From assembly GCA_041228335.1 (NCBI GenBank), contig CP166130.1, positions 768,638 through 832,637 of the forward strand: DNA of 64,000 nt. Direction: 5' to 3'. Below are positions 1-64,000 of the stretch, in pieces. How positions within the stretch are numbered: the first letter of the stretch is position 1; each line of letters begins with the position of its first letter. This DNA comes from Alphaproteobacteria bacterium LSUCC0684. Lineage in GTDB: Bacteria; Pseudomonadota; Alphaproteobacteria; Puniceispirillales; UBA1172. Position numbers and translations under genes: made by a program. The notes under the pieces are model-generated. The model searched no databases. It was given only the letters and a program-made list of their open reading frames with translations, and was not told the DNA's origin.

Positions 1-719
1 ATGATCCGGCCACCTCGGATATATTCCACCCCCGTGGCGGCGCGTCCATCAACAAGAATACGCGTCACATGTGCTTTGGTGACGATTGAGAGGTTTTGCC
101 GTGAGGCCGCCGGTTTGAGATACGCTCTTGCGGCGGACGCTCTCAACCCGTTTTGGGTTGTGATCTGAAAGAAGGAGGCGCCTTCCATATCTCCGGCGTT
201 ATAGTCGCTGTTGGGCGGAATCCCCGCTTCCGCGGCAGCATTGATATAGGCGCGCGACAACGGATGCACCATGGGGCTGACATCGGTAACACCGAGCGGG
301 CCGCCTTTACCGCGTTCTGCCCGCGCATCGCCAAGCCAGTTTTCCATGCGGCGGAAGACCGGCTCGACATCCTGCCAGCTCCAGCCCGGGGCGACTTCCC
401 CCCATTCGTCGTAATCGTCCCGGTGGCCACGCACATAGACCATCGCGTTAATGGAAGATGACCCGCCGAGTACCTTGCCGCGTGGCCAGTAGACAGATCG
501 GTTGTTGAGATTGGGTTCAGGCTCTGTGTGGTATTTCCAGTTATAGCGCTGATCATAGAAAACCTTGCCATAGCCGATGGGGATATGCAGCCATGGGTGC
601 TTGCCCCATGGTCCGGCTTCTAGCACAAGCACGCGGGTTTGCTTGTCTTCGCTCAGCCTTGCGGCGATGGCGGACCCGGCTGAACCTGCCCCGACAATAA
701 CGTAATCGAATTCATCCAT
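1..719 (-). CDS. GMC-family FAD oxidoreductase (choline/alcohol dehydrogenase-like), C-terminus cut by window edge
   Basis: The first 239 codons of a glucose-methanol-choline oxidoreductase are present; the rest lies beyond position 1. The protein starts MDEFDYVIVGAGSAGS, a classic FAD-binding GxGxxG strand, and about 80 residues in shows PRGKVLGGSSSINAMVYVRG, the GMC signature. Such enzymes oxidise alcohols or choline to aldehydes at FAD. The ATG lies 7 bases after the stop of the upstream permease gene, so it is the sixth gene of the polyamine transport operon. Choline dehydrogenase is the common database name, but the context suggests an amino-alcohol or a polyamine-derived substrate. That substrate is inference. 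Confidence 0.9.
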   Translation of the reverse strand, partial: MDEFDYVIVGAGSAGSAIAARLSEDKQTRVLVLEAGPWGKHPWLHIPIGYGKVFYDQRYNWKYHTEPEPNLNNRSVYWPRGKVLGGSSSINAMVYVRGHRDDYDEWGEVAPGWSWQDVEPVFRRMENWLGDARAERGKGGPLGVTDVSPMVHPLSRAYINAAAEAGIPPNSDYNAGDMEGASFFQITTQNGLRASAARAYLKPAASRQNLSIVTKAHVTRILVDGRAATGVEYIRGGRI

Positions 720-726
720 CCGGAAC

Positions 727-1545
727 TCACGATTTTTCACGACCAAATATCTGGGCAAGCACCATCATCAGTGTTGTCACGATGATCATGATTGTAGATA
801 TTGCTGCAATAGTAGGATCTATCTGGTCACGCAAGGCATTAAACATGTTTCGGGTCAGGGTGGGATTGTCTCCACCTGAAATGAACATGGCAATCACCAC
901 TTCATCAAAAGATGTAAGGAAGGAGAGAAGCGCGCCGGTCACCACCGCAAAGCGTATCTGCGGCAAGGTGATCGTCAGAAAAGCTTTCCAGCGTGGCGCA
1001 CCGAGTGCACGGGCAGCGTTTTCCTGATTCATGTCATAACTCTTCAGCGCAGCGCCCGTGACAATCAGCACCAGCGGCACCGCCATGATCGTATGCGCCA
1101 GCACGAGCCCCGTAATCGTGTAGAGGATTTTCAGTTTGACGAAAGCATAGAACGCCCCGATGGCGACCAGTACAACAGGCACCATCATCGGCATGATGAG
1201 CGTGACAAATGCCAGCCGCATAAACGGGATGCGCGAGGTGTGAAGCCCGTAGGCGGCAATCACGCCAAGCGGTGTTGCAACAAGCATGGTCAGAAAGGCC
1301 GCCTTGAAGGAGGTCCGGGTGGCGATCATCCATTCATCGGAGCCGAAATAATTGTCGTACCAGCGAGTGGACCAGATCTCAGGCGGGAATTCGAGGTACT
1401 GGGAGTCGGAAAAGGACATCGGGATCACAATCAGGGTCGGGGTGACCAGCAGGATCATGATGACCGTCGCGAGCGCATAGAGCCAGAGTCGCTGTCCGTG
1501 GGAGACCTGGGTCTCGGTCGCCGGTTGGTTGAGCCATTTCAGCAT
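727..1545 (-). CDS. potC: Spermidine/putrescine-type ABC transporter permease (PotC-like)
   Basis: A 272-residue inner-membrane protein with about six hydrophobic helices and a cytoplasmic EAA-type loop (ALGAPRWKAFLTITLPQI, near residue 180), which docks with the ATPase. Length and order match PotC. Its ATG follows directly on the TAG stop of the PotB-like gene with no spacer, so translation is probably coupled. It would form the membrane channel with PotB. The substrate is inferred to be a polyamine because the cassette is led by a PuuB-like oxidase; other PotABCD-type systems carry related organic cations. Confidence 0.9.
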   Translation of the reverse strand: MLKWLNQPATETQVSHGQRLWLYALATVIMILLVTPTLIVIPMSFSDSQYLEFPPEIWSTRWYDNYFGSDEWMIATRTSFKAAFLTMLVATPLGVIAAYGLHTSRIPFMRLAFVTLIMPMMVPVVLVAIGAFYAFVKLKILYTITGLVLAHTIMAVPLVLIVTGAALKSYDMNQENAARALGAPRWKAFLTITLPQIRFAVVTGALLSFLTSFDEVVIAMFISGGDNPTLTRNMFNALRDQIDPTIAAISTIMIIVTTLMMVLAQIFGREKS

Positions 1546-2448
1546 CTAGTGGCCTCCCCCGACCATATTTTGCAGATTAAGAAAGCGTGAAGCTATCCAC
1601 AGCGTCGCAATGGTGATGATCAAAAGGATGACCCCGAGGGCGCTTGCCGCCCCCCAGTTCACGAAGAGCTCGATATTGGAGACGATTTTCATCGATACCA
1701 TGATCACCTTGCCGCCGCCCAGAACCGCTGGCGTCACAAAGAATCCAAGGCAAAGCACGAAAACCATCAACGCGCCGGCAAAGAGTCCCGGGGTGGTGAG
1801 AGGGAAGAACACCGTCCAGAAAGATCGGACAGGAGATGCGCCAAGATTGGACGCCGCCTTGAGGTAATCCCGGTCAATCGCCCGCATCGCGCCATAGACG
1901 GGGAGGATGAGGAATGGCAGCATGATATGCACCATCCCGATCAGCGTCCCATTGAGGTTATGCACGAATTTGATCGGATCATCCCAGAGTCCGGCTGAAA
2001 TCGCCCAGTTGTTGACGAGCCCGCGTTTCTGCAAAAGGACCAGCCAGGCATAGGTCCGCACAAGGAGCGAGGTCCAGAACGGCAGTAAAACCGTAATCAT
2101 GCACAGATTGGCGATCCGGCTGGGAAGCTGCGACATGAAATAGGCGAGAGGATACCCGATCAGGATGCAGAAAATCGTGGTCAGAAAACTGACTTCAAAG
2201 GTTGTGCGGAAAATCCTCGCATAGGATTTGCTTCGGGTCATCCGCTCATAGTTTTCAAGAGAGAATGTTCCGTCGGCACCGATGAAGGAAACATAGAAAA
2301 GCCAGCCGACGGGGATCACCAGTATGATCAGGATCAGGATCAGCGCAGGTGAACTGAGCCCGAAGAGTCTAAGCCGTTCAAGCCGCTCATCACGTCGCAG
2401 CCCTGCGGCATTGAAATCACTGCCCATGCGTTGATCCGTCTGGATCAT
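1546..2448 (-). CDS. potB: Spermidine/putrescine-type ABC transporter permease (PotB-like)
   Basis: A 300-residue permease starting MIQTDQRMGSDFNAAG. The reading frame stays open upstream into potA, but the start at 2448 is preferred because it sits one base after the potA stop (TGA-C-ATG) and gives the normal PotB length. A first membrane helix at about residues 30-50 is followed by five more. The EAA loop (NLGASPVRSFWTVFFPLTTPG) lies near residue 200. It pairs with PotC in the inner membrane. Confidence 0.9.
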   Translation of the reverse strand: MIQTDQRMGSDFNAAGLRRDERLERLRLFGLSSPALILILIILVIPVGWLFYVSFIGADGTFSLENYERMTRSKSYARIFRTTFEVSFLTTIFCILIGYPLAYFMSQLPSRIANLCMITVLLPFWTSLLVRTYAWLVLLQKRGLVNNWAISAGLWDDPIKFVHNLNGTLIGMVHIMLPFLILPVYGAMRAIDRDYLKAASNLGASPVRSFWTVFFPLTTPGLFAGALMVFVLCLGFFVTPAVLGGGKVIMVSMKIVSNIELFVNWGAASALGVILLIITIATLWIASRFLNLQNMVGGGH

Positions 2449-2449
2449 G

Positions 2450-3535
2450 TCAGTTGTCCCCATCTTCAATGATGACAGTATCGGCGTTCTCAAGCCCGAG
2501 GCTGACGGTTTCGCCAGGTCTGGGCAGGCGGGCGAAGTTATCACTTCTGATCGTGCCGCGCACCGCCACCTCAGTGCCATCCTGAAGGTTGGCGTAGAGC
2601 AGGAAACTTTCCCCCTGGTAGACAACATTTGTTACCGTTGCGGTGAAGACATTGACGTTGCGGGCCGGCTTTCCCTCGATCAGGCGTATCCGTTCAGGAC
2701 GGATGAGCAGCACAAGGGATTCTGTCTCCGGCACGGGGCGGCTGGTCCTGATCTTGACCCCGCCTGCCACCAGGGAAGATCCACTCTTTTCCACTTTGAG
2801 GAAGGTGGACTCGCCGATGAAATCCGCCACAAATTTGTTCTGGGGGTAATCGTAGAGTTCCTGCGGTGTCGCCAGTTGCATGATCCGGCCATGGTTAAGT
2901 ACGGCTATCCGGTCGGACATGGTCAGCGCTTCACGTTGGTCATGGGTTACGTAGACCGTGGTCATGCCGAGCCGTTCGTGGAGGCGGCGCAGTTCAATCT
3001 GCATCTGGTCACGGAGTTTCTTGTCAAGGGCCGAGAGCGGTTCATCCATCAAGAGAATACGCGGCTCGAAAACAATTGAACGTGCGAGAGCCACCCGTTG
3101 TTTCTGGCCGCCTGAAAGCTGGTTGATCCGCCGTTCACCAAGTCCGCCCAGTTGCACAAGTTCAAGCGCATTTTCCACGCGATCCTGTATTTCCTTTTTG
3201 GGGGTTTTGCGCAGCCGAAGCGGATACCCGACATTGCCGGCAACGGTCATGTGCGGAAACAGGGCATAGTTCTGAAACACCATGCCAAGATTACGCAAGT
3301 GCGGCGGCGTGCGGATCACTTCATCATCACCGAATTTGAGGCTGCCCATATCCGGACGGGTGAAGCCGGCCAGCACCATCAGCAAGGTCGTCTTGCCGGA
3401 GCCTGACGGCCCCAGAAGAGTCAGAAATTCACCACTTTTCACATCGAGAGACACATTGTCCAACGCATAAACCTGACCATATGTCTTGGTGACATTGCGG
3501 ATGGTGATCGGCAGGGCTTCGGCAGTGCGGGTCAT
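2450..3535 (-). CDS. potA: Polyamine-type ABC transporter ATPase (PotA-like)
   Basis: A 361-residue ATPase. The nucleotide-binding domain has Walker A GPSGSGKTT, signature LSGGQ, and Walker B ILLMDEP followed by the switch-region TVYVTHDQREA. A C-terminal TOBE-type domain (about 280-355) is typical of the CUT1/PotA group and fixes the long form. The start MTRTAEALP at 3535 is chosen over an upstream in-frame start because AAGAG lies in the Shine-Dalgarno position and the region upstream contains an intercistronic hairpin. It energises PotBC. Confidence 0.93.
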   Translation of the reverse strand: MTRTAEALPITIRNVTKTYGQVYALDNVSLDVKSGEFLTLLGPSGSGKTTLLMVLAGFTRPDMGSLKFGDDEVIRTPPHLRNLGMVFQNYALFPHMTVAGNVGYPLRLRKTPKKEIQDRVENALELVQLGGLGERRINQLSGGQKQRVALARSIVFEPRILLMDEPLSALDKKLRDQMQIELRRLHERLGMTTVYVTHDQREALTMSDRIAVLNHGRIMQLATPQELYDYPQNKFVADFIGESTFLKVEKSGSSLVAGGVKIRTSRPVPETESLVLLIRPERIRLIEGKPARNVNVFTATVTNVVYQGESFLLYANLQDGTEVAVRGTIRSDNFARLPRPGETVSLGLENADTVIIEDGDN

Positions 3536-3566
3536 TTCAGTCTCTTCGGGAATTGAATGAGATTCA

Positions 3567-3594
3567 TGCTGCGGGCGTTGATCTGCCCGCAGCA
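3567..3594 (-). terminator. Intercistronic hairpin between potD and potA
   Basis: Perfect 10-bp inverted repeat TGCTGCGGGC / GCCCGCAGCA with an 8-base loop, in the 80-base gap after potD and before potA. No clear U-run follows, so it is more likely an RNA-stability element or partial attenuator than a full terminator. It would allow more binding protein than ATPase and permease. Confidence 0.6.
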
Positions 3595-3615
3595 CGGTAG
3601 ATGGTCTTTTTGAGA

Positions 3616-4656
3616 TTATTCCGTCAGCATTTCCTGATACATTTCAGCCGCGACGGTTTCCCACTTGGCGTACCACTCGAGAGATACAGGAACCTGCGAT
3701 GCCACGTTCTTTGGCGAAGATGGCAGGCTTGCAGCCGTTGCTGCATCAATCACGCCGGTATTGTATGCCGCCTCGTTGGTCGGGCCGTAGGTGATGTATT
3801 TCGGCAGATCATCCTGATATTCCGGCTTGGAAATCTCGGCGAGGAACTCCATCGCGGTATCACGGTTCGGCGCGCCCTTCGGCACGGCAAAGCAGTCATA
3901 ATCAAGCAGCGCCTGATTGAAACTGTACTTGACCTTGGCGCCGTCTTTCTTGGCATTGTCAAAACGGCCGTTCCAGCCGGTGGTCATGTCAACTTCACCA
4001 TCTTTCATGAGCTGGGCGTGCTGTGCGCCTGAAGTCCAGAAAACATCGATATGTGGCTTGAGTTCGCGGATCTTGTTGATGGCGCGTTCAATGCCTTCTT
4101 CGGAATCCAGCACCTTATAGACATCTTCCGGGGCAACGCCATCAGCCATGATGGCTGGCTCAAGTGCACCGGCAACCTTGCCGCGATAGGCCCGCTTGCC
4201 CGGGAATTTCTTCACATCGAAGAAATCCGCCCAGCTGTTTGGTCCGGCATCGCCATAGGTTTCGGTGTTCCAGGCATAGACCGTTGAGAAAACATCACCG
4301 CCAACGCAGTAATCCGTATAGAGGTTCGGATAGAAGGTGGAAACATCGATGACGTTGTAATCGAGTTTTTCAAGAAGGCCTTCCGCGGCTGCACGTGCCG
4401 CCGAACCCGAACCGCTGGCAACGATATCAAGCGTCACCTGTCCGGTGGATACCTGCAGGCGAACATCAGACATGCCGCCATAGGTTTCCTGCTTGACGGT
4501 AATGCCGGTATTGGCCTGGGCAGGCTCAAACAGTGCCTTGCTCTGGGCTTCCTGGTAGGATCCACCCCAGGAGGCGATGGTGACGCTTTTGTCCGCCGCG
4601 TAGGCGGTTGATGCCAGCAAGCCAGCACCCAAGGCGAGTAGTGTTTTCAGTTTCAT
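3616..4656 (-). CDS. potD: Periplasmic polyamine-type solute-binding protein (PotD-like)
   Basis: A 346-residue extracellular solute-binding protein. MKLKTLLALGAGLLASTAYA is a typical signal peptide, with predicted cleavage after AYA and mature start ADKSVTIASWGG. The start at 4656 is chosen because the signal peptide begins there and GGAAGGG lies just upstream; the longer in-frame extension has no such features. The fold belongs to the PotD/PotF group (SBP family 8/1), which binds polyamines or related amines in the periplasm and delivers them to PotABC. The oxidase gene upstream supports a polyamine ligand. Confidence 0.9.
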   Translation of the reverse strand: MKLKTLLALGAGLLASTAYAADKSVTIASWGGSYQEAQSKALFEPAQANTGITVKQETYGGMSDVRLQVSTGQVTLDIVASGSGSAARAAAEGLLEKLDYNVIDVSTFYPNLYTDYCVGGDVFSTVYAWNTETYGDAGPNSWADFFDVKKFPGKRAYRGKVAGALEPAIMADGVAPEDVYKVLDSEEGIERAINKIRELKPHIDVFWTSGAQHAQLMKDGEVDMTTGWNGRFDNAKKDGAKVKYSFNQALLDYDCFAVPKGAPNRDTAMEFLAEISKPEYQDDLPKYITYGPTNEAAYNTGVIDAATAASLPSSPKNVASQVPVSLEWYAKWETVAAEMYQEMLTE

Positions 4657-4770
4657 GATGGTAACCCTTCCCATGATTAGATAGGCCTTTTGCAGGTCGT
4701 TGTTTTGCCGTTTTATTTTTCCAGATGTGGTGGCAGTTTTCCATCCGGTTTCAGAAAAAAATCCCAACGT

Positions 4771-6078
4771 CTATGCGCTCCTTCTGGATTGCATGCGATC
4801 ACGCCATCGGTACCAGGCAACCATCGGCGGCAGAAACCATGGCTTGCCCGTGTAAAGAGGTCTGGTGGGAAAAGACAGATCATCAAAAGCGGTCGTACCT
4901 TCCTTGAGGCCAAGCAGTTTCTGCCCGACACGCATGCCGAGATAGCTTGAAAGAGAGACCCCGGTTCCGCAATATCCCATGGCATAATAGACGCCATCCT
5001 TGATGCCGGTATGGGGGAGTTCGTCAAAACTGTAAGCGACCGTTCCCATCCAGGAATGCGAAATCTTGTAGCTACGCAGTTCAGGGAAGATGCGGCACAT
5101 GTCATCATAAAGTCGCGGGCCGCTGACAGCGGCGTCGGTTTCATCGGCAGAGACACGTCCACCAAAGAGAATCCGGGTCCGGTCAGGTGAGGGCCTGAAG
5201 TAATAGACTACCTTGCGGGTATCGCTGATCACCCTGTTCTTCGGGAAAAGTCGATCCATCAATTCCGGCGGCAATTGCTCGGTGGCAATAATGTAGCTGC
5301 CGATGGGAATGATGCGCCTCTTGAGCCATGGCGTAGCGTTGCCGGTATATCCATTGGTGGCGACAATCACCTCTCTTGCATTTATGCTGCCGCTGGTGGT
5401 GGTCACTTCAAATCCGGTATTGTTGCGCTCAATTCCGGTCACCGCGCAATTTCCAATAACCGTTGCCCCGGCTTTCCGCGCACGTTCCAGAAGCCCGCGG
5501 TGATATCGCGCCGGGTTCACCGATGCGTGGTGGGGGAAGACAACGCCGCCATGATAGAAATCGGTGCCAATCTCGCCATGTTGCTCCTGCCTTGGGATGG
5601 CGGCGCAAGGGATACCTTCAATGGAGTTGAGCTGTTCTGAGTCACGGGCCAGATCCTCATAGGCCCGGGCCGAGTGCGCGGCATGGAATCGGCCGCATCG
5701 CTGAAAGCTGCAGTCGATCTTTTCGGCCTTGATGCGTTCTTCAATCCAGTCCAGTGCATCCTTGCCTTCATTTCGAATGGCACGGGCCCTGGTTTCACCA
5801 TATTTACGGTTGAGCATGGCGAGCGATGGCTTGATGCTGGTACTGATCTGGCCACCATTTCGTGTGCTGCATCCTGAACCGGGCTCGCCGGCATCCAGGA
5901 CCAGCGTGGACCGGCCTGCCCGCGCTGTTTCAAGGGCGGCATTCAGGCCGGTATAGCCGGAACCGACAATCAGCACATCTGTTGAGGAGGGAAGGGCATG
6001 TGATTGCGCTGCCAGTTCCGGCATCCCGTCGAGCCAGTAGGAATTGCGAGACCAGTTGCTTATCCAGATATCGTTCAT
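4771..6078 (-). CDS. FAD-dependent gamma-glutamylputrescine oxidase-like protein (PuuB/DadA family)
   Basis: A 435-residue flavoprotein whose ADP-binding motif VLIVGSGYTGLNAALETAR begins near residue 35, followed by the family sequence CSTRNGGQIS. The N-terminal WISNWSRNSYWLDG and the overall length match PuuB-type oxidases, which oxidise gamma-glutamylated putrescine (or amines and imino acids) and release ammonia/aldehyde and H2O2. It is the first gene of the minus-strand polyamine operon, divergent from a LysR gene 162 bases away. The exact substrate cannot be read from sequence; sarcosine or another amine is possible. Confidence 0.82.
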   Translation of the reverse strand: MNDIWISNWSRNSYWLDGMPELAAQSHALPSSTDVLIVGSGYTGLNAALETARAGRSTLVLDAGEPGSGCSTRNGGQISTSIKPSLAMLNRKYGETRARAIRNEGKDALDWIEERIKAEKIDCSFQRCGRFHAAHSARAYEDLARDSEQLNSIEGIPCAAIPRQEQHGEIGTDFYHGGVVFPHHASVNPARYHRGLLERARKAGATVIGNCAVTGIERNNTGFEVTTTSGSINAREVIVATNGYTGNATPWLKRRIIPIGSYIIATEQLPPELMDRLFPKNRVISDTRKVVYYFRPSPDRTRILFGGRVSADETDAAVSGPRLYDDMCRIFPELRSYKISHSWMGTVAYSFDELPHTGIKDGVYYAMGYCGTGVSLSSYLGMRVGQKLLGLKEGTTAFDDLSFPTRPLYTGKPWFLPPMVAWYRWRDRMQSRRSA

Positions 6079-6085
6079 CTGAAAT

Positions 6086-6101
6086 TTTCTCTTGCGAGAA
6101 A
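6086..6101. promoter_or_regulatory. Inverted repeat over the leader/RBS of the oxidase gene
   Basis: Perfect 6-bp inverted repeat TTTCTC-TTGC-GAGAAA ending 8 bases before the start codon of the oxidase gene. On the coding strand it contains AAGAGAAAA, the probable ribosome-binding region, so it could be an operator or a translational hairpin. Confidence 0.35.
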
Positions 6102-6162
6102 CTCCCCCTATATCAGATCACTTCTGCACCGATCCGGACGCAAAAACAATCATATGAAAAAC

Positions 6163-6183
6163 TATCAATTTTCTGTTTTGATA
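6163..6183. promoter_or_regulatory. Candidate LysR-type operator in the divergent intergenic region
   Basis: Inverted repeat TATCAA-N9-TTGATA in the 162-base gap between the polyamine operon and the LysR gene. It contains the T-N11-A pattern with dyad symmetry typical of LysR-type regulator boxes and lies 58 bases before the regulator start, suitable for autoregulation and divergent control. Confidence 0.45.
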
Positions 6184-6240
6184 AGTCAAATTAATATAAA
6201 ATATTTTTTTATTCGATTTATTTATGGGGGAATTTATCCG

Positions 6241-7170
6241 ATGAAATTGAAAATGCGTCATCTGGATGTGTTTGATGCATTGTTTGATGCAGGTTCAGTC
6301 TCGCGCGCGGCGGAGCGGCTGAATATCTCTCAGCCCGCGGTCAGCCTTGCTCTTGGCAATCTGGAAAAAGAGCTTGGCTTTCAGTTGTTTCATCGTGATC
6401 GCGGGTTTTTCGCGCCAACCAGCGAAGCCTTGTTGCTTTACGATGAGGTGCAGAAAAGCATGGCCGCGCTTTCAAGGGTGGAGAAACGCGCCGATGAGAT
6501 TCGTTCCGGTGAATCCGGGGCAATCCGTATCGGGACCAATGGAACTCTTGCCTTTAATTTCCTGCCCGGCATTATCGCCGAATTTCAGCAGGACTATCCG
6601 GATGTCTACATTGAAATAATAATACAGGCATCACGCCAGATCTCATCCTGGGTGGCCAGTCGCCAGATAGATATCGGTTTTATCGATACGCCTGTACCTG
6701 TTGCCGGTCTTGAGGCGGAAATCCACCCGCTGCCATGTGTCTGTATCATGCGGGAGGATGATGCGTTAACGCATCTTGACCGCATCGGCCCCAGGGACCT
6801 CAAAGATCGGCATATCATTGCCATCACCGGAGATCACAACGTTGACAGGCAATTGCAGAAAGTCATGTCCATTGAGGGTGTGGAGTTGAAATACAAGGTT
6901 TCATGCACGTATTTTGCCCTGGCACGTCGTCTTGTATCTTCGGGAAATTACCTTGCCATTGTAGATCCGATCAACGGCTCGGTGCCGAATACCGATGGAG
7001 TGGTCAGCCGCCCGTTTGACCCGCCCATCTTTCATGATCTTGCAATGATTACCAGTCATGACCAGAAGCCGGACCGGGTGGAGACACGTTTCAAGAACAT
7101 TATCAGCGCGCGTCTTGATCAGCACTCGAACAGAAAAAGGAAACTCACCAACAAGGGTGAAGGTGGTTGA
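6241..7170 (+). CDS. LysR-family transcriptional regulator
   Basis: A 309-residue regulator. Residues 1-60 form the LysR winged helix (MRHLDVFDALFDAGSVSRAA followed by ERLNISQPAVSLALGNLEKE) and about 90-295 the periplasmic-binding-like effector domain. The frame is open further upstream, but ATG 6241 is preceded by GGGGGAA and gives the normal length. It is divergent from the polyamine operon, the usual layout for a LysR regulator and its target, with an amine or polyamine as likely co-inducer (inference). Confidence 0.9.
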   Translation: MKLKMRHLDVFDALFDAGSVSRAAERLNISQPAVSLALGNLEKELGFQLFHRDRGFFAPTSEALLLYDEVQKSMAALSRVEKRADEIRSGESGAIRIGTNGTLAFNFLPGIIAEFQQDYPDVYIEIIIQASRQISSWVASRQIDIGFIDTPVPVAGLEAEIHPLPCVCIMREDDALTHLDRIGPRDLKDRHIIAITGDHNVDRQLQKVMSIEGVELKYKVSCTYFALARRLVSSGNYLAIVDPINGSVPNTDGVVSRPFDPPIFHDLAMITSHDQKPDRVETRFKNIISARLDQHSNRKRKLTNKGEGG

Positions 7171-7327
7171 GACTAGCGGGCGCAATATCCTTCATACCGC
7201 AAAGTTGCATGATGCAGGTGATCGGCAATGACGTGAGGGTTTCCTTTCGCCAGCCAGAACCGTCAAAACTAGCACTGGTCATGTCGCTCTGTTCTTGATA
7301 GAGGTGGGTAAATATCAGGGTGAGACA

Positions 7328-8536
7328 ATGCCAATTCTTATAATAGGGGCAGGGCAGGCCGCGCTGACCACCGCTGAAAAATATCGTGCCATGGGTGGAG
7401 AGGATGAACTGATCATCCTTGGTGAAGAGCCTGTTTTGCCGTATCAGCGGCCACCTTTGTCCAAAGCCTATCTTGCCGGAGACATGCCCCTTGAGCGGCT
7501 TTATCTCCGGCCCCGGGAATGGTTTGAAAAAAACAATATCACGATGCGCCCGGGATGCCGGATCGAAGCGATCAACAGGTCGGAAAAATCAGTTCGGCTC
7601 GATGGTGGTGAACACCTGGCCTATGACAAGCTGGTGCTGGCGACAGGGGCGCGGGCACGGCCGCTTCCCCGGGAAATTACGGCTGATGCGGCGGGGATCT
7701 ATACCCTGCGCGGTCTTGAGGATATTGACTCCATGCGGCCGGAATTTCAGGCAGGTCGCCGACTGCTGGTGATCGGTGGCGGGTATATCGGCCTTGAGGC
7801 TGCTGCCATTGCCCGCAAACTCGGGCTTGATGTCACGGTTGTTGAGGCTGCCCCGCGTATTCTGGGCCGTGTTGCCAGTGAGGAAACGGCTGACTTCATC
7901 CGTGATATGCATCTTGGTAAAGGGGTTGAATTTCATGAAGGCAAAGGCCTTGCCTCGCTGGATGTTTCGGCGGGCCGTGTTGCCGGAGCAACCCTGACCG
8001 ACGGAACCCGGCTCAAGGTTGATTTTGTGATTGCCGGGATCGGTATTCTTGCCAATACCGAACTTGCCGAAGAGGCGGACATACGTTGCGATGAGGGTAT
8101 TCTCATCAATGGAGAATGCCGGACAAGTGATCCTGATATCTATGCTTGCGGGGATTGCACAAGATTTGAATACAAGGGCGAGCAGATCAGGCTTGAAAGC
8201 GTGGGCAACGCCATTGATCAGGGTGAAGTCGTCGCCGCCAATCTCGCCGGACATAAGGCCGCCTATATGCCGAAACCCTGGTTCTGGTCAGATCAGTATG
8301 ACCTGACATTGCAGATAGCCGGGCTGAACAGAGGATATGATGATACGATCGTCCGTCCGGGCCCGAGGGAAGGGACGCAATCTGTCTGGTACTATGCGGC
8401 CGACCAGCTTATCGCTGTTGATGCGCTCGGGGATCCGCGTGCCTACATGATCGCAAAACGTCTTATCGATGCGGGTAAAAATCTGCCGAAAGATATTGCC
8501 GGGGATGCGGAAGCCAATCTTAAAGACTGGCTTTGA
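7328..8536 (+). CDS. FAD/NAD(P)-dependent ferredoxin- or rubredoxin-type reductase
   Basis: A 402-residue pyridine nucleotide-disulfide oxidoreductase-fold protein. It has an N-terminal FAD site (ILIIGAGQAALTTAEKYR), the PYQRPPLSKAYL motif typical of ferredoxin reductases serving oxygenases (BphA4/putidaredoxin reductase type), an NAD site (LLVIGGGYIGLEAAAIARKL, about residue 145) and the FAD-closing motif YACGDCT. It would pass electrons from NAD(P)H to a small iron-sulfur protein. No ferredoxin or oxygenase is adjacent, so the partner lies elsewhere. ATG 7328 has AGGGTGAG upstream and is preferred over a start 11 codons earlier. Confidence 0.88.
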   Translation: MPILIIGAGQAALTTAEKYRAMGGEDELIILGEEPVLPYQRPPLSKAYLAGDMPLERLYLRPREWFEKNNITMRPGCRIEAINRSEKSVRLDGGEHLAYDKLVLATGARARPLPREITADAAGIYTLRGLEDIDSMRPEFQAGRRLLVIGGGYIGLEAAAIARKLGLDVTVVEAAPRILGRVASEETADFIRDMHLGKGVEFHEGKGLASLDVSAGRVAGATLTDGTRLKVDFVIAGIGILANTELAEEADIRCDEGILINGECRTSDPDIYACGDCTRFEYKGEQIRLESVGNAIDQGEVVAANLAGHKAAYMPKPWFWSDQYDLTLQIAGLNRGYDDTIVRPGPREGTQSVWYYAADQLIAVDALGDPRAYMIAKRLIDAGKNLPKDIAGDAEANLKDWL

Positions 8537-8662
8537 TCATTAGTGGAAATTCAGCCTGTCCATGGACCGGGCGCAAGCCCGTTGAGCAAATGTCTTTATT
8601 TGATCGGCGATAGAGGCTATTTTATATCTGAAATGCAAATTTCTGGATAATGAGACAGGAAG

Positions 8663-9547
8663 ATGACAGGGCAAATGCCTGACCGGCTGGATTTTATTTG
8701 GAGTGATCTGTTCGGGCAGTCGGCAACCATGGCGCAGCTGGTTGTGCTTCTGTTTGTTGCGTCGCTCATACTGCTTCTCTTGTCGCTGGTCAGTTTTCAA
8801 TTGTCCCGCATCCGCAAGCCTGAGACTGACCGGGGAAATTCAACCAGCAGCAATCCTTCCATGAGCAAGGCGTCAACTGGTTCCACCTCAAAGGATCAGC
8901 CTGTTCTTCGGGTCTCGTGGGGGCAGATCGAAGATAAGAGAGAGCCCCAGCCCACCGAGGCAGCGGCAAGGCAAATGGAGCCGGATATTCGTTTCGATAA
9001 GGCCCATCCCAGGATGGCGGCGGCATCCCAGACCGGCGGCCAGCCGACACCACCCGGCGTCAGCATGGAGGAGATGCCGCTTAATGTCACCTATCTCAAC
9101 CGGAACAACCGGGACAGCGCAGGAGTGGTGCTGGCAGAACAGCCGACCGAAGGCAGCAGAATAGGCCCGCTCTATTTCAACCAGCCGAAAACCGCTCCGG
9201 AAGAGGAAACGCTGGCGGCTAAGGTGACGGAACAGAGTGAAGACAGTATTGACGGATTTATTATCAAGCAGCGCAGCCGCAGAGCACCGGCCGCGGCAAC
9301 GCACGCCAACAAGATTGATCCGGAGGAAAGTTCCCAATTCTCGGCGGTTGAAGCATCGGCGGCCGCTGCCCCGTCATTTTCGATGGATCGATCAGAAGAC
9401 GTAACCCTGATTGAACTGGGCAAGATCGAGGCCAGGATGAAGCAGTTGAAACAGTTTTATCAGAACGGTCATATTTCATCAGCTATTTATGCCGAGCAAA
9501 GTCGGCAATTATTTGAGGAAGCTCGGCGGTTGATGTCAAAATCCTGA
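8663..9547 (+). CDS. Membrane-anchored protein of unknown function with SHOCT-like C-terminus
   Basis: A 294-residue protein I do not recognise as a named family. Residues about 24-46 form one strong membrane helix (AQLVVLLFVASLILLLLSLV). About 50-240 are polar, low-complexity and probably disordered, rich in E, Q, P, T and S. The last 45 residues (LIELGKIEARMKQLKQFYQN onward) resemble the short SHOCT-type helical pair, which often acts in oligomerisation. AGGAAG lies directly against ATG 8663, so ATG 8675 may be the true start. It precedes the orphan ParA gene by 185-200 bases on the same strand. Confidence 0.7.
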   Translation: MTGQMPDRLDFIWSDLFGQSATMAQLVVLLFVASLILLLLSLVSFQLSRIRKPETDRGNSTSSNPSMSKASTGSTSKDQPVLRVSWGQIEDKREPQPTEAAARQMEPDIRFDKAHPRMAAASQTGGQPTPPGVSMEEMPLNVTYLNRNNRDSAGVVLAEQPTEGSRIGPLYFNQPKTAPEEETLAAKVTEQSEDSIDGFIIKQRSRRAPAAATHANKIDPEESSQFSAVEASAAAAPSFSMDRSEDVTLIELGKIEARMKQLKQFYQNGHISSAIYAEQSRQLFEEARRLMSKS

Positions 9548-9597
9548 ACAGAACCCGGGATAGGCACTGATACAAATGGGCTCTGTGACTTACGTTT

Positions 9598-9683
9598 GAA
9601 ACATGCTAGTTTCGATATAAGAGTTTAATGAAAGAATTATTCTTAAATAGGTAATTCAATAGAAAGCGCTATTTGTTTGAATT
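9598..9683. promoter_or_regulatory. AT-rich leader with two inverted repeats before the ParA gene
   Basis: The 185-base spacer before parA is much more AT-rich than its surroundings. It holds GAAAC-N6-GTTTC (9598-9613) and AATTCAA...TTGAATT (9653-9659 / 9677-9683). These are possible operator sites for ParA autoregulation or an unlinked regulator. No parS consensus is present. Confidence 0.3.
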
Positions 9684-9744
9684 TATGTAATTATTTGTTG
9701 TAGCGTTTTGTTTTGATAATAAGCCCGGGCAATTGACTTCATTC

Positions 9745-10467
9745 ATGATTACTTCAGGCATCATGATAGCAAATGTGAAAGGCGGGGTGGGGAAGAGCAC
9801 TCTTACCTGCTATCTTGCGGACTATTTGCGCATGCGCAAGCCGCGGCTTTCCATGACCGTTATAGACACAGACCTGCAGGGCAGCAGCTATGAAAGCCTG
9901 TCGCCGGTCTTTCCCGCAGGCAAGGTCAAGCATCTGCCGATCAGCGGGCGTTACGATGCGGTCAATGTCATGACCCTTGATACCTTGATGCGGAGTGAGC
10001 TTTCTTACAGCAATCATGTCATGCTGCTCGACACGTCGGCGGGAAAACCTGAAACCCTTCATCAGGCGATGATGATGTGCAAATGCCTCCTTGTCCCTGT
10101 TTCCCTCTCCTGGACGGATATCCGCCCGACTTCAGATTTCATTCGTGAGATACAGGAGCTGAAAGACAACGCAGGCAGCCTTACGCCTCATATCATTGTT
10201 GTGCCGAACAGGCTTGCGCCCCAGCAGCGCAACTTGAACTATCTGGCAAAGGCGTTGACGGATCTTGATGTCGTCATTGCTCCAGGCTTGTCGGAACTAT
10301 CGGTCATCAAACACAAATCAGAGCAGTTTTCCGGGCTGATCGGTACCCATGGCACCAGATTTTTTGAAGAATTTGAACGCTTTGGGCAATTCATCTGCGA
10401 TTATGTGCTGACGGGCAAACTTGATGAGATCTACAGCGACACGAATGTTGTGCCCTTGCGTGGCTAG
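9745..10467 (+). CDS. Orphan ParA/MinD-family ATPase
   Basis: About 240 residues with the deviant Walker A motif KGGVGKSTL near the N-terminus, VIDTDLQGSS (switch I/A' region) and MLLDTSAGKPE (Walker B). This places it in the ParA/MinD/SIMIBI group, which dimerises with ATP and positions DNA or protein cargo. No parB follows, and the genome's main parAB is not here. Possible starts are TTG 9733, ATG 9745 and ATG 9763; 9745 keeps a full first beta-strand. The cargo may be one of the two flanking membrane-anchored proteins (inference). Confidence 0.85.
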   Translation: MITSGIMIANVKGGVGKSTLTCYLADYLRMRKPRLSMTVIDTDLQGSSYESLSPVFPAGKVKHLPISGRYDAVNVMTLDTLMRSELSYSNHVMLLDTSAGKPETLHQAMMMCKCLLVPVSLSWTDIRPTSDFIREIQELKDNAGSLTPHIIVVPNRLAPQQRNLNYLAKALTDLDVVIAPGLSELSVIKHKSEQFSGLIGTHGTRFFEEFERFGQFICDYVLTGKLDEIYSDTNVVPLRG

Positions 10468-10526
10468 CCTTATTAAGCGATAAAGACACCACAATCTTTT
10501 ATATTGTCAGCACCGGTTGAATTGAA

Positions 10527-10913
10527 ATGAAAAATCTTGTCTTCCTGGCTGTTCCGCTGATTGCTATCGGCACCTATCTCTATATTCAGACTGGAATCAC
10601 CAATGAAGAGCGGCGCGAAATCACCGCTGAAATTGTGCTTGTGAACGAATGTGATGTTCCGTCAGCCTACTTTGCCGTCAAGAAACTTGAATCCGGCCGA
10701 ACCTATTCCCTCGCCAAGGGTCAGGCCAGCATCGATGCGATAAAGGGGGAGAAACTCCAGCTGGTGCTGAGCCCGAAATATAAAGATGTTGAATACGACG
10801 GGATGATATTCAAGGCCAGCGAATTTCAGCGGGTGACAGCGGATTGCTCTTTTGGCGAAAGACAGCGGGGCGTGACGGACGGGCTCAAGAATACGTTCAG
10901 TGGCGGCGGTTGA
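10527..10913 (+). CDS. Small membrane-anchored protein of unknown function
   Basis: 128 residues. The N-terminal MKNLVFLAVPLIAIGTYLYI is a signal anchor or uncleaved signal peptide, followed by a roughly 100-residue soluble domain with two cysteines (NECDVPSA and TADCSF) that could pair in the periplasm, and a glycine-rich tail. It lies 59 bases after the ParA gene on the same strand and may be cotranscribed. I recognise no family. The Shine-Dalgarno sequence is weak. Confidence 0.6.
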   Translation: MKNLVFLAVPLIAIGTYLYIQTGITNEERREITAEIVLVNECDVPSAYFAVKKLESGRTYSLAKGQASIDAIKGEKLQLVLSPKYKDVEYDGMIFKASEFQRVTADCSFGERQRGVTDGLKNTFSGGG

Positions 10914-11050
10914 TCCGGGGCTTGCCAAAAGACTCAGGTGATTTTTTCCATCGGCTTTTCTGATCAGGCGTCAGGCCTTTTCTGATTTGATCTTGCACAA
11001 CTCTATCCTATCATGATGGATGAAACCTCAACGCGCCTCCATGTTTTGAA

Positions 11051-11908
11051 ATGAGCACATATCTGACAACAAAGGAAGTCGCCGCCCTGATGCGTGTCAA
11101 GGAGCGCAAGATCTATGATCTGGTTGCCCGCTCGCTCATCCCGTTTCACAAGACAACGGGCAAGCTTCTTTTCCCGCGGGATGAAATCATGCACTGGCTT
11201 GAAAAGGGCCGGAAGCCGCTCAACGTGCCAGCCACAATCACGGGCAGCCATGATCCATGTCTTGAGGATGTATTGCGGCAGTCCGGCGTCAAGATTGCAA
11301 CCATCTGGAATGGCAGCAGCGAAGGGCTTGATCTTGTTGAAGAAGGCAATGCAGCGGCGAGTGCCCTGCATATCTTTGACCCCGATGCCGGATCATGGAA
11401 CATTAATGCCGTCCGGGAACGATTTGCTTCGGGAAATTTTGTGCTGATCGAATGGGCAAGGCGACAGCGGGGGTTGATCACCGCGCGTGATCTCGAAGGT
11501 CAGATCAATGAATTCAGGGAAATAATCGGCCATCGTATCTGTGTCCGGCAGAAAGGTTCTGGCAGCCAGTTACTTTTTGACAGCCTGATGGCGGAACACA
11601 AGATCGATCCGGGGGCAATCCACAAAACGGCCGAAAAACACACCGAACTTGAAGCGGTTCTGGCATTGATTGAAGGGGTGGCGGATATTTCCTTCGGGCT
11701 TGAGTATCTTGCCAGGAGGTATCGTCTTGGTTTTGTGCCAATGCTGGAAGAACGTGTGGATCTTCTGGTCTCACGGCAGTTTTATTTCGAGGAAGGGTTT
11801 CAGCAGTTTCTCGGTTTCTGTAAAAGCCCCGAATTTGAACGGATCAGAAAGGACTACCCCGGGTATGATTTTGGCCATCTCGGGGCTGTTCATTTCAATT
11901 CGCTGTAA
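11051..11908 (+). CDS. Excisionase-type HTH regulator with PBP-like sensor domain, probable tungstate/molybdate regulator
   Basis: 285 residues. Residues 1-55 are an excisionase/MerR-like helix-turn-helix (YLTTKEVAALMRVKERKIYD), and about 70-275 match the PBP-like domain (ICVRQKGSGSQLLFDSLMAE, GVADISFGLEYLARR, LGFVPMLEERVDLLVS) found in one-component oxyanion sensors and beside molybdopterin genes. It converges on tupBCA with only 45 bases between them, so control of that transporter by tungstate or molybdate is likely but inferred. It lacks the TOBE domain of ModE. No strong Shine-Dalgarno precedes ATG 11051. Confidence 0.8.
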   Translation: MSTYLTTKEVAALMRVKERKIYDLVARSLIPFHKTTGKLLFPRDEIMHWLEKGRKPLNVPATITGSHDPCLEDVLRQSGVKIATIWNGSSEGLDLVEEGNAAASALHIFDPDAGSWNINAVRERFASGNFVLIEWARRQRGLITARDLEGQINEFREIIGHRICVRQKGSGSQLLFDSLMAEHKIDPGAIHKTAEKHTELEAVLALIEGVADISFGLEYLARRYRLGFVPMLEERVDLLVSRQFYFEEGFQQFLGFCKSPEFERIRKDYPGYDFGHLGAVHFNSL

Positions 11909-11910
11909 TG

Positions 11911-11939
11911 TTCCGGTGGCAGAACGACCGCCGCCGGAA
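11911..11939. terminator. Bidirectional hairpin terminator between convergent genes
   Basis: TTCCGGTGGC / GCCGCCGGAA, a 10-bp stem with one G-T wobble and a 9-base loop, fills the 45-base gap between the HTH-PBP regulator (plus) and tupA (minus). Its position between converging stops supports a shared terminator; U-runs are short on both sides. Confidence 0.55.
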
Positions 11940-11953
11940 AGATAGTGCCGGAT

Positions 11954-12766
11954 TTATTCGGCGCTGGGGAAAAACAGTTTTTTGCCATTCACTTCATAGG
12001 ACGCGATAGCATCCTGCCCTTTCGCCGAAATCAGCCAGTCAATGAAGGCCTGGCCTTCTTTGGCTTTGACGGTGGGGCATTTTTCAGGGCTGATCAGCAT
12101 CACGCCATAGGGATTGAACATGGTCTTGTCCCCCTCGACCATGATCCTGAAATCATCCTTATTGCCAAAATTTATCCATGTTGCACGGTCCGTCAGGGTA
12201 TAGGCGCCCATGCCGATTGCCGTATTGATCGTCGCGCCCATGCCGGACCCGGTTTTACGATACCAGCTGCCTGATGCGGCTTCCTGATCAACACCGGCGG
12301 CGGCCCAGAGTGATTTTTCCTTGCTGTGGGTGCCGGAGTCATCCCCGCGGGAGGCAAAGAACGCTTGTGTTGCAGCAATTTTCTTCATTACTGTTGCGGC
12401 ATCATTGAGGCCGGCAATCCCGGCCGGATCAGCTGCAGGTCCTATGATGACAAAATCGTTATACATGACGTCATAGCGGCGGGAGGCATATCCATCGGCG
12501 ACAAACTTGTCTTCGCGCTTGCGGCTGTGGACGAGCAGAACATCTCCATCGCAGTTCATGGCGTTCTTGATCGCCGCACCGGTGCCAACGGCCACGACAT
12601 GGACGGTTATGCCGGTATCCGCCTTCACCCGGGGCAGGATATAGTCATAAAGACCTGAGTTTTTGGTCGAGGTGGTTGACTGGACGATGATTGAGCTTTC
12701 GGAAAGCGCCGGGCCCGCGATCAATGAGGCGAGGAACAGAGGGAGGAGAAAGTATTTAATCATCAT
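11954..12766 (-). CDS. tupA: Tungstate ABC transporter substrate-binding protein TupA
   Basis: 270 residues with signal peptide MMIKYFLLPLFLASLIAGPA and predicted cleavage near ALS-ES. The mature start IIVQSTTSTKNSGLYDYILP carries the TTS-type oxyanion site of TupA/WtpA proteins; later MYNDFVIIGPAADP, SRGDDSGTHSKE and ASGSWYRKTGSGMG are characteristic of TupA. It would bind tungstate in the periplasm for TupBC, feeding tungsten-pterin enzymes. Unusually for this window, the binding-protein gene is last in its operon. AGGAA precedes the ATG pair. Confidence 0.92.
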   Translation of the reverse strand: MMIKYFLLPLFLASLIAGPALSESSIIVQSTTSTKNSGLYDYILPRVKADTGITVHVVAVGTGAAIKNAMNCDGDVLLVHSRKREDKFVADGYASRRYDVMYNDFVIIGPAADPAGIAGLNDAATVMKKIAATQAFFASRGDDSGTHSKEKSLWAAAGVDQEAASGSWYRKTGSGMGATINTAIGMGAYTLTDRATWINFGNKDDFRIMVEGDKTMFNPYGVMLISPEKCPTVKAKEGQAFIDWLISAKGQDAIASYEVNGKKLFFPSAE

Positions 12767-12801
12767 GGGTGTTTCCTTTCATGGTTGAGGTGAGGTCCTT
12801 G

Positions 12802-13515
12802 CTAGATGACGATCTTGCCCGCCAGATAGGCTTGAGCTTTGTCGGAAGAGGGTTTCTTGAAAAACCGCGATGCCGGGCTGTGCTCGCAAAGCCTGCCCGC
12901 GTTGAGGAAAATCACGTCATCGGCAAGTCGCCTGGCCTGGCTGATATCATGGGTGACGGCCACCACCTTGGTGCCGGACTGGCTTTCTGCTGAGATGATA
13001 TCTTCGATGATCTTGGTCGAGGCTGGGTCAAGATTGGACGTGGCTTCATCAAGAAAGAGAATTTTCGGGCGGGTGACGAGCGCGCGCGCGAGCGCCAGCC
13101 GCTGCTTCTCACCACCCGAAAGCAGCCGGGCGGATTGTTGGGAAAGATGGTCGAGGCCAACCTTTTCCAGTATCTCGTGAATATGTCGGTGATCTGTTTG
13201 GTGTTGCTGGTGTGCCGCAAAGAGCATGTTTGCAAGAACACTGCGCCGCATCATGGTCGAGGTCTGAAAAACCATGGACTGCTGCTGCCGTATGCCGGCA
13301 TTGAGGGGCAGGTTTCCGAAAAGCATCGTGCCGGCATCGATTTCCGTAAGCCCGTGAAGGCACCGGATAAAGAGACTTTTGCCAGCCCCGTTCGGGCCCA
13401 TGATCACGGATATCCCTTCACGTTCAATCGTGCAGCTGACGTCATGAAGAAGCCGGCGTCCTCCCCGGGTCACGGAAATATTTTCAACGCAAATGGGGAG
13501 TATCTCGCTAGACAT
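12802..13515 (-). CDS. tupC: Tungstate ABC transporter ATPase TupC
   Basis: 237 residues: Walker A GPNGAGKS, Q-loop VFQTSTMMRRSV, signature LSGGEKQR, Walker B ILFLDEATSNLD (Ala-Thr replaces the usual Pro after DE, as in several oxyanion ATPases), and the switch VTHD. The C-terminal NAGRLCEHSPASRFF is the normal short end. The start overlaps the stop of tupB by 8 bases and tupA follows after 35 bases, so it is the middle gene of a tupBCA operon. Confidence 0.92.
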   Translation of the reverse strand: MSSEILPICVENISVTRGGRRLLHDVSCTIEREGISVIMGPNGAGKSLFIRCLHGLTEIDAGTMLFGNLPLNAGIRQQQSMVFQTSTMMRRSVLANMLFAAHQQHQTDHRHIHEILEKVGLDHLSQQSARLLSGGEKQRLALARALVTRPKILFLDEATSNLDPASTKIIEDIISAESQSGTKVVAVTHDISQARRLADDVIFLNAGRLCEHSPASRFFKKPSSDKAQAYLAGKIVI

Positions 13516-14215
13516 AGGCTTTGTCTTTTGCAGATTGCTTGAGCCAGGTTGCCAGAAAGTTCACCAGCATGGCCATTGCAAGCAGAATTAAACCAAGCGC
13601 CAGCGCCAGCGCCAGCTCACCTTTCGATGTCTCAAGGGCAATCGTGGTGGTCATCACCCGGGTGACGTGATCGATATTGCCGCCGACAATGATCACGGCG
13701 CCAACCTCCGAGATGGCGCGCCCGAACCCCGCCAGCACGACGGTGAGAAGGGAATATCTGGCATCGATGATATAGGCTTTTACCGCGGCTGATCTTGACA
13801 CGACGAGCGATGTGAAAAGATCACGGTAATCCTCCTGCAGGTCTTCGATGATCTGGCAGCTCAAGGCGGCGACAATTGGCGTGATCAGCAGTATCTGGGC
13901 AATGATCATCGCCGTCGGCGTGTAAAGCAGGCCAAGCCAGCCGAGCGGGCCGGAACGCGACAGATGCAGGTAGACAAGCAGTCCCACCACGACCGGCGGC
14001 AGACCCATGAGCGAATTCAGCATGCTGATGGCCGTGCCGCGCCCGGGGAAGCGCTGGATCGCCAGAAACGTGCCTATTGGCAGGCCAAGAAGGCAGGATA
14101 CCCCAAGCGCGGTGAGGCTGACCTGCACCGAAAGCAGGATGATTTCCATCAATTCCCTGTCGGCCGTTGCAAGAAGCCGGAAAGCGGTTGAAACAGATTC
14201 CCAGTAAATATCCAT
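13508..14215 (-). CDS. tupB: Tungstate ABC transporter permease TupB
   Basis: About 235 residues with five or six membrane helices and the typical QVSLTALGVSCLLGLPIGTF and GFGRAISEVGAVIIVGGNI segments of the TupB/CysT permease group. ATG 14215 (MDIYWESV) is preferred over an upstream in-frame TTG at 14242, although its Shine-Dalgarno (GGA) is weak. It is the first gene of the operon and faces a small plus-strand gene across an AT-rich region. Confidence 0.9.
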   Translation of the reverse strand: MDIYWESVSTAFRLLATADRELMEIILLSVQVSLTALGVSCLLGLPIGTFLAIQRFPGRGTAISMLNSLMGLPPVVVGLLVYLHLSRSGPLGWLGLLYTPTAMIIAQILLITPIVAALSCQIIEDLQEDYRDLFTSLVVSRSAAVKAYIIDARYSLLTVVLAGFGRAISEVGAVIIVGGNIDHVTRVMTTTIALETSKGELALALALGLILLAMAMLVNFLATWLKQSAKDKAYV

Positions 14216-14232
14216 TCCGGCATTATAATGCG

Positions 14233-14279
14233 ATAATTTCAAAAATCATGTAAAAAAAACATATTTACGGAAAAATTAT
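14233..14279. promoter_or_regulatory. Nested inverted repeats upstream of tupB
   Basis: AT-rich dyads just upstream of tupB: ATAATTT (14233-14239) with AAATTAT (14273-14279), enclosing GTAAA-N9-TTTAC (14250-14268). This is a plausible operator for the tungstate-responsive regulator. Assignment rests only on position and symmetry. Confidence 0.35.
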
Positions 14280-14370
14280 GGATGCAACCCCGGGCGCAAT
14301 GAAAACGCAGATTATTGAAAATACAGATTAAGGTTGGATGAAAAGCACGGATCGTGGGTATACTCAGGAT

Positions 14371-14547
14371 ATGCGAAACCTGATTATTGTCATCATAGCA
14401 GTGGTGGTTATTGCCGCGGGGTCTTTCGCGGTGGCGCCATATCTGCGGCCGAATAACGATGCTTTCGCACCAGACGAGCCGTCGGCGCATGTATCAAAAA
14501 GGCTCAAGGGAATCTTCAAGGGGATGGGAAGCAGTTTTTCAAACTGA
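14371..14547 (+). CDS. Small single-pass membrane protein
   Basis: 58 residues starting MRNLIIVIIAVVVIAAGSFA, a strong membrane helix, followed by a short polar, basic tail ending GIFKGMGSSFSN. AGGA lies 3 bases upstream of the ATG and a longer in-frame start exists at 14338. Size and composition fit a real small protein, but I cannot name a family, and nothing but its position between tupB and csp gives context. Confidence 0.5.
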   Translation: MRNLIIVIIAVVVIAAGSFAVAPYLRPNNDAFAPDEPSAHVSKRLKGIFKGMGSSFSN

Positions 14548-14613
14548 ATGCCGCCGCGAGCATCTTTCCTGAAAAGCCGGTAAGGCAAGCCGGCTTCCCC
14601 CTGTTCAGACACG

Positions 14614-14647
14614 AAATCGCTGAGCCATAAAGACAGCTCAGCGATTT
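14614..14647. terminator. Long perfect hairpin between the small gene and csp (bidirectional terminator candidate)
   Basis: Perfect 12-bp stem AAATCGCTGAGC / GCTCAGCGATTT with a 10-base loop. The stem ends in TTT on either strand. It lies between a plus-strand gene ending at 14547 and the minus-strand csp gene ending at 14695, so it can serve both. Confidence 0.6.
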
Positions 14648-14664
14648 ATGTGCAGGTAATGTCC

Positions 14665-14684
14665 TCAACCTGAAAGCAGGTTGA
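14665..14684 (-). terminator. Hairpin directly after the csp stop codon
   Basis: Perfect 8-bp stem TCAACCTG / CAGGTTGA with the tetraloop AAAG, 10 bases beyond the csp stop. With the hairpin at 14614-14647 it makes a tandem 3' structure that may protect the csp mRNA; no U-run follows. Confidence 0.5.
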
Positions 14685-14694
14685 AGTCAGAGCT

Positions 14695-14901
14695 TTAGTT
14701 GGCTTTGAGATTGACGGCAGCCTGTTTGCCGTTCTTCTGGGTCTCAAGCTCAAAAGAAACGCTCTGGCCTTCTTTGAGTTCACTCATGCCGGAATTCTGC
14801 ACGGCGCTGATATGAACGAAAACGTCCTGCTTGCCATCTTCCGGCTCGATGAAGCCGTAGCCTTTGACAGGGTTAAACCATTTCACTGTTCCAACAGTCA
14901 T
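14695..14901 (-). CDS. CspA-family cold-shock RNA chaperone
   Basis: 68 residues, a single cold-shock domain: [20 protein letters not shown] contains RNP1 (KGYGFI) and DVFVHISAV is RNP2. It binds single-stranded RNA and melts secondary structure. GGAGAA precedes the ATG. Length is standard for alphaproteobacterial Csp proteins. It stands alone, with hairpins downstream and a 560-base spacer upstream. Confidence 0.96.
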
Positions 14902-14968
14902 CTTATTCTCCGTTGATCGGGGTTATGGTCTGCAACCTCCATTCAGTGACGAAGAAAAACTGCGAACC

Positions 14969-15018
14969 AATTTGCCAATGGGGCAAATTAGGACCGATTT
15001 CACATATAATTTGCCAAT
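14969..15018. repeat. AATTTGCC repeat cluster upstream of csp
   Basis: AATTTGCCAAT occurs as a direct repeat at 14969-14979 and 15008-15018. The first copy also forms a perfect inverted repeat AATTTGCC-N5-GGCAAATT (14969-14989). The cluster lies 68-117 bases upstream of the csp start, suggesting a regulator-binding array or cold-responsive element. Confidence 0.45.
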
Positions 15019-15203
15019 TGTCCACAATTTTTATTACCTGCGGTGCAAAAGCAAGCCTTTGCCACTGGCGGGGCTAATATCGCCTTTACCGGCCGCGTGG
15101 CCGGAAAAACAGGTCTTTTACCCCGGCATGCTCAAAACTCCCCGGCATGCCCATAATTTAACCTTTGGCCCCCCGGTGCCATGGGATGTTTTATCGGCAG
15201 AAA

Positions 15204-15232
15204 TTGGGTTTATACTATTGAAAACATATAAT
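15204..15232 (+). promoter_or_regulatory. Sigma70-like promoter of the adhesin gene
   Basis: -35 box TTGGGT (15204-15209), 17-base spacer and perfect -10 box TATAAT (15227-15232). Transcription would start near 15239, placing the 11-G tract in the first 30 bases of a roughly 220-base 5' leader. Confidence 0.5.
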
Positions 15233-15255
15233 AATTATATTTGCCTAATAAAGGC

Positions 15256-15266
15256 GGGGGGGGGGG
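15256..15266 (+). repeat. 11-G homopolymer tract in the adhesin leader
   Basis: Eleven consecutive G residues, the longest homopolymer I noticed in the window, lying about 17 bases after the predicted transcription start and 197 bases before the adhesin ATG. Such tracts vary in length by slipped-strand mispairing in other bacteria. Confidence 0.8.
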
Positions 15267-15462
15267 TGCCGTCGCTGAAAAAATTATGTTTTGTTAACTT
15301 TTTATTAACCTTTCTGCTGTACATTGGATAGCAGGCCTGCTTCAGCAGAATCGCCATGTGTTGGCTATCAGGTTTGGTTTGTGTCTTCGGGGGAAGTTCT
15401 GTGATTGGTGCTGACGGGCTTGTGATGAAACCAGTACGCACAGACCACGAGGATGCCTGACC

Positions 15463-18400
15463 ATGCCAAACGAAATTAAGAACCTTTTTGATTCGTCGAA
15501 ACAAGTAATCACCGCAAAACCCGGTAAAGCCACGCCCTCCCGTCCCCGAGAGGGATATACCGGTGTCATGGTCTGGACGATGGGCGGGGTTGTTCTGGCA
15601 GCCTGCGTGGATAGCGACCATGCCGCCGATGACCTTAATACAGCTTTTGTCGCTGACGGCCCGGTTTGGGGCGCACGGGTCTTTGCCGATGTCGATGGCA
15701 ATGGCAGGTATGACCCAGGCGAGCCGTTCGGTATCACCGATGAAACCGGCTATGCTGAAATATTGCCCGGAAACAATCTTGAAGGTCACCCCATCATTGC
15801 GGATGTCAACGGGGCGATTGATGTTGAAACGGGCGCGCAGCTGACCGGGACTTACTACGGAATCGAACCGTTGGGAGGTGAAGTAAGGGTGATCGCAACA
15901 CCACTGACGGACTTTCTGGTGCAACGTGGCGGCGATTATCAAGGTATTCTGAATAGTATTTTCGGTGAAAATGTGGTGACGATTTCGGATGTGACGGATC
16001 CGGCAAATTACGTCCTGCCCTCGTATGGGCGCTCCTACCACGGGAGCATAACCGATCCCGGACTAGGCGCCAGCGCAGCAGAAATCAGCGATTATATCAG
16101 CACGCTGATCAGCCATGCCGCTATCAGCCTGACGGAATTGAGATATAATCCTCATTATAGCAACATAGACGGTGTAACAAGTTCAACCGTGCTGAATCCT
16201 GACCAGTTGGAACGCGTATTGGACGGCTATTTCGGATACTATTTAGGCGACCCTAACAACCCTAACAACACGGACATCTATGAAGCGCTCAGAAAAGCCG
16301 TTCTGGATCGTATCGAACTGGCGGGGGCTATCCAGTCAGGCAAGCCGATCGCGAATGGTGGCACCTACGAAATTGATGAAGATACCGTCTTCCGTCTTGG
16401 AGGTGTGATCACCGACGATAGCGGCGCAATCAACGCAAGAGGCCTTTCTGAGGCCTTCGGTTTTTTTGATCCGGGCGGAAACTCGGACGGTCCGTCATCC
16501 AAACTTGAGGGCATATTTATCAAGGTCAAGAGTGCTGCTGATGGCAATAACATTGCTAATGCCAGTATCGGGCTGGTCAATGAGGGAGGGAATACCGCCC
16601 TGACCGCCGGAATGGGATTTACCGAGGACCTTAAGGATCAACTGTCAGGCAAATTTATTCCAGGAGGTATAACTCTTACAAATCTTCAGGCTTCATACGC
16701 GTTTGTGGACCTTGCATCCATCCCCGATCTGATCGTGACGCCGAATACCAATTACCATGGGGATCTTGAGATTGAATTTCGGGTCTGGGACGGGGAGAAT
16801 TTCTCGGCAGCGTCAACCCTCACCGTGACGGTGATCAGTATAGATGAAGCACCGGAGATCATCTCGGGTGCTACAGGCACGGAACTTGTGGAAAATTCGC
16901 TGGTTTTGAACAACACGCCGGTCTACACGGCAACGGGGACGGATGACGATGACATAATTGTCTGGTCGTTGCTGGAGTCTGGTGATGGCGGTCTGTTCAA
17001 GATCGACGCCAGCGGGGTGGTAACGTTCCAGAATGACACGACGCCGGATTTTGAGACGCAGGGTAGCTATACGTTCACGGTTCGGGCGACCTCGGAAGAG
17101 CTCTTCACCGATCAGGTGGTGACCATCGCGGTGAGGAACGTGGATGAAGCCCCGACGGCGATGACTTTTCCCGGAGAGCCCGGGGCAAGAGTGTCAGAGG
17201 ACGCGACCGGGGCACGTAAGCTTGCGGATATCATCTTCACCGGTGGTGACACAATTGGCACGGATACGGTAACGTTGAGTGGTAGTGGCTCGACGCTGTT
17301 TGAGATCCAGAACAGGACGGAGTTATGGCTCAAAGACGGGGTGGCGCTGGATTATGAGACGGCCACCAGCCATACGGTGACATTGACGCCGAGCGTGACG
17401 GGAACAGGGGCCTCACTACTAGACGACGTGTTGACCTTCACGCTGGATGTTGACGATGTTGATGAGGCACCGACGGCGATGACGCTTTCCCCCAGCACGG
17501 CAAGCGTGGCAGAGGACACGACTGCGGCGCGGGAACTTGCGGTAATCACGTTTACCGATGACGCGCTTGGCACGAACACGGCGGAGGTGAATTATGTCGC
17601 TGTCGGGGAGAAAAAACTGTTCGATATCCGTGACAGTACCACCACCCCGGGGAAGAAGGCGTTGTGGCTGAATGCTGGTGTGGCGCTGGATTATGAGACG
17701 GCCACCAGCCATACGGTGACAGTGACGCCGAGCGTGACGGGATCAGGGAGCGCACCAGCCGCCCAGACCTTCACCCTGAATGTGACGGATGCGAATGACG
17801 AAGCGCCGGAGATCACCTCGGACGTGACGGGCACGGCGCTTGCGGAGAACACAGCGGTTTCGGCGAGCACGGCGGTCTACACGGCAACGGCCGACCCTGA
17901 TGTGGCAGGGGCGGCGATCACCTGGTCCTTGGTGAAGGTTCCTGGTGATGGCAATGACGATCTGTTCGAGATCGACAGCAACACCGGGGCGGTGACGTTC
18001 AAGAGTGACACGACGCCGAACTTTGAGGTGAAGAATACATACACGTTCACGGTTCGGGCTTCCTCGAGCAATCTCACCGACGATCAGACGGTCACCATCG
18101 CGGTGACGGATGTTGATGAGGCGCCGACGGCGATGACTCTTTCCCCCGGCACGGGGAGCGTGGCGGAAGGCACAACTGCGGCGCGGGAACTTGCGGTAAT
18201 AGATTTTACGGATGACGCGCTCGGGGTGAATACGGCGACGGTAGATGACACGACGCTTTTTGAGATCCTTGACAGTACCAGCACCCTGGGGGTGAAGGCG
18301 TTGTGGCTGAAGGCGGGGGCCGCACTGGACTTTGAGACGGCCACCAGCCATACGGTGACGGTGACGGCGAGCACGAACTCAGCGCTGACACAGACTTTCA

Positions 18401-20673
18401 CGCTGAATGTAACGGATGCGAATGACGTGGCACCGGTGATCACCTCGGGTGCGACGGGCACGGCGCTTGCGGAGAATACGCTGGTTTCGGCGAGCACGCC
18501 GGTCTACACGGCAACGGGTGAGCCTGATGTGGCAGGGGCGGCGATCACCTGGTCCTTGGTGAAGGTTGCTGGTGATGGCAATGACGATCTGTTCAATATC
18601 GACAGCAACACCGGGGTGGTGACGTTCCAGAGTGACACGACGCCGAACCATGAGGTGAAGGAGGAATACACGTTCACGGTTCAGGCAAATTCGGGCGGTT
18701 TGACCACCGATCGGACGGTCACCATCGCGGTGACGGATGTTGATGAGGCGCCGACGGCGATGACTCTTTCCCCCGGCACGGAGAGCGTGGCAGAGGGATC
18801 TGCGGCGCAGGAACTTGCGGTAATCACGTTTACCGATGATGATCTTGGCACGAACACAGCGACGGTAGATGACACGACGCGGTTTGAGATCCGGAATGGC
18901 ACTCAATTATGGCTGAAGGCGGGGGCCGCACTGGACTTTGAGACGGCCACCAGCCATACGGTGACAGTGACGCCGAGCGTGAGTGGATCAGGGAGTGCCC
19001 CAGCCGCACAGACCTTCACCCTGAATGTAACGGATGCGAATGACGTGGCACCGGTGATCACCTCGGGTGCGACGGGCACGGCGCTTGCGGAGAATACGCT
19101 GGTTTCGGCGAGCACGGCGGTCTACACGGCAACGGGCACCCCTGATGTGGCAGGGGCGGCGATCACCTGGTCCTTGTCGGGTTCGGATGATGACGGGCTG
19201 TTCAGTATCAACGCCGGTAGCGGAGAGGTGACGTTCCAGAGTGACACGACGCCGAACCATGAGGTGAAGGAGGAATACACGTTCACGGTTCAGGCAAATT
19301 CGGGTGGTTTGACCACCGATCAGGTGGTGACCATCGCGGTGACGGATTTGAACGACGTAGCACCGGTGATCACCTCGGGTGCGACGGGCACAGCGCTTGC
19401 GGAGAATACGCTGGTTTCGGCGAGCACGGCGGTCTACACGGCAACGGGCACCCCTGATGTGGCAGGGGCGGCGATCACTTGGTCCTTGTCAGGTTCGGAT
19501 GATGACGGGCTGTTCAGTATCAACGCCGGTAGCGGAGAGGTGACGTTCCAGAGTGACACGACGCCGAACCATGAGGTGAAGGAGGAATACACGTTCACGG
19601 TTCAGGCAAATTCGGGCGGTCTCAACACCGATCAGGTAGTGACCATCGCGGTGACGGATTTGAACGACGTAGCACCGGTGATCACCTCGGGTGCGACGGG
19701 CACAGCGCTTGCGGAGAATACGCTGGTTTCGGCGAGCACGGCGGTCTACACGGCAACGGCCGACCCTGATGTGGCAGGGGCAGCGATCACCTGGTCCTTG
19801 GTGAAGGTTCCTGGTGATGGCAATGACGATCTGTTCGATATCAACGCCACCAGCGGGGCGGTGACGTTCAATTCCCACACCATACCGGACCACGAGACGA
19901 AGGATACATACACGTTCACGGTTCAGGCAAATTCGGGTGGTCTCACCACCGATCAGACGGTCACCATCGCGGTGACAGACGTGGATGAGGCGCCGACGGC
20001 GATGACTCTTTCCACCGGCACGGGGAGCGTAGCCGAGGGCACCACGACGGCGCAGGAACTTGCGGTAATCACGTTCACTGATGATGATCTTGGGACGAAC
20101 ACGGCGACGGTCAATACGGTCGAGGTTGGTGGGGAAACGCTGTTCGAGATCCGGAATGGGACAGAGTTGTGGCTGAAAGCGGGAGTTGATCTGGATTTTG
20201 AGACGGCCACCAGCCATACGGTGACGGTGACGCCGAGCGTGAGCGGAACAGGGAGCGCGCCAGCCACACTGAACTTCACGCTGGATGTGACCAATGTGAA
20301 CGAGACCCCCTCAATCACCGTCACTGACAATGAGGACATATCTAACGACGTTGAAACCGCTATTTCATTCTTTGTTGGCACGAATGATGAGAATACCGTT
20401 CTTTTCACGCTTTCTGGCACCGATCCGGACGCAAGTACCACCCTGACCTGGTCGCTGGTTTCGGGTTCTGCGGATACTGACCTGTTTGAATTTAAAACGA
20501 AAGAGAATCAAGATATTGAAATATCCTGGAAGGATAACCCAACCGACTCTACCAAGAGCAGTAACAACGACACTACTTTCTCTCTCGAGGTGCAACTTGC
20601 GGATGATGGCTCGCCATCCCTGACGGATGACGTGACGCTCACCGTCGTCCTTTTTGCATCCGGCGGGGGATAG
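15463..20673 (+). CDS. Giant cadherin-like repeat surface protein (adhesin)
   Basis: 1736 residues. Residues 34-48 form a hydrophobic stretch ending LAAC (Cys48), a possible lipobox after an unusually long N-terminus. About 65-110 carry DVDGNGRYDPGEPFG, a calcium-loop-like SdrD/prealbumin-type domain. A unique region runs to about 460. Then come two alternating repeat types of about 100-112 residues: six cadherin-like A units (TGTALAENT...WSL...TYTFTV) and five B units (APTAMTLSPGT...LWLKAG...TVTVTPS), then a divergent final unit. I see no RTX nonapeptides. It is probably exported and calcium-rigidified, for attachment or aggregation. GAGGA precedes ATG 15463. Confidence 0.85.
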   Translation: MPNEIKNLFDSSKQVITAKPGKATPSRPREGYTGVMVWTMGGVVLAACVDSDHAADDLNTAFVADGPVWGARVFADVDGNGRYDPGEPFGITDETGYAEILPGNNLEGHPIIADVNGAIDVETGAQLTGTYYGIEPLGGEVRVIATPLTDFLVQRGGDYQGILNSIFGENVVTISDVTDPANYVLPSYGRSYHGSITDPGLGASAAEISDYISTLISHAAISLTELRYNPHYSNIDGVTSSTVLNPDQLERVLDGYFGYYLGDPNNPNNTDIYEALRKAVLDRIELAGAIQSGKPIANGGTYEIDEDTVFRLGGVITDDSGAINARGLSEAFGFFDPGGNSDGPSSKLEGIFIKVKSAADGNNIANASIGLVNEGGNTALTAGMGFTEDLKDQLSGKFIPGGITLTNLQASYAFVDLASIPDLIVTPNTNYHGDLEIEFRVWDGENFSAASTLTVTVISIDEAPEIISGATGTELVENSLVLNNTPVYTATGTDDDDIIVWSLLESGDGGLFKIDASGVVTFQNDTTPDFETQGSYTFTVRATSEELFTDQVVTIAVRNVDEAPTAMTFPGEPGARVSEDATGARKLADIIFTGGDTIGTDTVTLSGSGSTLFEIQNRTELWLKDGVALDYETATSHTVTLTPSVTGTGASLLDDVLTFTLDVDDVDEAPTAMTLSPSTASVAEDTTAARELAVITFTDDALGTNTAEVNYVAVGEKKLFDIRDSTTTPGKKALWLNAGVALDYETATSHTVTVTPSVTGSGSAPAAQTFTLNVTDANDEAPEITSDVTGTALAENTAVSASTAVYTATADPDVAGAAITWSLVKVPGDGNDDLFEIDSNTGAVTFKSDTTPNFEVKNTYTFTVRASSSNLTDDQTVTIAVTDVDEAPTAMTLSPGTGSVAEGTTAARELAVIDFTDDALGVNTATVDDTTLFEILDSTSTLGVKALWLKAGAALDFETATSHTVTVTASTNSALTQTFTLNVTDANDVAPVITSGATGTALAENTLVSASTPVYTATGEPDVAGAAITWSLVKVAGDGNDDLFNIDSNTGVVTFQSDTTPNHEVKEEYTFTVQANSGGLTTDRTVTIAVTDVDEAPTAMTLSPGTESVAEGSAAQELAVITFTDDDLGTNTATVDDTTRFEIRNGTQLWLKAGAALDFETATSHTVTVTPSVSGSGSAPAAQTFTLNVTDANDVAPVITSGATGTALAENTLVSASTAVYTATGTPDVAGAAITWSLSGSDDDGLFSINAGSGEVTFQSDTTPNHEVKEEYTFTVQANSGGLTTDQVVTIAVTDLNDVAPVITSGATGTALAENTLVSASTAVYTATGTPDVAGAAITWSLSGSDDDGLFSINAGSGEVTFQSDTTPNHEVKEEYTFTVQANSGGLNTDQVVTIAVTDLNDVAPVITSGATGTALAENTLVSASTAVYTATADPDVAGAAITWSLVKVPGDGNDDLFDINATSGAVTFNSHTIPDHETKDTYTFTVQANSGGLTTDQTVTIAVTDVDEAPTAMTLSTGTGSVAEGTTTAQELAVITFTDDDLGTNTATVNTVEVGGETLFEIRNGTELWLKAGVDLDFETATSHTVTVTPSVSGTGSAPATLNFTLDVTNVNETPSITVTDNEDISNDVETAISFFVGTNDENTVLFTLSGTDPDASTTLTWSLVSGSADTDLFEFKTKENQDIEISWKDNPTDSTKSSNNDTTFSLEVQLADDGSPSLTDDVTLTVVLFASGGG
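16849..20305 (+). repeat. Coding tandem repeat array of the adhesin
   Basis: A-type units start near 16849, 17803, 18430, 19048, 19360 and 19672; B-type units near 17149, 17467, 18121, 18748 and 19990. Units are 300-336 bases. The copies at 19048 and 19360 are exactly 312 bases apart and differ at about nine positions by eye, a sign of recent duplication or gene conversion. The array keeps frame throughout. Confidence 0.85.
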
Positions 20674-20723
20674 GAAAGGTCAGGCCCCTCAGCCTGCCGC
20701 ATCCTTGCACCCCGCGCTACATG

Positions 20724-20740
20724 ACCGGCTCTAGGCCGGT
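20724..20740. terminator. Short hairpin at the convergent end of the adhesin and agmatinase genes
   Basis: ACCGGC / GCCGGT stem around the agmatinase stop codon, in the 57-base convergent spacer. It is weak, with no U-run. Confidence 0.35.
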
Positions 20741-21714
20741 TGCGCGCAGTTTTCCGCGATCATGGAGATCATTTCAAACATGACGGCGGCCCCAACCATG
20801 GCCGTGATCTGGTTGGGGCTGTCCTTGGTCGGCATCATGCAGACAACATCACCGCCAACGATATTCATCCCGCGGACGGCGCGCAGCAGTTCCACCGCCT
20901 CATCGATGGAAAACCCGCCCACGCCAGGTTCGATATTCGAAACAGCGGGCGCAACCGATGGATCAAGGCAATCCAGATCAAAGGTGATATAGACCGGCCG
21001 CCCATCGAGCACGGATTTGATTTCGCGCACCACATCAGCAGCGCCTCTTCGGCGATAATCCGCCATGGTGACGATATTATATCCGTAATCATAGGATGGC
21101 TGGAGCCAGTCAAGTGTCCGCGGATGTCCACGAAGGCCGATCTGCATCGAACGCTTCGGGTCAACCTTGCCCTGATCGGCAAGATAGGCCCCCCAATGCG
21201 CGGCTGACTTTTCGGCACCAAGGAAATGATCGACCTTGGTAAAGACATCGGTATGCGCATCAAGATGCAGGAAGGACAGAGGCTCACCCCCGGAAATCCT
21301 GCCGCAGCCCAGAGCCTGAACAATGCCGCCGGTGATGGAATGATCTCCACCGATCGAAACCGGCCGGGCACCGGCATGATCAATCTCCGTGAAAAAATCC
21401 GTGATACGCTGGATGCAGTCTTCGTTGTCATTGGCGCGGGGGAAGGGAACATCACCTGCATCAACGATACGGGCAGATGACCAGGGATCAATCCGGAAAT
21501 CACCATGCACACGCCGCTGGAGCGCGGACACATTCCGGACAGCGCGCGGGCCAAGATGCTGATCACGCTCGGTGGTGCCATTGCCGGTGGAGTGTGGCAC
21601 GCCAACAAGGGCAATGTCCGCACCATCTGCCGCGGCATGGGGCGCGCGGAAAAGTGTCGGCACTCCCCACCAGTAGAGGTTGTCCATCATGCTCTGATCG
21701 TGTTCTCTTGCCAT
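20731..21714 (-). CDS. Agmatinase/ureohydrolase-family protein
   Basis: 327 residues of the arginase/agmatinase fold with all three metal-binding signatures: SIGGDHSITG, LHLDAHTD and ITFDLDCLDPSVAP, which hold the two Mn ions that activate water to cleave a guanidino group and release urea. The family includes agmatinase, guanidinobutyrase and guanidinopropionase, and sequence alone cannot choose. AAGGGG lies 10 bases before ATG 21714. It follows the DegT-type aminotransferase by 64 bases on the same strand, and a second, broken arginase-family gene lies at 55512-55677. Confidence 0.9.
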   Translation of the reverse strand: MAREHDQSMMDNLYWWGVPTLFRAPHAAADGADIALVGVPHSTGNGTTERDQHLGPRAVRNVSALQRRVHGDFRIDPWSSARIVDAGDVPFPRANDNEDCIQRITDFFTEIDHAGARPVSIGGDHSITGGIVQALGCGRISGGEPLSFLHLDAHTDVFTKVDHFLGAEKSAAHWGAYLADQGKVDPKRSMQIGLRGHPRTLDWLQPSYDYGYNIVTMADYRRRGAADVVREIKSVLDGRPVYITFDLDCLDPSVAPAVSNIEPGVGGFSIDEAVELLRAVRGMNIVGGDVVCMMPTKDSPNQITAMVGAAVMFEMISMIAENCAQPA

Positions 21715-21778
21715 CGTATTACCCCTTTTTTGAAAATGCCGGAAAGCTTCCTTTTGTATTCAGGATGAGGCGATCCGC

Positions 21779-22981
21779 TCATCCGGACATGAGCCGGCGC
21801 ATCTCATCGTCGATGATATCGGAAATAAGGTCACAGTCACGGGTGTTGAAGGTCAGCGGCACCCGCATATCAAGTGTCTTTTCCAGCACACGAAGCGTAT
21901 TGGGAAGGACCGGCATGTCGTTGATATACCGCCAGCTGTCGTAACGGCTGGTGAAGGCTTTGGGTTCGTCATCGCCAAACCATTTGAGCTCAACCCCGCG
22001 TTTGCCGCAGGCTTCGACGAATTGGGGAATTTGCGCCCGGCTCAATCCTTCTGCACGGAACTGGATCGAGGAGCCGACATAGAATTCTTCCTGTTTGCGT
22101 TTTGGGATGACAACCCCGCTCAACTGCGCAAGACGGGCAAAAAGATGATCATAAAGTTCATTCCAGCGGGACAAATTCTCTTCGAGCAGAGGAAGCTGCG
22201 CCCGCAGAATAGCCGCCCGCAGATGGTCCATCCGGCCAGAATAATTCGGTGCGTTAAGACGGATTTTCTGAAACACGTCTTCGGCAGGGATAGCGCCATG
22301 CCTTCCATACAGCATATAGGACCCCGAAGAGACAACAGCACGCGCGGCGATCTCGGCGTCATTGGTGGTGAGAAACCCGCCTTCGCCGGAATTCATGTGC
22401 TTGTAGGTCTGGGTGGAAAACGCCGCGACCTTGCCGAAATTTCCTGATCTGATGCCGCGCCATTTGGCTCCCATCGTGTGGGCGCAGTCTTCTATAAGGC
22501 AGATATCGTGTTTGGTGCAGATCTCAACAACCCTGTCCATATCCGCGATATGTCCGCGCATATGCGACAGCAAAAGAAACTTCGCGCCACTCCGGGCAGC
22601 TTTCGCATCCAGATCATCAAGGTCAATGTGATAGTTATCATCAATATCCACCAGCACCGGCTCAGCCCCGACATTATGGATCGCCCCCGGCACCGGTGCG
22701 AGCGTATAGGCGTTGGCGAGCACCTTGTCCCCGGGCTTTACCCCCGTCACCCGCAGGGCGAGCTGAATGGCGTAACCGCCCGAAGTGCAGGCAATGCAGT
22801 AATCAACCCCCTGCCACCGGGCATATTCCATCTCAAGCAGGCTGGCTTCGCTTTCTTCGCCCTTGGCAAGATTATAGCGGTGAAGCCTGCCGCTCTGCAT
22901 GACTTCAACCGCGCGGGCGATGCCGGTGGCGGGAATGGCTTCCTGCTGGGTGAAAGGTTTGGTGAAAGAGCTTCCGGTCAA
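21779..22981 (-). CDS. DegT/DnrJ/EryC1/StrS-family PLP aminotransferase
   Basis: About 400 residues of the fold-type I sugar-aminotransferase group. EDCAHTMGAKW carries the PLP-contacting Asp, and the probable Schiff-base Lys is in TQTYKHMNSGEGG (near residue 195). The best start is TTG 22981 with AAAGG upstream; no ATG is available near it. Such enzymes usually aminate keto-sugars, but here there are no sugar-nucleotide genes. It sits between a fatty acid hydroxylase and an agmatinase-family enzyme, so a non-sugar substrate should be considered (inference). Confidence 0.85.
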   Translation of the reverse strand: MTGSSFTKPFTQQEAIPATGIARAVEVMQSGRLHRYNLAKGEESEASLLEMEYARWQGVDYCIACTSGGYAIQLALRVTGVKPGDKVLANAYTLAPVPGAIHNVGAEPVLVDIDDNYHIDLDDLDAKAARSGAKFLLLSHMRGHIADMDRVVEICTKHDICLIEDCAHTMGAKWRGIRSGNFGKVAAFSTQTYKHMNSGEGGFLTTNDAEIAARAVVSSGSYMLYGRHGAIPAEDVFQKIRLNAPNYSGRMDHLRAAILRAQLPLLEENLSRWNELYDHLFARLAQLSGVVIPKRKQEEFYVGSSIQFRAEGLSRAQIPQFVEACGKRGVELKWFGDDEPKAFTSRYDSWRYINDMPVLPNTLRVLEKTLDMRVPLTFNTRDCDLISDIIDDEMRRLMSG

Positions 22982-23117
22982 GGTCAGGGCCTTTGAAAAA
23001 GTGCGTAAATCATCGAGCCTGTCATTTCAGGACAGGAGTCATCCCGATTGAAATGATCGTATGGTGCATCCTGAATTTTGGCAAGTTGTGATCTCATCAG
23101 CAGGTGGCAGGGCGCTC

Positions 23118-24116
23118 CTATCCCTTTGCCAGGAGACGCCGTCGCCGTTCCCGGAAGGCTGAATGGGAGCTTTCCGTTCCATCATGGAAGGAGCCGAACC
23201 ATTTATCCCATGGCATTTCCAGATTGCCGTAATTGCAGTCAAAATAGCGGTGATGCATCTGGTGATGAAAGGTGCCGAGCGCCAGATGCTTCTTGTCCTT
23301 CATCAGCAAGGCTTCATAACCTGTATGGGATGTTGCGGCGGTCAGGGACTGATGCTGCATATGGAAAAGGATATGAACAGGGCTTGAGGGCAGAATGAAA
23401 TGGATCAGGATTGAAGAGAAGAAAATCACATGCTCGACGGGATGCATCGAAAGCCCGGACCAGGGGCCGATATTGGTGTTGCGGTGATGCAGTGCATGCG
23501 CCAGCCGATAGAGCGGCGGCCAGTGAAGCCAGCGATGCACCCAGTAGAAATGAAACGAAATCCAGATCGGGGTCAGCAGAAACAGAAGAACGAACCACAA
23601 GGGGTTGTCTGCCCATAAGAGAACAGGCGTGTATCCGTTGCCCATGGCCCAGAACATCAGCACTTCATAGAAGGTCCAGACAGTAACGCCGCTTACCAGC
23701 GTCCAGAAGACATTATCGGCAAACTGGCTGTTGAACGAAAATAGCTTCTTCATGTCCGATAGATCACGCGTGTCATAGCGCAGCCTGTCACCCTGTCTTT
23801 TCCGGCCATAGAAATAGAGATGCAGCCCGCCCGCCACCGCAATCATCAGCACAAGATTCCGGATATAGAGAAGCGCGATCCAGTCAGGGGAAAGTGTTGC
23901 CGTCACTTCAAGAGACGGCTGGAAGAATATCCACGACAGAAGGCTGATGAGGATCAGGATCGACCGCTCGGTCACGACCAGCCATTGCCGGGCGGTCCAG
24001 CGCAGAATGGCGCTGAGATCAAGGGGCAAGGAAAAGAGAGGGGATACGCCGATAGGTACCGGCGGGACATGATTCCATTTTCCAGCAAAACCGGTTTTGT
24101 CCTTCTCCTCTTTCAT
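23118..24116 (-). CDS. Fatty acid hydroxylase / sterol desaturase family membrane protein
   Basis: 332 residues with about four membrane helices and the conserved histidine clusters of the di-iron FA-hydroxylase family: HFYWVHRWLHW (near 198), HALHHRN (near 217) and HHQMHHRYF (near 292). It would use O2 to hydroxylate or desaturate a lipid tail in the inner membrane. It starts 84 bases after the proW stop and 136 bases before the aminotransferase, all on the minus strand, so it may be the fourth gene of the betaine transport transcript. The lipid substrate is unknown. Confidence 0.88.
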   Translation of the reverse strand: MKEEKDKTGFAGKWNHVPPVPIGVSPLFSLPLDLSAILRWTARQWLVVTERSILILISLLSWIFFQPSLEVTATLSPDWIALLYIRNLVLMIAVAGGLHLYFYGRKRQGDRLRYDTRDLSDMKKLFSFNSQFADNVFWTLVSGVTVWTFYEVLMFWAMGNGYTPVLLWADNPLWFVLLFLLTPIWISFHFYWVHRWLHWPPLYRLAHALHHRNTNIGPWSGLSMHPVEHVIFFSSILIHFILPSSPVHILFHMQHQSLTAATSHTGYEALLMKDKKHLALGTFHHQMHHRYFDCNYGNLEMPWDKWFGSFHDGTESSHSAFRERRRRLLAKG

Positions 24117-24199
24117 CGCCTGACCCTGACACTCATGCGAGCTGAAATCGTTTTTCCCATGTCATCTCACCCTAAAGATCAAAGCGATAAAAACCGGTT

Positions 24200-25750
24200 C
24201 TAGCGTTTTCTATACGCTCCTTGCGCCACTCGGTCGATGACCATGGCGCAGAAAAGGATCGCAAGCCCGCCGAGCAACCCTTGCCCCTTGGCGGCGTATT
24301 GCAATGCTTCAAGGATCAGTGCACCCAGGCCTTCCGCTCCGATCAGCGAGGCAATCACCACCATGGAAAGGCTCATCAGGATCGTCTGGTTGATTCCGGT
24401 CATGATCGATGGCATGGCCAGCGGCAATTCCACGTTCCAGAGCAGTTGACGGCGTGAACAGCCAAACGCCAGCGCTGCTTCCTTGGTGGTTTCAGGCACG
24501 CCGCGCATACCGAGCGCGGTCAGGCGGATCACCGGCGGCATGGCAAAGATCAACGTTGCCAGAACCCCCGGAGGCTTGCCGGTGCCGAAGAAGGCGATGA
24601 TCGGGATGAGATAGACAAAAGCCGGCATGGTCTGCATGAAATCCAGCACGGGTTCAGCTGTTCTGTAGGCGCGCTGGCTTTTGCCAAACCAGATCCCAAG
24701 CGGGATGCCGAAGAGGATGCACAGAAACGCCCCCGTGCCGATCAGCGCAACGGTGATCATGGAAATTTCCCACAATCCCATGAAGGCGAGATAGGCAAGC
24801 GCTGCGGCGGTGAAAATAGCAACCCTTACCCCGGCAAGACGGAAAGCGGCCACCACGATCACGACCATCACCACCGGCCAGGGGGTGCCGATGAGAAGGA
24901 TTTCAATACTGTCAAGAACCGTCCGGATCATATGGGTTATGCCATCAAAGACACCGCCAAATCGATCGGCAAGCCAGTCAAACCCGTCATCGCCATAGGC
25001 CGAAAGAATGGTGAAATATTCCTTGCCGATAGGGAATTCGGTCATGGGCAGGTTATCCCCCAGCACGCCGCCGGTGAAACCCGACAAGGCTTCATCGGTC
25101 TTCACCACCGTGAAACGGATCAGCGTCAGCGGCAGGATACAGATGACAAGCACTATTCCCCAGATGGCTCCCTTGATGCTTGTGCCAGCCTGGATTCTGG
25201 GGTTGGAGCGCCATTTGAGATACTGCCGCTCATAGGCATGATTGGCGTAGAAACCTTCAAGAAGCTTGACCGCCAAAAGCAAGAGGAGGCCGGTGACAAG
25301 CACCGTCGTGGCCTGAGATGCCGCTTCCTGGGCCTCCAGCAAGGCGGTTTCGGCCGCTTTTTTGAGGTTATTGGCAATCTTGAGTTTGCTTTCCGCGCCC
25401 GCGGCATCGCCCGCGGCCAGCAATTCGGCTGCCTGCGATTCACGTTTCGCAATATTCGTGGCCAGTCTTTCGTAGCGCTCAAGTTTGTCGCCGCCAAGTT
25501 CCCCCCATAATCCGCGCCCTACCTGCACGAGTGCAAACATTTCCAGCACGAGAAAGATCCAGAAAAATCCCCAGATACCGCGCATCGCTCCCCATAACGG
25601 GCCAAAGAGCGCGGCCATGCTGTTCCAGGTGAAAACAAATCCTTCCGCTTCCTGAATGCGGGTAAACTCGCGGGCGTAGAAATCGGTCTGGCTTACGGCA
25701 AATGTGTCAATCGAAGCTGAGAGATTCTGCTTGTCCACGGGTTCGGTCAT
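24200..25750 (-). CDS. proW: Glycine betaine/proline-type ABC permease (ProW-like) with N-terminal DUF2628-like extension
   Basis: 516 residues, well over the 280-350 of ordinary ProW. The C-terminal 200 residues are the standard permease domain, with the EAA loop ALAFGCSRRQLLWNVELPLA. Residues about 45-80 hold a first membrane hairpin (LFGPLWGAMRGIWGFFWIFL), 88-148 a charged, alanine-rich helix likely to be a coiled coil, 149-165 another membrane helix, and 166-180 GFYANHAYERQYLKW, which resembles the end of DUF2628-type domains. It overlaps proV by 4 bases (ATGA). It imports betaine or a related quaternary amine with ProV and ProX. Confidence 0.9.
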   Translation of the reverse strand: MTEPVDKQNLSASIDTFAVSQTDFYAREFTRIQEAEGFVFTWNSMAALFGPLWGAMRGIWGFFWIFLVLEMFALVQVGRGLWGELGGDKLERYERLATNIAKRESQAAELLAAGDAAGAESKLKIANNLKKAAETALLEAQEAASQATTVLVTGLLLLLAVKLLEGFYANHAYERQYLKWRSNPRIQAGTSIKGAIWGIVLVICILPLTLIRFTVVKTDEALSGFTGGVLGDNLPMTEFPIGKEYFTILSAYGDDGFDWLADRFGGVFDGITHMIRTVLDSIEILLIGTPWPVVMVVIVVAAFRLAGVRVAIFTAAALAYLAFMGLWEISMITVALIGTGAFLCILFGIPLGIWFGKSQRAYRTAEPVLDFMQTMPAFVYLIPIIAFFGTGKPPGVLATLIFAMPPVIRLTALGMRGVPETTKEAALAFGCSRRQLLWNVELPLAMPSIMTGINQTILMSLSMVVIASLIGAEGLGALILEALQYAAKGQGLLGGLAILFCAMVIDRVAQGAYRKR

Positions 25751-26808
25751 GCTTTGCCTCCCTGAATTCCCTTGAGCAGGGTTGTCTTGTCGACCACGCC
25801 GATATCTTTTCCTTTATCATCCTGAATGACGATGGGATGCGTGGTGGTGGCCGAAATATCAATCAACTCATCCAGGCTGGCCGAATGGCTTGCTCTGGGT
25901 GCTGCATCCAGTTTCTGGCCCCGCGGGGGCTTGAATTCAGCAAGCGGCACCATGATCGAATGGGCGAAAACAAGTTTCAGTTTGGAAATGCCTTCGACAA
26001 AATCACGCACGTAATCATCGGCAGGTTGGGTCACGATTTCCTCAGGTGTGCCGATCTGCACAATCCGGCCGTCCTTCATGATGGCGATGCGGTCCCCGAT
26101 GCGAATGGCTTCATCGAGATCATGGGTGATAAAAACCGTGGTCTTGTGGAGTTTCTGCGACAGTTCCATGAACTGGTCCTGCAACTGACGCCGGATCAGC
26201 GGGTCAAGGGCGGAAAAAGGCTCATCCATCAGGAGAACATCCGGGTCTGATGCCAGCGCCCGTGCGAGGCCGACACGCTGCTGCATGCCGCCTGAAAGCT
26301 CGCTCGGAAAGCGGTCTTCATACCCTTCGAGATTTACCATTGCAAGACAGCGCTGGGAGACGTCCCACCTTTTGGCTTTCGACTCACCCCTGATCTGAAG
26401 CGGGAAGGCGACATTGTCCCGGACCGTGCGATGGGGGAGCAGGGCCATATGCTGAAAAACCATGCCGATTTCCCGTGCCCGCATGGCCCGAAGGTCCGCA
26501 TCATTGAGCGCCAGCATATCCCGGCCAAGCACATGGATGCGGCCAGCGGTTGGTTCGATCAGCCGGTTAAGATGCCGGACCATCGTCGATTTGCCGGAGC
26601 CGGAAAGCCCCATGACGCAGAAGACTTCGCCTTTCCTGACGGAAAAGGAGCAGTCCGCAATGCCGACCACACAGCCGAATTCAGCCAGCACGTCATTTTT
26701 GGAAAGATTGCGTTCCTTGATCGCGGCCATCGCTTCATCGGCATTATGGCCAAAAATCTTCCATACGTTTTCAAGAACGATCATATCGTTGTGGGTTGCT
26801 GGCTGCAT
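25747..26808 (-). CDS. proV: Glycine betaine/proline-type ABC ATPase (ProV-like)
   Basis: 353 residues: Walker A GLSGSGKST, signature LSGGMQQR and Walker B LLMDEPFSALDP. After the nucleotide-binding domain, residues about 280-350 form a CBS-like regulatory tail (HPIVIQDDKGKDIGVVDKTT), known in this family to sense ionic strength or c-di-AMP. GGGGGGAA precedes ATG 26808. The protein would power ProW; the 4-base overlap with proW argues for coupled translation. Confidence 0.92.
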   Translation of the reverse strand: MQPATHNDMIVLENVWKIFGHNADEAMAAIKERNLSKNDVLAEFGCVVGIADCSFSVRKGEVFCVMGLSGSGKSTMVRHLNRLIEPTAGRIHVLGRDMLALNDADLRAMRAREIGMVFQHMALLPHRTVRDNVAFPLQIRGESKAKRWDVSQRCLAMVNLEGYEDRFPSELSGGMQQRVGLARALASDPDVLLMDEPFSALDPLIRRQLQDQFMELSQKLHKTTVFITHDLDEAIRIGDRIAIMKDGRIVQIGTPEEIVTQPADDYVRDFVEGISKLKLVFAHSIMVPLAEFKPPRGQKLDAAPRASHSASLDELIDISATTTHPIVIQDDKGKDIGVVDKTTLLKGIQGGKA

Positions 26809-26892
26809 ATCATTATTCCCCCCGGGCTTGACTATAGCGTCGTTCCCTCAAAGGACAATCGCCGCGGATTTTGATGCGTCTTGTATCTGATA

Positions 26893-26925
26893 GAATGGCA
26901 GCGCCATGAAGGAACGCTGCCATTC
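26893..26925 (-). terminator. Intercistronic hairpin between proX and proV
   Basis: Perfect 11-bp stem GAATGGCAGCG / CGCTGCCATTC with an 11-base loop, 19 bases beyond the proX stop and 85 before proV. No U-run follows, so partial attenuation or 3'-end protection of proX mRNA is more likely than full termination. Confidence 0.6.
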
Positions 26926-26943
26926 ATCCTCAAATCAGAGGGA

Positions 26944-27903
26944 TTATTTCAGCCAGCTGTCCACGGCATCGCCGTTCTTGCTGACCCAGTCCTTGGCAAA
27001 GGCTGCCGGATCCTGTTTTTCCACAACAACCGCATAGGTCATCTGGGAAATCGTATCCGTGTCAAACTTTGCATTACCCAGCAGTTTGGCTGCTTCCGGG
27101 TGGCTGGATTCCAGGTTTGCCGCGTAATGGATATGCAGATACGCCGTATCCCATGCAACGCCTGCCTCGGAGACTTCAAGCCAGTCTGCGCCATCGGTAG
27201 GCTGCTTGACATTCCACTTGGCGGGATCATGTTTCGGCTCTTTCAGGATGACCAGCTCATGCAGGGCAAACATGTGGTGCGGCGTGTAGCAGAAGAAAAC
27301 AATGTTCTTGTTGCCGGCAACAGCGGCATCGACTTCTGCAAGTGCCAGGGACTCATCCATTTCCTTGAGCTGCATGGTTTCATTATAGCCATAGGACTTG
27401 GCACGGATTTTCTCAACATTGGTTGAAGCCCAGCCGGCTGCGCCGATCCAGATCTCGCCCTTGCCGTCGCCATCGGTGTCAAAATTCTTGGCCATGTCAG
27501 GGTTGGAAAGCTGGGACAGATCGGTAATGCCGATGCGATCTGCGGTTCCCTTGGTCACGCACATCGCCTGGTCACCAGCAACGCCATTGGGGTTAATCCG
27601 GACGGTCTTGTTTTCCTTCACGTATTTGTTATGCAGGTTGGTCTGGTTCGGCAGCCACACTTCGGGATGCACGTGCATGGAGCCGGCATCCATGGCTTCG
27701 AAAACCACGGGGTTGGTGCCGTTCTGCAGTTCGACTTCAAGGCCAAGGTTGTCTTCAAGCGCAACCTTCAGCACATGCGCGGTCACTCGAACCGAGGGCC
27801 AGTTCGGCACACCGATCACGACATCCGCAGCAAAAGCCGCAGGAGCAAGCAGCGCAGAGCATACCGCCCCGGCCAGAATATTTTTGGTAATGGTTTTAAT
27901 CAT
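26944..27903 (-). CDS. proX: Glycine betaine/proline-type periplasmic binding protein (ProX-like)
   Basis: 319 residues with signal peptide MIKTITKNILAGAVCSALLA and cleavage expected after AFA, mature start ADVVIGVPNWPSV. MHVHPEVWLPNQ and later tryptophans are typical of OpuAC-type binding proteins, whose aromatic box holds the quaternary ammonium. First gene of the proXVW cassette; the 177-base spacer upstream carries its promoter and the terminator of the mttB-like gene. Confidence 0.9.
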   Translation of the reverse strand: MIKTITKNILAGAVCSALLAPAAFAADVVIGVPNWPSVRVTAHVLKVALEDNLGLEVELQNGTNPVVFEAMDAGSMHVHPEVWLPNQTNLHNKYVKENKTVRINPNGVAGDQAMCVTKGTADRIGITDLSQLSNPDMAKNFDTDGDGKGEIWIGAAGWASTNVEKIRAKSYGYNETMQLKEMDESLALAEVDAAVAGNKNIVFFCYTPHHMFALHELVILKEPKHDPAKWNVKQPTDGADWLEVSEAGVAWDTAYLHIHYAANLESSHPEAAKLLGNAKFDTDTISQMTYAVVVEKQDPAAFAKDWVSKNGDAVDSWLK

Positions 27904-28051
27904 GGAGTTCCTCCCAGTTTTGATGAAAAAAGATTAGCCCTTTTTTCGATGAACCTTCAAGCCATTAATTTATATATCGATTTCCTCAATAACTTAGTTT
28001 GATTTTTGTGTTGGGTGCCGTTGAATTGGCGTTCTTAAATTTAAAAAACTG

Positions 28052-28079
28052 ATAAAATAATCCCTCCCTCGGCAGGGAT
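28052..28079 (-). terminator. Rho-independent terminator of the mttB-like gene
   Basis: On the minus strand ATCCCT-N8-AGGGAT is followed by TTATTTTATC. It begins one or two bases after the mttB stop codon and separates that gene from proX. Confidence 0.6.
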
Positions 28080-28080
28080 C

Positions 28081-29604
28081 TTACAAATAAATTTTGAATT
28101 TTTCCTTAATTTTAGTGGCGCATTTCGTGTCCAGATATTCCGGGTGATACTGTGCCAGAATTTCCCGGGCCCGCTGGTTGGCGTTCTGCCAGATCGTCAT
28201 CCGGCCGGTTTCATCCCAGGTGACAGGGGGGTCGCGATTCGCAAGCACGGGATAGACATAATCTCGTTCCATTGCGGCAATTGTCTGGTCCTGGCCGAGG
28301 AAATGGCCATCGCCGAGAATGGCATGTTCAATATGTTCAAGCGCAATGGTGTCGTCGTTGACTTCAATGCCGCGAAGGGTTCGATAGATGGCGCTGTGCA
28401 TGTCGTTATCCAGCAGAAATGCTTCAAAAGAGGCGCCTAGAAGGGCCGCGGTCATCCCGGAGCTTTCATAGATGAGATTTCCTCCCGCCAGCCCGGCGGC
28501 AAGCGCGGTTATTCCCTTTTCTGCTCCATATTGCGCATCGATGGCCTTGGCGTCGGTCATTGATGACGCCACGCCCGAGGGAAGCCCCAAAGCATTGCTG
28601 AGCTGGGCCGAGGCGGCATTGAGCAAAGCCGTTTCACCGCCGCCGCCAGAAAAGGCACCGGTGCGCAGGTCAATCACCAGAGGCCAGTTTGAAAAAACCA
28701 TCGGATAGCCCGGGCGTATGAGATTGACCATCAGAAGGCTTGCAAGCGTTTCGGCAAGTGACTGAACCAGAAAACCGGCAAGCGTAGCAGGTGCCGTGGC
28801 GCCAGCCTGGGCGGCGGTGATGCAGGATAAAGGGATATTATGTTCAATACAGGCATAGGTGACGTCCACCGCATCCTCGCCGAAACGCATCGGCGAGATG
28901 ACCGGGCTGATATGTGCCTTGACGAAGGGACGCGCGGAAAACCTGCCGTCGCCGCCTTCGGCGATATCAAGCATCGCCACGATCGGCGCGACATGTTCGG
29001 CAAGGGTGAAGGAAGTGGCAACGGGCTTTGTTGTTCCGCAAAGAAGAGCATAGACGGTATTCACATCAAGATCGAAATTATCCGGAATATCCGTGGCAAC
29101 GCAGCAACGCGTAAACCAACTCACGTTTTGGAGTTGATCCTGCAGCCGGGTGAAATCGTAAAGATCCTGCAAGGTGGAAGGGCGATAGGTGCCGGTTTCA
29201 AGATCAAGCGTCTGCACCGCGGCGCCACCGGTGCCGAAATGCACGCTATCCCCGCCCACTTCAATCGATCGGTCCGGATCTCGGCCATGCAGAACAAACT
29301 TTCTGGCCGCAAGCGCTATCGTATCTTCGGTCAGGGAGAGGGGAAAGGTGATGCGCCCATCGTCCCGTCTTTCCGCGCCTTTACTGAGGAAGAGTTCAGC
29401 CAGCCTAGGCGGCACCTCTCCCATACCGAGAGTATCAAGGAGATTGAGCGCGGCGGTGATGATCTGGTCAATATCCGCATCACTGAGCGGCCTGTACTGC
29501 CCGCCCTTCTGCCCAGGCGGTGCCGGGTTGGGAGTCTTGCCTTTGCTGGCGCGCAGCTTTTGTCTTGAGCTTCGCCCGCCGCTTCGTTGTGGTCTTTTCT
29601 CCAT
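28081..29604 (-). CDS. MttB/MtgB-superfamily methyltransferase (non-pyrrolysine)
   Basis: 507 residues of the trimethylamine methyltransferase superfamily (COG5598): basic N-terminus, then a TIM-barrel with FGTGGAAVQTLDLETGTYRP, DLYDFTRLQDQLQNVSWFT and a C-terminal segment ending in repeated basic residues. The frame has no internal amber codon, so it is the non-pyrrolysine branch, which includes the glycine betaine:corrinoid methyltransferase MtgB. It sits upstream of proXVW and divergent from a dimethylglycine-dehydrogenase-like gene, pointing to betaine demethylation. No corrinoid protein or reactivase is nearby. Confidence 0.88.
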   Translation of the reverse strand: MEKRPQRSGGRSSRQKLRASKGKTPNPAPPGQKGGQYRPLSDADIDQIITAALNLLDTLGMGEVPPRLAELFLSKGAERRDDGRITFPLSLTEDTIALAARKFVLHGRDPDRSIEVGGDSVHFGTGGAAVQTLDLETGTYRPSTLQDLYDFTRLQDQLQNVSWFTRCCVATDIPDNFDLDVNTVYALLCGTTKPVATSFTLAEHVAPIVAMLDIAEGGDGRFSARPFVKAHISPVISPMRFGEDAVDVTYACIEHNIPLSCITAAQAGATAPATLAGFLVQSLAETLASLLMVNLIRPGYPMVFSNWPLVIDLRTGAFSGGGGETALLNAASAQLSNALGLPSGVASSMTDAKAIDAQYGAEKGITALAAGLAGGNLIYESSGMTAALLGASFEAFLLDNDMHSAIYRTLRGIEVNDDTIALEHIEHAILGDGHFLGQDQTIAAMERDYVYPVLANRDPPVTWDETGRMTIWQNANQRAREILAQYHPEYLDTKCATKIKEKFKIYL

Positions 29605-29725
29605 GCCTTTATCCCGGCAAGATTAATCAGGAAGTTTAATTCAATATCGTCAACCTGCATCAATTTCATTGTAACTTTGGTTTCAGACCGTGCAAGATAG
29701 CAAGGTGGAAAAGGGGGCCGGGCAA

Positions 29726-32146
29726 ATGAAATCCTCAGCACGCGTGGTTGTTATCGGCGGTGGTATTGCGGGGTGTTCAACCTTGTATCACCTGACCCGG
29801 GAAGGCTGGACAGATGTGGTGCTGGTTGAGCGCGATGAACTGACCTCCGGAACCACCTGGCATTCGGCCGCGCAGGTCACCAATTTCGGCATGAATCAGA
29901 CGATGGTCGGGCTGAAAAGCCATTCCATCGCGCTTTACAAGGAACTGGCCGCGGATCCCGATTATCCGATCAACTATCATCACGCCGATGGCGGGATCAG
30001 GCTTGCCAATACCGAAAGCCAGATGGAAGGGTATCGTCACTTTGCTTCCATGGCGCGGGGGATGGGGGTGAATTTCGAGGTAATCGACGCGGCCGAATGC
30101 GCGCGCCGCCATCCACTCATTTCCACCGATAATCTGCTTGGCGGGCTGTGGGATCCGCTCGATGGAGATATAGACCCAGCCCAGCTTTGCCAGGCGCTGG
30201 CCCGCCGCGCCCGCAACGCCGGAGCCGAAATCTACCGTCATACCCCGGTCACTGCCCTGACGCAGTTGAAGGACGATACATGGGTGGTTCACACCACCAA
30301 AGGTGATATCGATTGCGAAATCGTCGTCAATGCCTGCGGCTATCGGGTAAATGAGGTCGGTGCCATGATGGGGGTGCACCATCCGGTCATGTCCATGGAG
30401 CATCAGTATTTTGTCACCGAACCCATCCAGGGGATCATTGATGCCGGCCACCGGATGCCACTCCTGCGCTGCCCGATCTCGGATTATTACTGCCGACAGG
30501 AAAAACAGGGTCTTCTGCTCGGGTTTTATGAGCAGAACTGCAAGACATGGGGGATGGACGGCATTGATCCCAATTTTGTCAACGCCCTCTGCCCCGATGA
30601 TCTTGACCGGGTGACCGATGTGCTGGAAGGGGCGTTTGCACGCATGCCTGCACTGATGGATGCCGGTATTCATACCGTGGTGAACGGCCCTATCACCTAT
30701 ACGATCGATGGAACGCCTCTTGTCGGTCCTGTGCCGGGCCGGCGTAACGCCTTCTGCATCATTGGTCTGCGTGCCGGTGTCGGGGAAGGCGGCGGCCATG
30801 GCTGGCTGCTGGCCCAGATGATTGCCCATGGCGAGGCCTGCTACGATACCTGGTGTCTTGATCCTAGAAGGTTTACTGGTCACGGCAATGTCGAGTTGAC
30901 CGCGCTCAAGGCTGTTGAGGATTATCAGAATGAATTCCGGTTTCATTTCCCCCATGAGCACCGGCCAGCGGGACGACCGATAAAGACCACGCCGCTGACA
31001 CCTGTCCTGGCGTCGGAAGGGGCGGAGTTTGGCGTCGTCAATGGCTGGGAGCGGATAGCCTATATAAAACCATCGGATGATTTCAGCGAAACCCACAGTT
31101 TCCGTTTTAATGAGACCTTTGATGTGGTGGCCGAGGAGGTCAACGCTGTCCATACAACTGTTGGCCTGACCGAAGTCAGCGGTTTCAACCGTATCGAAAT
31201 CACCGGCGCCGGGATTCATGACTGGCTTGATGGTCTTTTCTGCGGCCGCGTCAGACGTGATATCGGCCGGGTCGGTCTTGGCTATATGCTCAATCATCAC
31301 GGCAACGTCAAGGCTGAGGCTACGATTGCCAATATCAGCGAAGGACGCCTTTGGTACGGGTCCGCGGCGGCGGCGGAATATCATGACATGGAATGGCTCA
31401 AGGCGCATCTGCCGGCCGATGGTTCGATCCGTCTCAAGGGGTTGACAAACGATATGACCACGCTTGTGCTGGCGGGCCCGAAAGCCCGGGCGGTGCTTGA
31501 TGATGTCACCCGGATGGACTGTTCGGCCAAAGCATTTGGCTGGCTTCAGGTGAGAGAAGGCTTTGTCGGTATCGCCCCTGCGGTGATCATGTCGGTGAGT
31601 TTTTCCGGCGAAGAGGCGTTTGAAATCCATCTGCCAAATAACCAGCTTTATGCCGGTTACCTCGCGCTCAGAAAAGCGGGCGAGGCCCATGGCTTGCGTC
31701 TCTTCGGCTCAATGGCGATTGAATCGATGCGGCTGGAAAAGGGATACCTGCACTGGAAAGCGGATCTGATCACCGAGTTTAATCCTTTTGAGACAGGCCT
31801 CGGCCGTTTTGTGGATATGGGCAAGGACTTTATCGGCAAGGCAGCGCTCGAGAAGATGATGGATCAAGGTCCGCGCCGAAATCTCGTCACCCTTGCGTTT
31901 GATTGCACCCATGCGCCGAGCCATGGCGGCGCGTCGGTCAGCAAGGATGGGCAGGTGATCGGAACCGTCACCTCGGCGGCCTGGGGATATCGGGTTGGGA
32001 TGAACCTTGCCCTTGCCTTTGTTGATCCCGATCAGGCGGAGACTGGCACCCGGCTGGAAGTTGATGTGCTCGGGATACCAGAGGCGGCAACCGTGATTGC
32101 CCCGAGCCCTTATGATCCTGAAAACAGGCAGCTCAAGCATACATAA
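29726..32146 (+). CDS. Dimethylglycine/sarcosine dehydrogenase-type flavoprotein with aminomethyltransferase domain
   Basis: 806 residues. The N-terminal FAD domain (VVVIGGGIAGCSTLYHLTRE) contains SGTTWHSAAQV, whose His is the covalent FAD site in dimethylglycine and sarcosine dehydrogenases. From about residue 430 the protein is GcvT-like (folate-binding barrel, EAFEIHLPNNQLY, GLGRFVDMGKDFIGKAAL). The enzyme would remove N-methyl groups and pass the one-carbon unit to tetrahydrofolate. ATG 29726 with GGGGG upstream is preferred over a start 12 codons earlier. Divergent from the mttB-like gene by 121 bases, it completes betaine to dimethylglycine to sarcosine on paper. Confidence 0.9.
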   Translation: MKSSARVVVIGGGIAGCSTLYHLTREGWTDVVLVERDELTSGTTWHSAAQVTNFGMNQTMVGLKSHSIALYKELAADPDYPINYHHADGGIRLANTESQMEGYRHFASMARGMGVNFEVIDAAECARRHPLISTDNLLGGLWDPLDGDIDPAQLCQALARRARNAGAEIYRHTPVTALTQLKDDTWVVHTTKGDIDCEIVVNACGYRVNEVGAMMGVHHPVMSMEHQYFVTEPIQGIIDAGHRMPLLRCPISDYYCRQEKQGLLLGFYEQNCKTWGMDGIDPNFVNALCPDDLDRVTDVLEGAFARMPALMDAGIHTVVNGPITYTIDGTPLVGPVPGRRNAFCIIGLRAGVGEGGGHGWLLAQMIAHGEACYDTWCLDPRRFTGHGNVELTALKAVEDYQNEFRFHFPHEHRPAGRPIKTTPLTPVLASEGAEFGVVNGWERIAYIKPSDDFSETHSFRFNETFDVVAEEVNAVHTTVGLTEVSGFNRIEITGAGIHDWLDGLFCGRVRRDIGRVGLGYMLNHHGNVKAEATIANISEGRLWYGSAAAAEYHDMEWLKAHLPADGSIRLKGLTNDMTTLVLAGPKARAVLDDVTRMDCSAKAFGWLQVREGFVGIAPAVIMSVSFSGEEAFEIHLPNNQLYAGYLALRKAGEAHGLRLFGSMAIESMRLEKGYLHWKADLITEFNPFETGLGRFVDMGKDFIGKAALEKMMDQGPRRNLVTLAFDCTHAPSHGGASVSKDGQVIGTVTSAAWGYRVGMNLALAFVDPDQAETGTRLEVDVLGIPEAATVIAPSPYDPENRQLKHT

Positions 32147-32157
32147 TGCCCGCAGAT

Positions 32158-32172
32158 TTCCCCTCAGGGGAA
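32158..32172. terminator. Short hairpin between convergent genes
   Basis: TTCCCC-TCA-GGGGAA in the 63-base gap between the dehydrogenase and the allantoinase gene; short stem, no U-run. Confidence 0.3.
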
Positions 32173-32209
32173 TTCGATGACCTGAAAAACCATTGCCTAT
32201 CCGGACAGG

Positions 32210-33145
32210 TTATGCCGCAGGTCCCGGATAAGGATGGGTCTTGATCCAATGATTTGCGATATCGATGCGCCGGGCGATCCAGGCCTTGTCATGGGACATG
32301 ACGTGATCAAGAAACTTGACAAGCCCCCGGAAACGCCCCGGCCGGCCGATCAGCCGGCAATGAAGACCGATCGACATCATCTTCGGCGTTATTGCCCCTT
32401 CTTCATAGAGCACATCAAAAGCATCGATCAGATAGCGGGCAAACTGCTCGCCTGTATGAAATCCTTGCGCGGTGGCAAAGCGCATGTCGTTTGTATCCAG
32501 CGTGTAGGGAACGACCAGATGCGGGCGATCCAACATCCGGGACCAGAAAGGCAGATCATCCGAATAGTCATCGGCATCGTAGACAAAGCCACCTTCCTCG
32601 GCCACGAGAGCGCGGGTATTTTCGCTGGTCCTTCCGGTATACCAGCCAAGAGGACGCTCCCCGCAAATTGCCGAGTGAATGGCGATGGCTTCCTGCATAT
32701 GGGCGCGTTCGGTGGCCATATCCATGCCGTGATAATTGATCCACCGCAATCCGTGGGAGGCAATCTCATGACCGTCTTTGAGGGCCTGTTCGATCACCGC
32801 CGGGTGGCGCTGCATTGCCATTGCCACCCCGAACACCGTGAGCGGCACACCACGCGAGCGGAACAGATCAAGGATACGCCAGACCCCGGCGCGTGAGCCA
32901 TATTCATAGATGGATTCCATGGACATGTGACGTGCGCCTTCAAAGGGCAATGCACCGATGATCTCGGAAAGAAAGGCTTCCGAGGCTGCATCGCCATGGA
33001 GGATTGCGTTCTCGCCACCTTCTTCGTAATTGAGCACAAACTGCACCGCGACCCGGGCCCCGCCAGGCCAGGTGGCCTGCGGCGGGTTCTGGCCGTATCC
33101 GACCATGTCCCGGGGGTAGTTGTCGTTCAGTTCAGTCTCATGCAT
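32210..33145 (-). CDS. PuuE-type allantoinase / polysaccharide-deacetylase-fold amidase
   Basis: 311 residues, close to the length of PuuE, the cofactor-independent allantoinase with a polysaccharide-deacetylase (NodB) barrel. YPRDMVGYGQNPPQATWPGG and FVLNYEEGGENAILHGD at the N-terminus and DGHEIASHGLRWINY (HGxR) are the family's marks. It would open a hydantoin-type ring (allantoin to allantoate). Last gene of the transporter-racemase-GntR operon, which supports a ureide or hydantoin substrate. Other cyclic amides are possible. Confidence 0.88.
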   Translation of the reverse strand: MHETELNDNYPRDMVGYGQNPPQATWPGGARVAVQFVLNYEEGGENAILHGDAASEAFLSEIIGALPFEGARHMSMESIYEYGSRAGVWRILDLFRSRGVPLTVFGVAMAMQRHPAVIEQALKDGHEIASHGLRWINYHGMDMATERAHMQEAIAIHSAICGERPLGWYTGRTSENTRALVAEEGGFVYDADDYSDDLPFWSRMLDRPHLVVPYTLDTNDMRFATAQGFHTGEQFARYLIDAFDVLYEEGAITPKMMSIGLHCRLIGRPGRFRGLVKFLDHVMSHDKAWIARRIDIANHWIKTHPYPGPAA

Positions 33146-33169
33146 GGCACAACTCCGGAGGAATGGATT

Positions 33170-33859
33170 TCAGAAACCGAGTGTTTCATGGAGGGGCAGG
33201 GGGCGCGTATCCGGGCGATCATCCAGATCAAGGCCTGAGACCAGATCCTCAAGATGATCTTCCATCAGCTGACCTGCCCTGGCCTCATTACCTGAAGCTA
33301 TGGCCTGGACCAGCGCATCATGGGCGTTGCATTCACACATCGTATCCTGGCGCCGCCAGTAGAGCGACACAATCAGCGATGATCTTGATACCAGTTCTTC
33401 GACAATATTGGTCAGAATAGAGTGGTTGGCGATACGCGCTATCTTGATATGAAATCCGGCGGATAAAGTGATGGCGTCGCTGTTGTTTCCAGCCTTGAGG
33501 GCCTCGTTTTCCTTGAGGAGGTGCCGTGAAAGCTCTTCAATATCATCGGCGGTTGCCCTGGATGAGGCCAGCCCGGCAATATAAGGCTCAACCAGTGAGC
33601 GCGCTTCAAACACATCCCGGGCCTCTCTCTTGGTTGGTTTGGAGACATGAACGCCACGATTGGGCAGGTGAGTAAGCAGACCTTCATGTGTAAGGGCCCT
33701 GAGCGCGGTGCGTATCACCGTGCGCCCCAGCCCATAAATGTTGCACAGTTCATCCTCGGCCAAGCGTGTACCTGGCGCCAGACGGTGCGAAATGATCGCC
33801 TCCTTAAGGTTTTCCATCACAGCTAACCAGGTTGGTTCATGTTTTCGCGCCGCTGTCAT
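33170..33859 (-). CDS. GntR-family regulator with FCD domain
   Basis: 229 residues. Residues 1-80 are the GntR winged helix (LAPGTRLAEDELCNIYGLGR, TVIRTALRALTHEGLL), and about 90-215 form an all-helical FCD effector domain with conserved histidines expected to bind a metal and carboxylate ligand (FHIKIARIANH). It lies between the racemase and the allantoinase genes on the same strand. A perfect TTGTATACAA palindrome of the FCD-operator type stands before the first gene of the operon (39423-39432), so it probably represses this operon until a ureide intermediate binds. Confidence 0.9.
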   Translation of the reverse strand: MTAARKHEPTWLAVMENLKEAIISHRLAPGTRLAEDELCNIYGLGRTVIRTALRALTHEGLLTHLPNRGVHVSKPTKREARDVFEARSLVEPYIAGLASSRATADDIEELSRHLLKENEALKAGNNSDAITLSAGFHIKIARIANHSILTNIVEELVSRSSLIVSLYWRRQDTMCECNAHDALVQAIASGNEARAGQLMEDHLEDLVSGLDLDDRPDTRPLPLHETLGF

Positions 33860-33890
33860 GACTAAAAAAATCCTCTTTAACCTCTGCTTA

Positions 33891-34604
33891 TCATGACGAG
33901 AATTTCATTCTTGGCCATGCATAGCCGCCAATCTTACTGTTTTCAAGTCCAAGTGCAACCATGGATTCAACCAGTCGAACAGCACAGGAAATTCCATCCA
34001 GTATCGGCACCTGATGCTCCTGGCCAAGATGGGCCGCAAGGTCAGACATGCCGGCACATCCCAGAACAATGGCTTCAGCCTTGTCCACTTCAATGGCATT
34101 GCGTATTTCGGTATTGATGCGCGCCAGGGCATCCCCGTTCCCTGTCTCGAGTTCAAGCACCGGGATATCACTTGCCCGCACGCCCGAACATCTGGCAGCA
34201 AGCCCGTATCGCACCAGATTATGTTCAAGCGCCGGCACCGACCGTGAAAGCGTGGTCACCACCCCGAATTTATTGGCGATCATCGAGGCCATATGATACG
34301 CCGCCTCGCCAATTCCCACCACCGGTGCCGCTGTTGCGCAGCGTGCTGCATCAAGTCCGGTATCATCAAAACAGGCGATGACGAACCCATCCGCTTTCGG
34401 AAAGGAACTGACAACCTCGAGCAGTCCTGCAAGGGACAGCGCCTCATCATAATATCCTTCGATGCTGACGGGGCCGTGCTCAGGGTTCAATACATTCAGA
34501 TCAAGCCGATCTCCCGCCGCTTCTGCGGCAACAACGCGTATGCGATCGGTCATGGCGGCGGTCGTATTCGGGTTGATCACCACGATTTCAGGCTTGCCGT
34601 CCAT
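33891..34604 (-). CDS. Asp/Glu/hydantoin racemase-family protein
   Basis: 237 residues, a full-length two-domain racemase. The two catalytic cysteines appear in ACFDDTGLDAARC (near residue 80) and VLGCAGMSDLA (near 180); the N-terminus IVVINPNTTAAMTDRI is typical of allantoin/hydantoin racemases. It would interconvert enantiomers of a 5-substituted hydantoin or allantoin so that the downstream ring-opening enzyme can use both. It starts 2 bases after the livF-like stop, so it is translated in the same operon. Confidence 0.9.
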   Translation of the reverse strand: MDGKPEIVVINPNTTAAMTDRIRVVAAEAAGDRLDLNVLNPEHGPVSIEGYYDEALSLAGLLEVVSSFPKADGFVIACFDDTGLDAARCATAAPVVGIGEAAYHMASMIANKFGVVTTLSRSVPALEHNLVRYGLAARCSGVRASDIPVLELETGNGDALARINTEIRNAIEVDKAEAIVLGCAGMSDLAAHLGQEHQVPILDGISCAVRLVESMVALGLENSKIGGYAWPRMKFSS

Positions 34605-34606
34605 CC

Positions 34607-35329
34607 CTAAATCTCCCCCCCGAGATACGCCGCCTTGATCCTTGGATCATCAAGGAGATCAGCGGATTTACCCTCTACCGCAACCGATCCTGTGGTAAGA
34701 GCATAGGCGCGGTTTGAAATGCTGAGTGCCATTTTAGAGTTCTGTTCCACCAGCAGAACCGACACATTCTCTTCACGATTGATCGAGATGATGGAACGGG
34801 CGATTTCCTGCACCAGTTTCGGGGCGATACCAAGCGATGGCTCATCAAGCAGAAGCAGGTTGGGCCTGGCCATCAGAGCCCGGCCGATAACCATCATCTG
34901 CTGCTCGCCGCCGCTCAATGTTCCGGCCATCTGTCCATAGCGTTCACGCAGGCGGGGAAAGCGGGTCAGCACGCTTTCGAGCGTATCCTTGATCCCGTCC
35001 TTGTCGGAGCGGCTGAAAGCCCCCATCAGGAGGTTGTCCTTCACGCTCATATAGGGGAAGACCCGCCGTCCTTCCGGTACCATGGCGATCCCTTTTTTCA
35101 CGATGGAGGCCGCATCATAGTCAAGCAGGCTTTCCTGCTTATAGGTGATGCTGCCGGATCGCGGACGGGCAAGGCCGGTAATGGCGCGCAGAATGGAGGA
35201 TTTGCCCGCGCCATTGGCCCCGATCAGGGCAACGGTCTCGCCAACATCCAGCCGGATGGAAACACCTTTCAGCGCATAGACATGGTCATAATAAAGTTCG
35301 ACATCTTCAAATTTCAGCAACGGTTCCAT
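34607..35329 (-). CDS. livF: Branched-chain amino acid/amide-type ABC ATPase (LivF-like)
   Basis: 240 residues: Walker A GANGAGKSS, signature LSGGEQQM, Walker B LLLLDEPSLGIAPKL, and SVLLVEQN, the LivF hallmark. Second ATPase of a HAAT-type importer; the cargo is inferred from the racemase and allantoinase genes to be a ureide, hydantoin or related amide rather than leucine. Confidence 0.93.
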   Translation of the reverse strand: MEPLLKFEDVELYYDHVYALKGVSIRLDVGETVALIGANGAGKSSILRAITGLARPRSGSITYKQESLLDYDAASIVKKGIAMVPEGRRVFPYMSVKDNLLMGAFSRSDKDGIKDTLESVLTRFPRLRERYGQMAGTLSGGEQQMMVIGRALMARPNLLLLDEPSLGIAPKLVQEIARSIISINREENVSVLLVEQNSKMALSISNRAYALTTGSVAVEGKSADLLDDPRIKAAYLGGEI

Positions 35330-35331
35330 CT

Positions 35332-36111
35332 CTAAAACCCTACCGCATCATCTTCACTGCCAAGGTATGCTTCGATAACCCTGGGATTGTTCTGAATTTC
35401 CGAAGGGGTACCTTCGGCGATCTTTTCCCCGAAATTGAGCACGACCAGCCGGTCCGAGATCTTCATCACTGCCGCCATGTCGTGCTCAACCAGAAGCACG
35501 GTTACGTCGCGGTCACGCACCCCGCGTACAAGTTCCACCATATGCATGGTTTCATCGTGGTTCATCCCTGCAAAAGGTTCATCCAGCAGGAGGAGTTTTG
35601 GCTTGGTTGCAAGACCGATCGCCATGCCGAGCGCCCGCAAATGACCCTGGGGCAGATTGCTGGCCAGTTCATTGCGGATATCATCCATGCCGAGGAAGGA
35701 GATAATGTCATCGGCGGATTTCCCGAAAGCGGCTTCATCCGCGATGGCCGCCGGCGTGCCGAGAAAAAACCCGAAAAGACCAGCGCTGGAGCTCAAGTGA
35801 TGTGAGACGATGATATTGTCGCGCACGGTCATGCTCTTGAATACGGTTGTTTCCTGAAATGTCCGCACCACGCCGAGTTTGGCGGCCTGATGCGGCGACA
35901 TGTTGGAGATTTTCCGCCCCTCGAACAGCACTTCGCCTGATGTGGTGCGCAGGAAGGAGGCGATCAGTTTGAAGAGGGTGGATTTGCCCGCCCCGTTCGG
36001 CCCGATCACCGACAGGATCTCATTCGTGTGGACAGAAAAACTGACATCCGAAACAGCGGTGAGGCCGCCGAATTTCTTGGTGAGGTTTCTGACTTCGAGG
36101 ATTGTTGTCAT
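35332..36111 (-). CDS. livG: Branched-chain amino acid/amide-type ABC ATPase (LivG-like)
   Basis: 259 residues: Walker A GPNGAGKST, Walker B LLLLDEPFAGMNHDE and the switch VLLVEHDM, all LivG-like. The ABC signature reads LPQGHLRALGMAIGL where most LivG proteins have LPYGQQRRLEIARAL, so Gln-Gln-Arg is lost. Stop codons bordering the gene are 2 and 8 bases from its neighbours. It pairs with LivF on LivHM. Confidence 0.9.
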   Translation of the reverse strand: MTTILEVRNLTKKFGGLTAVSDVSFSVHTNEILSVIGPNGAGKSTLFKLIASFLRTTSGEVLFEGRKISNMSPHQAAKLGVVRTFQETTVFKSMTVRDNIIVSHHLSSSAGLFGFFLGTPAAIADEAAFGKSADDIISFLGMDDIRNELASNLPQGHLRALGMAIGLATKPKLLLLDEPFAGMNHDETMHMVELVRGVRDRDVTVLLVEHDMAAVMKISDRLVVLNFGEKIAEGTPSEIQNNPRVIEAYLGSEDDAVGF

Positions 36112-36119
36112 GCCGGCTC

Positions 36120-37088
36120 CTAATTCTTCATCTTGCTGAAGATGCTCAAAAGCCCGTTGGGAAGGGTCAGCATCAGGAAAATGAGTAGCGAGGAATAGAT
36201 CAGGAGCTGGTATTCACCCGCGGTAAAGAGAAGATCCCAGCCAAAGTAGTTGACGAGCGTGCCCAGCATCGGCCCGAAGACATAGCCAAGCCCGCCAAGG
36301 AAACAGTTGAGCATGAAGTCAACGGAGTCCTTCACCGGAAAGCTTGCCGGGTAGATGGACTGCGAGATGCCCACGAAAATCGCTCCGGCCACCCCGCCCA
36401 TAAAGGAGGATATGGAAAAGGCGATAAGCCGGAGCTTGGCGATATTGACCCCGATGGAGGAGGCCAGTTCCTCGTTCTGCTGAAGGGATCGGCAAAGATG
36501 CCCGATCCTGGAATTGACCAGCCGATACATGCCCGCAAAGGTTATCAGCATCAGCACAACCGCGACATAGAAGAACCCGCGTTTGACATTCTCAAGCTCG
36601 GCGAAATCCGGGATCAGGGTCAGGCCGAACAGGCTGACCCCGCCCGGAAGCGGGATGGAGGAAATCCCCTTGGCGCCATTGGTGATGGGCAGCGCCAGAG
36701 CCGTAAGGCGGGCAACCTCGGTCATCACCAGCGTGACCATGGCAAAATACACCCCGCGCAGACGCAGGATGGGCAGGCCGACAAGCACCGCCACCAGAAT
36801 GCACATCAGCCCGGCAAGAGGGATCGTCAACCAGAACGATACGCCATATTTGACCACCAGAATGGCCGAAGTATATCCGCCGACAAGGGCAAAGGCCCCC
36901 TGGCCGATATTGATCCGCCCAATATAGAAGGTGAGCCAGACGCCGGCGCTCGCAATCGAAAGAAGGGCAACCGAAGTCAGCGTGTAATAAAGATCCCAGC
37001 GTCCGGATATCTCAATCAGATACGGCACGCCGAAAATGAGCAACAGCGCGAAGGCCAGGGCAGATATCTTTGCCTGCAATGTTAACAT
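36120..37088 (-). CDS. livM: HAAT-type ABC permease (LivM-like)
   Basis: About 322 residues with eight to ten membrane helices and the segment LRGVYFAMVTLVMTEVARL typical of LivM. ATG 37088 (MLTLQAKIS) with GGGAGA upstream is preferred over an in-frame start 8 codons earlier. EAA-like loop near residue 200 (NEELASSIGVNIAKLRLIAF). It forms the membrane channel with LivH. Confidence 0.9.
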   Translation of the reverse strand: MLTLQAKISALAFALLLIFGVPYLIEISGRWDLYYTLTSVALLSIASAGVWLTFYIGRINIGQGAFALVGGYTSAILVVKYGVSFWLTIPLAGLMCILVAVLVGLPILRLRGVYFAMVTLVMTEVARLTALALPITNGAKGISSIPLPGGVSLFGLTLIPDFAELENVKRGFFYVAVVLMLITFAGMYRLVNSRIGHLCRSLQQNEELASSIGVNIAKLRLIAFSISSFMGGVAGAIFVGISQSIYPASFPVKDSVDFMLNCFLGGLGYVFGPMLGTLVNYFGWDLLFTAGEYQLLIYSSLLIFLMLTLPNGLLSIFSKMKN

Positions 37089-37145
37089 GTTCCAATCTCC
37101 CGCCAGTTGCATCGCCGGCTCAAGCTGATCATTACCGGCATGATT

Positions 37146-38015
37146 CTACCCCCAGGGTTTGCCCATGAGGCCCTGGGGCCGGATGGCAAGAAACACCATG
37201 AGGCTGGCAAAAATGACCAGATAGGTGATATCGCCGAAATCCGACAGAACCGTTAGGCCGATGGATTCGAGCATGCCGAGGATGAAACCGCCCGCGATAG
37301 CGCCTGAAATCACCCCGGCGCCACCGATCATGACCATCATGAACGCCTTGATCGAGGTCGGCCCGCCCATGCCGAGGTTAACCCCGGTTATGCTGACGAG
37401 CAGTCCCCCCACAGTTCCGGCCAGCATCGCCGCAAGCGCGAAGCCGATCATCGAATACAATTCGACATTCACCCCCATCAGTTGGGCCGCCACCTTGTCC
37501 TGGGCAAGGGCACGCATCGCCCGCCCGGTTTTGGAATACTGCATATAGGTGATGAAAAGAACGATGAAAAGTACCGCAAGGCAGCCGATCAGAATCCGGT
37601 CGTAAGGCATGATGATGCGGAAATCCCAGTTGAAGACGCCATTGACGATCTTGGGAATACCCCGTTGTTTTTCACCAAACAGCAGGAGGATCAGCGCATC
37701 GAGGAAAAAGGCCACGCCAGCGGCCAGCAACATCGTGCTTTCTTCCCGCACGGATTTTCGGATCACCGGCCGGAAAAGGAATTTTTCAAGAATGGCCCCG
37801 ATGATGGCAAGAGACACACCGGCGCTGATCAGGGCCACAATATAGGGCATGCCAAGCTTGACCGAAACCGTGTAGGTCACGAATCCGCCGATGACATAAA
37901 GCTGTCCATGGGCGAAATTCAGCACATTCATCAAGGAGAAAATCAAGGTCAGGCCAAGCGCAATCAGCGCATATTGGGCGCCTAAGTATAATCCGTTGAC
38001 GATGATCTGTTCCAT
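37146..38015 (-). CDS. livH: HAAT-type ABC permease (LivH-like)
   Basis: 289 residues, eight hydrophobic helices, start MEQIIVNGLYLGAQYALIAL, the canonical LivH N-terminus. GGAG lies 8 bases upstream of ATG 38015; the longer open frame upstream runs through the intercistronic hairpins and is not supported. QDKVAAQLMGVNVELYSMIG is the LivH cytoplasmic loop. Confidence 0.92.
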   Translation of the reverse strand: MEQIIVNGLYLGAQYALIALGLTLIFSLMNVLNFAHGQLYVIGGFVTYTVSVKLGMPYIVALISAGVSLAIIGAILEKFLFRPVIRKSVREESTMLLAAGVAFFLDALILLLFGEKQRGIPKIVNGVFNWDFRIIMPYDRILIGCLAVLFIVLFITYMQYSKTGRAMRALAQDKVAAQLMGVNVELYSMIGFALAAMLAGTVGGLLVSITGVNLGMGGPTSIKAFMMVMIGGAGVISGAIAGGFILGMLESIGLTVLSDFGDITYLVIFASLMVFLAIRPQGLMGKPWG

Positions 38016-38040
38016 CTTGGGGCTCCAGAACATTTGGGTT

Positions 38041-38098
38041 GAAACAGATAGATGCTTTCTGTTTCGTGGTAAACCCCGGCCAGCGCAATGCACTGGCC
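38041..38098 (-). terminator. Intercistronic hairpins between livK and livH
   Basis: Two inverted repeats in the 102-base gap: GGCCAG-N9-CTGGCC (38078-38098), 20 bases after the binding-protein stop, and GAAACAG-N11-CTGTTTC (38041-38065). They could lower read-through into the permease genes. Confidence 0.5.
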
Positions 38099-38117
38099 AG
38101 GGCCAACTTGGGAGGAT

Positions 38118-39317
38118 TTAGTCGACTTCGGCAATGAACAGTGTTTCGAACGCACCGTTCCTGTATTCATTGACAACCATCGGCACGAAGATCTGACGCT
38201 TCTGGCCGAATGAACTGTTGCCAACATATTTCAGCTTGCTGTCGCCCTTCATGTAGATGTTGGGGACGGAAAGCGTATTGATGGTCTTCTTGAACTCATT
38301 GACATCATCGATGGCTTTCGGGTTTGCCTTCATGGTCTCAAGGATATACTCAAGCGCGTATACCTTGGTGTTGGATTCGTCATTGTACTCACCGAACATC
38401 TTGGTGTAGCGCGTGACGAATTCCTTCATCTTTTCGGAGGCAATTTCAGGTGTCGAGGCACCGCCGACGGAAATGAATCCGTTCGCCAGATCGCCGGCAC
38501 CTTCTTTCAGCACCGTCGCGTCCTGGGCGGTTTCCGTCGAAATCAGGCCCTGATAACCAAGCTCACGTGCTGAACGGATCAGCTGCGGGGCATTGGCTGG
38601 TGCCACGCCGGAAAGAACCAGCAGGTCCGGACGCTTTTGCAGAACCGGGGTCAGCACCGGGGTGAAGTCAGTAGTGTCGACCTGATAGGTCACGTTGCTT
38701 GAAACGACGTCAAGGCCAAGTGCCTTGGCGGCGGCAACCCCGCCATCACGCTGGCTCAGCGGGTCCGATTCATTGGCCGCGACAAAGGCAACTTTCTTCA
38801 CGCCCTTGTTGTCACGAAGGTACTTGTAGATGGCCGGACCGGACTGATAGTTTGCAATCATTCCGAGAACGGCGTTGGACGCCGGGGCGGTGTAGAGCTC
38901 TTTCGGGAAAGCATAGGGGAAATAGATGATATCGTTCTGCTCGGCGACAGGACGGACAGCAGCCGCGCCATCATCCACGTTTGGTCCAACCACATAATGA
39001 ATGCCTTCCTTGGCCATTTTTTCCATGCCGGCAATAGCCCGCTTCGGGTCTTTCTGGTCATCAAAGGTGACAATTTCCACATCATAAGTCGTGTTGCCGA
39101 TCTTGACACCGCCCATCTCATTGATCCATTCAGCCCGGGTCTGCATGGAGCGGACATTTGAAGTCCCCCAGGCGGCGGCCGGGCCGCTGGTCACGCCAAC
39201 AAAGCCGATTTTAAGGACTTCATTGGCAGCCTGTGCCGTCATGGCACTGAAGGCTACCCCGGCGGCGAGCGTTGCTGCTCCAGCCAGAGTTGTCAGTTTT
39301 CTCATATGTTCGCGCAT
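38118..39317 (-). CDS. livK: HAAT-type periplasmic binding protein (LivK/amide-binding-like)
   Basis: About 399 residues with a signal peptide (MRKLTTLAGAATLAAGVAFS, cleavage after AQA) and a two-lobed amino-acid/amide receptor fold (VLKIGFVGVTSGPAAAWGTS). Three ATGs lie close together; ATG 39317 is best placed after AAGGGAG. First gene of the operon, so its upstream region (39318-39536) carries the promoter and the GntR-type palindrome. The ligand is unknown; a ureide or hydantoin is suggested by the downstream enzymes. Confidence 0.9.
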   Translation of the reverse strand: MREHMRKLTTLAGAATLAAGVAFSAMTAQAANEVLKIGFVGVTSGPAAAWGTSNVRSMQTRAEWINEMGGVKIGNTTYDVEIVTFDDQKDPKRAIAGMEKMAKEGIHYVVGPNVDDGAAAVRPVAEQNDIIYFPYAFPKELYTAPASNAVLGMIANYQSGPAIYKYLRDNKGVKKVAFVAANESDPLSQRDGGVAAAKALGLDVVSSNVTYQVDTTDFTPVLTPVLQKRPDLLVLSGVAPANAPQLIRSARELGYQGLISTETAQDATVLKEGAGDLANGFISVGGASTPEIASEKMKEFVTRYTKMFGEYNDESNTKVYALEYILETMKANPKAIDDVNEFKKTINTLSVPNIYMKGDSKLKYVGNSSFGQKRQIFVPMVVNEYRNGAFETLFIAEVD

Positions 39318-39422
39318 TTTCATCTCCCTTTTGTTCGTGAAATGCCTGTGACAGTTCAACTTCATTATTTAAACAAAAATTGAATAGGATTCGTAAATGA
39401 TATGCAACAAGATTCTTTAATT

Positions 39423-39432
39423 TTGTATACAA
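39423..39432. promoter_or_regulatory. GntR/FCD-type operator palindrome TTGTATACAA
   Basis: Perfect 10-bp palindrome fitting the TNGTNNACNA pattern of FadR/FCD-group GntR operators, 106 bases upstream of the livK start, in the promoter region of the operon that encodes a GntR-FCD regulator. Confidence 0.5.
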
Positions 39433-39536
39433 TATGAAAATAATTGTTTAAATAAAGGCGATTGGCCCATGCCTGAGGGATCAGCAAGAACCAAGCACAA
39501 GGTTACACGGAAGGGAAGTGAAGTTCAGGATTTGGC

Positions 39537-39932
39537 CTAAAGCTTCTGGATGATGGTGTTGATTTTTCTAAGGTGCTTGGCCAGGATTTTCTGTTGCTCG
39601 TTGATTTCCGCCATTTCGGCTTTGAGATTTGAAATCAATTTACCGCCGCGGCCGCGGGCACGTTTCTTGGCAACACCACTGTTGCCTTCTTCGGCGATGA
39701 AATAGGTGGGGCTGACACCAAGAATCCCGGCCATGGCCACAAGTTTGTTGACCCTGGGCTCACTGCGATCGCTTTCCCAGGATTTCAGCGTAGAAGGTCT
39801 GACGCCGGTCAGGTTTGCCAGCATCTGCACACTCAGACCCGCCCGCTCTCGACATTTGAAGATCCGCCCGCCGAGGGTGGTTTCGACATTCCCGTCCGAA
39901 AGAACATTGGAAGATGATGTCTTGATTGGCAT
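39537..39932 (-). CDS. XRE/Cro-CI family HTH regulator
   Basis: 131 residues. About 18-78 form a helix-turn-helix domain (GLSVQMLANLTGVRPSTLKS, WESDRSEPRVNKL), followed by a basic linker KKRARGRGGK and a C-terminal helix (LKAEMAEINEQQKILAKHLR) that may form a coiled-coil dimer. It follows the aldehyde dehydrogenase gene on the same strand after 124 bases containing its own promoter and an inverted repeat. Its target may be itself and the neighbouring dehydrogenase pair. Confidence 0.85.
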   Translation of the reverse strand: MPIKTSSSNVLSDGNVETTLGGRIFKCRERAGLSVQMLANLTGVRPSTLKSWESDRSEPRVNKLVAMAGILGVSPTYFIAEEGNSGVAKKRARGRGGKLISNLKAEMAEINEQQKILAKHLRKINTIIQKL

Positions 39933-39939
39933 ATTTTAT

Positions 39940-39968
39940 CCTGTTTCCGACCTTTAGTCGAAAATAGG
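39940..39968. promoter_or_regulatory. Candidate autoregulatory operator of the XRE gene
   Basis: Imperfect inverted repeat CCTGTTTCCGAC-N5-GTCGAAAATAGG, 10 of 12 positions paired, beginning 8 bases upstream of the XRE start codon. Position and symmetry suit negative autoregulation. Confidence 0.45.
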
Positions 39969-40003
39969 AAAAAAATTCAATTTTGTCAAATCCATCACCT
40001 CAA

Positions 40004-40056
40004 TTCCTGCTGTTGTTTCAAAGCAGGAACAGGGGAATGCCGGCCTCCGACCCGGC
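40004..40056 (-). terminator. Tandem hairpins after the aldehyde dehydrogenase gene
   Basis: GCCGG/CCGGC (40039-40056) directly after the stop, then perfect TTCCTGC-N12-GCAGGAA (40004-40029). Probably the 3' end of the dehydrogenase mRNA; no strong U-run. Confidence 0.4.
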
Positions 40057-41484
40057 TTAACCGATACCATGAAGAGTTTTGGTCTCAAGGTAGTCTTCAA
40101 GCCCCATCATGCCACCTTCACGGCCATTACCCGATTGCTTGTAGCCGCCAAAAGGTGAGCCATAGTTAAAACCGCCGCCATTGATATGCACGGCACCAGC
40201 CTTCAGTTTTGCGGCCACACGTTCGGCGCGGGCCGGATCACCTGTCTGCAGATAGGCGGCAAGCCCGTACGGCGTGTCATTGGCAATCGAAATGGCCTCG
40301 GCTTCGTCTTCAAAGGGAATGATGGAGAGCACCGGGCCAAAGATCTCTTCGCGTGCGATGCGCATCTGGTTGTTGACATCGGCAAAGATGGTGGGCCGGA
40401 CAAACCAGCCTTTTTCCATCCCGTCCGGCCTGCCCATCCCGCCTGCCAGCAAGGTTGCGCCTTCGTCGATGCCGACCTTGATCATGGTCTGGACACGATC
40501 AAACTGGATTCTGTCGAACAAGGGGCCGATATGATCGCCTTCTTCGGCAGGGTTGCCGACTTCTGTGTCTTCAGCGGCTTTCTTGGCGATCCGCAGCACC
40601 TCGTCATAGCAGGAGCGTTCCACCAGAAGCCGTGTCGGCGCATCGCAGGATTGGCCGGTATTGAACATGCATTCACCCACCGACGCGGTCACGCGCTCTT
40701 CAAGGTCGCAATCCGCGAAGACAAGATTGGGGGATTTGCCGCCCAGTTCCAGCGTCACCCGCTTCACGGTGTCGGCGGCATCGCGGGTCACGGCGGTGCC
40801 CGCCCGGGTGGAGCCGGTAAAGGACATCATCTGGATATCGGGATGGCGAGACATGGCCGCCCCCACCACCGGGCCTTCCCCCTGGACGAGATTGAAAACG
40901 CCGGCCGGATATCCTGCCTCATCGAGGATTTCGGCGTAGATCACGGCTGAGATCGGCGTGTGCTCGCTGGGCTTGAGGATACAGGTGCATCCCGTGGCCA
41001 GTGCTGGCAGCACCTTGAGCGTGATCTGGTTCATCGGCCAGTTCCACGGCGTGATCAGCCCGCATACCCCGATGGGCTCACGCACCATGATATCGCCGTT
41101 ATCCAGCGTGACTCGTTCCTCAAGTTTCTCAAGCGCGGCGATGAACCCGTCCAGATGGCCGATGGCGGCATCGGCCTGGGCGCTCCGTGACATGGTGATC
41201 GGCGCACCCATCTCCATGCTCATGGCCTGGGCCAGATCCTCGAAACGCCTTTCGGTGATGGTTTTCACCTTTTTGAGGAGGGCCAGCCGTTCAGCTGTGC
41301 TGGTCCGGGAGAAATGCTCAAACGCGGCATTGGCGGCGGCGACAGCCCGGTCCACATCAGCCTCATTACCGAGCGCGACGGTGCCGATTTGCTCTTCGGT
41401 GGCGGGATTCATCACCGGCATGGTCTGGGTTGAGATCGGTGCGACCCATTCGCCGTTGATGTAGAATTTAGACAGGTTTTCCAT
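40057..41484 (-). CDS. NAD(P)-dependent aldehyde dehydrogenase
   Basis: 475 residues of the ALDH superfamily. PWNWPMNQITLK and FTGSTRAGTAV are nucleotide-binding segments, LELGGKSP holds the catalytic Glu, and NTGQSCDAPTR the catalytic Cys. Converts an aldehyde to its acid. The gene is 5 bases downstream of the Fe-alcohol dehydrogenase stop, so the pair oxidises an alcohol to an acid in two steps. Substrate unknown. Confidence 0.93.
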   Translation of the reverse strand: MENLSKFYINGEWVAPISTQTMPVMNPATEEQIGTVALGNEADVDRAVAAANAAFEHFSRTSTAERLALLKKVKTITERRFEDLAQAMSMEMGAPITMSRSAQADAAIGHLDGFIAALEKLEERVTLDNGDIMVREPIGVCGLITPWNWPMNQITLKVLPALATGCTCILKPSEHTPISAVIYAEILDEAGYPAGVFNLVQGEGPVVGAAMSRHPDIQMMSFTGSTRAGTAVTRDAADTVKRVTLELGGKSPNLVFADCDLEERVTASVGECMFNTGQSCDAPTRLLVERSCYDEVLRIAKKAAEDTEVGNPAEEGDHIGPLFDRIQFDRVQTMIKVGIDEGATLLAGGMGRPDGMEKGWFVRPTIFADVNNQMRIAREEIFGPVLSIIPFEDEAEAISIANDTPYGLAAYLQTGDPARAERVAAKLKAGAVHINGGGFNYGSPFGGYKQSGNGREGGMMGLEDYLETKTLHGIG

Positions 41485-41489
41485 GATGG

Positions 41490-42689
41490 TTATCTTGCCC
41501 CCGTGATGGATGTTTCGATTAATTGCTGGATTTCTGATGCGGTTGCCTGGCGCGGGTTGGTCCCCGCGGCACTGTCAAGAAGCGCCTTGTGTGAGATGCG
41601 TTCCGCGCAGTCGAGCGGCACGCCAATCTCTTCCAGTCCTTTCGGGATGCCGATTTCATCAAGCAGGCGCTCAACTTCGGCGATGAAGGCATCGACGGAA
41701 TATTCCTCCATGCCCATGGCCTGGGCCATCCTTTGGGTTTTATCTTCAAGCCCCGGCAGATTGAACCGCAGAACCACCGGCAGAACGATGGCATTGGTAA
41801 GCCCGTGCTGGGTGTCATATTCCGCCCCGACCATATGGGAGATGGCGTGAACCATGCCCAGCCCCTTGGCAAAGGCAATCCCGGCAAGGCAGGAGCCAAC
41901 CAGCATCCCGCCGCGTGCCGCCAGATTGCCCGGCTCTTTCATCACCACAGGCAGCCATCGCCGGATCAGGTGGAGGCCTTCCAGCGCCATGGCATCGCAG
42001 AGGGGATGAAACCCGGGAACGATATAGGCCTCGATTGCATGCGTCATGGCATCAGCCCCGGTCCAGGCGGTCAGGTGCGGCGGCAGCCCGGCGGTAAGTT
42101 CCGGGTCCAGCAGCGCCAGCACGGGGCTGTATTCGGGATGGCAGATACAGAATTTCATCCCTTTTCCGGTATGGGTCACCATGGCCGTGCCTTCGGTTTC
42201 GGCACCGGTTCCGGCGGTGGTGGGGATGGTGATAAGTTTGGGAAAAGCCTGATCGGCGCGGATTTCCGGGGCCGGGAGTTCCCATTCGAAATCCCAGAGA
42301 TCGAAATCGTTATGGGCCGTGAGCCCGATGGATTTGCCGCCATCCATCGCACTGCCACCGCCGATGGCGATGACGGCGTCATGGCCGCCGGTCAGAAAGG
42401 CATCCTTGCCGGCGCCGATTTCATCATCGCGGGGGTTTGGGGAAATTTCGGCAAAAACAGCAGATTTCAACCGGGCGTGCCTGAGATGCTCCCGGGTCTC
42501 AGAGATGAACGGCAGATCGCGGCTTCCCCGGTCGGTGACGATGAGCGGGTTTGAAATGCCAAGCGTGATGCAATGCGCACCGATTTCAGCAAGCCGCCCC
42601 GGCCCATAGGCAATCGGCACCGGAAATGCCCAGTCCTGCGATATCAGCATATCGGCTTCGGTTGTCTTGATGGATGCGTCGCTGTTCAT
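41490..42689 (-). CDS. Iron-containing alcohol dehydrogenase
   Basis: 399 residues. IAIGGGSAMDGGKSIGL is the NAD-binding turn of the Fe-ADH family, and the metal ligands appear as Asp and His in TGADAMTHAIEAY, His in KGLGMVHAISHM and His in DTQHGL. ATG 42689 is preceded by AAGGGGGG; the longer open frame upstream runs into the divergent gene's promoter and is not protein-like. Operon with the aldehyde dehydrogenase. Confidence 0.92.
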   Translation of the reverse strand: MNSDASIKTTEADMLISQDWAFPVPIAYGPGRLAEIGAHCITLGISNPLIVTDRGSRDLPFISETREHLRHARLKSAVFAEISPNPRDDEIGAGKDAFLTGGHDAVIAIGGGSAMDGGKSIGLTAHNDFDLWDFEWELPAPEIRADQAFPKLITIPTTAGTGAETEGTAMVTHTGKGMKFCICHPEYSPVLALLDPELTAGLPPHLTAWTGADAMTHAIEAYIVPGFHPLCDAMALEGLHLIRRWLPVVMKEPGNLAARGGMLVGSCLAGIAFAKGLGMVHAISHMVGAEYDTQHGLTNAIVLPVVLRFNLPGLEDKTQRMAQAMGMEEYSVDAFIAEVERLLDEIGIPKGLEEIGVPLDCAERISHKALLDSAAGTNPRQATASEIQQLIETSITGAR

Positions 42690-42818
42690 TTGACCCCCCT
42701 TGAACACCATGCTTTCCGAACATGACTTGAATTTACTATTGCACAACCACCATCGCCCAGTAAAAAATAAAATCCTACCTTGCTTTTGCATGTATTTCAC
42801 CGGTGGAAGGATATTCCC

Positions 42819-43781
42819 ATGAAAATTGCCATTCTTGATGACTGGACGCAGGACGCGGCGAAATCCGCTGACTGGCAGCGCCTCGGCAGTGAACATGAAG
42901 TGGAAATCTTTACCGATACCGTCTCAGGGCAGGCGTTGATCAAGAGGCTTCAGGATGCCGATATCATCTGCGCCATGCGGGAACGCACATCCTTTTCCCG
43001 CGAGGTCATTGAAAGCCTGCCAAAACTAAAGGCCATCATCACCAGCGGCATGCGCAACGCGGCGATTGATCTTGCGGCCTGTGATGCGGCCGGCATCGTT
43101 GTCAGCGGGACGGATTCCCCGGGCCATGCCACCGCCGAACTGGCCATGACCCTGATCGGGGCGCTGGCCCGCCAGATCGTGCCCAACGCCAATTCGATGC
43201 AAAATGGCGCATGGCAGATCACGGCAGGACGTGATCTTAAAGGCGCAAGGCTCGGGATTCTCGGGCTTGGGCGTCTCGGAACAGCGGTGGCGAAACTGGG
43301 GCAGGCTTACGGGATGAATGTGCAGGCCTGGTCGCAGAACCTCACCCCTGAACGGGCCGCAGAAGAAGGGGTGATCTATTGCGAAAAGGATAACTTCTTC
43401 GCTTCATCGGATTTTATTTCGATCCATCTCAAACTGTCGGCGCGGGTGGTCGGGCTGGTGGGTGCGCCTGAACTTGCCCTCATGAAGCCGACATCCTTTC
43501 TGGTCAATACCTCACGGGCACCTATTGTCGATCAGTCGGCGCTGATCACGGCGCTGGAAGAAGGCCGGATTGCCGGGGCGGCGCTCGATGTCTATGACAC
43601 CGAACCCCTGCCCGCAGAAGACAGGTTGAGGTCCGTGCCCAATCTCATCCTCACCCCGCATATCGGCTATGTCACCGAAGAGACGATGCAGGTCTTCCAT
43701 GGCCAGATGCTCGAATCGGTTGAAGCATTTCTGGCAGGAAAGCCTGTCCGCCTGCTGAGTTCCGCCTCAACCGCGGGATGA
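42819..43781 (+). CDS. D-2-hydroxyacid dehydrogenase (NAD-dependent)
   Basis: 320 residues: Rossmann motif GLGRLGTAVAKLG near 150, SRAPIVD (catalytic Arg region near 235), LDVYDTEPLP (Glu) and LTPHIGYV (catalytic His). Reduces a 2-keto acid or oxidises a D-2-hydroxyacid. GGAAGGA is 8 bases before ATG 42819. Divergent from the Fe-ADH gene by 129 bases; its end overlaps the convergent helicase gene by 15 bases. Confidence 0.92.
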   Translation: MKIAILDDWTQDAAKSADWQRLGSEHEVEIFTDTVSGQALIKRLQDADIICAMRERTSFSREVIESLPKLKAIITSGMRNAAIDLAACDAAGIVVSGTDSPGHATAELAMTLIGALARQIVPNANSMQNGAWQITAGRDLKGARLGILGLGRLGTAVAKLGQAYGMNVQAWSQNLTPERAAEEGVIYCEKDNFFASSDFISIHLKLSARVVGLVGAPELALMKPTSFLVNTSRAPIVDQSALITALEEGRIAGAALDVYDTEPLPAEDRLRSVPNLILTPHIGYVTEETMQVFHGQMLESVEAFLAGKPVRLLSSASTAG

Positions 43782-45362
43782 TTTTTTTGACCTCTTGAGG
43801 CGACCAAACCCGCCGGGTTTTCCGCGCTTCACCGAAGAGCGTCCGGCCTTTGCAGGGTTCCTTGCCTTTGATGATTTTCCAGGTTTATGGGGCTTTGCCG
43901 CCCGGTCTTTGCCAGGTGATGGTTTTTTGCGGCCGGGTTTTGCTTCGGTCACCACCTTGGCAAAATCATCTTCCGCCGCATGCCGGGGTCTCTTATCCGG
44001 CGTTTTGCCTTTGCGCGGGTTGGGGCGAGGAGCATCAGGCCTGGCTGATCGCTCCTGTCGTGATTTATCGCGTCTTGGTCTTGCCGGTTGCTCAGGTTTC
44101 CGGCGCTGCCGTGCCGGAGGACGGGCGCGCGCTGATCTGTTGCCGGATACGGACACATCATCCACTTGCCTGCCTTCGGCATCCGTGATGACCATCCGCT
44201 CTCCAGCGATGGCAAGGATGGGGCGAAGCTTGCGGGTTTCATCCGGGGCGCAGAACGAAACCGCAAGGCCCGTCAGCCCGGCGCGTCCTGTTCGCCCGAT
44301 ACGGTGAACATAGGTCTCCGGCGTATCGCTCAGATCGAAATTGACGACGAGACCGATGCCGGCAACATCAATACCGCGGGCGGCGACGTCGGTGGCGATC
44401 AGGGCCCTCAGATCACCGCGGCGAAACTTGTTCAGCACTTTCTGGCGGATGCGCTGGTTCATGTCGCCATGCAGGGCGTCGATCGCAAAACCGCGCGTGG
44501 CCATGTTGCTTGCCAGCATATCGGCGCGTCGTTTGGTGCGGACAAAGACAAGGACCTGCTCATCGGGGTGATTGCCAAGCAATTCTGCAAGCGCCTGTCC
44601 CTTTTCCTTTTCCGGCATCAGGATGGTGCGCTGATTGATCTTATCGGCGATATTGCCCGATTGCGGGGCTTTGACTTCAACAGGGTCCGTCAGGAATTCA
44701 GCGGTGAGTTTCCGGATCTCCTGGGGCATGGTCGCGGAAAACAGCATCGTCTGGTGATGATCTGGCAAGGCGGCGGATATCCGCTTCATCGCCGGATAAA
44801 AGCCGAGATCAAGCATGTGATCGGCTTCATCGAGCACGAAATGCGAAATTGCATCAAGCTGGATAACCCCGCGTTTCATCAGATCTTCAAGACGTCCCGG
44901 CGTGGCGATGACAATGTCAACACCGCGCCGTAACCCGCCTATCTGCTCATCGTATCGAGCGCCGCCGAATACCGCCAGATGACGCAGGTTGAGATCCATC
45001 ACCAGTTTGCGGGTATTGTCGCGCAGCTGGTTGGCAAGCTCCCGGGTCGGCGCAAGGATCAGCGCCCGAGGCGATTGGCCGGGACGAACAGGCTCGCCCA
45101 CCATCAGATGCGTGATGATCGGCAAAAGAAAGGCGGCGGTCTTGCCGGTACCTGTCTGGGCAAGCCCGGCAAGATCACGGCCTTCAAGCAGGGCAGGGAT
45201 CGCCATGAGTTGAATAGGTGTGGGTGTGATAAAGGATTCTTTTGACAGGGTCTCAAGGAGTTGGGCGGGAAGCCCGAAATCAGCAAAGGTTTCGATACGG
45301 GTCTGATCGGGTGTGTGGCTCCAGGCTGCCGGTTGAGCAGGAGCGTGATTTTTTTCTGACAT
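43767..45362 (-). CDS. DEAD-box RNA helicase (RhlE-like)
   Basis: 531 residues. Motifs run in order: Q-motif FITPTPIQ, AQTGTGKTA (I), PTRELA (Ia), TPGR (Ib), DEAD (II), SAT (III), RGIDV (V) and HRIGRTGR (VI). The last 120 residues are a basic, Pro/Arg/Lys-rich tail expected to bind RNA and aid ribosome or mRNA remodelling. Monocistronic, convergent with the hydroxyacid dehydrogenase. Confidence 0.95.
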   Translation of the reverse strand: MSEKNHAPAQPAAWSHTPDQTRIETFADFGLPAQLLETLSKESFITPTPIQLMAIPALLEGRDLAGLAQTGTGKTAAFLLPIITHLMVGEPVRPGQSPRALILAPTRELANQLRDNTRKLVMDLNLRHLAVFGGARYDEQIGGLRRGVDIVIATPGRLEDLMKRGVIQLDAISHFVLDEADHMLDLGFYPAMKRISAALPDHHQTMLFSATMPQEIRKLTAEFLTDPVEVKAPQSGNIADKINQRTILMPEKEKGQALAELLGNHPDEQVLVFVRTKRRADMLASNMATRGFAIDALHGDMNQRIRQKVLNKFRRGDLRALIATDVAARGIDVAGIGLVVNFDLSDTPETYVHRIGRTGRAGLTGLAVSFCAPDETRKLRPILAIAGERMVITDAEGRQVDDVSVSGNRSARARPPARQRRKPEQPARPRRDKSRQERSARPDAPRPNPRKGKTPDKRPRHAAEDDFAKVVTEAKPGRKKPSPGKDRAAKPHKPGKSSKARNPAKAGRSSVKRGKPGGFGRLKRSKKSSRG

Positions 45363-45580
45363 GAACGTGTTTTCTAGCGCGCTGGCTTCTCATGGCTATG
45401 TATCGCCACTCAAAGGGCAGCATAACTCCGGCGTTACATGCGCCTTTCCCTTGAGGATGTCAATCCATGTCTGGTCCTGTACACGGCCGGGATCGGGCTT
45501 CAGGTGATTTTAAGTGTAATAATCTCATCCTTGCACTAGTATTTCCGGAAACAGGACAGGTTGGGGAGTGACTGAAAAAG

Positions 45581-46834
45581 ATGACTGGCGTGCTTGCGAA
45601 TACTTCTGTGAATGGTGACCGGCTCTGGCAGAGCCTGATGGAGATGGCAAAGATCGGCCCCGGTGTTGCCGGCGGCAATAACAGGCAGACGCTTACCGAT
45701 GCGGATAGCGAAGCCCGGCATCTTTTCATGAAATGGTGCGAGGATGCGGGCATGTCTGTCACGATTGACCAGATGGGCAATATGTTCGCACGTCACGAGG
45801 GGAGTGACCCTGATGCTTTGCCCATCATGGTAGGCAGCCATCTCGACACCCAGCCGACCGGCGGCAAATATGATGGTGTTCTTGGGGTTTTGGCAGGACT
45901 TGAAATCATCCGGAGCATCAAGGAGTCCGGCATAAAGACACGTCACCCGATCGAAGTCGTCAACTGGACCAATGAAGAAGGGTGCAGGTTTTCGCCTCCC
46001 ATGATGTCGTCGGGGGTTTTTTCGGGCATTTATGATTTGGACTGGGCCTATGACCGCACCGATAATGATGGGGTTCGCTTTGGGGATGAGCTCAAGCGTA
46101 TCGGATGGATCGGGGATGAAAAGCCGGGCCAGCACCCGCTGAAAGCATATTTTGAGCTGCATATCGAACAGGGTCCTATTCTTGAAGGGGCGGATATTCC
46201 CATCGGGGTTGTTACCCATGGGCAAGGATCGATCTGGACACGAATAACCCTCAAGGGAAAAGAAGCGCATACCGGATCAACCCCGATGGACCGCCGCATA
46301 AATGCCGGCCTTGGCATGGCGCGCATCACAACGTTGGTGGATGATATCGCGCACGGCCATGCGCCTAATGCGGTGGGGGCTGTAGGGAGTTGTGAAATTT
46401 TTCCAAATTCCATCAACATAATTCCGGGGAAAGCTGTTTTTACCATCGACTTCAGAAGTCCTGACCCGAACAAGCTCAATTCCATGCAAGGTGAGCTGGA
46501 GAAGAAAAGCACTGAAATCGCTCGTGAAATCGGCCTTGAGATTGAGTTCGAGCAACTCAGCAAGGTTGCGCCGGTTGCTTTTGACCCTGAATGTGTGCGT
46601 CTTCTTTCAAATGCTGCAAAGTCACTTAATTATGAGTATCTGGAAATCGTGTCTGGTGCTGGTCACGATGCGTTCTGGGTCAGCAAGGTTGCGCCATCAG
46701 CGATGATCATGTGCCCTTGTGTTGATGGCCTTTCGCATAATGAGGCAGAGGAAATCAGCCCCGAATGGGCCGAGGCAAGCACGAATGTACTTTACCGTGC
46801 TGTTCTGGAACTGGCTGAAATCATTGGTGATTGA
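45581..46834 (+). CDS. M20-family Zn amidohydrolase (N-carbamoyl-L-amino acid / allantoate amidohydrolase type)
   Basis: 417 residues of the HyuC/AllC/beta-ureidopropionase group. Metal ligands are visible: His/Asp in VGSHLDTQPTGGKYDG, Glu pair in NEEGCRF, His in FELHIEQGP, and the last His in SHNEAEE. It would hydrolyse an N-carbamoyl amino acid or allantoate to free ammonia, CO2 and the amino compound. First gene before the dipeptide transporter (146-base gap). With the PuuE-type enzyme at 32210 it could form a two-step ureide route, although the genes are 12 kb apart. Confidence 0.88.
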   Translation: MTGVLANTSVNGDRLWQSLMEMAKIGPGVAGGNNRQTLTDADSEARHLFMKWCEDAGMSVTIDQMGNMFARHEGSDPDALPIMVGSHLDTQPTGGKYDGVLGVLAGLEIIRSIKESGIKTRHPIEVVNWTNEEGCRFSPPMMSSGVFSGIYDLDWAYDRTDNDGVRFGDELKRIGWIGDEKPGQHPLKAYFELHIEQGPILEGADIPIGVVTHGQGSIWTRITLKGKEAHTGSTPMDRRINAGLGMARITTLVDDIAHGHAPNAVGAVGSCEIFPNSINIIPGKAVFTIDFRSPDPNKLNSMQGELEKKSTEIAREIGLEIEFEQLSKVAPVAFDPECVRLLSNAAKSLNYEYLEIVSGAGHDAFWVSKVAPSAMIMCPCVDGLSHNEAEEISPEWAEASTNVLYRAVLELAEIIGD

Positions 46835-46980
46835 TGGTTCCGTCAATTCTTTGGATCTAAAGGCGCCTATTCTGATTGTGCCTGTGGAAAATTCATATTA
46901 GTATTTTAGAAGCTCTAAAAAATAATGTGGGCAAAACTAAGATGTGGCTGTTTGCGTATTGCCACATATGGAGGAACATA

Positions 46981-48567
46981 ATGAAGAAAATTTTAGCGTC
47001 GATCCTCTTTGCAGGATCGATTATTTTAAGTTCAATCTCGGCTCATGCTGAAAAATATGGCGGAACGCTCTCGTTCCTTGTTCAGCCTGAACCACCTACC
47101 CTGGCATCCTATGTGTCGACTTCAGGGCCAATCGGTCTTGTCATGCCGAAAGTCTATGAAGGGCTTTTTGATTACGATAATGATGGGAAAATGGTGCCCA
47201 TGCTCGCCGAAAGCTATTCGATCACTCCGGATGGCAAGACCGTGACCTTCAAGTTGCGCAAGGGCGTGAAGTGGCATGACGGCAAGCCTTTCACTTCGGC
47301 GGATGTCAAGTTCACGATTCTTGAAGTACTGAAAAAAGTTCATCCGCGCGGGCCGAATTCATTCCGTGAGGTCAGCAGCATCGATACGCCGGATGATCAT
47401 ACGGCGATCTTCAATCTGGATAATCCTGCACCATACATGATGCGGTCTTTTTCCGCGTATGAATCCCCGATCGTCCCCAAGCATCTTCTTGAAGGCCAGG
47501 ATGTCAAATCTGCTTCTCTGGCGAACAATCCTGTCGGAACAGGTCCGTTCAAATTTGTTGAGTGGAAGAAAGGCCAGTATATCCGCCTCGACAAGAATGA
47601 GAATTACTGGCAGGAGGGCCTGCCCTATCTTGACCGGATCGTCGGCAGATTCATCCCTGATGCGTCAACCCGGACAGCAGCAATGGAAAACGGGGAAGTT
47701 CTCTATGCTGCCTATAACGCGGTGCCGAATATTGATGCCGTTCGCCTCAAGGAACGCGACGATATCGATGTGACAACAGATGGCTATTCCATGATCAACC
47801 CGATGGCGTTGATTGAATTCAACACCAAGGAAGGACCGTTCGTTGATCCGGCCGTTCGCCGGGCCATTTCAACGGCCATTGATCGTCGTTTCATGATTGA
47901 TACGATTTTCTTTGGCTACGGCAAGCCGGCGACAAGTGCGCTCAGCAGCAACTTCAGCGCCACCAATCTGCATGCCCAGATGCCGAATTATCCTGAAAAG
48001 GGTGATGTGGGCGCGGCCAATGCAATTCTGGACAAGGCTGGGTACAAGAAAGACGGCAATGGCGTACGCATGAAAGCTGTGCTCGATATCATTCCTTATG
48101 GTGAAGACTGGCGCCGTGCCGGTGAATACCTGAAGCAGGCAATGGGCGATATCGGTATTCAGCTTGAGCTTCGTTACGAAGACGTGCCAACCTGGCTGAA
48201 GCGCGTTTATCACAATTATGACTTTGAGATGAACGTAAACTACTTCTACCAGCTGCCTGATCCGGTTCTGGGGGTCCATCGTCATTATGGTACCAACCAG
48301 ATTCGTCAGGGCACGCATTTCGTGAACTCATCACGGTACAGCAACCCGACTCTTGACGCACTGCTTGACTCCGGCTCAAAAGAGCCAGATGCCGCCAAGC
48401 GGACGGCTACATACAAGGAAATTCAGTCCATCCTTGCCAATGACATGCCGGTTGTTAACCTCTTTGAACTTCAGTTCCTGACGGTATACAACACCAAGCT
48501 CAAAGGTGCTTACGGGTCTGCAATGGGTGCATATGGCTCATTCAGAGAAGCCTATCTGGACGACTAG
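46981..48567 (+). CDS. dppA: Dipeptide/oligopeptide-type periplasmic binding protein (DppA-like)
   Basis: 528 residues with signal peptide MKKILASILFAGSIILSSIS, cleavage after AHA. The SBP family 5 fold is shown by VTFKLRKGVKWHDGKPFTSA. GGAGG stands 7 bases before ATG 46981, so the longer upstream frame is not used. Ligand could be a dipeptide or another amine or amide; the amidohydrolase upstream and the dimethylformamidase-like gene downstream point to an amide. Confidence 0.9.
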   Translation: MKKILASILFAGSIILSSISAHAEKYGGTLSFLVQPEPPTLASYVSTSGPIGLVMPKVYEGLFDYDNDGKMVPMLAESYSITPDGKTVTFKLRKGVKWHDGKPFTSADVKFTILEVLKKVHPRGPNSFREVSSIDTPDDHTAIFNLDNPAPYMMRSFSAYESPIVPKHLLEGQDVKSASLANNPVGTGPFKFVEWKKGQYIRLDKNENYWQEGLPYLDRIVGRFIPDASTRTAAMENGEVLYAAYNAVPNIDAVRLKERDDIDVTTDGYSMINPMALIEFNTKEGPFVDPAVRRAISTAIDRRFMIDTIFFGYGKPATSALSSNFSATNLHAQMPNYPEKGDVGAANAILDKAGYKKDGNGVRMKAVLDIIPYGEDWRRAGEYLKQAMGDIGIQLELRYEDVPTWLKRVYHNYDFEMNVNYFYQLPDPVLGVHRHYGTNQIRQGTHFVNSSRYSNPTLDALLDSGSKEPDAAKRTATYKEIQSILANDMPVVNLFELQFLTVYNTKLKGAYGSAMGAYGSFREAYLDD

Positions 48568-48579
48568 TCAGCCATGGAC

Positions 48580-48601
48580 GGGCCGGGGTTCTCCCCGGCC
48601 C
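48580..48601 (+). terminator. GC-rich intercistronic hairpin between dppA and dppB
   Basis: Perfect 9-bp stem GGGCCGGGG / CCCCGGCCC with a 4-base loop, 13 bases after the dppA stop and 44 before dppB. Very stable; a short T-rich stretch (TTTTTAT) comes about 20 bases later. Likely attenuates read-through. Confidence 0.65.
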
Positions 48602-48644
48602 GACTGCTCCTCTCTCCAAATTTTTATCCATAGAAATTCATAAA

Positions 48645-49631
48645 ATGATACGATCAAACAAGATCCTGAAATATGTTTTGAAAAGATTAGCCCAGGGTGT
48701 GCCGATCATTCTGGCGATTGTTGTTATCAATTTTTTTCTGTTGAATATGGCAGAAGGCGATGCCGTCGATGTGCTCGCGGGTGAGGCGGGTTCGGCAACA
48801 CCTGAATATATGGCAGAACTGCGCAAGAAATTTGGCCTTGATCAGCCTTTGCCGGTTCAACTGATGGTTTACCTCAAAAATGTGGTGATGCTTGATCTTG
48901 GCTATTCCTTTCGCCACGAGATGCCGGTGAACCAGTTGATTTTTGACCGTTTCGGGGCAACGGCCCTCTTGATGACCAGCACCATCATTCTCGCGGTCGG
49001 ATTTGGCATTCTGCTGGGTCTGCTGGCGGCCATGCGCCTCAATACATGGAAAGATGCGGTGATAACCGTCTTTGCCCTGATCACCTACGCCACCCCGCTA
49101 TTCTGGGTTGGCTTGATGATGATCGTGGTGTTTTCACTTAACCTTGGCTGGTTTCCCACCAGCGGCATGGAAAATGTCGCGGCGTTTTACGAGGGATGGG
49201 ATCGCGTTGTTGATATCGCTCATCACCTTGTTCTGCCGACCATAACCCTGTCCTTGTTCTATCTGGCCCTGTACACGCGGATGATGCGGGCATCAATGCT
49301 GGAACAATATGGCCAGGATTATGTTGTCACCGCCCGGGCGAAAGGCTTGACGGAACGGCGCATCACATTTGTCCATGTTCTCCGCAACGCCCTTCTTCCG
49401 GTGGTTACCATGGCCGGGGTTCAGGTTGGCGCCCTCATTGGCGGGTCGGTGATTGTGGAATCGGTCTTTGCCTGGCCGGGGCTCGGGATGCTGGCCTTTG
49501 AATCGCTCTTTGCCCGTGATCTCAATCTGTTGCTGGGGATTTTCCTGCTTTCTTCAATCCTTGTAGTGGCCGTCAATCTGGTGGTGGATATCATTTACTG
49601 CTTTCTTGATCCAAGAATCGAGGTGGATTGA
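48645..49631 (+). CDS. dppB: Dipeptide-type ABC permease (DppB-like)
   Basis: 328 residues, six membrane helices, DppB signature ASMLEQYGQDYVVTARAKGL (EAA loop) and VLRNALLPVVTMAGVQVG. No evident Shine-Dalgarno before ATG 48645. It follows the hairpin and is followed one base later by dppC. Confidence 0.92.
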   Translation: MIRSNKILKYVLKRLAQGVPIILAIVVINFFLLNMAEGDAVDVLAGEAGSATPEYMAELRKKFGLDQPLPVQLMVYLKNVVMLDLGYSFRHEMPVNQLIFDRFGATALLMTSTIILAVGFGILLGLLAAMRLNTWKDAVITVFALITYATPLFWVGLMMIVVFSLNLGWFPTSGMENVAAFYEGWDRVVDIAHHLVLPTITLSLFYLALYTRMMRASMLEQYGQDYVVTARAKGLTERRITFVHVLRNALLPVVTMAGVQVGALIGGSVIVESVFAWPGLGMLAFESLFARDLNLLLGIFLLSSILVVAVNLVVDIIYCFLDPRIEVD

Positions 49632-49632
49632 C

Positions 49633-50466
49633 ATGGCTGACTTCTGGAGCAGATACAAACGAAACCGGATGGCGGTTTTAGGCCTGTTCATCATCGCCTT
49701 GATCCTCATCATGGCATCGACGGCAAGCCTGTTTTACCCCGATGATCCGTTTCGCCTTGTTGGCAAGCCATTATCCGGCCCTTTTGAAAACGGCTTTCTG
49801 CTGGGTAGCGACTCGCTTGGCCGTGATGTCGCATCGGGAATTGTGCATGGCGCGAAAACCTCCCTTCTGATCGGATTGATAGCGACGCTTGTCTCGGTGT
49901 TTATCGGTATCTTTTTTGGTGCCTTTGCCGGGTATTATGGTGGCCGTCTCGATGATTTCCTGATGCGGGTGACGGAGATTTTTCAGACAATTCCATCCTT
50001 TATCTTTGCCATTCTGCTGGTGGCGATCATGAAACCTTCCATTTACAGTATTGTGATTGCCATTGCCGTGGTTTCCTGGCCCGGGGTTGCCCGGCTTGTT
50101 CGGGGGGAGTTTCTTTCGCTGAAAAATCGTGAATTTGTTCAGGCCTGCCATACCCTTGGCATGGATGATCTGCGGATCATGCTGAGGGAGATTCTGCCAA
50201 ACTGCCTGAGCCCGATCATCGTCATCGGCTCCCTGATGGTGGCAACGGCCATTCTGATAGAAAGCGGGCTTGCCTTTCTTGGTCTTGGCGATCCGAATAT
50301 CATGAGCTGGGGCTTCCAGATTGGCGCTGGACGGACCATGCTTCGTTCCGCCTGGTGGGTTTGCACATTTCCGGGAATTGCCATTCTGATTACGGTTCTG
50401 GCAATCAACCTGATTGGTGAGGGCCTTAACGATGCGCTCAATCCCCGTCTTAAGGAACGCCAATGA
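49633..50466 (+). CDS. dppC: Dipeptide-type ABC permease (DppC-like)
   Basis: 277 residues. LGSDSLGRDVASGIVHGAKT near residue 58 is the DppC N-terminal mark, REFVQACHTLGMDDLRIMLR the EAA loop. ATG 49633 lies one base after the dppB stop with AGGTGG upstream, and is preferred over an overlapping start. Its stop overlaps the ATPase start (ATGA). Confidence 0.92.
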   Translation: MADFWSRYKRNRMAVLGLFIIALILIMASTASLFYPDDPFRLVGKPLSGPFENGFLLGSDSLGRDVASGIVHGAKTSLLIGLIATLVSVFIGIFFGAFAGYYGGRLDDFLMRVTEIFQTIPSFIFAILLVAIMKPSIYSIVIAIAVVSWPGVARLVRGEFLSLKNREFVQACHTLGMDDLRIMLREILPNCLSPIIVIGSLMVATAILIESGLAFLGLGDPNIMSWGFQIGAGRTMLRSAWWVCTFPGIAILITVLAINLIGEGLNDALNPRLKERQ

Positions 50467-52088
50467 AAAATCAGCTGCTCGCCATTAATGATCTGTCCAT
50501 TCTTCTGCCTGAAGGATCTGATCGCACCCATGCTGTTCAGCATGTTGATCTTAAGCTTCATGCTGGCGAAACCGTATGTGTCGTCGGCGAGAGCGGCTCC
50601 GGTAAATCCCTGACGGCCCGTGCCGTGATGGGCTTGCTGCCAGCGCCCCATGTCCGGATCGGTAATGGCGAGATCCTGTTTGGTGGAGAGGATATCACCA
50701 AATTCGACAGCGAGCGGATGCGGGAGTTGCGGGGCAGCGAGATATCCATGATATTTCAGGAACCCATGACGGCGCTGAACCCGGTGATGACCATCGGTGA
50801 TCAGGTTGATGAAATTTTCCGCTACCACGTTTCCATGACGAGGAAGGAGCGTGCGGAACGGGCACTTAAACTGATGGAAGATGTTAATCTTCCTGACCCG
50901 GCCCGCATCATCAATGCCTACCCGCATGAACTTTCCGGCGGCCAGCGGCAACGTGCCATGATCGCGATGGCCTTGGCGCTCGGGCCTAAAATTCTGATTG
51001 CCGATGAGCCGACCACCGCCCTTGATGTGACCACCCAGGCCCAGATACTGGAACTGATCAAGGATATGCAGAAACGTCTGGATACCGGTGTTTTGTTCAT
51101 CACTCATGATTTTGGGGTTGTGGCCGATATTGCGGACCGTGTCGTGGTGATGCAGGAAGGTAAGATTGTTGAAACAGGCACCGCAAAACAGGTGCTAAAT
51201 AAACCCAGTCATCCCTATACCCAGTCCCTGATTGCCGCAATACCTAGGCTCAAACCCAGGAAGGCTCGCGGTCGTTCCGAGAAAGTCGTTCTTTGCACGG
51301 ATGAAATCTGCAAATCATTCGGGTCCGGCCGGAGCTTTTTCGGTCTCGGCAAACCTGGACGTGAAGTCAAGGCGGTGCAGAAGGTGAATATCGAACTCCG
51401 CAAAGGTGAAACCCTTGGTATTGTGGGGGAGAGCGGATCGGGCAAATCCACGTTGGCGCGCTGCATTATCAAACTCATGGAAAGTGATGAAGGCAAGATC
51501 GAGCTGGACGGCGTGGATATCTCAAAACTGGACCGCAACATGATGCGGTCGCATCGCAAGCGTATCCAGATGGTGTTTCAGGACCCGTTTGCCTCACTCA
51601 ATCCGCGGTCACGCGTCGGTTACATTATTTCACAAGGTCCTATTTTGCAGGGCGTCGGCAAGGAAGATGCCCATGCCCGCGCCCGTGAGCTCCTTGACAT
51701 TGTTGGACTGGACCCCAGATCCTTCGATCGTTTTCCCCATGAATTCTCGGGTGGCCAGCGGCAGCGGATCGGGATTGCCCGGGCACTGGCTTTAAGACCT
51801 GATATCCTGATTGCTGATGAGCCGGTATCAGCGCTGGATGTTTCCATACAGGCACAGATCCTTGAGCTGCTCGATAAAATCCGCAAGCAGATGGATCTTT
51901 CCATGCTGTTTATCACCCATGACCTCAGGGTCGCCGCTCAGGTATGCGATAACGTCGCGGTGATGCAATATGGAAAGGTTGTCGAAATTGGCCCTACCGT
52001 TAAACTGTTCAGCAACCCGAAACACGAATACACCAAGGCATTATTGGCGGCTGTTCCGGGAAAGGACTGGCATTTCAGCCAGATCTGA
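50463..52088 (+). CDS. Fused dipeptide-type ABC ATPase (DppD-DppF)
   Basis: 541 residues with two complete nucleotide-binding domains. First: GESGSGKSLTARA, LSGGQRQRAMIA, ILIADEPTTALD. Second: GESGSGKSTLARC, FSGGQRQRIGIA, ILIADEPVSALD. DppD and DppF are thus fused, as in many alphaproteobacterial nickel/peptide/opine importers (GsiA-like architecture). Completes the dppABC cassette; its end overlaps the convergent dimethylformamidase-like gene by 14 bases. Confidence 0.94.
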   Translation: MKNQLLAINDLSILLPEGSDRTHAVQHVDLKLHAGETVCVVGESGSGKSLTARAVMGLLPAPHVRIGNGEILFGGEDITKFDSERMRELRGSEISMIFQEPMTALNPVMTIGDQVDEIFRYHVSMTRKERAERALKLMEDVNLPDPARIINAYPHELSGGQRQRAMIAMALALGPKILIADEPTTALDVTTQAQILELIKDMQKRLDTGVLFITHDFGVVADIADRVVVMQEGKIVETGTAKQVLNKPSHPYTQSLIAAIPRLKPRKARGRSEKVVLCTDEICKSFGSGRSFFGLGKPGREVKAVQKVNIELRKGETLGIVGESGSGKSTLARCIIKLMESDEGKIELDGVDISKLDRNMMRSHRKRIQMVFQDPFASLNPRSRVGYIISQGPILQGVGKEDAHARARELLDIVGLDPRSFDRFPHEFSGGQRQRIGIARALALRPDILIADEPVSALDVSIQAQILELLDKIRKQMDLSMLFITHDLRVAAQVCDNVAVMQYGKVVEIGPTVKLFSNPKHEYTKALLAAVPGKDWHFSQI

Positions 52089-54207
52089 ATTTTCGGATCA
52101 CGTTGGCCAGCAGTGTTGAAATATTGTTTTCAAAATTGTTCCATGGCAGGGACCCGCAGAAGGTGATGGAGCCGACGCCGAAGACCTCGCCACCAGAAGC
52201 TGTTTTGAAATAGACCATATCGGCACGCCTGACCTCATCTTCAGGCCCGCCCGAGAGATTGGTCAGATGGGTCAGCACTTCTTCCGGCACCAGAATAAAC
52301 CTCTTATCCCTGTCAAAGGATTGAGCCAGAACAGTGATGTTTTCGCCTTCATCGAGGTTCTCATCAACGCGATCAAGTTCAAATCCGGCGGCACCATGGC
52401 CGCTGAAGCCGAAATCTCCCAGCGTATCTGTTTCAATGCCGTCGAAAACCCAGTCGAATTCCGGATCAAAGCAGGTCCTCTTATAGGGCATGCCGACAAA
52501 ATTTCCCTGGGCGGTGAAACCAATACCGACCAGCTGTTGCGGTGGCCTGCCATTGCGTCGCCAGAGGCCGCCATAGCTGCCATCAAAGGCGTTGTAATAT
52601 TCACCGGGCTCGGCGGCCCAGGCCCTGAGCCCATCTTCGGAGCGTCTGATTTCAATGAGTGAAGGATCTTCACTATGGCGGACAATACGCCAGTAAAATC
52701 CGTTACCGCCAAGATAGATCAGTCTGCCTCCATCATCCCGGTACTCTTTCAGTGCATCAATCATGCTGGCCGTGTGGTATTCGGGATGACTGCCGGTCAT
52801 GACTGTTTTATAAGATGAAATGGCCGTCAGCCCATCACGATCAAGCTCATCATCGGTAATGATATCATAGGTGATCCCCTGATGATGCAGCCATGCAACA
52901 AGGTGGCTGTCGGCCTGAAAATGCCGAAGCCCTGAACAGGTTGACTCGCCAAAGGTCGAATAGCCGGGCCTGAGATTGAACAGCACGCGCTTGTGGGATG
53001 CATGGCAGATCCCGGAACCATCTCTATGGGTGTTGTAGGTGGAAAGTCCATAATCGGGATGTTCCGCCGGGTTATGGGGATACGCCTTCCATTTGTTGAT
53101 CCGCTCAATCCAGGTTGGGTTGAAATCGGGCCGGGCATGGTTGCCGTAAACCGTATAGGTGAAGGTTGAAACCAGGAGGCACAGATCTGACCCTGGCTTG
53201 CCCAGGGGCGGGCAGACAAAAAAGGGCATTGCGTCATAATGGTCTTCTGCCTCAATCCGCATCACATAAATGCCTGATGGCATATCCGCCGGGATGGTGA
53301 ACTCGAAATCGCATTCCCAGTTGAAGTCATAGATATCGTCATCGTGAAAATGAATGGCTGCATAATGTTCTGGCTTGTGTTTCCAGCAGAATTCACTCGC
53401 ATCCCATTTCCTGCCGGTAACGCCCCTTGTCGGGGCATTGTAGAGGATCAGGTCCGGCCCCCGGGTTGCCTTGACGATAAGGGAAGGGATATTGACGGAA
53501 AAATCCCAGGCAGCGGCAATCTCGCCATCAGCAAGGATTTGCGGTGCTTCAATCTTGCCGTTGAAATGCTGGCGCGCCTCACCGAACCCGGCAGCAATGC
53601 GAAGAGGAGCGCGCTGGCCGCTCAAGGCTGAAAAAACAGGTTTTTCCATTTTGCCGCTGCTGGTCTCACCTGTTCTGGTCTCCTCTTGGCCTTTGCTTTC
53701 AGCCTTGCTGGCGAGGGTAAGTGTCACCGTCCCCTCTTTGGTTAGGTGCAGCGTGCATTTATACCAGCGCCGCTTGCGGACGGCCGAAGCCGACGTTACC
53801 AGCAGATTATGGGCGAATTCGGCGGCAACTCGGCCATCCTTTTTCAGGAAAATAGACAGACCACCCCAGGCAAACATGATCTGGTTACCGCCCGTAATAA
53901 CCCCTGGCATGAACCAGAAATTCACCTCAAACTCAGATGACGCCTTCACGTCAAGAGATGTGGTTGTCTCGGCACAGGACCCGGGATGGATAGGCTGCAC
54001 ACGCGAGGGGAAACTGGCTTGCGGGAAATATGCGCTTGCATCTTCTTCGATAATTCCCGGCCCTTCAGGGTTAGGGTCCGCGCAGATCGATCGATGCAGG
54101 CTTGCTGAAAATGAGGATGTTGCATGGCTGGATACAGAAAACCGTATCGTTTCACCCGGTCTTGCAGAAAGTCGGTCGCTATATCCTGCTATGAAAACAT
54201 CTTTCAA
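52075..54207 (-). CDS. N,N-dimethylformamidase large-subunit homologue
   Basis: About 710 residues matching the large (beta) subunit of N,N-dimethylformamidase: KDVFIAGYSDRLSARPGETI at the N-terminus, a jelly-roll lectin-like middle, and a C-terminal catalytic half with LSTYNTHRDGSGICHASHKR and GNGFYWRI. The known enzyme hydrolyses DMF to dimethylamine and formate at a 2-Tyr/1-Glu iron centre. TTG 54207 is chosen because GGAGAG lies 7 bases upstream and the protein then starts like the family; another TTG lies 14 codons earlier. No small-subunit gene is beside it. The substrate may be another N-alkyl amide. Confidence 0.8.
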   Translation of the reverse strand: MKDVFIAGYSDRLSARPGETIRFSVSSHATSSFSASLHRSICADPNPEGPGIIEEDASAYFPQASFPSRVQPIHPGSCAETTTSLDVKASSEFEVNFWFMPGVITGGNQIMFAWGGLSIFLKKDGRVAAEFAHNLLVTSASAVRKRRWYKCTLHLTKEGTVTLTLASKAESKGQEETRTGETSSGKMEKPVFSALSGQRAPLRIAAGFGEARQHFNGKIEAPQILADGEIAAAWDFSVNIPSLIVKATRGPDLILYNAPTRGVTGRKWDASEFCWKHKPEHYAAIHFHDDDIYDFNWECDFEFTIPADMPSGIYVMRIEAEDHYDAMPFFVCPPLGKPGSDLCLLVSTFTYTVYGNHARPDFNPTWIERINKWKAYPHNPAEHPDYGLSTYNTHRDGSGICHASHKRVLFNLRPGYSTFGESTCSGLRHFQADSHLVAWLHHQGITYDIITDDELDRDGLTAISSYKTVMTGSHPEYHTASMIDALKEYRDDGGRLIYLGGNGFYWRIVRHSEDPSLIEIRRSEDGLRAWAAEPGEYYNAFDGSYGGLWRRNGRPPQQLVGIGFTAQGNFVGMPYKRTCFDPEFDWVFDGIETDTLGDFGFSGHGAAGFELDRVDENLDEGENITVLAQSFDRDKRFILVPEEVLTHLTNLSGGPEDEVRRADMVYFKTASGGEVFGVGSITFCGSLPWNNFENNISTLLANVIRKFRSG

Positions 54208-54453
54208 CTTTCGTCTCTCCAGCACCGGTGAATCGCATGTTTGGTTCAAATTATGATAGGTTAGTCAAAATGTTAATAAAACAAAATTATGGGCAAGGAA
54301 TTTGCCTTCTTCTGATTTGGATCACTACGCTGAAGGGTGGGCATTGGATGGGTTTTCATCTTTCTCTGCCTTCTTTTGGATTAAAATCCTTTCTCCTTCA
54401 GGCTGGCTGGATTATCTTTTGACCAGATCAAATCCTGGGGAAAATGGATCAAC

Positions 54454-55488
54454 ATGTCACCGTATCAATCTGTACTCAATGCTCTCGATGCCATGCCGCG
54501 GGCGGAGATTCTCGATAGTCCGACACCTCTTGTGCCGCTCAGGCAGATATCTGATGTGCTGGATATCGATCTCTGGATGAAGCGTGATGATCTGGCCGGG
54601 CCAAGTTTTGGTGGCAACAAGGCCCGACAGCTTGAATATTATTTCGGGGCAGCGATAGCTCAAGATGCCGATACGATCCTGATCACCGGGGCCGTTCAAT
54701 CCAACTTCGTTCGCCTAGCGGCGGCGGTTGCCGTCCGGTTCGGGATGAAGGCGATCATCCAGCTTGAACAGCGTGTCGCTACCGCTGACAAACTCTATCA
54801 TCAATCCGGAAATGTTCTCTTGAACCAGATTCTCGGGGCGGAGATCATCTCATACCCCGAAGGCGAGGATGAAGCCGGGGCAGATGATGCACTTTATACC
54901 AGGGTTGAGGAATTGCGGAAGGCGGGCCGCAAACCCTATGTGATACCTCTGGGTGAGAACAAGCCGCCGATAGGTGCTTGCGGGTATGTCCGGGCGGCGG
55001 CTGAAATTACAGGTCAGACCGAAAACCCTTTTGATACTGTTATCGTTGCTTCCGGAAGCGCCGCCACGCATATCGGAACCGTTGCGGGGATGAAACTCTA
55101 TTTTCCTTCAACCGACGTCATAGGTTCCTGTGTCCGCCGGAATCTGCCATTGCAGGAAAACCGGGTGACCCGGTTAAGCCAGCAGTTTAATGATCTCCTT
55201 GGCAAGCCGGATTTTCTCAAGGTGGAAGATTTTGAGCTTTGGGATGGTGCTTTTGACCCAGGCTATGGCAAGACTGGCCCGGTTGCACGTGAAGCGATGA
55301 TGCTTATGGCGCGCCGGGAAGGATATATTCTGGACCCGGTCTATACAGCCAAATCCTTTGCTGCCGTGCCTGAACTTGTCCGTTCTGGCAGGATCAAGAA
55401 AGGCAGCCGTGTTCTCTTTGTGCATACCGGTGGTCTCGGGGGGTTTTTTGCCTATCAGACAGAACTTGCGGCGATGATGACAGGCTAG
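54454..55488 (+). CDS. D-cysteine desulfhydrase / ACC deaminase-family PLP enzyme
   Basis: 344 residues of the fold-type II PLP group. GGNKARQLEYY carries the PLP Lys (near 52), GAVQSNFVRL the substrate-binding loop, and VASGSAATH the phosphate cup. The sequence resembles D-cysteine desulfhydrase (DcyD) more than ACC deaminase, releasing pyruvate, ammonia and sulfide from D-cysteine or a similar D-amino acid. Divergent from the dimethylformamidase-like gene across a 246-base AT-rich spacer. A broken ureohydrolase gene follows. Confidence 0.85.
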   Translation: MSPYQSVLNALDAMPRAEILDSPTPLVPLRQISDVLDIDLWMKRDDLAGPSFGGNKARQLEYYFGAAIAQDADTILITGAVQSNFVRLAAAVAVRFGMKAIIQLEQRVATADKLYHQSGNVLLNQILGAEIISYPEGEDEAGADDALYTRVEELRKAGRKPYVIPLGENKPPIGACGYVRAAAEITGQTENPFDTVIVASGSAATHIGTVAGMKLYFPSTDVIGSCVRRNLPLQENRVTRLSQQFNDLLGKPDFLKVEDFELWDGAFDPGYGKTGPVAREAMMLMARREGYILDPVYTAKSFAAVPELVRSGRIKKGSRVLFVHTGGLGGFFAYQTELAAMMTG

Positions 55489-55511
55489 GTCGGCCAGAAG
55501 GGAGCAGGATC

Positions 55512-55677
55512 ATGGGAGCACCAGAAACAATCGCCTCGAATGGGGAGGAGCTTTCTGAACTGGCCGGTATGCACGAACTGGCAGGACCTGAAGGTTGATG
55601 CCATTCTCTTCGGGGTGCCCCATGGCAAGCCATATGCGGCAGTTGATGAAATCACCTGTCTCTTAGGTATCGATTAA
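55512..55677 (+). pseudogene. Truncated and frameshifted arginase/agmatinase-family gene remnant
   Basis: The first frame begins at ATG 55512 after AGAAGGGAGCAGG and encodes MGAPETIASNGEEL, ending in TGA after 28 codons. In the +1 frame, 55540-55677 reads on as RSFLNWPVCTNWQDL, then DAILFGVPHGKPYAAVDE, which resembles the N-terminus of arginase-family proteins (compare DIALVGVPHSTGN in the agmatinase at 20731-21714). It then ends in a stop, and the metal-binding domains are absent. Best read as a decayed ureohydrolase once cotranscribed with the desulfhydrase. The last 15 bases overlap the LysR gene end. Confidence 0.55.
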
Positions 55678-56604
55678 ACGCTCCCCTTCCATCAGCACGT
55701 CCCTGATTGCTGTTTCAACTTCACTGGCGAAAAGCTGGCTGATTTGCGAAAGCGTGCGATGCCGCGGCCGGACAAGGCTGATGGTCTGCTTGATCATGGG
55801 TCGAAAACGTCGGAAGACAATGGCTGGCGGTGCGTCTGTCGCTTGTTTGCTTCTCAGCTGATGATAGAGCCAGACATTCAGCAGCGACATGAACCCCAAT
55901 GCTTGACGGCTTTCTACCAGCGCATATTGGGCGGCCCCGTTTTGCAGGGCAAATGGAATGTTCAACTCACAGTTTTCGTTATCGAACGTATCCCGCAGGG
56001 CCTGCATGAGGTGATGTTCAGGCAGAAACCCGGCAAACGCCCGGCCATCCAGCAATTTTGGAGTAAGGGCAGATTCTAGAGCCAGCGGGTCATCAGCAGA
56101 CAGGCCGACAACTGTTTCGGACGTGAAATTCACCACCTCATAGAGTTCTGAAGGTTGCGGGCGTTCGGCAAAACCCAGGTCAAAATGCTGCGATGCCAGA
56201 CTTTCCAGCACCCGTTCGGATGGTTGCGCCCGCATGTAAAAGCGGACACCGGGATGTATCTCCGCGAATCTGGCGATCTGACGCGGCATGAAGAATTCCG
56301 AAAGGACAGGCATACAGGCGATACGGATTTCAAATATCCGGCCGCCACCCTGCTGCATGGATCGCTCAAGGCTGTTGATCTGTTCCAGAATTTCTTCGGA
56401 TCTTTCGAGAAAAAAATACGCTTCCGGCACCGGATGCAGTCGGCCGTTTACACGCTCAAAAAGCTTGTATCCTATTCGGGATTCCACATCCGCAATAACC
56501 AGGCTCAGGGCTGGCTGTGACCTTGATAGCGCTGAAGCTGCTTTGGAAATGGATCCTGTCTTTATGACTTCCCGGATAACTTTCAAGTGCCATAATTTCA
56601 GCAT
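55663..56604 (-). CDS. LysR-family transcriptional regulator
   Basis: 313 residues: HTH at 1-60 (LWHLKVIREVIKTGSISKAA, ALSRSQPALSLVIADVESRI), effector domain about 90-290. Divergent from the TAXI-TRAP and D-amino-acid operon across 250 bases that hold a dyad, so it most likely controls that operon. Its end overlaps the ureohydrolase remnant, showing a compact, rearranged junction. Confidence 0.9.
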   Translation of the reverse strand: MLKLWHLKVIREVIKTGSISKAASALSRSQPALSLVIADVESRIGYKLFERVNGRLHPVPEAYFFLERSEEILEQINSLERSMQQGGGRIFEIRIACMPVLSEFFMPRQIARFAEIHPGVRFYMRAQPSERVLESLASQHFDLGFAERPQPSELYEVVNFTSETVVGLSADDPLALESALTPKLLDGRAFAGFLPEHHLMQALRDTFDNENCELNIPFALQNGAAQYALVESRQALGFMSLLNVWLYHQLRSKQATDAPPAIVFRRFRPMIKQTISLVRPRHRTLSQISQLFASEVETAIRDVLMEGERLIDT

Positions 56605-56675
56605 TTCGGCCTCGATAAGCGGAAAGAAGGAGCAGCAAAATATATTTGTTTTTTTTATAGAATAAACAGAATTTA

Positions 56676-56687
56676 TTACTTGAGTAA
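56676..56687. promoter_or_regulatory. Candidate operator between LysR and the TAXI-TRAP operon
   Basis: TTACT-TG-AGTAA dyad within an AT-rich stretch (about 56641-56700), roughly midway between the divergent genes. A short symmetric element suitable for LysR binding, although the classic spacing is not clear. Confidence 0.3.
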
Positions 56688-56854
56688 ATAGATTTTGGTG
56701 TCTTCAATAGTAAGGGTATTGGATTTAGGGGGATCTTCTTTCAACTATCAAAAAGAGAGACGAACCGGTCTTGGGTCGGCAGCATTGCAAAACCGCATGA
56801 TCTGTCCAAAGGCTAATCCAAGTGATTGAAGACAAACTACAGGGAGTAGAAATT

Positions 56855-57850
56855 ATGAACAGATGGATGAAAGCAGCAATCACCTTGCTGGCGGCCAGTT
56901 TCGCCTTTGCAGGGGTTGCCTCGGCACAGGAGATGAAATTCTGGAAGATTGGAACAGGTGGCACAGGCGGGACCTATTATCCGATCGGCGGCCTGATTGC
57001 GAATGCAATTTCCAATCCTCCTGGCTCGCGCCCATGCGACAAAGGTGGGAGCTGTGGTGTTCCCGGTCTGGTTGCCATCGCCGTTTCCACCAATGCGTCA
57101 GTGGCCAACGTCAACGCTATTCACGCAGGGGAGCTTGATGCTGGTCTGGCTGGTGCCCAGTCCGTCGTTCAGGGCTACAGAGGTGAAGGCAAGTTCACCG
57201 GCAATCCACGCCCGGATCTGCGGGTGATTGCTAATCTGTATCCCGAAGACATGCACCTTGTTCTGCCAAAAGGCAAGAAACTCAGCAGCCTGATGGATCT
57301 GAACGGCATGAAGGTTGGCGTTGCTGCTGCAGGGTCGGGGACACAGGTATCCGTGCGGATGATCCTCAACCATTATGGCATCAAGGCGGAAGAGTATGAG
57401 CTGAATGTGACCCAGTCTGCCCAGCGTCTTGCCGACGGCCAGATCGATGCATTCTTCTACGCAGCCGGCACCCCGCTGGCAGCGCTTATCCAGCTCGGTG
57501 CCTCCAAGGGTTTTGAACTCTACAGCTTCAGCGCAGAAGAGCAGAAGACCATTAACGGCATTATCCCGTTCTATGTGGAAAGCTCCATCCCGGCCGGCGA
57601 ATATGAAAATATCGGCTATGATGTCAACACGGTTGCCGTGAACGGCCAGTTGATCACCTCTGCCAACCAGCCTGATGACCTGATCTATGAAGTCACCAAG
57701 GCATTGTGGAACAACAACACCCGCAAACTGCTGGACAAGGGCCATTCAAAAGGCAAGGCCATCAAGGCTGAGACTGCCCTTAAAGGGGTGCTTATTCCGC
57801 TGCACCCGGGCGCAGAGCGCTACTATAAAGAAGCCGGTCTGATGAACTAG
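56855..57850 (+). CDS. TAXI-family TRAP transporter solute receptor
   Basis: 331 residues with signal peptide MNRWMKAAITLLAASFAFAG, cleavage after ASA. IGTGGTGGTYYPIGGLIANA is the TAXI-receptor signature; such receptors bind amino acids, dicarboxylates or related acids in the periplasm. AGGGAG lies 9 bases before ATG 56855. First gene of the operon, ended by a strong hairpin. Confidence 0.92.
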   Translation: MNRWMKAAITLLAASFAFAGVASAQEMKFWKIGTGGTGGTYYPIGGLIANAISNPPGSRPCDKGGSCGVPGLVAIAVSTNASVANVNAIHAGELDAGLAGAQSVVQGYRGEGKFTGNPRPDLRVIANLYPEDMHLVLPKGKKLSSLMDLNGMKVGVAAAGSGTQVSVRMILNHYGIKAEEYELNVTQSAQRLADGQIDAFFYAAGTPLAALIQLGASKGFELYSFSAEEQKTINGIIPFYVESSIPAGEYENIGYDVNTVAVNGQLITSANQPDDLIYEVTKALWNNNTRKLLDKGHSKGKAIKAETALKGVLIPLHPGAERYYKEAGLMN

Positions 57851-57865
57851 GCATCACTTTATTTC

Positions 57866-57898
57866 AAGGGAAGACAGCATTAACTGTCTTCCCTTTTT
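57866..57898 (+). terminator. Rho-independent terminator/attenuator between TAXI receptor and TRAP permease
   Basis: Perfect 12-bp stem AAGGGAAGACAG / CTGTCTTCCCTT, 6-base loop, with T tract TTTTT at its end. The most complete intrinsic terminator in the window, yet it lies within an evident operon, so it must be partial. Confidence 0.8.
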
Positions 57899-57975
57899 AA
57901 CAGCAGATTTGACGAATAATTTAATTCCTTTACCGAGATACCAGCTATCTTGTTAAAAATGATGGGGGCATGGTC

Positions 57976-60069
57976 ATGCAACGATTTGAGCTTAAAACCG
58001 CTCTTGCGCTGGAAGAAAAATATGACAAGGGGCTGACCACACGCCCGCTTCCGAAATGGCTCTTTGGTTTTGTTGTTGCGTTCAGCGTTGTCTATGCCAT
58101 TTATCACTATGTGACTTCCGGGCTGGGTGTGCCCGTGGATTACTGGCATATGGGCATTCACCTTTCGGGCGTGATTTTCCTTGTTTTCGTAGGGTTTCCT
58201 GCATTCGGCGGCAAGCTTTCTTCCCTGGAAGACAAGCGCAGGTTCTGGGTCCTCGGTCATGTGCCGATCTGGGACTGGATGCTGATCATGGGCGGTATTG
58301 CCTCATCACTCTATATCGGTATCACCTGGTATGAGATCAATTTCACGCTCTTCGGGATCAATTTCTTTTTGCCCGAACAGGTGATGCGCCAGGGCGCGCC
58401 GCTGCCAATCGATGTGGTTTTCGGAACCATGCTGATCATTGTCCTGCTTGAGGCTGTTCGCCGGACTATCGGAATTGTGGTTCCAATCATTATACTGATT
58501 TTTACGGCCTATGCGATTTTCGGCCCCCATATTCCCGTTCAGATCCTGATGCATCCTGGGATCAGCTGGTCCAGTTATATCAACAACATGTATTTTCCTG
58601 ATATCGGTATCTACGGCCTGACCTTGTGGATCGTATCTACGGTTGTCTTTCACTTTGTCCTTTTCGGGGTGCTGGCGCAGCGTATAGGGCTCGGGCAGTT
58701 TTTTGTCGATATCGCAACGGTATTTGCTGGCCGTTATACCGGTGGGCTTGCAAAGGTCAGCGTGGTGTCTTCAGCTTTCTTCGGCACGATTTCAGGCTCA
58801 TCCATTGCCAATACCGTATCGACGGGCTCCCTGACCATCCCGAACATGAAACGGATGGGATACCCGGGCCACCTTGCAGGCGGGGTGGAAGCTGCGGCCA
58901 GTGCAGGCGGGCAGATCACGCCGCCGATCATGGGTGCAGCAGCATTCGTCATGGCGGAATTTTTGGAGATACCTTACAGCACCGTGGTGATTGCAGCAGC
59001 TATTCCAGCTCTCATGCATTATCTGGGAGTCATGTCGATTGTACATTTTCAGGCAAAGAAACTTGGCCTGAAAGGTCTGCCGCCCGAAGAAATTCCAAAT
59101 GCCTGGAAAGTCATCCGGGAAGGCTGGCTGACGGTCGTCCCCCTCGTTGTCCTGATATATGTGCTGTTCTCCGGATATTCTCCGCATATGGCGGCATTCT
59201 GGGGCATCACGGGCACGCTGGTCGTCGGTCTGATCAATCCCCGTGGCCGGATCGGAATTTCGGATCTGATCGATGCCTGTGTTCTTGGTGTCAAATATAC
59301 GCTTTCGGTAGGCGCGGTCTGTGCGGCGATCGGGATTGTGGTCGGCGTGGTGAATTCAACCGGTCTTGGCTTCAGGCTGGGTTTCATGGTGGCGCAGAGT
59401 GCGCTCGGAATAGGTGAGCAAATCCAGAGCGTCCTGGCGTTTATTCCACTCCTTGATTTCTCGATTGAAGATATCACCTTGCTGATATCCCTTATCCTGA
59501 TCGCGATGACCTGTATTCTGATGGGGGCAGGTCTGCCGACGACGGCGCTTTACGTGATGCTTGCCACTGTTGCCCAGCCGGCGCTCGGAAATCTGGGGAT
59601 CCCACCACTGGCCTCACATCTGTTTGTGCTCTATTACGGCGTGATTTCAGAAATTACCCCGCCTGTCTGTGCTTCGGCTTATGCTGCGGCAGGTATCGCC
59701 AACGCAAATCCGTTCCGAACCGGTCTCAATGCCTTTTCGCTCGGAATTGGCAAACTGCTTGTGCCGATGGTCTTTGTCTATTCGCCTGCGATGCTCATTG
59801 TTCTCGAAGACTATTTCACCTGGCAGGAATTCCTGCATACGGTCATTACCTGCGGGCTTGGGGTCTATTTCCTTTCGGCTTCGGTTGCCGGGTTTTTCCG
59901 TGTTCATATGAACGGGCCAAGCCGGATACTTTTCGCCCTTGCGGGACTCTGTTTTGTCGCCCCCAGCCTGGTTTCGGATATTTATGCGGTTGTGTTCTGC
60001 GCGCCGGTATTGATCTGGCAGTTTATTGCTGAACGTCGTCAACCGAAGGTTCAGCAGTCTGGAGCGTAA
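57976..60069 (+). CDS. TRAP transporter permease, fused small and large subunits (DctQM-type)
   Basis: About 697 residues and some 16 or more membrane helices. The first 170 residues are the small-subunit-like part, then the large DctM-like subunit (VSSAFFGTISGSSIANTVST, AGGQITPPIMGAAAFVMAEF). Fusion is usual for TAXI-type systems. It imports its acid with a sodium gradient. ATG 57970 and 57976 compete; GGGGG favours 57976. Confidence 0.93.
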   Translation: MQRFELKTALALEEKYDKGLTTRPLPKWLFGFVVAFSVVYAIYHYVTSGLGVPVDYWHMGIHLSGVIFLVFVGFPAFGGKLSSLEDKRRFWVLGHVPIWDWMLIMGGIASSLYIGITWYEINFTLFGINFFLPEQVMRQGAPLPIDVVFGTMLIIVLLEAVRRTIGIVVPIIILIFTAYAIFGPHIPVQILMHPGISWSSYINNMYFPDIGIYGLTLWIVSTVVFHFVLFGVLAQRIGLGQFFVDIATVFAGRYTGGLAKVSVVSSAFFGTISGSSIANTVSTGSLTIPNMKRMGYPGHLAGGVEAAASAGGQITPPIMGAAAFVMAEFLEIPYSTVVIAAAIPALMHYLGVMSIVHFQAKKLGLKGLPPEEIPNAWKVIREGWLTVVPLVVLIYVLFSGYSPHMAAFWGITGTLVVGLINPRGRIGISDLIDACVLGVKYTLSVGAVCAAIGIVVGVVNSTGLGFRLGFMVAQSALGIGEQIQSVLAFIPLLDFSIEDITLLISLILIAMTCILMGAGLPTTALYVMLATVAQPALGNLGIPPLASHLFVLYYGVISEITPPVCASAYAAAGIANANPFRTGLNAFSLGIGKLLVPMVFVYSPAMLIVLEDYFTWQEFLHTVITCGLGVYFLSASVAGFFRVHMNGPSRILFALAGLCFVAPSLVSDIYAVVFCAPVLIWQFIAERRQPKVQQSGA

Positions 60070-60074
60070 GCGAT

Positions 60075-60437
60075 ATGACCGGCATTCGTTCCCGGCAGAC
60101 AGTCACGCCCTATTCATGGGGACAGGATGGCCGGGGGTGGCGTCTCTGCGATGAGGCAAAGCTTCAGGTCATCGAGGAAGAGCTTCCGCCAGGCACGGCC
60201 GAAAATCTTCATTACCATGCGAAAGCAAGGCAGGTATATTACATCCTTTCCGGATCGCTCCGGGTGGAACTGGACGGCGAAACCTGCCAGCTTGCCGCCG
60301 GTGAGATGGTGGAAATTCCGCCAGGAACAAGGCATCTCATCGCGAATGACGGCACCAAGACTGCGTCACTGCTGGTGATCTCGTCGCCATCAACATATGA
60401 GGACCGCCTTCAGCCCGATTCCGACAAGGAGGGCTGA
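60075..60437 (+). CDS. Small cupin-domain protein
   Basis: 120 residues, a single cupin barrel: NLHYHAKARQVYYILSGSLR (first motif with two His) and EIPPGTRHLIAN (second motif with His). It may be a metal-dependent isomerase or a non-catalytic sensor of a sugar or amino-acid derivative. Located between the transporter and the dehydrogenase, 5 bases after the permease stop. Confidence 0.85.
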   Translation: MTGIRSRQTVTPYSWGQDGRGWRLCDEAKLQVIEEELPPGTAENLHYHAKARQVYYILSGSLRVELDGETCQLAAGEMVEIPPGTRHLIANDGTKTASLLVISSPSTYEDRLQPDSDKEG

Positions 60438-60438
60438 G

Positions 60439-61695
60439 ATGAAAGGGGGCAGGAAAACCGGAAGCAATGTTGTTGTCATCGGGGCAGGGATTGTCGGTGT
60501 TTCCTGCGCGCTTCAACTGGCTGAGCGGAATCTTTCCGTCACCCTTGTCGACCGTAATCCCCCTTGTCAGGAAACAAGTTATGGAAATGCCGGGGTGATC
60601 TCGCCCTGGAGTTGCGTGCCGCAATCCACGCCTGATGTATGGCGCAGGATTCCGCGCTGGTTGCTTGATCCTGAAGGTCCGGTATTTGTCCGTCCCCGGT
60701 ATCTGGCACGTTTCCTGCCCTGGGCATGGAGATTTTTGATCGCCGGAAGGCCTGACCGGATTGATCTTCTGGGTGACGCCATGCAGGCGCTGAGCAGAAA
60801 TGCCCCATTTAACTATCGTGCCTTGCTGGAAGGAACAAATGCCGTAAATCTTGTTCGTGATTCACTCTATATTTTCGCCTACCGGAATAAGGAACAGGCG
60901 GATCTGGGTCTTCTGCCCTGGCGGATGCGTCAGGCCAGAGATGTTCCGCTCAGCCGGATCGGACGTGATGAACTCAAAAGCCTCGAACCTGATATTTCCG
61001 ATCAATACGACGCTGCAATCGTCATTCATGATCAGGCGCGTGCTCTTGATCCTGCCGGGATAGGTCATGCTCTGGCCGGCAAGGCAAAACGTCTGGGGAT
61101 TTCCTTCCGGCAGGCCGAAGTAAGCGCGATATCGCGTCATGACAGCAGCTGGTCCGTTCATGCAGGCGATGGTGAGATCAAAGCCGGGCATATCGTGCTG
61201 GCTGCCGGGGTATGGTCGGCCCGATTGCTGAAACCTCTTGGCATTTCCTTGCCGCTTGAGGCGGAACGCGGCTATCATCTCCTTGTCCGAAACGCTGGCG
61301 TGACCATAAATAATTCGATCATGGACACGGAAAGAATGTGTGTTGCAAGCCAGATGGAGGCAGGGGTGCGTGTTGCCGGCACGGCTGAATTTGCCGGTAT
61401 CGAAGCCGCGCCGGACTATCGCCGCGCCGAGGTTTTCACGGAATCGCTGAAAAGCCTGTTTCCAGCCATCAATCTTGATGAACAGGAACCGTGGATGGGG
61501 CGACGCCCTTCTTTTCCGGATAGTCTTCCATGTATTGGCCCTGTGCCGGGCCAGCCAGGATTGTTTGCGGCTTTTGGTCATAGCCATTACGGATTGAGCC
61601 AGGCCCCGAAAACAGGCCAGATCATCGCCGACTGCCTGACAGGCCGGAAACCGGATACGGATCTGGCCCCTTACCGGATCGACCGCTTCAGATGA
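60439..61695 (+). CDS. FAD-dependent D-amino acid dehydrogenase (DadA-like)
   Basis: 418 residues: FAD strand VVVIGAGIVGVSCALQLAER, the DadA-like ETSYGNAGVISPWSCVPQ, and C-terminal MGRRPSFPDSLPCIGPVPG. Oxidises a D-amino acid to the keto acid, passing electrons to the quinone pool. AAGGAGGG overlaps the cupin stop just before ATG 60439; a start 14 codons upstream is not favoured. Its stop overlaps the next gene (ATGA). Confidence 0.92.
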   Translation: MKGGRKTGSNVVVIGAGIVGVSCALQLAERNLSVTLVDRNPPCQETSYGNAGVISPWSCVPQSTPDVWRRIPRWLLDPEGPVFVRPRYLARFLPWAWRFLIAGRPDRIDLLGDAMQALSRNAPFNYRALLEGTNAVNLVRDSLYIFAYRNKEQADLGLLPWRMRQARDVPLSRIGRDELKSLEPDISDQYDAAIVIHDQARALDPAGIGHALAGKAKRLGISFRQAEVSAISRHDSSWSVHAGDGEIKAGHIVLAAGVWSARLLKPLGISLPLEAERGYHLLVRNAGVTINNSIMDTERMCVASQMEAGVRVAGTAEFAGIEAAPDYRRAEVFTESLKSLFPAINLDEQEPWMGRRPSFPDSLPCIGPVPGQPGLFAAFGHSHYGLSQAPKTGQIIADCLTGRKPDTDLAPYRIDRFR

Positions 61696-62810
61696 AAAAG
61701 AATTTTGATGTCATTGTTGCTGGCGGCGGTCTTGTGGGGATGGCGATTGCCTATGGTCTGGCCCGCAAAGGGTTGGCTTGCCTTGTTCTCGATGAAGGAG
61801 ACACGGACTTCAGGGCGGCGCGGGGTAATTTCGGTCTTGTCTGGGTTCAGGGAAAAGGTGCTGGCTTTCCCCCTTATGCGGACTGGACCATGCGTTCAGC
61901 CGAACTCTGGTCCAGACTGCGGGAAGAGCTTGAGGAGACAAGCGGGTTGCGTCTCGGGCTCGAACAGGAAGGCGGGATAGATATCTGCCTCAGCCAGGAT
62001 GAATTTGATCGCCGCAAGGAAATGATGGATCTCCTGCAGAGCCATCAGAATGGCCGCTTCAAGTATGAGATGCTGGATCGGAAGGATTTGCTGGATCTCC
62101 AGCCTGACCTTGGTGAAGACGTTATTGGCGCATCGTTTTCGCGTCATGACGGGCATGTTAATCCTCTCTATCTTTTGCGTTCCCTGCATCACGGGCTTTT
62201 TCATCTTGGTGGGGAGTTCAGGTCGAATGCAGGAATTTCCAGCATCAGGCCGCAAAAGGGCGGCTTTACGGTGCATTGCGCCAGAGGTGATTTTTCATCG
62301 GATAAGATTGTTCTTGCTGCAGGTCTTGGCAACCGGCTTCTTGCTCCGATGGTTGGCCTCAGCCAGCCCCTGCGCCCACAAAAGGGCCAGATACTGGTAA
62401 CCGAGAAAACCGCACCGATGATCCACCGGCCCATGACACTTCTGCGCCAGACACAGGAAGGCAGTATCATGATCGGCGACAGCAAGGAGGAGGTCGGGTT
62501 TGATATCTCGTCCACGCCGGACATCATGGCCAATATCGCCAAGCGTGCCTGCCGGACGATGCCACGCCTGCGGCATATGCGCATTATCCGCAGCTGGGGG
62601 GCCTTGCGGGTCATGTCACCCGATGGGTATCCTGTTTACGACCAGTCTCAAACCTGCCCCGGCGCTTTTGCGGTTGCCTGCCATAGCGGGGTGACGCTGG
62701 CGGCGGCGCATTGTTTTGATCTGGCATCGGATATAGCGAAAGGCCAGCTGGCCGATACACTTGCTCCATTTTCAGAAAGGCGTTTTGATGTTTCGCAGCA
62801 AACGGAATGA
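61692..62810 (+). CDS. FAD oxidoreductase, HcnC/opine oxidase beta-type subunit
   Basis: 372 residues of the glycine/D-amino-acid oxidase group: VIVAGGGLVGMAIAYGLARK, RAARGNFGLVWVQGKGAGFP. With the 2Fe-2S protein and NAD(P)/FAD protein downstream it forms the heterotrimer known as hydrogen cyanide synthase, opine oxidase or D-hydroxyproline dehydrogenase. The single amine-oxidising subunit is this one. Start ATG 61692 in a 4-base overlap. Family name is firm, substrate is not. Confidence 0.9.
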   Translation: MKKNFDVIVAGGGLVGMAIAYGLARKGLACLVLDEGDTDFRAARGNFGLVWVQGKGAGFPPYADWTMRSAELWSRLREELEETSGLRLGLEQEGGIDICLSQDEFDRRKEMMDLLQSHQNGRFKYEMLDRKDLLDLQPDLGEDVIGASFSRHDGHVNPLYLLRSLHHGLFHLGGEFRSNAGISSIRPQKGGFTVHCARGDFSSDKIVLAAGLGNRLLAPMVGLSQPLRPQKGQILVTEKTAPMIHRPMTLLRQTQEGSIMIGDSKEEVGFDISSTPDIMANIAKRACRTMPRLRHMRIIRSWGALRVMSPDGYPVYDQSQTCPGAFAVACHSGVTLAAAHCFDLASDIAKGQLADTLAPFSERRFDVSQQTE

Positions 62811-63081
62811 TCGGAACTCGGTCACGGTCTTCATTGATGACAAGCCCTGCACGGCGCTGGATGGCGAGATGGTGGCCGCGGTGCTGATGCGTGAAAACAT
62901 GACCGCCACGCATGCGTCACCGCAAGGACAGCCGCGAGGGCCGTATTGCATGATGGGAGTGTGTTACGACTGCATGATCACGCTTGCGGATGGGCGAAAT
63001 GAACAGGCCTGCCTTACGCCGGTTGAAGAAGGGTTGAAAATCTATCGCAGCACCAGCCAGACGTATGGGGGGTCAAGATGA
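62788..63081 (+). CDS. 2Fe-2S ferredoxin-like subunit, HcnA/opine oxidase type
   Basis: 97 residues: beta-grasp ferredoxin start VTVFIDDKPCTALDGEMVAA and a Cys cluster YCMMGVCYDC with a further Cys in NEQACL. Ligates one 2Fe-2S cluster and bridges electrons between the two flavoprotein subunits. ATG 62788 overlaps the preceding gene by 23 bases; an alternative upstream start is less likely. Followed by ATGA overlap. Confidence 0.9.
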   Translation: MFRSKRNDRNSVTVFIDDKPCTALDGEMVAAVLMRENMTATHASPQGQPRGPYCMMGVCYDCMITLADGRNEQACLTPVEEGLKIYRSTSQTYGGSR

Positions 63082-64000
63082 GCAATGCCCGGGACTATGA
63101 TCTCATCATCATCGGCAGCGGACCGGCGGGCATGGCGGCGGCTCTATTGGCGGATAGATCGGGACTGTCGGTGCTCATGCTTGATGACCAACCCGGCGCA
63201 GGTGGCCAGGTCTACCGCCAGATCGGACCAAACAGCCGGAATGCGAAAACATTCGGCTTTCTCGGTGAGGAGTATTTCAGGGGAGGTGATCTTGCCGGGA
63301 AACTTGAAGCCAGTGGTGTTGACTGCATCCATCAGGCCCATGTCTGGCAGATCACGGAAGACAATGAGGTATTTTACAGCAGGAAAGGGGCGGCAGCCAG
63401 TATTCGGGCAGATTTCATCCTCATGGCCAGCGGTGCTCAGGAACGGCCGATGCCCATTCCCGGCTGGACTCTTCCCGGGGTTATGACCGTGGGTGCGGCA
63501 CAGACCTTGCTGAAAATGTCGGCAACAGGTGCGGATGGAGCGGTCTTCATTGGCACGGGCCCTCTTTTCTATCTGACGATCTGGCAATACCTGCGCGCCG
63601 GTTTTGGGGTCAAGGCTGTATTGGATACCGCCACGGCCATACCGCCAGCCGGGGCGTTCCGGTGGATTTTGCCTGCTCTTTTGCAAGCCGGGATACTGGC
63701 CAAGGGCTGGGCATGGCGTGCTGAGGTCAGAAAGCGGACATCGTATCAGAACGGGGTGCGCGGCGTCAGTTTGAGCGGCGATGGAAAGCTTGAAAAGATC
63801 AGTTTTATTGATCGGCTTGGAAAAGAACGGGAAATCAAGGCCGGGCATGCATTCCTGCATCAGGGAGTTATCCCCAATGTCAATCTTGGCATGGCTGCGG
63901 GGCTCGATTATCGTTGGGATGAAGGTCAGCTTTGCTGGCGTCCTGTTCTTGATCAGCATGGGCAGAGCAGCCGGAAGACCGTATTTGTCGCCGGCGACGG
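63078..64000 (+). CDS. NAD(P)/FAD oxidoreductase, HcnB/opine oxidase alpha-type subunit, cut by window edge
   Basis: At least 307 residues, open at the right edge. YDLIIIGSGPAGMAAALLAD is the FAD site, GGQVYRQIGPNSRN the HcnB-type motif, SGAQERPMPIPGWTLPGVMT the second FAD-contact segment, and VFIGTGPLFYLTIWQYLRAG the NAD-like Rossmann turn. The window stops near the VFVAGD (FAD-closing) motif. It is the third subunit of the heterotrimeric dehydrogenase. Confidence 0.92.
   Translation, partial: MSNARDYDLIIIGSGPAGMAAALLADRSGLSVLMLDDQPGAGGQVYRQIGPNSRNAKTFGFLGEEYFRGGDLAGKLEASGVDCIHQAHVWQITEDNEVFYSRKGAAASIRADFILMASGAQERPMPIPGWTLPGVMTVGAAQTLLKMSATGADGAVFIGTGPLFYLTIWQYLRAGFGVKAVLDTATAIPPAGAFRWILPALLQAGILAKGWAWRAEVRKRTSYQNGVRGVSLSGDGKLEKISFIDRLGKEREIKAGHAFLHQGVIPNVNLGMAAGLDYRWDEGQLCWRPVLDQHGQSSRKTVFVAGD

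Follow-up and report, generated by a model that had tools for sequence, protein, structure and literature searches.

In Ruegeria, a corrinoid system with a shared carrier, MtgBCDE, was published in 2025 (PMC12478193). The MtgC system described there is general, serving MttB proteins as well as methionine synthesis; in R. pomeroyi, mutation of mtgC or mtgD abolishes methionine synthesis as well as growth on glycine betaine, and in this species the carrier is as a rule unlinked (PMC12478193). In P. inhibens, methionine synthase is split and is accompanied by a RamA-like reactivase (PMC5764234).

We analyzed a stretch of 64,000 nucleotides (hereafter, the window; contig CP166130.1, positions 768,638 to 832,637) from the complete 2.70 Mb genome of Alphaproteobacteria bacterium LSUCC0684. 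The original prediction had placed an MttB gene in this stretch next to proXVW-type genes and a divergent DMGDH/GcvT gene. An ORF check reproduced the gene order, strands and coordinates, and the arrangement was confirmed by the ORFs and their families:

20731..21714, minus strand: ureohydrolase (agmatinase/arginase family; PF00491)
23118..24116, minus strand: FA_hydroxylase-family membrane protein (PF04116)
24200..25750, minus strand: ProW-type permease with a long N-terminal region (PF00528; TIGR03416 below cutoff)
25747..26808, minus strand: ProV-type ATPase (TIGR01186, 353 bits, above cutoff)
26944..27903, minus strand: ProX/OpuAC-type quaternary-amine binding protein (PF04069, E 2e-56)
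28059..28080, minus strand: terminator-like stem-loop directly 3' of the MttB stop, between MttB and proX (consensus scan only)
28081..29604, minus strand: MttB-superfamily (COG5598/PF06253) non-pyrrolysine methyltransferase, predicted quaternary-amine:MtgC corrinoid methyltransferase (507 aa; PF06253, 351.8 bits)
28555..28563, minus strand: codons of ~Ser348-Met349-Thr350, with Met349 at the pyrrolysine position (from alignments)
29545..29604, minus strand: Arg-rich N-terminal tail of the window MttB, residues 1-20, MEKRPQRSGGRSSRQKLRAS, candidate MtgC docking tag
29690..32146, plus strand: divergent dimethylglycine-dehydrogenase-like FAD/GcvT protein (DAO+FAO_M+GCV_T+GCV_T_C)

ProX, ProV and ProW match betaine/choline-type families, with ProV alone passing its cutoff (TIGR01186). 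The MttB gene had also been described as joined to ProXVW. Adjacency holds, but joining does not: a 177 bp gap holding the stem-loop separates the MttB stop from proX (terminator-like matches were only mildly more numerous than expected by chance, judged against shuffles), and ProXVW lies beside the window-clade MttB in only about one in nine loci. The conserved partner of this clade is instead the divergent DMGDH-like gene, found at 79 of the 90 loci with room for it (neighbourhood genes in relatives were collected by longest-ORF picking and tblastn). Within this genome, five of the nine MttB genes are at most 3 kb from a FAD-GcvT gene, an outcome seen in 0 of 20,000 random placements. Copies of the FA_hydroxylase gene are 69-74% identical in loci of the SAR116 group and are kept beside MttB/ProW in some relatives, and ureohydrolase copies 81-83% identical adjoin MttB in two SAR116-group genomes and in two Defluviimonas. 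The divergent protein has the DAO, FAO_M, GCV_T and GCV_T_C architecture of DMGDH-like enzymes, and its closest PDB match is mammalian dimethylglycine dehydrogenase (E 5e-145); the true start of its gene is likely the ATG at 29726. It is predicted to demethylate a tertiary amine, yielding 5,10-methylene-H4F.

The window MttB matches PF06253 over its full length, with 351.8 bits against a cutoff of 25, which places it in the MttB superfamily. Its AF2 model (pLDDT 90.9) adopts the TIM barrel of the MttB fold, with Foldseek TMq values of 0.85-0.87 to 4YYC, 7XCL, 7XCN, 2QNE and 9YCE, structures that include the MttB-MttC complex. A pyrrolysine MttB was ruled out: TIGR02369 gives 326 bits against a cutoff of 525, the ORF has no in-frame stop, and the pyrrolysine site is occupied by Met349, which aligns with pyrrolysine 334 of MttB (phmmer, MAFFT) and is invariant in the window clade (clade alignment). 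Two further features are invariant in the clade: a Tyr in alignment with Tyr364 of MttB, and an FGTG motif resembling the one at the MttB corrinoid rim, a match by motif that sits about three residues off in an ungapped alignment. MtgB had been offered as the comparison, which is apt only in part. The window protein falls in a separate clade (100/100 support), apart from characterised MtgB, and is 28% identical to MtgB and 28% to Pyl-MttB, no closer to either; by its place in the tree it is not MtgB, and the MtgB-type protein of this genome is the paralog at 1.848 Mb. The window clade, for which 530 candidate loci were counted in genomes of bacteria and archaea, is largely uncharacterised.

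As originally stated, there is no corrinoid gene in the window; the B12-binding, RACo, pterin-methyltransferase and S-methyltransferase matches of the genome all lie outside it. The suggestion that the carrier may lie elsewhere was borne out by a whole-genome search, which also ruled out a genome devoid of a carrier. An mtgC-mtgD-metF2-ramA operon was found at 1.8736-1.8787 Mb, unlinked and ~1.08 Mb from the window, encoding an MtgC of 241 aa with a DxHxxG motif; mtgE is separate, at 2.305 Mb. MetH is absent from the genome, whose only other B12 domains above cutoff belong to a CmuA-like fusion and a methylmalonyl-CoA-mutase-like protein. The genome encodes, then, the MtgBCDE shared-corrinoid set of MtgC, MtgD, MtgE and RamA, without MetH. 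An unlinked corrinoid set with another substrate had been named as a finding that would speak against the original prediction; an unlinked set does exist, but the published system is a general one. A second corrinoid system lies at 944 kb, with the CmuA-like UroD-B12 fusion, its own pterin methyltransferase and RamA2. Nine PF06253 MttB genes, the window gene included, were found by profile search. Of 43 good-quality genomes of the order, 37 encode both MttB and MtgC and 6 encode neither, a co-occurrence that is confined to a few families and confounded by phylogeny. MttB copies number 1-10 per genome, and MtgC is single in nearly all relatives.

Starting from what was observed (gene content and families, the MttB/MtgC co-occurrence, the conserved gene pairing, the tails and the acidic arm), we favour a reading in which the window MttB and its eight paralogs are substrate-specific clients feeding a shared, unlinked MtgC, with a DMGDH-like follow-up step and tail docking, and give it a probability of about three in four. 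The nine MttB-family enzymes would probably strip methyls from algal quaternary amines onto the single MtgC; the flow of methyls is inferred by homology to Ruegeria and Phaeobacter genetics, and tail docking and substrate class are proposals. Putative donation from the window MttB to MtgC is suggested by the genome co-occurrence and the Arg tail. In the proposed scheme, the window MttB would bind a quaternary amine, most likely other than glycine betaine and possibly imported by the adjacent ProXVW-type importer, and would transfer one methyl group to Co(I)-MtgC. From there MtgD would pass the methyl to tetrahydrofolate, MetF2 would oxidise the folate-bound methyl, RamA would re-reduce the corrinoid, and MtgE could draw on the same MtgC for methionine. 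The divergent DMGDH-like enzyme would then demethylate the dimethyl-amine product, and its GcvT domain would trap the released C1 unit on folate. Clients whose genes lie apart from the carrier gene may be recruited through Arg-rich disordered tails binding the acidic N-arm of MtgC.

C-terminal Arg-rich tails are present in RamA (29/30), MtgD (28/30) and MtgE (29/29), with a composition of ~42% Arg and almost no Lys; the MttB tails are at the opposite, N-terminal end. MtgC carries an acidic N-arm in 30 of 30 cases (net -11 to -17). Basic N-tails like that of the window protein occur on the other MttBs of this genome (enrichment p ~2e-8) and at related loci, where the N-terminal net charge is at least +3 in 111 of 111, mostly from the window clade; the criteria for tails were chosen after the data were seen. 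R11 is nearly invariant across both MttB clades. The window tail is weaker than those of most paralogs, its densest 12-mer holding 4 Arg, and in the AF2 model it is predicted to be disordered except for a short helix at residues 11-19. In S. meliloti, MtgB, MtgE and RamA are tailed and MtgD has a weaker tail, and MetF2 and DUF1638 have none. Exclusivity of the tail to MtgC clients is imperfect, since L301, an MttB that has a linked corrinoid gene of its own, is Arg-rich at the N-terminus. One annotated alphaproteobacterial MttB, that of Mesorhizobium WSM1497, possibly mis-started, has no tail. Acidity as a unique property of MtgC was partly rejected, with other corrinoid proteins scoring -2 to -9 across the 40 aligned residues versus -8 for MtgC; what is distinctive is its extra N-arm (-9 over residues 13-31).

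The run of arginines on every protein that must meet MtgC looks like an undescribed docking tag, and the MtgBCDE literature searched held no mention of it; the Arg tails and the acidic MtgC arm are the new observation here, the shared-carrier system being already published. On balance we lean slightly towards an arginine-tail code in Alphaproteobacteria, in which disordered tails rich in Arg, at the N-terminus of as many as ten MttB donors and at the C-terminus of MtgD, MtgE and RamA, would dock on the acidic N-arm of MtgC, such that unlinked plug-in methyltransferases could be added without duplicating the carrier. Disordered segments rich in RG/RR often bind RNA, and the tails could serve contact with nucleic acids or membranes, condensates or solubility rather than MtgC binding. 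We regard such roles as unlikely, given that the tails occur on four kinds of protein, at opposite termini, with MtgC as the common partner, and are absent from MtgC-independent homologues, both in this genome (RamA2 and the second pterin methyltransferase) and in other genomes (five MtgC-independent RamA/pterin pairs).

In a rival reading, the substrate of the window MttB would be glycine betaine, with the protein acting as a second demethylase (MtgB2) and the DMGDH as the canonical dimethylglycine step. The betaine-type importer and the DMGDH-like neighbour fit this idea, as do the two PF06253 proteins made by R. pomeroyi on betaine (PMC12478193). We consider it improbable, because the paralog at 1.848 Mb suits the betaine role: it groups with S. 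meliloti 4YYC/MtgB, and its neighbours are a DMGDH gene and a gene of sarcosine-oxidase-alpha type. The window protein shares 26% identity with this paralog and carries Met at the site of the MtgB Leu. Neighbours also vary among relatives: carnitinyl-CoA dehydratase, CuyA/HisD/racemase, ureohydrolase with a luciferase-like monooxygenase, kynureninase-like and protocatechuate-like genes recur near window-clade MttBs, each in subsets only. A single substrate read from the neighbours was rejected for this reason, and a literature search on homarine yielded no usable gene cluster.

It is very unlikely that the window MttB uses the CmuA-like system at 944 kb in place of MtgC. That system is present and complete, but its corrinoid domain is already fused to its own methyltransferase domain, its partners are tail-less, and within the order the MtgC query gives a CmuA-like match in this genome alone, whereas window-type MttBs are found in many. 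Least probable is the acceptor other than a corrinoid protein that the original prediction had entertained for this clade (folate on the DMGDH GcvT domain, or homocysteine): the unlinked corrinoid gene, the close pairing with a GcvT protein that binds folate and the distance of the clade from MtgB would agree with it, but it is unlikely because MttB and MtgC occur without exception in the same 37 of 43 good-quality genomes and the shared-carrier set is present, and the predicted fold shared with corrinoid-dependent MttB and MtgB, the clade-invariant Tyr and FGTG motif, and a tail like those on other MtgC partners also argue against it.

If correct, the arginine-tail reading would explain how, in abundant ocean bacteria, methionine synthesis and as many as ten unlinked demethylases can all rely on one B12 protein. 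The tail would be a simple sequence signature for finding further MtgC clients, would help to predict which methylated osmolytes a cell strips, and would make the window MttB clade testable.

Among known systems, MtgBCDE of R. pomeroyi, P. inhibens and S. meliloti has the same MtgC, MtgD, MetF2-like protein, RamA and MtgE as this genome, methyltransferase genes are unlinked or loosely linked to the carrier both there and here, and this genome lacks MetH, a further likeness. The differences are that nine client MttBs are encoded here and that the window methyltransferase falls outside the MtgB clade, its partner being a divergent DMGDH. Desulfitobacterium hafniense MtgB (2QNE, 9YCE) shares the PF06253 TIM barrel without pyrrolysine (TMq 0.85-0.87), but is 28% identical, has Leu rather than Met at the Pyl position and, with almost no residues before the core, lacks an N-terminal tail. 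Methanosarcina barkeri Pyl-MttB/MttC (7XCL, 7XCN) has in common with the window protein the fold, the Tyr aligned with Tyr364 and FGTG, and occupies a neighbouring, weakly supported (90/82) position in the tree; the window protein differs in having Met349 instead of pyrrolysine and is 28% identical. Finally, mammalian dimethylglycine dehydrogenase (4P9S, 5L46) shares domain order and full-length similarity with the divergent neighbour, a putative tertiary-amine demethylase that, unlike the mammalian enzyme, shows a conserved pairing with an MttB gene.

The window covers positions 768,638-832,637 within a complete genome of 2,704,644 bp, several of whose closest relatives carry the SAR116 label. 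The original prediction of an MttB gene arrangement without a corrinoid gene in the window was borne out by the ORFs and by whole-genome domain matches:

24200-27903, minus strand: ProX, ProV and ProW genes (profile matches)
28081-29604, minus strand: full-length PF06253 protein, the window MttB (profile match)
29690-32146, plus strand: divergent FAD/GcvT protein, the dimethylglycine-dehydrogenase-like (DMGDH-like) partner (domain match)

Checking the profile matches of the whole genome, we found no corrinoid protein, RamA, pterin methyltransferase or homocysteine methyltransferase within the window. The window also encodes a cadherin-like protein of 1736 aa (15463-20673) with long, near-identical repeats, and a cluster (32210-39365) of allantoinase PuuE (scoring over the NCBIfam cutoff), a GntR regulator, an Asp/Glu/hydantoin racemase family protein and a branched-chain-type ABC transporter; this cluster had no conserved link to the MttB/DMGDH-like pair.

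The genome has nine MttB-family genes, and the carrier was found outside the window, one of the two possibilities originally raised:

1.8736-1.8787 Mb: operon of the corrinoid protein MtgC, a PF13769 small protein, a MetF2-like protein, MtgD and RamA
2.305 Mb: MtgE
941-946 kb (G000:C1 941087-945915, L025): second system, with a UroD-B12 fusion, a pterin methyltransferase and RamA2

MtgC has 241 aa (PF02607 and PF02310) and MtgD belongs to PF00809. The second system is CmuA-like and self-contained, and its fusion is a protein distinct from MtgC, not a second copy. Among the B12-binding domains of the whole genome we did not find MetH, since the one remaining B12-binding protein resembles methylmalonyl-CoA mutase. 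The PF13769 ("virulence factor") small protein occurs in the mtgC operon of both this genome (L016, G000:C1 1873578-1878674) and S. meliloti, and in Terrarubrum flagellatum (L315:10251-12533) a PF13769 sequence is apparently fused at the N-terminus of RamA, ending in RTRRRRAQ; the protein may be part of a corrinoid reactivation module.

Gene content, protein families, co-occurrence, pairing and tails are what the analysis established. The best-supported reading is a methyl-transfer hub built on one shared carrier, with the window MttB as a plug-in donor. Based on homology and published genetics, the methyl group would pass from MttB to MtgC, then to MtgD and H4F, with RamA reactivating MtgC. 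Across the order's 43 genomes of at least 90% completeness and at most 5% contamination (lists compared by eye), PF06253 genes were present in 37, MtgC in the same 37, and neither in the remaining six, with no exceptions. MttB copies ranged from 1 to 10 per genome, whereas MtgC was single in nearly all. The six negative genomes apparently all come from one family, so this co-occurrence is not independent evidence. The alternative that this clade uses another acceptor was not borne out and is unlikely, given the known MtgC-type system in the genome.

The nine paralogs split into two groups. The window MttB and the paralogs at 210, 358 and 2,175 kb form one clade (support 100/100), which leaves out MtgB and S. 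meliloti 4YYC, a protein identical to the MttB whose gene adjoins mtgC in that species. The window MttB is 28% identical to MtgB and also 28% to Pyl-MttB, whose pyrrolysine is replaced by Met349. A Tyr aligned to MttB Tyr364 and an FGTG motif resembling MttB Phe109-Gly112, residues whose structural roles have been described (PMC9842639), are invariant in the clade. The AF2 model of the window MttB is confident (pLDDT 90.9) and matches structures 4YYC, 7XCL, 7XCN, 2QNE and 9YCE.

A GTDB genome scan gave 530 candidate relatives of the clade, of which the best 80 were kept, mainly from Rhodobacterales, plus some Hyphomicrobiales and SAR116. The divergent DMGDH-like gene was present in 79 of the 90 loci with room for it (five genomes being counted twice via two collections), often accompanied by a LysR gene, and a betaine-type ABC importer adjoined MttB in about 1 in 9 loci. 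In our genome, 5/9 MttB genes have a FAD-GcvT gene no more than 3 kb away, which 0 of 20,000 random placements reached. The functional pair is therefore MttB and the DMGDH-like protein, not MttB and ProXVW. The pair would convert a quaternary to a tertiary amine via B12, then the tertiary to a secondary amine via FAD and folate. These MttBs are a largely uncharacterised clade with a dedicated DMGDH-like partner, which is a new element.

Other neighbours vary. Copies of the window ureohydrolase (20731-21714), 81-83% identical, adjoin window-clade MttBs in two genomes each of Defluviimonas and the SAR116 group (L140, L150, L108, L099), with a luciferase-like monooxygenase, a hydrolase and a TPP enzyme close by in several. 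The window-clade MttBs of roseobacters repeatedly have HisD-like, amino-acid racemase and D-cysteine-desulfhydrase/CuyA-like genes nearby (L089 1132-5321, L091 17204-19467, L155 11644-13544), a hint of a connection to sulfonate or amino-acid betaines. Another MttB paralog of our genome adjoins a TPP enzyme (G000:C1 1653560-1657103, L019; TPP domains found by domain test), which we take to resemble sulfoacetaldehyde acetyltransferase; this suggests that the substrate of that paralog may be a sulfonate betaine, for instance taurine betaine. In another family of the order (L072-L076), MttBs 47% identical (by eye) adjoin succinate dehydrogenase genes and, where the loci are longer, a phosphonopyruvate-decarboxylase-like pair and genes like protocatechuate dioxygenase, CoA-transferase and thiolase, so that an MttB here stands in an aromatic context.

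The MttB N-termini of our genome are basic and mostly Arg-rich, and its MtgE, MtgD and RamA carry C-terminal runs such as GRRGRRRR, RETRRRRRA and NARRRGRRRRD. By tail criteria set after data inspection, such runs were present in a sample of Alphaproteobacteria in 29/30 RamA, 28/30 MtgD (two further sequences having an internal run) and 29/29 MtgE; within their final 15 residues, Arg makes up 41-43% and Lys no more than 2%. MttB N-tails had a net charge of at least +3 in 111/111 related loci, most of which belong to the window clade. The background in the same loci was ~13% under a looser criterion, a figure that spurious ORFs have probably raised. MtgC has no Arg tail; its first 40 residues have a net charge of -11 to -17 (30/30), and it is confidently modelled from residue ~20 onward. 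We propose that the tails dock on this acidic arm. As controls, neither the proteins of our CmuA-like operon nor those of five MtgC-independent corrinoid/pterin/RamA operons of other Alphaproteobacteria had Arg tails, and another genome (G298) had them in its MtgC operon and not in its second system. In S. meliloti they occur on MtgB, MtgE and RamA, more weakly on MtgD, and not on MetF2 or DUF1638. Two counter-examples were found: the L301 MttB has its own linked corrinoid gene, yet an Arg-rich N-terminus, and the alphaproteobacterial MttB of Mesorhizobium WSM1497 lacks the tail, its start possibly being mis-called. The literature searched on MtgC-type systems and arginine-rich sequences contains no mention of these tails, a second new element that is apparently undescribed.

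The MtgC/MtgD/MtgE set matches the system of Ruegeria pomeroyi, whose genetics showed that methionine synthesis and growth on glycine betaine both require mtgC and mtgD, and SAR116 has been named among mtgC carriers (PMC12478193). The carrier set likewise matches the split methionine synthase known in Phaeobacter (PMC5764234). The puzzle of the missing carrier is thus explained by an already known kind of system.
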